DNA of 32,302 nucleotides from Phycisphaera mikurensis (GTDB lineage: Bacteria; Planctomycetota; Phycisphaerae; UBA1845): contig SBAX01000204.1 of NCBI GenBank assembly GCA_005240095.1, positions 1 through 32,302 of the forward strand. The letters run 5' to 3'. This document shows positions 1 through 32,302 of the stretch, piece by piece. A program made the translations under genes and the position numbers. Positions within the stretch are counted from its first letter, which is position 1. Each line of letters begins with the position of its first letter. Below the pieces are notes generated by a model. It was not told the origin of the DNA and did not search any database. It worked only from the letters and a program-made list of their open reading frames with translations.

Positions 1-9
1 ATTGCCAGC

Positions 10-1614
10 CTAGCCGGTTGGTTGTCGGGAAGCCGTCCGCTTGCACAAACCGCTGCGGGTTCGCCACTTAGCAGAGGTGCACCGTATCACCGACCGCTGG
101 GCGCCACGGACGATGGCCTTCTGCACGCGATACGCGGCGAAGACGGTGCCGGCCTCGATATGCAGCGCCTGCGGGGCGACGGCGGTTTCGAGCTGACCTA
201 CGCCATCCCCAGCCGATCGAGCGTGCTCAGCAGTAAATGAGCCGCCCAGATCTTCATCGCGTCGGCATCCGATGGAAGCGTTATTCGCTCGCGCTGCAGA
301 ACCCACGTCATCGTGCGTACCAATTCCCGCGGGCGATCCATCAGAAGCCGGTTCCACATGAGCCACTGCTCGGTCGTCACCGGCACGCCGGGCGGCGATA
401 GAACGCCCCCCGCTCCATCCTCCAGCAGGCACCCCATCAATGTGACCACCGGGTTCGTGTCTGGACGCAATACGTGCTGGTACATGAGCCTCAAAGCGTC
501 TGCGGCCTGTCGCCTGATCCTGTTTGCGAATTCGCCCATATACGTCCTCCTGCGATAAAGGTTTGAGTAACTCGTACGCGGTCTGAACGGAAAGCCCGCT
601 GCCGGTGACGATGTCCGACTCGGTCAGTGCCCGGCCGTCATGGTCGATCACGATGACCTGGTTGTCGAAGGTCGTACCGAATTTCGCGTACACGCTCCCG
701 TCGATGCCGATGTTCGCCCGAACACGGAAGCGCTGTTCGATCTGGGCCCACCACGCCCGAAACGCCGGCCGATCCAGGGCCATGCCGCGACCGACGATGG
801 CCACCAGACGACCGCCGGGCTTTAGGCGCAGCAACGCCTGCTCAACGTGCCTTGCTCCGAAATGTGTGCTGTGTCCCTTGACGCGACCGCCAGTGGCGGA
901 AAACGGCGCGTTCATCACGACCACGTCGTAGAACTTGTCCGCCGGAAGAAGGTTGTCGAGCCGTTCGGCATCAAACGCGGTCGACTCGAATCCCTGCAGC
1001 GACAACAGACTTCTCCGGCGTTCGTCAATTTCGTTGGTGTCCACATCGGCGCCGGCCAGCCGCGCCAGGACTGCGATGTTGCCGGTGCCCGCACTGGGTT
1101 CGAGCACGATCATTCCGGGCCGCAGCGCCGCGGCCGCCCCAACGAGCAACGCTTGGGCCGGCGGGGTGCTGAATTGCTGGAAGTCAATCTGGTCCTGGCT
1201 CCGCCGCGTTTGCGTCGGAAGTCGTGCCTGTTCGGCGAGAAGCTTGTCCATCGCGTTCCGAACGTCACCCAGGTCCAGTCCGACTCGCTCGAGGTAAATG
1301 TTGAATCCGGCTTCCGCGGCATCGTACGCGTCACGTGCGTGCGCGACCGAGCTTCCGAAGATGTCGCGAGCTAAGCGCGATAGTGCAGGATTGTCGAACG
1401 CAGTGCCTGCTTCGGCCTCCAGCAACGCAGCAAACCGGAGCGCAAACTGGCACTCGGGGCGGTCATGTACGGGAACCGTGCCAGCGGCGGTGGGATCGGC
1501 GGGCGAATCGAAATCAAACAGCATTTGAACAGCTTGACCCGCACCAGGGCGGTCCGCGTTCTCGTCGCTCGTTTGGCGATCGACAAGAGTCGCTTTCCTG
1601 AGTTCACGGGTCAT
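10..1614 (-). CDS. SAM-dependent DNA methyltransferase (N6-adenine type fold); C-terminal part uncertain
   Basis: 534-aa ORF with VLEPSAGTGNIAVLARLAGADVDTNEID (motif I) and DVVVMNAPFSATGG (NPPF-like motif IV variant). After about residue 355 the composition looks out of frame where a second ORF overlaps. Confidence 0.8.
   Translation of the reverse strand: MTRELRKATLVDRQTSDENADRPGAGQAVQMLFDFDSPADPTAAGTVPVHDRPECQFALRFAALLEAEAGTAFDNPALSRLARDIFGSSVAHARDAYDAAEAGFNIYLERVGLDLGDVRNAMDKLLAEQARLPTQTRRSQDQIDFQQFSTPPAQALLVGAAAALRPGMIVLEPSAGTGNIAVLARLAGADVDTNEIDERRRSLLSLQGFESTAFDAERLDNLLPADKFYDVVVMNAPFSATGGRVKGHSTHFGARHVEQALLRLKPGGRLVAIVGRGMALDRPAFRAWWAQIEQRFRVRANIGIDGSVYAKFGTTFDNQVIVIDHDGRALTESDIVTGSGLSVQTAYELLKPLSQEDVYGRIRKQDQATGRRRFEAHVPARIASRHEPGGHIDGVPAGGWSGGRSIAARRAGDDRAVAHVEPASDGSPAGIGTHDDVGSAARANNASIGCRRDEDLGGSFTAEHARSAGDGVGQLETAVAPQALHIEAGTVFAAYRVQKAIVRGAQRSVIRCTSAKWRTRSGLCKRTASRQPTG
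198..539 (-). CDS. Hypothetical 113-aa protein nested in another frame of the methyltransferase ORF
   Basis: Starts 7 nt after a perfect AGGAGG (mirror strand: caggaggacgtatATGGGCGAATTC) and has plausible protein composition (MGEFANRIRRQAADALRLMYQHVLRPDTNPVVTLMG...). Confidence 0.7.
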   Translation of the reverse strand: MGEFANRIRRQAADALRLMYQHVLRPDTNPVVTLMGCLLEDGAGGVLSPPGVPVTTEQWLMWNRLLMDRPRELVRTMTWVLQRERITLPSDADAMKIWAAHLLLSTLDRLGMA

Positions 1615-1974
1615 GATCCGTCCACGTAATGCATCGAGAAGTGTTATGCCTGGCGGACGGAAGCATGTTGCATGGGGAATGACGCGGGCGATGGTTACGG
1701 TGACTGGATGGCAAGTGACGCGCGTGTAGCACGGTTATCGTTCCCGCATGGTCGCATTTGGAGGAAGCCGGTCTTCGTTCGAAGAAATCGGCCTTACGAT
1801 GATCTCGGCGCGTGTGAAGCTGGTGACCGCTTCCTGGCAGACGCTGTTGACTTTGGTTGGGAGTCCAGTTATGTTAAGCTCCGACAGGGGCGATTCCTGG
1901 GTGCGCATTGGTGCCGTGCGGGGGTTTGGACCCTTCGCCTGGCGGACGGATCCCCAATCGTTGGAGCCGGAGGT

Positions 1975-3444
1975 CTACGGCGTCCGCGCAACGCAGCAAC
2001 GTTCCGCGAGGGCCGCAATTACGGCCGACACCGCCGGAGCGATAGGCTGAGGGGCTACGGTTTTTTCGCGGGCGAGGGCACTTTGACGGCACCGGTCCTC
2101 AACCGTCAGGCAACACGTGGTCCAAGGTGCGGACGAGGTGCGTGGACGATGGCGGTGGAGGATTCCTGGTCCGCCTGATAGACTCCCCGGCACGGTACCG
2201 GCAACGACGTTGCCGTGCGGCCTCCGCCGATCGGTTGCAAGGGTCGGTGGAGGCCGAACCGCTCTTGCGGCGGCCCCTCTTCGCCCCACGTCATCTGCGA
2301 AGTCCAAAACGCGGAGTTTTTGCCGGGCAGCGTCCTCCTGGCGCTGCGTGATGTAGTTCCATCGCTGATTCCGAACGAGGTACACGAACAGGCCCGCGGG
2401 GTTGCTGGTCCCGACGGCACAGGCGTGCTCGGCGGCGCCAAAGAAACGCAGCCGGTCACATTCGGTTCGCGAAATCAACTGCCGTTCAACGGCCTCGGCG
2501 TAAAGCAGGCTGAGCCTTTGCGTCTCCCGAAGGTCGGAAGGAAGGAGACGCCGCAGGCTGGGTCGCGATTCTGTTTTCGTTTGCTTGCAAATACCAACAG
2601 GTCTGCGTTGAGCGGGTTTCTGGTTCTTAGATCGATCTCTCGAAGAGAGTTCCTGATCTTGATATAGGGGTGGCGTTTTGGTTGTGGAAAACTCCCTGGG
2701 GGGTGGCGATCCGCACGAGTGACCAGCTCGACGAGGAGACCACGTGAGGTTGACCAGCGTCGGCATGCCCCAGCGATTCAACCGATTCTGACTCGTCGCC
2801 CGAGGAACGAGCCAGCCATCCTCGATGAGCTTCTTTCGCGCCGATTTGATAGTTCGCACGTCGACCTCGAAGATCTCGGAGATCCACGAGGGCTTGCATG
2901 TTCCGCCTGAGACGCAGCAACCGCGCCGGTAGTACAGGCACCTGAATAGGTGTCCAAGGCACGTTGCAATAGTCGAACGGCGTTTGGTCCTGGCGAGGTA
3001 TCGAAGCAGCCGGCGGGGAACAGGTATCTTGCGAGAATTATTCGTGACGCCGGCCAGGCGGTCGTTCAGCCCCTCTGGATCATGCACACGCAGTTCCAAC
3101 GCGGACACGGGCAGGTAGACCTCCGTTTCGGACCAGCGCAAAAGGCCGGTGCGCTCCAGCCGCCGGATGGACCCGCGGATATGCTCGCCGCCGACACCAG
3201 CGATAAGCCGGTGCAGTTCATCGGCGTGGTATCTCGGCTCCTGGCCATCCTGGAGGCCGTATCGCCTCGCTACAAGCTCAAAACAGGCCAGCCATACCCG
3301 GAGGTCTCGCAGTTCGATGTTTCCGCGTCTGAAGGCCCACCAGGCGCCCAGAAGCGATTCTACAGGGACAAAGCAGAACCCCCCGACCGGTTTGCGGGCA
3401 ATCTGTCGGATGGGGAAGTCATTGCGCGAAGTTGCAAGGTTCAT
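1975..3444 (-). CDS. Replication-initiator-like / winged-helix DNA-binding protein
   Basis: 489-aa ORF. N-terminal region has HTH-like segments (RGSIRRLERTGLLRWSETEVYLPV; PSWISEIFEVDVRTIKSARKKLIEDGWLV). Divergent from parA, as in plasmid backbones. The last ~100 aa look low quality. Confidence 0.6.
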   Translation of the reverse strand: MNLATSRNDFPIRQIARKPVGGFCFVPVESLLGAWWAFRRGNIELRDLRVWLACFELVARRYGLQDGQEPRYHADELHRLIAGVGGEHIRGSIRRLERTGLLRWSETEVYLPVSALELRVHDPEGLNDRLAGVTNNSRKIPVPRRLLRYLARTKRRSTIATCLGHLFRCLYYRRGCCVSGGTCKPSWISEIFEVDVRTIKSARKKLIEDGWLVPRATSQNRLNRWGMPTLVNLTWSPRRAGHSCGSPPPREFSTTKTPPLYQDQELSSRDRSKNQKPAQRRPVGICKQTKTESRPSLRRLLPSDLRETQRLSLLYAEAVERQLISRTECDRLRFFGAAEHACAVGTSNPAGLFVYLVRNQRWNYITQRQEDAARQKLRVLDFADDVGRRGAAARAVRPPPTLATDRRRPHGNVVAGTVPGSLSGGPGILHRHRPRTSSAPWTTCCLTVEDRCRQSALAREKTVAPQPIAPAVSAVIAALAERCCVARTP

Positions 3445-4082
3445 TCTCCGGTACCATGGGTGGCGGGCAATTCGAGGACGCCCGCGTTGTCCCGGGGAGA
3501 AGAACGCGTGAACGGCAGACGAGTGCCGGGCGGCACCGAGAGGTTGACAAGGGCAACAGAGTGCGCTACGAAAGAACCTGGTGACGGTCTTTCGTGTTCC
3601 TTGCAGTTTGTACTCCAGGTGACGACTGTACGCGGATGGGAGAGGCGGCCGTTCCGGCGGTCGCCCTTACCCGCGTGATTGCCTCATTCTCGTCCCCCTA
3701 AATGTTCCATTTCGATAGCCCTTACGATGTCGGAGCATGGTCTGACGTCGCAAGGTCCGCTCCTGACGGTAGATCAGACCGACGCGTCACGGCAAGATGA
3801 ATTCTGATTTTCCCGACGGCCCGCATGCCGGAAGGCGGGAATGCCAAATGGGGCGCAACGGATTCGGCCCCTCGTGTTCGAGGGACCGTCTGGGGAAGCG
3901 ACCCGTAACCAAGGCTTGCCATCTTTATGCCGATTGCGCTATGTTGGTCGCTGGGAGTCATGTCCGCCCTCGCACTTCCGGCCGGCGGGCGAGCACGCTT
4001 GCCGGCATGCGGAATGGCCGAGTATCGACAAGCGGCCAACGGGCAGGCGCTATTCTTAAGTATCACTTCGGCTTCGACAGAC

Positions 4083-4976
4083 ATGGATGGGCAATTACCA
4101 CTGGGAATCACGATTGCCGTCGGCAATGAAAAGGGAGGCGTGGGTAAGACCACGAATACGGTCCATGTCGCTGCTCTGGGTCTTTGCGGATATCGGTGCC
4201 TGATCATCGATCTGGATCCGGCGGCCGGGGCAACCAAACACCTGGGTGTACCCGAGAACAGTTTCGCGGGCACGCTGGAGCTGCTGACCACCGACGAAAC
4301 GATCAGGACCCTGGCCATCGAGGACAACATGCCACGGGGCGTGCATTTGATTCCCTCGCGCCCGCAGCTTTGCGAGCTGGAAGCGATGCTGTCCAAGTTC
4401 ATCGACCGAACCCGCATCCTGGACCGGGCGCTGGCCAGTGCCCGGCAGCTCTATGATTTCGTTTTCCTGGACACCCCACCGTCAGCCGCAGCGCTGACTA
4501 CGATCGCCGCCTACGCCTCATCGGAATGGTTCCTGCTCTCGGCTTTCCCGCATCCACTCTCGTTGGCCGGGCTTACGGAGGCATTCAAGGACATCGCCGA
4601 CGTCCGGGCGCACCGCAACCCCGAGCTCGAGGTCCTCGGCATCGTGTTCACCAACGTGGATGGACGAGCGACGAAGCTCCGCGCGGAACTGGACGCCCTG
4701 GTCGACGAGGTCATGCCCGGACGGAAGTTCCGCACGTCCATTTCGCAGGCAGTCATTATTCCAGCTCTTTCGGGCAAGGGGAAGACCCTCTTTCAGGTGC
4801 CCAAGTGTCAGCGTTTGCCGGTTGCCCACCAGTACCGGCGACTTGCGGCCGAAGTGGAACATCGCGTCCGGAACCGCGAGGCGTTTCTGGCCGGAACGCT
4901 CGGCCCGTTGAAGGACGAACGACCTCAACCAACGATCTGGATCGCTGATCAGCTTTCCATGTTGCCGGGGAGGTAG
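4083..4976 (+). CDS. parA: ParA-family partition ATPase
   Basis: Deviant Walker A GNEKGGVGKTTNTVHVAALGL, CLIIDLDPAAGATKHLG, YDFVFLDTPPSAAALT. ATG at 4083 (MDGQLPLGITIAVG) is preferred over the upstream 3927 start. Confidence 0.92.
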   Translation: MDGQLPLGITIAVGNEKGGVGKTTNTVHVAALGLCGYRCLIIDLDPAAGATKHLGVPENSFAGTLELLTTDETIRTLAIEDNMPRGVHLIPSRPQLCELEAMLSKFIDRTRILDRALASARQLYDFVFLDTPPSAAALTTIAAYASSEWFLLSAFPHPLSLAGLTEAFKDIADVRAHRNPELEVLGIVFTNVDGRATKLRAELDALVDEVMPGRKFRTSISQAVIIPALSGKGKTLFQVPKCQRLPVAHQYRRLAAEVEHRVRNREAFLAGTLGPLKDERPQPTIWIADQLSMLPGR

Positions 4977-4983
4977 GTAACTC

Positions 4984-5505
4984 TTGGCGAAAGCACTCCA
5001 ACAACGCCCGCCGTCAAGCTCCGTGGCCCGCCTGCTCGACCGGACGGCAGTCTCCCGGGCACTTGGATCACCTGCGCCAATGTCGGCTGAGCATGGCAGC
5101 GCACATTGTCGCAACGAGCAATCGACGCCGAGCGGGTCCGATGGGAGCGGATTGATCAAGCGGGAGTTCGTCCTCAGCGCGGAAACCGACGAATCCCTGT
5201 CCAGGCTTGTGCAGGTCCTTCGCGGAGCAACCCGCAGCCGACTCACCTACAGCCACGTGGCCCGCGCCATCCTCATCGGGATCGAACACTGCATGACGAC
5301 GATCGCACGCGAGGCCTCGGCACTTGGTCCGATGAAGCTCCCGAGTAACGCCAAGGGCCGGGATAGGGACCGAGAGGCTTTCGAGCGGCGCTTAGCCGGC
5401 GTGCTCCTGTTCGGTATTCGATCGGCGCCATCCCTTGACGTTCCTTCACGCACGGCTGAGGGCTCTCGTATCGGTCAGGATTGCCCAACGGCGTCCCTAA
5501 GCTGA
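4984..5505 (+). CDS. Small putative partition partner / RHH-like DNA-binding protein
   Basis: Begins 7 bp after parA ends. Central segment IKREFVLSAETDESLSRLVQVLRGATRSRLTYSHVARAILIGIEHC resembles a ribbon-helix-helix pattern. Confidence 0.55.
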   Translation: MAKALQQRPPSSSVARLLDRTAVSRALGSPAPMSAEHGSAHCRNEQSTPSGSDGSGLIKREFVLSAETDESLSRLVQVLRGATRSRLTYSHVARAILIGIEHCMTTIAREASALGPMKLPSNAKGRDRDREAFERRLAGVLLFGIRSAPSLDVPSRTAEGSRIGQDCPTASLS

Positions 5506-5743
5506 GCGTCCGACGAAGCTCGGCGAAAGTGTGTAACCCTTGGTGAGAAGGAAGGACGAGCGCGATCGTAACGGTGAGACCTCCTGCCCGGCTCTGGGTC
5601 GCTTTTGGCCGGACTGACATTTCGGCGGGAACGACGCTTTGAGCGCGTGAACTTTCGACCGAGCCGGGCTTCGTCTTCCGTGCGATAAAGAGATGCCCTC
5701 GTCCTTACCGACGACCTTAGCACAGGCCGTAACGCAAGTAAAA

Positions 5744-5798
5744 CACTATCCCAGCCGTGGGGAGGACGGGCGGCTTGTGATAGTGACACATCGTGTCA
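5744..5798. promoter_or_regulatory. Stem-loop plus adjoining dyad TGACAC-N3-GTGTCA
   Basis: CACTATC-cc-AGCCG...CGGCT-tgt-GATAGTG (5744-5785) overlaps TGACACatcGTGTCA (5784-5798). Confidence 0.6.
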
Positions 5799-5851
5799 TT
5801 TTTTCATGAGAAAAACGTGATTCTGTTCGTGGAATGCGCTATGCTCGCGTC

Positions 5852-5870
5852 CGCGAAACGTCGTTTCGCG
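5852..5870. promoter_or_regulatory. Dyad CGCGAAAC-N3-GTTTCGCG, candidate operator or parS-like site
   Basis: Exact 8-bp half-sites: cgcgaaacgtcgtttcgcg. Confidence 0.5.
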
Positions 5871-6039
5871 GTCGTCAGCGACGCAAACGCGAATCGCTGG
5901 ACGTTCATCATCACGGGCTTCGGTACTCGGTAAATCCAGGCTCACCACCTGGGCTAAGAGGGCGGCCTTATCACCCGCCATTGCCGTTGGCCCGTAGCGC
6001 CGGATCGCCGCGAGAGTGGCTCGTCCGGTGCGAGGGAGG

Positions 6040-6925
6040 CTCTAGAGAGTAATCTCCCGACTTGTCGGGAAGTAATCCTCTGGTTCTATCCCATCGTGGT
6101 GTCATCTCGTGACACGGTCTTTGACAAAGGGCGACCGGGAAAGACCCTTGACACGCCACGTCCGCCTTCGGCGGACTGGTTGCGAAGCAACCATCGAGCA
6201 GAGCTCGATGCGGTGCGTCAAGGGCCGTGGCAGTTGAAGCGGGTGCAAATCCCTCCGCGGGGTTCGGGGCAAAGTCCGCCGTGGGCGGACCATCGGGTGC
6301 AAATCTCGTGAGCCTCGTTCAACGCTGGCCGGCGTCGGGAGCTCGTTTGCCTTGAGGCAGACGACCGGAGCGATGACAAGCTTCGGGGTTCCGCCGAAAA
6401 AGCGGACTGCGAGAAGCGTAACGACGAAAGGGGCGTCAAGCCCTTGCCGGTAAGTGCAACTCAAGACGGTGCCGAACCGCGCTAGAAAGACCTTCGCCGA
6501 ACGGTAAGCCGAGCTTCTGTTTTCGTAGGCTGAAATCCCGCCACAGGCGGGGAAAGTGTGGCCGGTCGGAAGGCTGGTACATGTGGCGATTGTTCCGCCG
6601 AAAACGGGCGGACTGGTCAAGCGACGTGATGGGTTGCACGACGACTGCTGCTAACCGGGGAAGGACTATGGCTTCCGGGGTGATAGCCGGTGCCTGAGCG
6701 TGTCACTCAGGTGCTTCAACCGCCGTAGTCTGGGAGCGGGGGCCAAGTACGAGGTAGCGGAAGCTACGCGGAGCCGCTGCAAGGCAGTGGCGGGGCCGTT
6801 TGCGCATCAACGGGTGGTGCCGGGTGCGATGCAACGAGGAAAGGCCTGACGGGCATTTGATCCTGTGATGATGACGTGCCGGCCGGGTTCTTCGCCTTCG
6901 GCGGAGGCCCGGCCGGCTTCCTTGG
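6040..6925 (+). ncRNA. Candidate large (~870 nt) structured non-coding RNA
   Basis: Dense series of perfect hairpins: 6055-6070, 6099-6115, 6116-6146, 6145-6224 enclosing 6160-6176/6178-6192/6193-6209, 6274-6290, 6344-6363, 6537-6551, 6594-6612, 6693-6711, 6754-6767 (GGAA tetraloop), 6773-6791, 6878-6917. No convincing ORF on either strand. Boundaries and strand inferred. Confidence 0.7.
6878..6917 (+). terminator. Very stable hairpin, possible 3' end of the structured RNA
   Basis: GCCGGCCGGG...CCCGGCCGGC, 10 perfect bp around an inner TTCGCC/GGCGGA stem; only a weak pyrimidine tract follows (ttccttggtt). Confidence 0.5.
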
Positions 6926-6952
6926 TTGGAACCGATTCAGCGGGCCAAAGAG

Positions 6953-6979
6953 GTCTCGCCTGACGGCGAGGCGTCTTTT
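6953..6979 (+). terminator. Rho-independent-like terminator
   Basis: CTCGCC-TGAC-GGCGAG followed by gcgtcttttg. Confidence 0.5.
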
Positions 6980-6993
6980 GTCAGCGGAAGGAC

Positions 6994-7025
6994 GACGGAC
7001 ACCCGGCGTGTACCTGGTGTCCGTC
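6994..7025. repeat. Perfect 10-bp stem inverted repeat
   Basis: GACGGACACC-cggcgtgtacct-GGTGTCCGTC. Confidence 0.7.
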
Positions 7026-7172
7026 AGCGGTTTTGGTTCGCAACAACCATGAATTGGTGTGCTGCTATTCGAAAGAAAACGGCACGCATTCAGCGTTGCG
7101 GATGGAGGTGTTGCATGAAGGTCAAGGTTTCGTGTCGCGGAGGTTCATCGGTGCACAAAGGAGGTGATCCCA

Positions 7173-7382
7173 ATGGGTTGGTGGAAGACGGTTGGTGGGG
7201 CCGTCATCGGCGACGGTCCGGCGAACGTGCTGGATGAATACGCTGAGCGCGGCGCGGTGTGGGCCGAGCCGGCGGTCATCCCGACGGAGGTGCGAAAGCA
7301 AATCGAGGCGCTCTACTTGGAAGACCTGGGTCGTCTTCCGACGGATGAGGAGCTTGAGGCGCTGCTTTCGTTCTGCCGGTGA
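7173..7382 (+). CDS. Small conserved-looking protein (69 aa, MGWWKTVGGAVIGDGPANVLDEY...)
   Basis: AAAGGAGGTGATCC (7157-7170) directly precedes ATG 7173. Acidic C-terminus LYLEDLGRLPTDEELEALLSFCR. Confidence 0.8.
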   Translation: MGWWKTVGGAVIGDGPANVLDEYAERGAVWAEPAVIPTEVRKQIEALYLEDLGRLPTDEELEALLSFCR

Positions 7383-7469
7383 GGCGAGTGCTAGAGGTTC
7401 GTGGTGCACGAGCCAGGGTTACGGCTTTCGGGGTTGTGCCGCAAAACAATCCCACCTGTGGGAGCGGCA

Positions 7470-8126
7470 ATGTATCGGTGTGAGGCGGTAACGGTCGAAG
7501 GCTTCGTGCAACAGCTTGCGGTGACGTACGTGCACCACGGACACCTCTTCTACGTGACCGGGCAGATCCCGGAAGGGAAGGATCCGCGGGCCGTGGACGC
7601 GAAACTCATCGAGCGATACGACCTCAGCGTATCGAGGTGGGCACGTACCCGAGCGAAGGCGATGGGCCGAGCAAGCGTGCAGTACATCCGGCAGGGCCGA
7701 TTCTTCGTGCTGATTGCGACGAAGGGGAGGCACAAGTTCTACGAGCGGGAGTCGGGCATCCGGGACATCCGGCGTCACCCGATCCGGTACGGCGGGTATA
7801 GCATCTCATACCGGCGCGGCGCTGACCGGAAGCGGCACGTGTCCGTACGAATTGCTCCGGATGAGTACCTCCGCTTGAAGGCCCACCTTGTCGGGCTTGC
7901 GCGGCACCGCTCGGTGGAAAATTTATGGGCCGAGTTTTTGCGGCTTCGGTTCGAGCCGTACGCGCCGGTCCGGCGTCAGCTTCTGAACATTCTTCGAGCG
8001 GTAAACCGCCTGCGGAGGGAGGCCGGGTTTGAGCCGGTACCCGTGTCGGCGCTGCGTTTTCGCCGACGTGTAGTGAGGCCGTTCGATCGAGGCACCGCAC
8101 GAAACATGCTTGGGGTGACAGCATGA
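7470..8126 (+). CDS. Hypothetical basic protein, ~218 aa (MYRCEAVTVEGFVQQLAVTYVHHGHLFYVTG...)
   Basis: Open from ATG 7470 with upstream GGAG. Coding-like composition, Arg-rich; follows the 69-aa ORF on the same strand. Confidence 0.8.
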   Translation: MYRCEAVTVEGFVQQLAVTYVHHGHLFYVTGQIPEGKDPRAVDAKLIERYDLSVSRWARTRAKAMGRASVQYIRQGRFFVLIATKGRHKFYERESGIRDIRRHPIRYGGYSISYRRGADRKRHVSVRIAPDEYLRLKAHLVGLARHRSVENLWAEFLRLRFEPYAPVRRQLLNILRAVNRLRREAGFEPVPVSALRFRRRVVRPFDRGTARNMLGVTA

Positions 8127-8338
8127 TTAAGCCGGTGCGCAGCAGGCCAGACCAACAGCCGGTGGCCGGCAATTCACGGATGAGACCATCAGCCAGTTTG
8201 CTATCAACACCCCGGGTGCAGCCGGCCGGTTCCGCCGGACCGGGAAAGATTTGCGACCGGACGGAGGCATTGGCGCTCGTCCGTTGCCGGGGGGTTGGGT
8301 ACGGGACCTGGAGGTCAAGCATGGGGACGAGCGGAGGG

Positions 8339-9301
8339 TCAGCCGCGGTTTCGCCCGCCCAGGAATGCGTCCAGGCCGACACCCGATGCGTTCCTATACA
8401 CCGGCTCCATCGCCTCCAGGAATTGTTCCCTGCCCCGCCAGAATGGGAAGCTTCCCAATCGTCTGGGGAGCGCCGCCGACAGCGCGGGAGGGCGGACATC
8501 ACCGACCAGATCATCTAGCAATGGCGCGCCGGGATTGCCCTCCCAGAAGGCGCCAGCGTCCGTCGGCAGAGATTGTGGCGGAAGGGGTATCGTCCGAATA
8601 TTCTCTGAGCCGCTTCGCCGGGCTGCGTTCGTCGATGCCTCCGATGGCCTTCGCCGGGCGGCCTTGGCAGGCCGTGCCAGTTCTGACACTCCGTGGCTGC
8701 AGGCCCCCAGAAGTCCAACGAGCTCCTGCCGGGACATCCCCCGCAGCTTGAAAAGCAAAAACGGGTCGCGGTCGAATTCCTCGCCGAGCAGGTAATAAAC
8801 CGCCGCAATGTGTTTGCAGGGGTTTGACCAGTCCGGACAGGAACATTCAGTCATCAGGTCCTTGAGCTTGTTGGGGAAAAGTGACAGGCCGGTGTCCTTG
8901 AAGGCCTTCTCGATATCCTGGGGCATCTCTCCGGCAAGCAGCTTCGCGGCGAACAGGGCTTGGACGGAGAGCGTCTTGGCGAGCTTCTTCCACTCCGCGC
9001 CGGACAGGGTCTTGACTTCAATGACCACGCTGTAGGGCTTTGGACGGGATCCCTGAACCTTGGCGCTTACGCGTCCCTTGTTGACGCGGAGGTCGAGCAC
9101 TTGTCCGCGACGCGCATAGGAGCGACCGCGCCCCAGCCGCGCGCCGATCTCGAAGCTCTCCAGCACCTCGATCCAGCGTTGGGCCCACCAGCTCTCGCCG
9201 AACGAGCCGCGCTTGGACTGGGCCTTGATGCCGCCTTTGGCCTGGCGCGGCGCAGACCGCGGAAAGAAGTCACGGTAAAAGCCGAAACTTCGCCAAGACA
9301 T
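8339..9301 (-). CDS. SWIM zinc-finger domain protein
   Basis: CSCPDWSNPCKHIAAVYYLLGEEFDRDPFLLFKLRG matches the SWIM CxCx(n)CxH pattern. Adjacent to SNF2 helicase. Confidence 0.9.
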   Translation of the reverse strand: MSWRSFGFYRDFFPRSAPRQAKGGIKAQSKRGSFGESWWAQRWIEVLESFEIGARLGRGRSYARRGQVLDLRVNKGRVSAKVQGSRPKPYSVVIEVKTLSGAEWKKLAKTLSVQALFAAKLLAGEMPQDIEKAFKDTGLSLFPNKLKDLMTECSCPDWSNPCKHIAAVYYLLGEEFDRDPFLLFKLRGMSRQELVGLLGACSHGVSELARPAKAARRRPSEASTNAARRSGSENIRTIPLPPQSLPTDAGAFWEGNPGAPLLDDLVGDVRPPALSAALPRRLGSFPFWRGREQFLEAMEPVYRNASGVGLDAFLGGRNRG

Positions 9302-9313
9302 AGGAACTACCTT

Positions 9314-9661
9314 TCAAAAGGAAATCTCTCCGCCGACAGGTGGCTCGCTGACCTTCGCGTTTCGTCCAACCCCAATCAGAGCTGCATCCGGCGCCAAGGC
9401 ATCCAAATCGGGTGTGTCATCCGCTCGCTGCTGGACCGGCTTCCCTTCCCTTCGCCGCGCGATGCGCCTCTCATACATCTCACGAATCCAAACGTGAACC
9501 GGTGCCTTCCACGACTCGGCACTGTTGGGTATGTTTTTGATCAGGTTTCGCGGATTCAGGCCCAGCTCCTTTGCCATTCGCAGGGTCTCGACGTTCAGCC
9601 GGCATTTCCGCTTCGCTTTGATCCAGAGAGCCTCCCGCTTTGCTTTGCTTTTTTTGGCCAT
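9314..9661 (-). CDS. Hypothetical 115-aa protein between SNF2 and SWIM genes
   Basis: Lys/Arg-rich N-terminus (MAKKSKAKREALWIKAKRKCRLN), KELGLNPRNLIKNIPNSAESWKAPVHVWIREMYERR. ATG 1 bp beyond the SNF2 stop. Confidence 0.85.
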   Translation of the reverse strand: MAKKSKAKREALWIKAKRKCRLNVETLRMAKELGLNPRNLIKNIPNSAESWKAPVHVWIREMYERRIARRREGKPVQQRADDTPDLDALAPDAALIGVGRNAKVSEPPVGGEISF

Positions 9662-9662
9662 C

Positions 9663-12600
9663 TCACTCCGCCACGGCTCCTTTTCTGAGCCGGAAGAGTT
9701 CCCTCAGCTCGGTTGTCGAAAGCTCGGTCAGCCAACCTTCGCCCGTGCCCACGACCTTCTCGGCCACTTCTTTTTTCCGTTCGATCATCACATCGATCTT
9801 CTCTTCCAGCGTACCCACGCAGAGGAACTTGTGCACTTGGACGTTCCTGGTCTGGCCGATGCGGAAGGCACGATCGGTGGCTTGGTTCTCGACGGCCGGG
9901 TTCCACCAACGATCGAAGTGGAATACGTGGTTCGCGCGGGTCAGGTTCAAACCCGTTCCGCCGGCCTTGAGCGAGAGAATAAAGATGTTCGGGCCACCGC
10001 TTCCTGGCCCATGGCCGCTTCCGTTCTCGCCATCGCCCTGGAAGCGTTGAATCAACCGATCGCGTTGGTTTTTCGTCACCCCTCCGTGGAGGAACAACAC
10101 CTCGCGCCCGAAGGTCTCCTGCAGGTGTCTCCGGAGAATCTCGCCCATCTCGGAAAACTGTGAGAAAATAAGTGCTCGATCCCCGACGGAAATGAGTTCC
10201 TCCAGCATCTCGGTGAGGCGTGCCAGCTTTCCGGAACGACCGCCAATCGCCGAGTTGTCACCCAGGAACTGGGCCGGGTGGTTACACACCTGTTTGAGTT
10301 TTGAGAGCGTGGCCAAGATCATCCCTTTGCGCTGGATGCCCTTCGCCGACTGCAGTTCACCTTCCGCTTCCTTGACCACCGCAGCATAGAGCGAGGCCTG
10401 TTCCTTGGTCAGCGTGCAGAAAACCTTCATCTCCATCTTTTCAGGTAGGTCGGCGATGATGGACTTGTCCGTCTTAAGCCGCCGGAGAATGAATGGTCCG
10501 GTGATGCGCTTGAGACGGCGGGCGGCTTCCGGGTCACGGCTGGCCTGGATGGGAATGAAGAACGTGCGTTTGAACTCGGCTTGCGTTCCCAGCAGCCCGG
10601 GATTCAAGAACTCGAAGATGGACCAAAGATCGCCGACGTTGTTCTCGACCGGCGTCCCGGTCAGGGTAATCCTGTAATCACCGGGAAGCGCCCGAGCGGC
10701 CTTGGCCTGCTTGGTCTCGGGGTTCTTGATGTTCTGAGCTTCGTCAAGGACGACGCCCGCCCAGGGCACATCCTTGAGAACCTCAAGATCCCGGTGCAGC
10801 AGCGCATAGCTGGAAATGACAATCGCCTGTCGCTGCGCTTCCTTCTCGAAGGCGGCGCCTTTGGCGCGGGCAACGCCGTGGTGCACCATCACGGGCAGCT
10901 CCGGCGTGAAGCGGGCGGCCTCCTTTTGCCAGTTGCCCACGACGGACGTGGGGCAGATCAGCAGCACCGGGCGTTGACCGTTAGCGTGCCAGTCCCGTTG
11001 CACTAGCGCCAAAGTCTGGATGGTCTTGCCCAATCCCATGTCGTCCGCCAGGCACGCGCCCAGACGCCACCGCCGAAGGAAGCCGAGCCACGAATAGCCC
11101 CGAATCTGGTACGGACGCAGAACGCCGTTGAAGTCGTGCGGTGGAGGAAGCTCCTCGAACGCTTGGCGCCCGTGGAGTTGGGCAAGCAGTTGGTCCATCC
11201 AGCCGTCTGCGGTGACGCCATCGAAGGCCAATGGGCCTGAAGAGTCGCCGGCCCCCAAGGCCATCTCCACGATCTCGCGCACGGTAGCCTTGCCTGGGCC
11301 CTTTTTCTTCCAGAAGTCGAGGGCCGCCTGAATCTCTTCGGCGCTCATCTGCACCCACTGGCCGCGGACATGGACCAGGGGCGCCTTGAGCTTGGCCAGC
11401 GTCTGCAGCTCCTCGAAAGTGAGCTTCTCCTCCCCGAGGGCCACCTGCCAATCGAATTGCACCACTGTGCTAAGAGACAGATCGCTGGCACTCTGCATCT
11501 TCGGACTCTTGACGTTGGCCCGGGCGGTAAGACGGAGCTTGGTCCCCTTGCGCGTCCACCACGCCGGCAGCATGACGCTGAACCCAGCCTGCTCCAGCGC
11601 CGCCGCCTTCTCCGTCAGAAACTCATGCGCGCCGCTCACGTCGAGGGAGTAACCTGTGGGCACAGCGGTCTTCAGACTGGCTTCGATCCGCGGGCAGATT
11701 CCCGAGGCTTGGCCCAACGATAGCAGGAGGTACTCCTTGGCGTCAAATCCATTGCGTCGGAGTATCGTGGCCTTGGGGCCCCGCGCGTGCCATGCCTCCT
11801 CCGCCGCGACGAGCAAGCTGGGATCGTCGGCGGCCTGCAGCAGATAGCGAACGTTCCATGGATGTTTGCCGGGATACACTCCGGCGCCGCCCTCAACCTC
11901 CGGTTCCTCCAGCCGGAACGAGAGTCGAAAAGGTGAGGCTACCGAAACGGCGATCGGGCGCTGCCATTCACAAACCTGGTCCGCGAAGGTGGCCAGCTCG
12001 CCAGCGTCGCCCTCCAGGCAACCGTCTGCAGCCCGCAGGGCATACAGCCACTGATCGTGCAGAGTTTCGAACACCGCTGCTCTCGCGGTTTTTCGTTGGC
12101 CGCGCCGAGCATCCTTCTGCGGTGCCATCGCCGGCGCATGTTGCGGTGGGGCCGCACTCCGGACGAGATAGTCGACGACCCTCCCAAGAAAGTCGGACAG
12201 CGCGGCGAGGGCTGGGGTCTGTGGCGGAGACCCTCCGTTGACGGTCAGCGCCCGCGCGATCGCCGGCATCGCCTTGGCGAGTTTCGCAGGCGCGTCGGCA
12301 TCGTGACCGGCAAAGACCGGCTTCCAGCATGCGCGGTACGTTCCATGGTCAGCGACCACGTCCGGCAGGAATTGCTGCCTCGTGACCGTCGCACCGGCCA
12401 ACCGCATCGCCCACGACCAAAACCTCAGGTCGTTTCCGATGATGACACCCGGCGCCAGCGTCGGCTTCTCTACGCATGCGCAGAGAAGCTCCACCGCCTG
12501 TTGGAGCGTGAGGCCAACGGCCGTGACCGTCCACGGTGCAAGTTGTGGCTTGGAGGCGGACGTTGGCGGTGCAACAATGAGCGGGCACGACGCAAGGGGA

Positions 12601-12857
12601 AGGCCAGCGTGAGTGGGAACCCAAGCAGTGAGATCTCCGATCTGATGCTTCGAAGGCGAGGGAAAGACGCCCACCTCGGCCAGCACCGCTAAGAGCGGTG
12701 CGGCACCGGCATCGTAAGGTGAGCGTTCGCATGCCTGTGCCTTTGGCCCAGGCTTCGATCGTTTGGCAAGACTTCGGGCCTGCGCCTCGGTTGCACCAGC
12801 CTGCTCACCCCATAGTCGCAGGTCCCCGTCGATTACTCCCGCATGTAGTACGATCAT
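9663..12857 (-). CDS. SNF2-family DEAD/DEAH-box helicase / ATPase
   Basis: 1064 aa with DDMGLGKTIQTLALVQ, LLICPTSVVGNWQKEAARF, VVLDEAQNIKNPETKQ, LTGTPVENNVGDLWSIFEFL, LKAGGTGLNLTRANHVFHFDRWWNPAVENQATDRAFRIGQ. Confidence 0.97.
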   Translation of the reverse strand: MIVLHAGVIDGDLRLWGEQAGATEAQARSLAKRSKPGPKAQACERSPYDAGAAPLLAVLAEVGVFPSPSKHQIGDLTAWVPTHAGLPLASCPLIVAPPTSASKPQLAPWTVTAVGLTLQQAVELLCACVEKPTLAPGVIIGNDLRFWSWAMRLAGATVTRQQFLPDVVADHGTYRACWKPVFAGHDADAPAKLAKAMPAIARALTVNGGSPPQTPALAALSDFLGRVVDYLVRSAAPPQHAPAMAPQKDARRGQRKTARAAVFETLHDQWLYALRAADGCLEGDAGELATFADQVCEWQRPIAVSVASPFRLSFRLEEPEVEGGAGVYPGKHPWNVRYLLQAADDPSLLVAAEEAWHARGPKATILRRNGFDAKEYLLLSLGQASGICPRIEASLKTAVPTGYSLDVSGAHEFLTEKAAALEQAGFSVMLPAWWTRKGTKLRLTARANVKSPKMQSASDLSLSTVVQFDWQVALGEEKLTFEELQTLAKLKAPLVHVRGQWVQMSAEEIQAALDFWKKKGPGKATVREIVEMALGAGDSSGPLAFDGVTADGWMDQLLAQLHGRQAFEELPPPHDFNGVLRPYQIRGYSWLGFLRRWRLGACLADDMGLGKTIQTLALVQRDWHANGQRPVLLICPTSVVGNWQKEAARFTPELPVMVHHGVARAKGAAFEKEAQRQAIVISSYALLHRDLEVLKDVPWAGVVLDEAQNIKNPETKQAKAARALPGDYRITLTGTPVENNVGDLWSIFEFLNPGLLGTQAEFKRTFFIPIQASRDPEAARRLKRITGPFILRRLKTDKSIIADLPEKMEMKVFCTLTKEQASLYAAVVKEAEGELQSAKGIQRKGMILATLSKLKQVCNHPAQFLGDNSAIGGRSGKLARLTEMLEELISVGDRALIFSQFSEMGEILRRHLQETFGREVLFLHGGVTKNQRDRLIQRFQGDGENGSGHGPGSGGPNIFILSLKAGGTGLNLTRANHVFHFDRWWNPAVENQATDRAFRIGQTRNVQVHKFLCVGTLEEKIDVMIERKKEVAEKVVGTGEGWLTELSTTELRELFRLRKGAVAE

Positions 12858-12910
12858 ACTCAGACTCGCCGTACAGCCGTGCCCATCGCCGGACGGATGC
12901 TCTTGAATGC

Positions 12911-12983
12911 CGCTGACCGCGTACGGTGTTCACCGGGCAGTATACAACCACTGCCCGCTCCTTGCGCAGACCGCTGACCGCGT
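12911..12983. repeat. Hairpin bracketed by 12-bp direct repeats upstream of the SNF2 gene
   Basis: CGCTGACCGCGT at 12911-12922 and 12972-12983 flank CGGGCAGT-atacaacc-ACTGCCCG (12934-12957). Confidence 0.65.
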
Positions 12984-13180
12984 GGCGATGCGACGACGCA
13001 GCGCGCTGTGAAATCTTGCATGGGAGGTTCCTCTGGGCGTGATGGTTGGGGGCTCCAGAGCCTCGGGCTGGCGGGTCCCGCTGTTCGCCGGTCACCGACG
13101 CAAGCGAATGCCGGGGTCGTGTCGGTTCCCTCGGCGCGCGCAGCGCTCCGCAAAGGAGCGGTGTCTTATTATTATTAAAG

Positions 13181-14152
13181 TCAGAAGAGTTCATCGAGCG
13201 CCGCCTCTTTCTGCGCTTCGGAGGGCTGAACGTACCGCCAGATGTATCGCTCGGAGCTTTGGCCGGAAAGCTCCATCGCGTACTGCACGCCGTACTTCTC
13301 CGCAGCGCGGCGGAGGCAGGTGTGCCGCAGGAGGTGGGCGTGCAGGCGTATCTTCTGGTCATCGGGGAGGCGGATGTTGGCCTGGTCGGCAATGGCTTTG
13401 AGGGCCTCATCGACATTCTGGCGGGCGAGCCGGGCGCCGGACCGAGTGCAGAAAAGCGGCCTCGGCCTTCGGCCTCGCACCTCGTCAATGTAGCGGTCGA
13501 GGGCCTGTCGCGCCTGGCCGGCGACGAAGACCGCACGGGATACCTGCCGGCCCTTGCGTCGGACGTTGTGGAAGTGCTTGCCCCGGTACTGGTCGAGGTC
13601 CAGTCGAAGGAGCTCCGAGACGCGCAGACCGGTACGAAGGAGCACCAGGAAGATAGCGAGGTCGCGCGCGGGCTGCTGGCTACGACGGCGCCGGACGTGA
13701 ACAAGCTGCTCGGCGGCGGCCTTCAGGCGGGTGATGTCGATATCGCGCAGCCCCCTCCACTCCGGGGCATCCACACGGATGTCGAGGATCCGCTCGGTGG
13801 GGTTGCCGGCCAGGAATGGGCGGCGCCCATGGATCCAGCGGGCGCAGTGCCGGAGTGTTGCGAGCACCCGGTTGATCGTGGTCGGGTTGCGTTTCTCGCC
13901 TTGCAGTCGCTTCACGAAGTCCGCCGTGATCGACCTGGTCCACAGATCGGCCTGGTCGCTTTTTGTCGTTTCGGAGAAGAAGTTGAGAAAAAGGTTCAGG
14001 TCTCTCGTCTTTGCGAGGATCGTATTCTCAGAGTTCGCCCCGGCCTCCAGGGCCAAGTAGAGGTTGCACCAGGCCAGAAGGCTGTCGCGCTGTTCGGAGG
14101 GGACGAGCTGGACCGTCGCGGGATTTGCTGGGGCGATTGAGGAGGTGAGCAC
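13181..14152 (-). CDS. Tyrosine recombinase / phage-type integrase
   Basis: LRTGLRVSELLRLDL (Arg box I), HAHLLRHTCLRRAAEKYG (HxxR), SGQSSERYIWRYV (Tyr box). Likely GTG start. Confidence 0.93.
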   Translation of the reverse strand: MLTSSIAPANPATVQLVPSEQRDSLLAWCNLYLALEAGANSENTILAKTRDLNLFLNFFSETTKSDQADLWTRSITADFVKRLQGEKRNPTTINRVLATLRHCARWIHGRRPFLAGNPTERILDIRVDAPEWRGLRDIDITRLKAAAEQLVHVRRRRSQQPARDLAIFLVLLRTGLRVSELLRLDLDQYRGKHFHNVRRKGRQVSRAVFVAGQARQALDRYIDEVRGRRPRPLFCTRSGARLARQNVDEALKAIADQANIRLPDDQKIRLHAHLLRHTCLRRAAEKYGVQYAMELSGQSSERYIWRYVQPSEAQKEAALDELF

Positions 14153-14246
14153 GACCTAAGAATAGCACGAATTTCTTATGTCATGCAATAGTTTTCGTTC
14201 TCGGCGGGCGGTGCCAACGCGGTGTCAAGCGCTTGGCATGGATTGG

Positions 14247-14272
14247 TATGACATAAGGTATATTATGTCATA
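14247..14272. promoter_or_regulatory. Inverted repeat TATGACATAA-N6-TTATGTCATA, candidate operator or recombination site
   Basis: Exact 10-bp half-sites; a third half-site TTATGTCAT lies at 14176-14184, 24 bp upstream of the integrase start. Confidence 0.6.
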
Positions 14273-14615
14273 CAAAGGAAGGGGCACGATGTTACGGCGC
14301 GCGTCTCCTCGCGGGAAATGCAATTCGTCCGGTTCGCATTCCCCGCAGGTTGCCTCGTGTCGCGCCCGGGGATCGCCACTATCGGGCGAGACAGTGTCTC
14401 TGATGATGGATACTTTGGGAGCTTGGGGGCGGTGGCTCGCGCGTTCGGCGGGGTGGAGCTTGCCTTTCCAGGCGGAACGCGAACGTGCAGCCGAGGCTGG
14501 ATGGGCTGGATGGGCTGGCGCGCGGCGAGTAACGTTTCAAAAAGCGCCGCCGGCAAGTAGCATGGCGCTGAGGTACGCGAAAACGGGAACGTTCCTTACG
14601 GAGTGCGCGGCAACG

Positions 14616-15517
14616 ATGAAGGAACTACAAAACAAAGTCGCTATTGTTACCGGTGCCAGTCGGGGTGGCGGAAGGGGGATAGCGGTCGTCCTCGGTCAGG
14701 CTGGGGCGACAGTGTACGTCACTGGGCGAACCACTGGATTGCGTTCTACGGACGCACCAAACGAGGCCCGGCAGGGAACCGGTAGGGCGCACGGTCGCTG
14801 CGAGACGGTCGAAGACACCGCCGAACTGGTCACCGCCGCGGGCGGTGTCGGAATACCTGTCCGGTGCGATCACACCGTCGATACGGAAGTCAAGACCCTA
14901 TTTGACCGCATCCGTCACGAACAACGCCGAGTCGATATCCTGGTGAACAACGTCTGGGGTGGTTACGAGCTACCCCTCGATTTTGCCCCGTTCTGGGAGG
15001 CGCCGCTCGGCCAATGGGACCTGATGTTCACGGCGGGGGTTCGCGCCCAACTCGTGGCCACGCGGCTCGCAGTGCAGCTCATGCAGCAGCAATCCGGCGG
15101 GTTGGTTATTCACACGACGGCCAACATGCCGCTCAAGTATCAGGGCGGCCTGTTTTATTACTTTATTACCTCGCCAAGCACGCGGTATCTCGGATGACCG
15201 CGGCCATGGCCCAGGAGCTTCAGCCCCACGGCATCGTCGTCCTCGCCCTCGCGAACGGTTTCATGCGAACGGAGAAAGTGCTTGAGGCATTCAAGACCGA
15301 CCCGCATAACTGGCAGAAAGTGCCCGCGTTGAGCCAGACCCATTCGGTGGAGTATCCCGGTCGTGCAGTGGTAGCTTTGGCCTGCGACCCCAAGGTTTCC
15401 AGGCATTCGGGCAAGTTACTCGAAGTCGGTGACGCCGCCCGCGAGTATGGATTTACCGATATTGACGGCCGGTACGTTCCGCCATTCCGAGAGTTGCACC
15501 CTGAGTTATTCTGTTAA
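14616..15517 (+). pseudogene. Short-chain dehydrogenase/reductase (SDR), frameshifted at the active site
   Basis: MKELQNKVAIVTGASRGGGRGIAVVLGQAGATVYVTGRT ... DILVNNVWGG in frame 1 (ORF 14178-15197). The C-terminal half YYLAKHAVSRMTAAMAQELQPHGIVVLALANGFMRTEK is in another frame (ORF 15014-15517). Confidence 0.88.
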
Positions 15518-15541
15518 GCCCATGTGCGGGAGTTTGACAGC

Positions 15542-16153
15542 ATGCGGCATCGGATCGCTTCGGTCCTCGCAGTCGTCCTTCTTCTTCCGCCGCTTTCCGG
15601 CTGCCTGACCAGCCAGGTGATCGGGCATCATCCCGAATGGCGCAAGCTCGCCGGCCTCCCCGAAGATGAGGGGATGACGGCGGACCTCGTTCGCTTTAGA
15701 TCGCTCGACGGTCTGACGCTCACCGGGTGGTGGGTGTCGGGGAAGGGCGACCCGCAGGCGACGATCGTGCTCGTCCACGGCATGGCTGGCAACCGCTCCC
15801 ACATGCTCGGCCGCGCGAAGTTCTTGGTTGACGCCAGCCACAACGTCCTTGCCATCGACCTGCGCGCCCACGGGGACAGCGAGGGCAATTACATGACGCC
15901 CGGCTACAAAGAAGCTGACGACGTCCTCGCCGCCGTTCAGTTCCTCCGAGCCGCGCCGTTCATTGGGCGCGCTGTCCACTCTCCCTCCCGGGGAGACAGT
16001 GGGGAGGAGGGTGAATACGGTCAGAGGATCGTCCTGTTCGGATATTCCTACGGCGCCGTCGCCGTGCTCCATGCCGCGTCCCGATGCTCCCAGGTCGCCG
16101 CCGTCATCGCCGACGCTCCCTTCATATCCTACACCGACGTGATGCATCGCTAG
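15542..16153 (+). CDS. Alpha/beta-hydrolase lipoprotein, truncated at the palindrome axis
   Basis: Lipobox-type leader VVLLLPPLSGC, VLVHGMAGNRSHM, DLRAHGDSEG, FGYSYGAVAVL nucleophile elbow. Ends ADAPFISYTDVMHR* with TAG across the axis. Confidence 0.88.
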   Translation: MRHRIASVLAVVLLLPPLSGCLTSQVIGHHPEWRKLAGLPEDEGMTADLVRFRSLDGLTLTGWWVSGKGDPQATIVLVHGMAGNRSHMLGRAKFLVDASHNVLAIDLRAHGDSEGNYMTPGYKEADDVLAAVQFLRAAPFIGRAVHSPSRGDSGEEGEYGQRIVLFGYSYGAVAVLHAASRCSQVAAVIADAPFISYTDVMHR

Positions 16154-16761
16154 CGATGCATCACGTCGGTGTAGGATATGAAGGGAGCGTCGGCGATGAC
16201 GGCGGCGACCTGGGAGCATCGGGACGCGGCATGGAGCACGGCGACGGCGCCGTAGGAATATCCGAACAGGACGATCCTCTGACCGTATTCACCCTCCTCC
16301 CCACTGTCTCCCCGGGAGGGAGAGTGGACAGCGCGCCCAATGAACGGCGCGGCTCGGAGGAACTGAACGGCGGCGAGGACGTCGTCAGCTTCTTTGTAGC
16401 CGGGCGTCATGTAATTGCCCTCGCTGTCCCCGTGGGCGCGCAGGTCGATGGCAAGGACGTTGTGGCTGGCGTCAACCAAGAACTTCGCGCGGCCGAGCAT
16501 GTGGGAGCGGTTGCCAGCCATGCCGTGGACGAGCACGATCGTCGCCTGCGGGTCGCCCTTCCCCGACACCCACCACCCGGTGAGCGTCAGACCGTCGAGC
16601 GATCTAAAGCGAACGAGGTCCGCCGTCATCCCCTCATCTTCGGGGAGGCCGGCGAGCTTGCGCCATTCGGGATGATGCCCGATCACCTGGCTGGTCAGGC
16701 AGCCGGAAAGCGGCGGAAGAAGAAGGACGACTGCGAGGACCGAAGCGATCCGATGCCGCAT
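16150..16761 (-). CDS. Alpha/beta-hydrolase, truncated (mirror copy)
   Basis: Mirror of 15542-16153. The two copies meet tail-to-tail and share CTAG 16150-16153. Confidence 0.88.
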   Translation of the reverse strand: MRHRIASVLAVVLLLPPLSGCLTSQVIGHHPEWRKLAGLPEDEGMTADLVRFRSLDGLTLTGWWVSGKGDPQATIVLVHGMAGNRSHMLGRAKFLVDASHNVLAIDLRAHGDSEGNYMTPGYKEADDVLAAVQFLRAAPFIGRAVHSPSRGDSGEEGEYGQRIVLFGYSYGAVAVLHAASRCSQVAAVIADAPFISYTDVMHR

Positions 16762-16785
16762 GCTGTCAAACTCCCGCACATGGGC

Positions 16786-17687
16786 TTAACAGAATAACTC
16801 AGGGTGCAACTCTCGGAATGGCGGAACGTACCGGCCGTCAATATCGGTAAATCCATACTCGCGGGCGGCGTCACCGACTTCGAGTAACTTGCCCGAATGC
16901 CTGGAAACCTTGGGGTCGCAGGCCAAAGCTACCACTGCACGACCGGGATACTCCACCGAATGGGTCTGGCTCAACGCGGGCACTTTCTGCCAGTTATGCG
17001 GGTCGGTCTTGAATGCCTCAAGCACTTTCTCCGTTCGCATGAAACCGTTCGCGAGGGCGAGGACGACGATGCCGTGGGGCTGAAGCTCCTGGGCCATGGC
17101 CGCGGTCATCCGAGATACCGCGTGCTTGGCGAGGTAATAAAGTAATAAAACAGGCCGCCCTGATACTTGAGCGGCATGTTGGCCGTCGTGTGAATAACCA
17201 ACCCGCCGGATTGCTGCTGCATGAGCTGCACTGCGAGCCGCGTGGCCACGAGTTGGGCGCGAACCCCCGCCGTGAACATCAGGTCCCATTGGCCGAGCGG
17301 CGCCTCCCAGAACGGGGCAAAATCGAGGGGTAGCTCGTAACCACCCCAGACGTTGTTCACCAGGATATCGACTCGGCGTTGTTCGTGACGGATGCGGTCA
17401 AATAGGGTCTTGACTTCCGTATCGACGGTGTGATCGCACCGGACAGGTATTCCGACACCGCCCGCGGCGGTGACCAGTTCGGCGGTGTCTTCGACCGTCT
17501 CGCAGCGACCGTGCGCCCTACCGGTTCCCTGCCGGGCCTCGTTTGGTGCGTCCGTAGAACGCAATCCAGTGGTTCGCCCAGTGACGTACACTGTCGCCCC
17601 AGCCTGACCGAGGACGACCGCTATCCCCCTTCCGCCACCCCGACTGGCACCGGTAACAATAGCGACTTTGTTTTGTAGTTCCTTCAT
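16786..17687 (-). pseudogene. Frameshifted SDR (mirror copy)
   Basis: Mirror of 14616-15517 with the same frameshift. Confidence 0.88.
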
Positions 17688-18030
17688 CGTTGCCGCGCAC
17701 TCCGTAAGGAACGTTCCCGTTTTCGCGTACCTCAGCGCCATGCTACTTGCCGGCGGCGCTTTTTGAAACGTTACTCGCCGCGCGCCAGCCCATCCAGCCC
17801 ATCCAGCCTCGGCTGCACGTTCGCGTTCCGCCTGGAAAGGCAAGCTCCACCCCGCCGAACGCGCGAGCCACCGCCCCCAAGCTCCCAAAGTATCCATCAT
17901 CAGAGACACTGTCTCGCCCGATAGTGGCGATCCCCGGGCGCGACACGAGGCAACCTGCGGGGAATGCGAACCGGACGAATTGCATTTCCCGCGAGGAGAC
18001 GCGCGCCGTAACATCGTGCCCCTTCCTTTG

Positions 18031-18056
18031 TATGACATAATATACCTTATGTCATA
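18031..18056. promoter_or_regulatory. TATGACATAA-N6-TTATGTCATA inverted repeat (mirror copy)
   Basis: tatgacataatataccttatgtcata upstream of the integrase. Confidence 0.6.
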
Positions 18057-18150
18057 CCAATCCATGCCAAGCGCTTGACACCGCGTTGGCACCGCCCGCC
18101 GAGAACGAAAACTATTGCATGACATAAGAAATTCGTGCTATTCTTAGGTC

Positions 18151-19122
18151 GTGCTCACCTCCTCAATCGCCCCAGCAAATCCCGCGACGGTCCAGCTCGT
18201 CCCCTCCGAACAGCGCGACAGCCTTCTGGCCTGGTGCAACCTCTACTTGGCCCTGGAGGCCGGGGCGAACTCTGAGAATACGATCCTCGCAAAGACGAGA
18301 GACCTGAACCTTTTTCTCAACTTCTTCTCCGAAACGACAAAAAGCGACCAGGCCGATCTGTGGACCAGGTCGATCACGGCGGACTTCGTGAAGCGACTGC
18401 AAGGCGAGAAACGCAACCCGACCACGATCAACCGGGTGCTCGCAACACTCCGGCACTGCGCCCGCTGGATCCATGGGCGCCGCCCATTCCTGGCCGGCAA
18501 CCCCACCGAGCGGATCCTCGACATCCGTGTGGATGCCCCGGAGTGGAGGGGGCTGCGCGATATCGACATCACCCGCCTGAAGGCCGCCGCCGAGCAGCTT
18601 GTTCACGTCCGGCGCCGTCGTAGCCAGCAGCCCGCGCGCGACCTCGCTATCTTCCTGGTGCTCCTTCGTACCGGTCTGCGCGTCTCGGAGCTCCTTCGAC
18701 TGGACCTCGACCAGTACCGGGGCAAGCACTTCCACAACGTCCGACGCAAGGGCCGGCAGGTATCCCGTGCGGTCTTCGTCGCCGGCCAGGCGCGACAGGC
18801 CCTCGACCGCTACATTGACGAGGTGCGAGGCCGAAGGCCGAGGCCGCTTTTCTGCACTCGGTCCGGCGCCCGGCTCGCCCGCCAGAATGTCGATGAGGCC
18901 CTCAAAGCCATTGCCGACCAGGCCAACATCCGCCTCCCCGATGACCAGAAGATACGCCTGCACGCCCACCTCCTGCGGCACACCTGCCTCCGCCGCGCTG
19001 CGGAGAAGTACGGCGTGCAGTACGCGATGGAGCTTTCCGGCCAAAGCTCCGAGCGATACATCTGGCGGTACGTTCAGCCCTCCGAAGCGCAGAAAGAGGC
19101 GGCGCTCGATGAACTCTTCTGA
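18151..19122 (+). CDS. Tyrosine recombinase / integrase (mirror copy)
   Basis: Mirror of 13181-14152; identical 323 aa. Confidence 0.93.
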   Translation: MLTSSIAPANPATVQLVPSEQRDSLLAWCNLYLALEAGANSENTILAKTRDLNLFLNFFSETTKSDQADLWTRSITADFVKRLQGEKRNPTTINRVLATLRHCARWIHGRRPFLAGNPTERILDIRVDAPEWRGLRDIDITRLKAAAEQLVHVRRRRSQQPARDLAIFLVLLRTGLRVSELLRLDLDQYRGKHFHNVRRKGRQVSRAVFVAGQARQALDRYIDEVRGRRPRPLFCTRSGARLARQNVDEALKAIADQANIRLPDDQKIRLHAHLLRHTCLRRAAEKYGVQYAMELSGQSSERYIWRYVQPSEAQKEAALDELF

Positions 19123-19445
19123 CTTTAATAATAATAAGACACCGCTCCTTTGCGGAGCGCTGCGCGCGCCGAGGGAACCGACACGACCCCGGCATTCGCT
19201 TGCGTCGGTGACCGGCGAACAGCGGGACCCGCCAGCCCGAGGCTCTGGAGCCCCCAACCATCACGCCCAGAGGAACCTCCCATGCAAGATTTCACAGCGC
19301 GCTGCGTCGTCGCATCGCCACGCGGTCAGCGGTCTGCGCAAGGAGCGGGCAGTGGTTGTATACTGCCCGGTGAACACCGTACGCGGTCAGCGGCATTCAA
19401 GAGCATCCGTCCGGCGATGGGCACGGCTGTACGGCGAGTCTGAGT

Positions 19446-22400
19446 ATGATCGTACTACATGCGGGAGTAATCGACGGGGACCTGCGACTATGGGGTGAGC
19501 AGGCTGGTGCAACCGAGGCGCAGGCCCGAAGTCTTGCCAAACGATCGAAGCCTGGGCCAAAGGCACAGGCATGCGAACGCTCACCTTACGATGCCGGTGC
19601 CGCACCGCTCTTAGCGGTGCTGGCCGAGGTGGGCGTCTTTCCCTCGCCTTCGAAGCATCAGATCGGAGATCTCACTGCTTGGGTTCCCACTCACGCTGGC
19701 CTTCCCCTTGCGTCGTGCCCGCTCATTGTTGCACCGCCAACGTCCGCCTCCAAGCCACAACTTGCACCGTGGACGGTCACGGCCGTTGGCCTCACGCTCC
19801 AACAGGCGGTGGAGCTTCTCTGCGCATGCGTAGAGAAGCCGACGCTGGCGCCGGGTGTCATCATCGGAAACGACCTGAGGTTTTGGTCGTGGGCGATGCG
19901 GTTGGCCGGTGCGACGGTCACGAGGCAGCAATTCCTGCCGGACGTGGTCGCTGACCATGGAACGTACCGCGCATGCTGGAAGCCGGTCTTTGCCGGTCAC
20001 GATGCCGACGCGCCTGCGAAACTCGCCAAGGCGATGCCGGCGATCGCGCGGGCGCTGACCGTCAACGGAGGGTCTCCGCCACAGACCCCAGCCCTCGCCG
20101 CGCTGTCCGACTTTCTTGGGAGGGTCGTCGACTATCTCGTCCGGAGTGCGGCCCCACCGCAACATGCGCCGGCGATGGCACCGCAGAAGGATGCTCGGCG
20201 CGGCCAACGAAAAACCGCGAGAGCAGCGGTGTTCGAAACTCTGCACGATCAGTGGCTGTATGCCCTGCGGGCTGCAGACGGTTGCCTGGAGGGCGACGCT
20301 GGCGAGCTGGCCACCTTCGCGGACCAGGTTTGTGAATGGCAGCGCCCGATCGCCGTTTCGGTAGCCTCACCTTTTCGACTCTCGTTCCGGCTGGAGGAAC
20401 CGGAGGTTGAGGGCGGCGCCGGAGTGTATCCCGGCAAACATCCATGGAACGTTCGCTATCTGCTGCAGGCCGCCGACGATCCCAGCTTGCTCGTCGCGGC
20501 GGAGGAGGCATGGCACGCGCGGGGCCCCAAGGCCACGATACTCCGACGCAATGGATTTGACGCCAAGGAGTACCTCCTGCTATCGTTGGGCCAAGCCTCG
20601 GGAATCTGCCCGCGGATCGAAGCCAGTCTGAAGACCGCTGTGCCCACAGGTTACTCCCTCGACGTGAGCGGCGCGCATGAGTTTCTGACGGAGAAGGCGG
20701 CGGCGCTGGAGCAGGCTGGGTTCAGCGTCATGCTGCCGGCGTGGTGGACGCGCAAGGGGACCAAGCTCCGTCTTACCGCCCGGGCCAACGTCAAGAGTCC
20801 GAAGATGCAGAGTGCCAGCGATCTGTCTCTTAGCACAGTGGTGCAATTCGATTGGCAGGTGGCCCTCGGGGAGGAGAAGCTCACTTTCGAGGAGCTGCAG
20901 ACGCTGGCCAAGCTCAAGGCGCCCCTGGTCCATGTCCGCGGCCAGTGGGTGCAGATGAGCGCCGAAGAGATTCAGGCGGCCCTCGACTTCTGGAAGAAAA
21001 AGGGCCCAGGCAAGGCTACCGTGCGCGAGATCGTGGAGATGGCCTTGGGGGCCGGCGACTCTTCAGGCCCATTGGCCTTCGATGGCGTCACCGCAGACGG
21101 CTGGATGGACCAACTGCTTGCCCAACTCCACGGGCGCCAAGCGTTCGAGGAGCTTCCTCCACCGCACGACTTCAACGGCGTTCTGCGTCCGTACCAGATT
21201 CGGGGCTATTCGTGGCTCGGCTTCCTTCGGCGGTGGCGTCTGGGCGCGTGCCTGGCGGACGACATGGGATTGGGCAAGACCATCCAGACTTTGGCGCTAG
21301 TGCAACGGGACTGGCACGCTAACGGTCAACGCCCGGTGCTGCTGATCTGCCCCACGTCCGTCGTGGGCAACTGGCAAAAGGAGGCCGCCCGCTTCACGCC
21401 GGAGCTGCCCGTGATGGTGCACCACGGCGTTGCCCGCGCCAAAGGCGCCGCCTTCGAGAAGGAAGCGCAGCGACAGGCGATTGTCATTTCCAGCTATGCG
21501 CTGCTGCACCGGGATCTTGAGGTTCTCAAGGATGTGCCCTGGGCGGGCGTCGTCCTTGACGAAGCTCAGAACATCAAGAACCCCGAGACCAAGCAGGCCA
21601 AGGCCGCTCGGGCGCTTCCCGGTGATTACAGGATTACCCTGACCGGGACGCCGGTCGAGAACAACGTCGGCGATCTTTGGTCCATCTTCGAGTTCTTGAA
21701 TCCCGGGCTGCTGGGAACGCAAGCCGAGTTCAAACGCACGTTCTTCATTCCCATCCAGGCCAGCCGTGACCCGGAAGCCGCCCGCCGTCTCAAGCGCATC
21801 ACCGGACCATTCATTCTCCGGCGGCTTAAGACGGACAAGTCCATCATCGCCGACCTACCTGAAAAGATGGAGATGAAGGTTTTCTGCACGCTGACCAAGG
21901 AACAGGCCTCGCTCTATGCTGCGGTGGTCAAGGAAGCGGAAGGTGAACTGCAGTCGGCGAAGGGCATCCAGCGCAAAGGGATGATCTTGGCCACGCTCTC
22001 AAAACTCAAACAGGTGTGTAACCACCCGGCCCAGTTCCTGGGTGACAACTCGGCGATTGGCGGTCGTTCCGGAAAGCTGGCACGCCTCACCGAGATGCTG
22101 GAGGAACTCATTTCCGTCGGGGATCGAGCACTTATTTTCTCACAGTTTTCCGAGATGGGCGAGATTCTCCGGAGACACCTGCAGGAGACCTTCGGGCGCG
22201 AGGTGTTGTTCCTCCACGGAGGGGTGACGAAAAACCAACGCGATCGGTTGATTCAACGCTTCCAGGGCGATGGCGAGAACGGAAGCGGCCATGGGCCAGG
22301 AAGCGGTGGCCCGAACATCTTTATTCTCTCGCTCAAGGCCGGCGGAACGGGTTTGAACCTGACCCGCGCGAACCACGTATTCCACTTCGATCGTTGGTGG

Positions 22401-22640
22401 AACCCGGCCGTCGAGAACCAAGCCACCGATCGTGCCTTCCGCATCGGCCAGACCAGGAACGTCCAAGTGCACAAGTTCCTCTGCGTGGGTACGCTGGAAG
22501 AGAAGATCGATGTGATGATCGAACGGAAAAAAGAAGTGGCCGAGAAGGTCGTGGGCACGGGCGAAGGTTGGCTGACCGAGCTTTCGACAACCGAGCTGAG
22601 GGAACTCTTCCGGCTCAGAAAAGGAGCCGTGGCGGAGTGA
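19446..22640 (+). CDS. SNF2-family helicase (mirror copy)
   Basis: Mirror of 9663-12857; identical 1064 aa. Confidence 0.97.
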   Translation: MIVLHAGVIDGDLRLWGEQAGATEAQARSLAKRSKPGPKAQACERSPYDAGAAPLLAVLAEVGVFPSPSKHQIGDLTAWVPTHAGLPLASCPLIVAPPTSASKPQLAPWTVTAVGLTLQQAVELLCACVEKPTLAPGVIIGNDLRFWSWAMRLAGATVTRQQFLPDVVADHGTYRACWKPVFAGHDADAPAKLAKAMPAIARALTVNGGSPPQTPALAALSDFLGRVVDYLVRSAAPPQHAPAMAPQKDARRGQRKTARAAVFETLHDQWLYALRAADGCLEGDAGELATFADQVCEWQRPIAVSVASPFRLSFRLEEPEVEGGAGVYPGKHPWNVRYLLQAADDPSLLVAAEEAWHARGPKATILRRNGFDAKEYLLLSLGQASGICPRIEASLKTAVPTGYSLDVSGAHEFLTEKAAALEQAGFSVMLPAWWTRKGTKLRLTARANVKSPKMQSASDLSLSTVVQFDWQVALGEEKLTFEELQTLAKLKAPLVHVRGQWVQMSAEEIQAALDFWKKKGPGKATVREIVEMALGAGDSSGPLAFDGVTADGWMDQLLAQLHGRQAFEELPPPHDFNGVLRPYQIRGYSWLGFLRRWRLGACLADDMGLGKTIQTLALVQRDWHANGQRPVLLICPTSVVGNWQKEAARFTPELPVMVHHGVARAKGAAFEKEAQRQAIVISSYALLHRDLEVLKDVPWAGVVLDEAQNIKNPETKQAKAARALPGDYRITLTGTPVENNVGDLWSIFEFLNPGLLGTQAEFKRTFFIPIQASRDPEAARRLKRITGPFILRRLKTDKSIIADLPEKMEMKVFCTLTKEQASLYAAVVKEAEGELQSAKGIQRKGMILATLSKLKQVCNHPAQFLGDNSAIGGRSGKLARLTEMLEELISVGDRALIFSQFSEMGEILRRHLQETFGREVLFLHGGVTKNQRDRLIQRFQGDGENGSGHGPGSGGPNIFILSLKAGGTGLNLTRANHVFHFDRWWNPAVENQATDRAFRIGQTRNVQVHKFLCVGTLEEKIDVMIERKKEVAEKVVGTGEGWLTELSTTELRELFRLRKGAVAE

Positions 22641-22641
22641 G

Positions 22642-22989
22642 ATGGCCAAAAAAAGCAAAGCAAAGCGGGAGGCTCTCTGGATCAAAGCGAAGCGGAAATG
22701 CCGGCTGAACGTCGAGACCCTGCGAATGGCAAAGGAGCTGGGCCTGAATCCGCGAAACCTGATCAAAAACATACCCAACAGTGCCGAGTCGTGGAAGGCA
22801 CCGGTTCACGTTTGGATTCGTGAGATGTATGAGAGGCGCATCGCGCGGCGAAGGGAAGGGAAGCCGGTCCAGCAGCGAGCGGATGACACACCCGATTTGG
22901 ATGCCTTGGCGCCGGATGCAGCTCTGATTGGGGTTGGACGAAACGCGAAGGTCAGCGAGCCACCTGTCGGCGGAGAGATTTCCTTTTGA
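22642..22989 (+). CDS. Hypothetical 115-aa protein (mirror copy)
   Basis: Mirror of 9314-9661. Confidence 0.85.
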   Translation: MAKKSKAKREALWIKAKRKCRLNVETLRMAKELGLNPRNLIKNIPNSAESWKAPVHVWIREMYERRIARRREGKPVQQRADDTPDLDALAPDAALIGVGRNAKVSEPPVGGEISF

Positions 22990-23001
22990 AAGGTAGTTCC
23001 T

Positions 23002-23964
23002 ATGTCTTGGCGAAGTTTCGGCTTTTACCGTGACTTCTTTCCGCGGTCTGCGCCGCGCCAGGCCAAAGGCGGCATCAAGGCCCAGTCCAAGCGCGGCTCG
23101 TTCGGCGAGAGCTGGTGGGCCCAACGCTGGATCGAGGTGCTGGAGAGCTTCGAGATCGGCGCGCGGCTGGGGCGCGGTCGCTCCTATGCGCGTCGCGGAC
23201 AAGTGCTCGACCTCCGCGTCAACAAGGGACGCGTAAGCGCCAAGGTTCAGGGATCCCGTCCAAAGCCCTACAGCGTGGTCATTGAAGTCAAGACCCTGTC
23301 CGGCGCGGAGTGGAAGAAGCTCGCCAAGACGCTCTCCGTCCAAGCCCTGTTCGCCGCGAAGCTGCTTGCCGGAGAGATGCCCCAGGATATCGAGAAGGCC
23401 TTCAAGGACACCGGCCTGTCACTTTTCCCCAACAAGCTCAAGGACCTGATGACTGAATGTTCCTGTCCGGACTGGTCAAACCCCTGCAAACACATTGCGG
23501 CGGTTTATTACCTGCTCGGCGAGGAATTCGACCGCGACCCGTTTTTGCTTTTCAAGCTGCGGGGGATGTCCCGGCAGGAGCTCGTTGGACTTCTGGGGGC
23601 CTGCAGCCACGGAGTGTCAGAACTGGCACGGCCTGCCAAGGCCGCCCGGCGAAGGCCATCGGAGGCATCGACGAACGCAGCCCGGCGAAGCGGCTCAGAG
23701 AATATTCGGACGATACCCCTTCCGCCACAATCTCTGCCGACGGACGCTGGCGCCTTCTGGGAGGGCAATCCCGGCGCGCCATTGCTAGATGATCTGGTCG
23801 GTGATGTCCGCCCTCCCGCGCTGTCGGCGGCGCTCCCCAGACGATTGGGAAGCTTCCCATTCTGGCGGGGCAGGGAACAATTCCTGGAGGCGATGGAGCC
23901 GGTGTATAGGAACGCATCGGGTGTCGGCCTGGACGCATTCCTGGGCGGGCGAAACCGCGGCTGA
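23002..23964 (+). CDS. SWIM zinc-finger protein (mirror copy)
   Basis: Mirror of 8339-9301. Confidence 0.9.
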   Translation: MSWRSFGFYRDFFPRSAPRQAKGGIKAQSKRGSFGESWWAQRWIEVLESFEIGARLGRGRSYARRGQVLDLRVNKGRVSAKVQGSRPKPYSVVIEVKTLSGAEWKKLAKTLSVQALFAAKLLAGEMPQDIEKAFKDTGLSLFPNKLKDLMTECSCPDWSNPCKHIAAVYYLLGEEFDRDPFLLFKLRGMSRQELVGLLGACSHGVSELARPAKAARRRPSEASTNAARRSGSENIRTIPLPPQSLPTDAGAFWEGNPGAPLLDDLVGDVRPPALSAALPRRLGSFPFWRGREQFLEAMEPVYRNASGVGLDAFLGGRNRG

Positions 23965-24176
23965 CCCTCCGCTCGTCCCCATGCTTGACCTCCAGGTCCC
24001 GTACCCAACCCCCCGGCAACGGACGAGCGCCAATGCCTCCGTCCGGTCGCAAATCTTTCCCGGTCCGGCGGAACCGGCCGGCTGCACCCGGGGTGTTGAT
24101 AGCAAACTGGCTGATGGTCTCATCCGTGAATTGCCGGCCACCGGCTGTTGGTCTGGCCTGCTGCGCACCGGCTTAA

Positions 24177-24833
24177 TCATGCTGTCACCCCAAGCATGTT
24201 TCGTGCGGTGCCTCGATCGAACGGCCTCACTACACGTCGGCGAAAACGCAGCGCCGACACGGGTACCGGCTCAAACCCGGCCTCCCTCCGCAGGCGGTTT
24301 ACCGCTCGAAGAATGTTCAGAAGCTGACGCCGGACCGGCGCGTACGGCTCGAACCGAAGCCGCAAAAACTCGGCCCATAAATTTTCCACCGAGCGGTGCC
24401 GCGCAAGCCCGACAAGGTGGGCCTTCAAGCGGAGGTACTCATCCGGAGCAATTCGTACGGACACGTGCCGCTTCCGGTCAGCGCCGCGCCGGTATGAGAT
24501 GCTATACCCGCCGTACCGGATCGGGTGACGCCGGATGTCCCGGATGCCCGACTCCCGCTCGTAGAACTTGTGCCTCCCCTTCGTCGCAATCAGCACGAAG
24601 AATCGGCCCTGCCGGATGTACTGCACGCTTGCTCGGCCCATCGCCTTCGCTCGGGTACGTGCCCACCTCGATACGCTGAGGTCGTATCGCTCGATGAGTT
24701 TCGCGTCCACGGCCCGCGGATCCTTCCCTTCCGGGATCTGCCCGGTCACGTAGAAGAGGTGTCCGTGGTGCACGTACGTCACCGCAAGCTGTTGCACGAA
24801 GCCTTCGACCGTTACCGCCTCACACCGATACAT
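24177..24833 (-). CDS. Hypothetical basic ~218-aa protein (mirror copy)
   Basis: Mirror of 7470-8126. Confidence 0.8.
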   Translation of the reverse strand: MYRCEAVTVEGFVQQLAVTYVHHGHLFYVTGQIPEGKDPRAVDAKLIERYDLSVSRWARTRAKAMGRASVQYIRQGRFFVLIATKGRHKFYERESGIRDIRRHPIRYGGYSISYRRGADRKRHVSVRIAPDEYLRLKAHLVGLARHRSVENLWAEFLRLRFEPYAPVRRQLLNILRAVNRLRREAGFEPVPVSALRFRRRVVRPFDRGTARNMLGVTA

Positions 24834-24920
24834 TGCCGCTCCCACAGGTGGGATTGTTTTGCGGCACAACCCCGAAAGCCGTAACCCTGGCTCGTGCACC
24901 ACGAACCTCTAGCACTCGCC

Positions 24921-25130
24921 TCACCGGCAGAACGAAAGCAGCGCCTCAAGCTCCTCATCCGTCGGAAGACGACCCAGGTCTTCCAAGTAGAGCGCCTCGA
25001 TTTGCTTTCGCACCTCCGTCGGGATGACCGCCGGCTCGGCCCACACCGCGCCGCGCTCAGCGTATTCATCCAGCACGTTCGCCGGACCGTCGCCGATGAC
25101 GGCCCCACCAACCGTCTTCCACCAACCCAT
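24921..25130 (-). CDS. Small 69-aa MGWWK protein (mirror copy)
   Basis: Mirror of 7173-7382. Confidence 0.8.
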   Translation of the reverse strand: MGWWKTVGGAVIGDGPANVLDEYAERGAVWAEPAVIPTEVRKQIEALYLEDLGRLPTDEELEALLSFCR

Positions 25131-25377
25131 TGGGATCACCTCCTTTGTGCACCGATGAACCTCCGCGACACGAAACCTTGACCTTCATGCAACACCTCCA
25201 TCCGCAACGCTGAATGCGTGCCGTTTTCTTTCGAATAGCAGCACACCAATTCATGGTTGTTGCGAACCAAAACCGCTGACGGACACCAGGTACACGCCGG
25301 GTGTCCGTCGTCCTTCCGCTGACAAAAGACGCCTCGCCGTCAGGCGAGACCTCTTTGGCCCGCTGAATCGGTTCCAA

Positions 25378-26263
25378 CCAAGGAAGCCGGCCGGGCCTCC
25401 GCCGAAGGCGAAGAACCCGGCCGGCACGTCATCATCACAGGATCAAATGCCCGTCAGGCCTTTCCTCGTTGCATCGCACCCGGCACCACCCGTTGATGCG
25501 CAAACGGCCCCGCCACTGCCTTGCAGCGGCTCCGCGTAGCTTCCGCTACCTCGTACTTGGCCCCCGCTCCCAGACTACGGCGGTTGAAGCACCTGAGTGA
25601 CACGCTCAGGCACCGGCTATCACCCCGGAAGCCATAGTCCTTCCCCGGTTAGCAGCAGTCGTCGTGCAACCCATCACGTCGCTTGACCAGTCCGCCCGTT
25701 TTCGGCGGAACAATCGCCACATGTACCAGCCTTCCGACCGGCCACACTTTCCCCGCCTGTGGCGGGATTTCAGCCTACGAAAACAGAAGCTCGGCTTACC
25801 GTTCGGCGAAGGTCTTTCTAGCGCGGTTCGGCACCGTCTTGAGTTGCACTTACCGGCAAGGGCTTGACGCCCCTTTCGTCGTTACGCTTCTCGCAGTCCG
25901 CTTTTTCGGCGGAACCCCGAAGCTTGTCATCGCTCCGGTCGTCTGCCTCAAGGCAAACGAGCTCCCGACGCCGGCCAGCGTTGAACGAGGCTCACGAGAT
26001 TTGCACCCGATGGTCCGCCCACGGCGGACTTTGCCCCGAACCCCGCGGAGGGATTTGCACCCGCTTCAACTGCCACGGCCCTTGACGCACCGCATCGAGC
26101 TCTGCTCGATGGTTGCTTCGCAACCAGTCCGCCGAAGGCGGACGTGGCGTGTCAAGGGTCTTTCCCGGTCGCCCTTTGTCAAAGACCGTGTCACGAGATG
26201 ACACCACGATGGGATAGAACCAGAGGATTACTTCCCGACAAGTCGGGAGATTACTCTCTAGAG
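25378..26263 (-). ncRNA. Candidate large structured RNA (mirror copy)
   Basis: Mirror of 6040-6925. Confidence 0.7.
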
Positions 26264-26797
26264 CCTCCCTCGCACCGGACGAGCCACTCTCGCGGCGATC
26301 CGGCGCTACGGGCCAACGGCAATGGCGGGTGATAAGGCCGCCCTCTTAGCCCAGGTGGTGAGCCTGGATTTACCGAGTACCGAAGCCCGTGATGATGAAC
26401 GTCCAGCGATTCGCGTTTGCGTCGCTGACGACCGCGAAACGACGTTTCGCGGACGCGAGCATAGCGCATTCCACGAACAGAATCACGTTTTTCTCATGAA
26501 AAAATGACACGATGTGTCACTATCACAAGCCGCCCGTCCTCCCCACGGCTGGGATAGTGTTTTACTTGCGTTACGGCCTGTGCTAAGGTCGTCGGTAAGG
26601 ACGAGGGCATCTCTTTATCGCACGGAAGACGAAGCCCGGCTCGGTCGAAAGTTCACGCGCTCAAAGCGTCGTTCCCGCCGAAATGTCAGTCCGGCCAAAA
26701 GCGACCCAGAGCCGGGCAGGAGGTCTCACCGTTACGATCGCGCTCGTCCTTCCTTCTCACCAAGGGTTACACACTTTCGCCGAGCTTCGTCGGACGC

Positions 26798-27319
26798 TCA
26801 GCTTAGGGACGCCGTTGGGCAATCCTGACCGATACGAGAGCCCTCAGCCGTGCGTGAAGGAACGTCAAGGGATGGCGCCGATCGAATACCGAACAGGAGC
26901 ACGCCGGCTAAGCGCCGCTCGAAAGCCTCTCGGTCCCTATCCCGGCCCTTGGCGTTACTCGGGAGCTTCATCGGACCAAGTGCCGAGGCCTCGCGTGCGA
27001 TCGTCGTCATGCAGTGTTCGATCCCGATGAGGATGGCGCGGGCCACGTGGCTGTAGGTGAGTCGGCTGCGGGTTGCTCCGCGAAGGACCTGCACAAGCCT
27101 GGACAGGGATTCGTCGGTTTCCGCGCTGAGGACGAACTCCCGCTTGATCAATCCGCTCCCATCGGACCCGCTCGGCGTCGATTGCTCGTTGCGACAATGT
27201 GCGCTGCCATGCTCAGCCGACATTGGCGCAGGTGATCCAAGTGCCCGGGAGACTGCCGTCCGGTCGAGCAGGCGGGCCACGGAGCTTGACGGCGGGCGTT
27301 GTTGGAGTGCTTTCGCCAA
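26798..27319 (-). CDS. Putative RHH-like partition partner (mirror copy)
   Basis: Mirror of 4984-5505. Confidence 0.55.
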   Translation of the reverse strand: MAKALQQRPPSSSVARLLDRTAVSRALGSPAPMSAEHGSAHCRNEQSTPSGSDGSGLIKREFVLSAETDESLSRLVQVLRGATRSRLTYSHVARAILIGIEHCMTTIAREASALGPMKLPSNAKGRDRDREAFERRLAGVLLFGIRSAPSLDVPSRTAEGSRIGQDCPTASLS

Positions 27320-27326
27320 GAGTTAC

Positions 27327-28220
27327 CTACCTCCCCGGCAACATGGAAAGCTGATCAGCGATCCAGATCGTTGGTTGAGGTCGTTCGTCCTTCAACGGGC
27401 CGAGCGTTCCGGCCAGAAACGCCTCGCGGTTCCGGACGCGATGTTCCACTTCGGCCGCAAGTCGCCGGTACTGGTGGGCAACCGGCAAACGCTGACACTT
27501 GGGCACCTGAAAGAGGGTCTTCCCCTTGCCCGAAAGAGCTGGAATAATGACTGCCTGCGAAATGGACGTGCGGAACTTCCGTCCGGGCATGACCTCGTCG
27601 ACCAGGGCGTCCAGTTCCGCGCGGAGCTTCGTCGCTCGTCCATCCACGTTGGTGAACACGATGCCGAGGACCTCGAGCTCGGGGTTGCGGTGCGCCCGGA
27701 CGTCGGCGATGTCCTTGAATGCCTCCGTAAGCCCGGCCAACGAGAGTGGATGCGGGAAAGCCGAGAGCAGGAACCATTCCGATGAGGCGTAGGCGGCGAT
27801 CGTAGTCAGCGCTGCGGCTGACGGTGGGGTGTCCAGGAAAACGAAATCATAGAGCTGCCGGGCACTGGCCAGCGCCCGGTCCAGGATGCGGGTTCGGTCG
27901 ATGAACTTGGACAGCATCGCTTCCAGCTCGCAAAGCTGCGGGCGCGAGGGAATCAAATGCACGCCCCGTGGCATGTTGTCCTCGATGGCCAGGGTCCTGA
28001 TCGTTTCGTCGGTGGTCAGCAGCTCCAGCGTGCCCGCGAAACTGTTCTCGGGTACACCCAGGTGTTTGGTTGCCCCGGCCGCCGGATCCAGATCGATGAT
28101 CAGGCACCGATATCCGCAAAGACCCAGAGCAGCGACATGGACCGTATTCGTGGTCTTACCCACGCCTCCCTTTTCATTGCCGACGGCAATCGTGATTCCC
28201 AGTGGTAATTGCCCATCCAT
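27327..28220 (-). CDS. parA: ParA-family ATPase (mirror copy)
   Basis: Mirror of 4083-4976. Confidence 0.92.
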   Translation of the reverse strand: MDGQLPLGITIAVGNEKGGVGKTTNTVHVAALGLCGYRCLIIDLDPAAGATKHLGVPENSFAGTLELLTTDETIRTLAIEDNMPRGVHLIPSRPQLCELEAMLSKFIDRTRILDRALASARQLYDFVFLDTPPSAAALTTIAAYASSEWFLLSAFPHPLSLAGLTEAFKDIADVRAHRNPELEVLGIVFTNVDGRATKLRAELDALVDEVMPGRKFRTSISQAVIIPALSGKGKTLFQVPKCQRLPVAHQYRRLAAEVEHRVRNREAFLAGTLGPLKDERPQPTIWIADQLSMLPGR

Positions 28221-28858
28221 GTCTGTCGAAGCCGAAGTGATACTTAAGAATAGCGCCTGCCCGTTGGCCGCTTGTCGATACTCGGCCATTCCGCATGCCG
28301 GCAAGCGTGCTCGCCCGCCGGCCGGAAGTGCGAGGGCGGACATGACTCCCAGCGACCAACATAGCGCAATCGGCATAAAGATGGCAAGCCTTGGTTACGG
28401 GTCGCTTCCCCAGACGGTCCCTCGAACACGAGGGGCCGAATCCGTTGCGCCCCATTTGGCATTCCCGCCTTCCGGCATGCGGGCCGTCGGGAAAATCAGA
28501 ATTCATCTTGCCGTGACGCGTCGGTCTGATCTACCGTCAGGAGCGGACCTTGCGACGTCAGACCATGCTCCGACATCGTAAGGGCTATCGAAATGGAACA
28601 TTTAGGGGGACGAGAATGAGGCAATCACGCGGGTAAGGGCGACCGCCGGAACGGCCGCCTCTCCCATCCGCGTACAGTCGTCACCTGGAGTACAAACTGC
28701 AAGGAACACGAAAGACCGTCACCAGGTTCTTTCGTAGCGCACTCTGTTGCCCTTGTCAACCTCTCGGTGCCGCCCGGCACTCGTCTGCCGTTCACGCGTT
28801 CTTCTCCCCGGGACAACGCGGGCGTCCTCGAATTGCCCGCCACCCATGGTACCGGAGA

Positions 28859-30328
28859 ATGAACCTTGCAACTTCGCGCAATGACTTCCCCATCCGACAG
28901 ATTGCCCGCAAACCGGTCGGGGGGTTCTGCTTTGTCCCTGTAGAATCGCTTCTGGGCGCCTGGTGGGCCTTCAGACGCGGAAACATCGAACTGCGAGACC
29001 TCCGGGTATGGCTGGCCTGTTTTGAGCTTGTAGCGAGGCGATACGGCCTCCAGGATGGCCAGGAGCCGAGATACCACGCCGATGAACTGCACCGGCTTAT
29101 CGCTGGTGTCGGCGGCGAGCATATCCGCGGGTCCATCCGGCGGCTGGAGCGCACCGGCCTTTTGCGCTGGTCCGAAACGGAGGTCTACCTGCCCGTGTCC
29201 GCGTTGGAACTGCGTGTGCATGATCCAGAGGGGCTGAACGACCGCCTGGCCGGCGTCACGAATAATTCTCGCAAGATACCTGTTCCCCGCCGGCTGCTTC
29301 GATACCTCGCCAGGACCAAACGCCGTTCGACTATTGCAACGTGCCTTGGACACCTATTCAGGTGCCTGTACTACCGGCGCGGTTGCTGCGTCTCAGGCGG
29401 AACATGCAAGCCCTCGTGGATCTCCGAGATCTTCGAGGTCGACGTGCGAACTATCAAATCGGCGCGAAAGAAGCTCATCGAGGATGGCTGGCTCGTTCCT
29501 CGGGCGACGAGTCAGAATCGGTTGAATCGCTGGGGCATGCCGACGCTGGTCAACCTCACGTGGTCTCCTCGTCGAGCTGGTCACTCGTGCGGATCGCCAC
29601 CCCCCAGGGAGTTTTCCACAACCAAAACGCCACCCCTATATCAAGATCAGGAACTCTCTTCGAGAGATCGATCTAAGAACCAGAAACCCGCTCAACGCAG
29701 ACCTGTTGGTATTTGCAAGCAAACGAAAACAGAATCGCGACCCAGCCTGCGGCGTCTCCTTCCTTCCGACCTTCGGGAGACGCAAAGGCTCAGCCTGCTT
29801 TACGCCGAGGCCGTTGAACGGCAGTTGATTTCGCGAACCGAATGTGACCGGCTGCGTTTCTTTGGCGCCGCCGAGCACGCCTGTGCCGTCGGGACCAGCA
29901 ACCCCGCGGGCCTGTTCGTGTACCTCGTTCGGAATCAGCGATGGAACTACATCACGCAGCGCCAGGAGGACGCTGCCCGGCAAAAACTCCGCGTTTTGGA
30001 CTTCGCAGATGACGTGGGGCGAAGAGGGGCCGCCGCAAGAGCGGTTCGGCCTCCACCGACCCTTGCAACCGATCGGCGGAGGCCGCACGGCAACGTCGTT
30101 GCCGGTACCGTGCCGGGGAGTCTATCAGGCGGACCAGGAATCCTCCACCGCCATCGTCCACGCACCTCGTCCGCACCTTGGACCACGTGTTGCCTGACGG
30201 TTGAGGACCGGTGCCGTCAAAGTGCCCTCGCCCGCGAAAAAACCGTAGCCCCTCAGCCTATCGCTCCGGCGGTGTCGGCCGTAATTGCGGCCCTCGCGGA
30301 ACGTTGCTGCGTTGCGCGGACGCCGTAG
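28859..30328 (+). CDS. Replication-initiator-like winged-helix protein (mirror copy)
   Basis: Mirror of 1975-3444. Confidence 0.6.
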   Translation: MNLATSRNDFPIRQIARKPVGGFCFVPVESLLGAWWAFRRGNIELRDLRVWLACFELVARRYGLQDGQEPRYHADELHRLIAGVGGEHIRGSIRRLERTGLLRWSETEVYLPVSALELRVHDPEGLNDRLAGVTNNSRKIPVPRRLLRYLARTKRRSTIATCLGHLFRCLYYRRGCCVSGGTCKPSWISEIFEVDVRTIKSARKKLIEDGWLVPRATSQNRLNRWGMPTLVNLTWSPRRAGHSCGSPPPREFSTTKTPPLYQDQELSSRDRSKNQKPAQRRPVGICKQTKTESRPSLRRLLPSDLRETQRLSLLYAEAVERQLISRTECDRLRFFGAAEHACAVGTSNPAGLFVYLVRNQRWNYITQRQEDAARQKLRVLDFADDVGRRGAAARAVRPPPTLATDRRRPHGNVVAGTVPGSLSGGPGILHRHRPRTSSAPWTTCCLTVEDRCRQSALAREKTVAPQPIAPAVSAVIAALAERCCVARTP

Positions 30329-30688
30329 ACCTCCGGCTCCAACGATTGGGGATCCGTCCGCCAGGCGAAGGGTCCAAACCCCCGCACGGCACCAATGCGC
30401 ACCCAGGAATCGCCCCTGTCGGAGCTTAACATAACTGGACTCCCAACCAAAGTCAACAGCGTCTGCCAGGAAGCGGTCACCAGCTTCACACGCGCCGAGA
30501 TCATCGTAAGGCCGATTTCTTCGAACGAAGACCGGCTTCCTCCAAATGCGACCATGCGGGAACGATAACCGTGCTACACGCGCGTCACTTGCCATCCAGT
30601 CACCGTAACCATCGCCCGCGTCATTCCCCATGCAACATGCTTCCGTCCGCCAGGCATAACACTTCTCGATGCATTACGTGGACGGATC

Positions 30689-32293
30689 ATGACCCGTGAA
30701 CTCAGGAAAGCGACTCTTGTCGATCGCCAAACGAGCGACGAGAACGCGGACCGCCCTGGTGCGGGTCAAGCTGTTCAAATGCTGTTTGATTTCGATTCGC
30801 CCGCCGATCCCACCGCCGCTGGCACGGTTCCCGTACATGACCGCCCCGAGTGCCAGTTTGCGCTCCGGTTTGCTGCGTTGCTGGAGGCCGAAGCAGGCAC
30901 TGCGTTCGACAATCCTGCACTATCGCGCTTAGCTCGCGACATCTTCGGAAGCTCGGTCGCGCACGCACGTGACGCGTACGATGCCGCGGAAGCCGGATTC
31001 AACATTTACCTCGAGCGAGTCGGACTGGACCTGGGTGACGTTCGGAACGCGATGGACAAGCTTCTCGCCGAACAGGCACGACTTCCGACGCAAACGCGGC
31101 GGAGCCAGGACCAGATTGACTTCCAGCAATTCAGCACCCCGCCGGCCCAAGCGTTGCTCGTTGGGGCGGCCGCGGCGCTGCGGCCCGGAATGATCGTGCT
31201 CGAACCCAGTGCGGGCACCGGCAACATCGCAGTCCTGGCGCGGCTGGCCGGCGCCGATGTGGACACCAACGAAATTGACGAACGCCGGAGAAGTCTGTTG
31301 TCGCTGCAGGGATTCGAGTCGACCGCGTTTGATGCCGAACGGCTCGACAACCTTCTTCCGGCGGACAAGTTCTACGACGTGGTCGTGATGAACGCGCCGT
31401 TTTCCGCCACTGGCGGTCGCGTCAAGGGACACAGCACACATTTCGGAGCAAGGCACGTTGAGCAGGCGTTGCTGCGCCTAAAGCCCGGCGGTCGTCTGGT
31501 GGCCATCGTCGGTCGCGGCATGGCCCTGGATCGGCCGGCGTTTCGGGCGTGGTGGGCCCAGATCGAACAGCGCTTCCGTGTTCGGGCGAACATCGGCATC
31601 GACGGGAGCGTGTACGCGAAATTCGGTACGACCTTCGACAACCAGGTCATCGTGATCGACCATGACGGCCGGGCACTGACCGAGTCGGACATCGTCACCG
31701 GCAGCGGGCTTTCCGTTCAGACCGCGTACGAGTTACTCAAACCTTTATCGCAGGAGGACGTATATGGGCGAATTCGCAAACAGGATCAGGCGACAGGCCG
31801 CAGACGCTTTGAGGCTCATGTACCAGCACGTATTGCGTCCAGACACGAACCCGGTGGTCACATTGATGGGGTGCCTGCTGGAGGATGGAGCGGGGGGCGT
31901 TCTATCGCCGCCCGGCGTGCCGGTGACGACCGAGCAGTGGCTCATGTGGAACCGGCTTCTGATGGATCGCCCGCGGGAATTGGTACGCACGATGACGTGG
32001 GTTCTGCAGCGCGAGCGAATAACGCTTCCATCGGATGCCGACGCGATGAAGATCTGGGCGGCTCATTTACTGCTGAGCACGCTCGATCGGCTGGGGATGG
32101 CGTAGGTCAGCTCGAAACCGCCGTCGCCCCGCAGGCGCTGCATATCGAGGCCGGCACCGTCTTCGCCGCGTATCGCGTGCAGAAGGCCATCGTCCGTGGC
32201 GCCCAGCGGTCGGTGATACGGTGCACCTCTGCTAAGTGGCGAACCCGCAGCGGTTTGTGCAAGCGGACGGCTTCCCGACAACCAACCGGCTAG
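30689..32293 (+). CDS. SAM-dependent DNA methyltransferase (mirror copy)
   Basis: Mirror of 10-1614. Confidence 0.8.
   Translation: MTRELRKATLVDRQTSDENADRPGAGQAVQMLFDFDSPADPTAAGTVPVHDRPECQFALRFAALLEAEAGTAFDNPALSRLARDIFGSSVAHARDAYDAAEAGFNIYLERVGLDLGDVRNAMDKLLAEQARLPTQTRRSQDQIDFQQFSTPPAQALLVGAAAALRPGMIVLEPSAGTGNIAVLARLAGADVDTNEIDERRRSLLSLQGFESTAFDAERLDNLLPADKFYDVVVMNAPFSATGGRVKGHSTHFGARHVEQALLRLKPGGRLVAIVGRGMALDRPAFRAWWAQIEQRFRVRANIGIDGSVYAKFGTTFDNQVIVIDHDGRALTESDIVTGSGLSVQTAYELLKPLSQEDVYGRIRKQDQATGRRRFEAHVPARIASRHEPGGHIDGVPAGGWSGGRSIAARRAGDDRAVAHVEPASDGSPAGIGTHDDVGSAARANNASIGCRRDEDLGGSFTAEHARSAGDGVGQLETAVAPQALHIEAGTVFAAYRVQKAIVRGAQRSVIRCTSAKWRTRSGLCKRTASRQPTG
31764..32105 (+). CDS. Nested 113-aa hypothetical protein (mirror copy)
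   Basis: Mirror of 198-539; gcaggaggacgtatATGGGCG. Confidence 0.7.
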   Translation: MGEFANRIRRQAADALRLMYQHVLRPDTNPVVTLMGCLLEDGAGGVLSPPGVPVTTEQWLMWNRLLMDRPRELVRTMTWVLQRERITLPSDADAMKIWAAHLLLSTLDRLGMA

Positions 32294-32302
32294 GCTGGCA
32301 AT

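Follow-up and report, generated by a model that had tools for sequence, protein, structure and literature searches.

The locus analyzed here raises the question of whether a large structured RNA, encoded by a planctomycete, belongs to a class of its own. The original prediction placed this RNA at positions 6040-6925 of the window (the whole 32,302-nt stretch of DNA that was analyzed, one contig of a 4.67-Mb genome that is about 90% complete), included group II introns among the candidates, and raised the possibility of a new class. The element is instead a new lineage of a known class, the circularly permuted (CP) group II ribozymes, in a planctomycete, because its D5-D6, domain order, splice motifs, and CP-specific pseudoknot match those of the published class. 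These ribozymes ('T-large' RNA) were first reported by Roth, Weinberg, Vanderschuren, Murdock, and Breaker in 2021, and five tested members self-process in vitro (PMC8637638). Anatomy, covariation, splice motifs, and gene linkage are observed at this locus, and the joint claim that 5936-6917 on the + strand is a CP group II ribozyme with self-splicing chemistry is very probably correct.

Positions 1-16151 of the contig recur exactly as their reverse complement in 16152-32302, which makes it a perfect inverted dimer; every feature is present twice, and the ribozyme has a mirror copy at 25386-26367 on the - strand. This layout probably reflects either an artefact of assembly or a replicon of the hairpin type.

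The presence of a dense non-coding structured RNA was borne out by its predicted fold and by its helices, which are kept in homologues. The fold of 5930-6925 has a free energy of -479.9 kcal/mol, compared with -437.6 +/- 8.8 kcal/mol for 20 shuffles (z -4.8). Only short ORFs, none of a known family, occur in 5936-6917, so there is no intron-encoded protein (IEP) inside the RNA. An Rfam search, named as a check with the original prediction, returned no match at gathering level to any family in the window; with permissive settings, RF00029 (group II D5-D6) matched 5995-6094 at E 2.5e-5 and 37.2 bits, slightly under its gathering score of 40. Models of GOLLD, ROOL, OLE, HEARO, RNase P, tmRNA, and group I introns had no match in 5700-7200 up to E 10, and a tRNA/tmRNA search found none.

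The element maps as follows.

~5936..6917, + strand: whole CP group II ribozyme, P1 to D4, assigned from domain order, covariation, and splice motifs.
5936..5952, + strand: P1 hairpin CCAGG[CTCACCA]CCTGG, read from the sequence, with counterpart hairpins in homologues.
5961..5979, + strand: P2 hairpin GGCGG[CCTTATCAC]CCGCC, in which loop bases 5969-5974 form a kissing contact with the loop of D2 (loop covariation).
5997..6031, + strand: D5, with GAGA tetraloop 6012-6015 and the catalytic triad position at 5998-6000 (RF00029 match, covariation).
6034..6094, + strand: D6 with bulged branch-point A6088 and the 3' splice site (3'SS) after 6094, following CCCAT (RF00029 match, covariation).
6095..6128, + strand: linker of 34 nt, predicted to leave as an RNA circle, enclosed by the two splice motifs.
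6129..6658, + strand: D1, beginning at the 5' splice site (5'SS) with GGGCGACCGGGA (homologue motif, covarying helices).
6508..6531, + strand: EBS hairpin of D1, with GTTTTC at 6519-6524 covarying with the six bases that end the linker.
6663..6731, + strand: D2, with loop GTGATA 6680-6685 that pairs with the P2 loop (covariation).
6740..6847, + strand: D3, including the GGAA-loop hairpin 6754-6767 (covariation).
6878..6917, + strand: hairpin GCCGGCCGGG...CCCGGCCGGC, read from the sequence and, following PMC8637638, named D4 from its position alone.
6944..6981, + strand: conserved hairpin 3' of D4, with 14 of 14 pairs covarying.
7470..8126, + strand: AcpG-superfamily protein, 218 aa (co-occurrence with the RNA, hhalign to Thermus AcpG).

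Several features of the original prediction fall into place on this map. Its GGAA-loop hairpin 6754-6767 is real, covaries, and belongs to D3, and its strong terminal hairpin is the one at the D4 position. Its 5' boundary at 6040 lies inside D6, and the RNA begins about 100 nt earlier with P1, P2, and D5. The excluded 5' part is the diagnostic one, and the statement that no diagnostic motif could be recognized was mistaken in view of the RF00029 match. The expectation of a giant, ornate RNA of ribozyme size was sound. The idea of a new giant RNA class draws on the lack of an Rfam family at gathering score, and we give it almost no credence, as all the hallmarks seen here (D5-D6, the motifs at the splice sites, the order of the domains, and the CP pseudoknot) fit the class described in 2021.

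The order of domains in the window is P1-P2-D5-D6, a 34-nt linker, and D1-D2-D3-D4 (D4 by position only), which is the CP order. The RF00029 match sits upstream of the remaining domains and not at the 3' end of the RNA, and the permuted order parts D5-D6 from D1-D4. A canonical group II intron, or the decayed pieces of two copies with D5-D6 of one beside D1-D4 of another, is a highly improbable source of this arrangement. The D5-D6 are like those of ordinary group II introns, and relatives do contain canonical introns, but D5-D6 here lies 5' of D1, and the canonical layout of D5-D6 at the 3' end with outer splice sites was not found. Moreover, the same order is repeated, with strong covariation, at dozens of loci spread over several phyla; both the P2-D2 pseudoknot and the splice-site motif GGGCG are CP-specific; and the window's own genome has no maturase-domain match and no strong RT match.

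Covariation in the CP ribozyme is strong. Examination of homologues, another check that had been named beforehand, revealed double changes at 18 of 24 D5/D6 pairs (23 sequences) and at 144 of 171 pairs of the well-kept helices of D1-D4 (29 sequences). Homologues with 49-67% column identity to the element retain 85-100% of the pairs of each predicted helix. The CP-specific kissing loop between P2 (TATCAC 5969-5974) and D2 (GTGATA 6680-6685) covaries in 20 homologues, with a mean complementary run of 5.25 compared with 4.03 +/- 0.22 in shuffled pairings, a value reached by 0 of 1000 shuffles. The IBS-EBS pairing covaries across 58 distinct pairs in the expected register only (4.36 versus 3.66 +/- 0.11, 0 of 2000 shuffles). 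The shuffles leave relatedness among the sequences in place, so the counts for P2-D2 and IBS-EBS are not probabilities; the register control of the IBS-EBS test is less exposed to this objection.

The splice sites are those of a CP RNA. A6088 is unpaired amid paired columns and is invariant across 23 sequences. The 3'SS motif NU is represented by AT at 6093-6094 and the 5'SS motif GGGCG lies at 6129-6133, with 34 nt between them; homologues carry GGGCG or a near variant at the start of D1, and their linkers too lie between the two splice motifs. The linker holds a stem-loop, GTGTCA-TGACAC, and its final six bases, GACAAA, constitute the IBS. A family covariance model built from these RNAs matches the published CP RNA on pPNAP05 (E 9e-7), in which the same splice motifs enclose a 32-nt linker, equal to the published length. 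Counterpoints to the CP reading are that the window and five other relatives have CGC, compensated by a C-G pair, as the triad at the base of D5, while 17 of 23 relatives have AGC; that only four of the six bases of the window's own IBS pair with its EBS; and that the family model has no match in the CP RNA of Thermus pTT8. A CGC triad is also present in active canonical group II introns, such as that of O. iheyensis.

Other sequence features in and around these domains were also noted. The original prediction included a long-range pair, GGTCTTT 6116-6122 with AAAGACC 6140-6146. It was dropped because it spans the 5' splice site (6128/6129), with half of it in the variable linker, and lies outside the conserved structure. 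In the P1 loop, CACCAC 5943-5948 is complementary to GTGGTG 6096-6101 at the start of the predicted circle; this complementarity is either chance or a window-specific contact. The first stem of D1 (6145-6224; 1501-1578 in L006) contains a palindromic insert of three hairpins. The same insert stands by itself at another site of the genome (C457) and in relatives, and it has the appearance of a REP-like repeat embedded in the ribozyme.

The proposed reaction follows by analogy with the five tested CP members (PMC8637638), and it is on this basis that we infer catalysis and circle formation. The transcript would fold to a group II core in which the P2-D2 kissing loop keeps the permuted domains in contact. 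In the first step, the 2' oxygen of A6088 would attack the phosphate between A6128 and G6129 at the 5'SS; in the second, the freed 3' end of A6128 would attack the 3'SS between 6094 and 6095. The expected products are a 34-nt RNA circle (6095-6128) and a branched RNA whose P1-D6 part is linked through a 2'-5' bond to D1-D4.

The RNA is present in 39 of 100 genomes, the window's own included, and the best match among relatives is in genome G013. With the full-length RNA as query, blastn gave no match in plasmids or phages; a D5-D6 query did match cyanobacterial plasmids. The pair of RNA and protein also occurs on plasmids of Leptolyngbya, Calothrix, Planctomycetes K2D, and Bacillus cereus. A GTDB scan for the linked protein, which used a narrower alignment than the most diverse one, returned mostly Planctomycetota. 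The other labels were Acidobacteria, Verrucomicrobia/Opitutaceae, Thermoleophilia, Hydrogenedentes, Omnitrophota, and Bdellovibrionales, and labels at the phylum level for single records may be blurred by MAG binning errors.

Additional copies were seen in several of these genomes. The window's own genome has a second full CP RNA with an AcpG-like gene (74% protein identity; G000:C400, L003/L005) and a partial third CP copy at a contig end (G000:C379, L004). Calothrix plasmid5 (L041) has two CP D5-D6 matches, at 1817-1957 and 3968-4099, about 2 kb apart. A twintron was found at L182 (G021:C3, ~371-2829; also L014/L088), where a canonical group II intron with an RT-maturase ORF lies inside D5 of a CP RNA; another CP locus in the twintron's genome has the same intron 3' end at the contig edge.

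The 218-aa protein encoded downstream is a near-constant companion of the RNA. A CP RNA lies upstream on the same strand at 59 of the 68 protein loci with enough DNA, and on that strand D6 and the protein are a median of 1.2 kb apart. In 40 of 45 places the RNA is ≤3 kb upstream of the gene, the exceptions being mostly near contig ends, and at the genome level the association has a Fisher p of 1.5e-13. The linkage is near-constant and not universal, a further counterpoint to the CP reading, as lone copies of the RNA and of the protein both occur. AcpG-like genes with no detectable CP RNA upstream were found at L104, L112, L137, and L145 and are either solo proteins or have RNAs too diverged for the model; L114 and L138 retain an EBS-like hairpin.

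The protein matched no family in Pfam, PHROGs, NCBIfam, or PADLOC, and a PDB sequence search gave nothing significant. BLAST of the linked protein against AcpG of Thermus (TTHC007) found no similarity, and on that result it had been read as a family unrelated to AcpG. This reading was overturned when a profile of 67 members was aligned with five Thermus AcpG sequences by hhalign (163 columns, probability 94.3%, E 9.7e-8); shuffled and reversed controls were negative. This match, together with the gene linkage, places the protein in the AcpG superfamily, in which it is far diverged from Thermus AcpG. To our knowledge, AcpG had no known relatives before.

The near-constant position of the gene also bears on what the RNA does. 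It could act mainly in cis, as a 5' leader governing the AcpG-like gene, and the ribozyme reaction would then serve as a switch or arise as a by-product; this explanation is compatible with the ribozyme. The protein is nearly always downstream on the same strand, and a conserved terminator-like hairpin stands between D4 and the gene: a scan for terminator-like structures found a stem with a T-rich tail at 6953-6972 that overlaps the hairpin 6944-6981. A mainly cis-regulatory role is nevertheless unlikely, given that RNAs with no AcpG-like gene exist and that published CP RNAs can be arranged divergently or convergently with acpG or be separated from it by several kilobases (PMC8637638).

For the protein that accompanies the CP ribozyme, we infer a role like that of the maturase of ordinary group II introns, in which it would bind the ribozyme and help it to fold. 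The chances for and against such a role appear evenly balanced. If the protein binds the ribozyme and stimulates back-splicing, then ribozyme and maturase were kept together after the loss of mobility. The window's own genome, about 90% complete, has no strong RVT_1 match (limit E 1e-12) and no GIIM match; therefore, retromobility of the window copy appears unlikely from sequence searches.

We know of no role for CP group II ribozymes. Several CP copies, including that of the window, lie near ParA, ParB, or replication genes and are often plasmid-borne, a setting that points to the replicon as the beneficiary. That the element serves the replicon that carries it, rather than its own mobility, is nonetheless a doubtful proposition. 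Farther downstream in the window, an apparent operon at 8339-12857 (- strand), convergent to the AcpG-like gene, encodes an SNF2 helicase (1064 aa), a 115-aa protein, and a SWIM zinc-finger protein, and is followed by a tyrosine recombinase gene at 13181-14152.

The AcpG family might be a catalytically dead remnant of a group II intron RT (palm from motif C onward, plus thumb) that moved from D4 to a separate downstream gene, a tentative proposal that we consider possible and somewhat less than probable. The AcpG-like profile aligned with 39 RTs over 96 columns, from motif C via motif E into the thumb (E 1.2-1.4e-4, probability 52-55%). In this register the first beta hairpin corresponds to motif C with YADD replaced, GYSI to the FLG motif, and the following helix to the thumb. 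The same register gave E 0.0045 with just 11 RTs, so the RT signal rises with profile depth. The best score among 20 unrelated control families was 21.3, compared with 34.1 for an RT cluster; Thermus AcpG alone had no match to RTs. The catalytic YADD is absent from AcpG-like proteins, where the aligned place reads YLRxxRxF, and the protein is therefore not classified as an RT. In the predicted structure (pLDDT 92), one helix and one strand precede a pair of helices and a beta hairpin; a short helix then leads to another beta unit and a final set of three helices. This succession in the model resembles an RT palm and thumb. The top Foldseek match was the retron Eco8 RT (E 2e-3 for the whole model, 0.5 for residues 64-186; TM 0.25), and most of the list was made up of retron RTs, HIV RTs, and viral polymerases. 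As there were no fold matches at E 0.001 and TM scores were low, an RT origin stays a lead.

If that origin is correct, the CP ribozyme and AcpG would be a domesticated, immobilized group II retroelement, split into ribozyme and maturase that are kept together across several phyla, and it would explain the consistent absence of IEPs from CP RNAs. The locus is of interest for its protein partner and for how widely the lineage extends, rather than for any new class of RNA. It brings a nearly constant pairing of RNA and protein, dozens of new covarying RNAs from a planctomycete branch, and a first hint of maturase descent for AcpG. The spread in Planctomycetota and other phyla, the longer linkers, and the near-constant downstream protein are new relative to the text of the 2021 paper. 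In the open-licence literature we found no later papers on CP group II ribozymes; earlier reports may exist.

Compared with known systems, the AcpG-like protein shares with RTs and group II maturases a profile alignment from motif C to the thumb, and differs from them in its lost YADD, its total length of about 220 aa, and the low-scoring fold matches. It shares with Thermus AcpG (TTHC007) the 163-column alignment and the same genetic partner, but BLAST detects no similarity, and its gene is downstream and co-directional whereas the Thermus gene is divergent. The RNA has the D5 and D6 core, branch A, and EBS/IBS logic of canonical group II introns (RF00029), from which it differs by its permuted domains, reversed internal splice sites, and lack of an IEP in D4. 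With published CP RNAs it has in common the order D5-D6-D1-D2-D3-D4, the reversed internal splice sites NU and GGGCG, a short linker, the bulged A of D6, the P2-D2 pseudoknot, the lack of an internal IEP, and an AcpG-superfamily gene nearby. It departs from them in its CGC triad, in the downstream, same-strand position of the protein, and in its planctomycete host, the hosts named in the text of the paper being Thermus, Firmicutes, and Proteobacteria (PMC8637638). The published linkers, and hence circles, range from 15 to 86 nt (PMC8637638), whereas those of some relatives of the element (L015, L020-L023, L026, and L134) are 99-142 nt long, with 220 nt in L023, and several of these long linkers open with a common ACATCA...GGCGATTCGCTCGCAC stretch.
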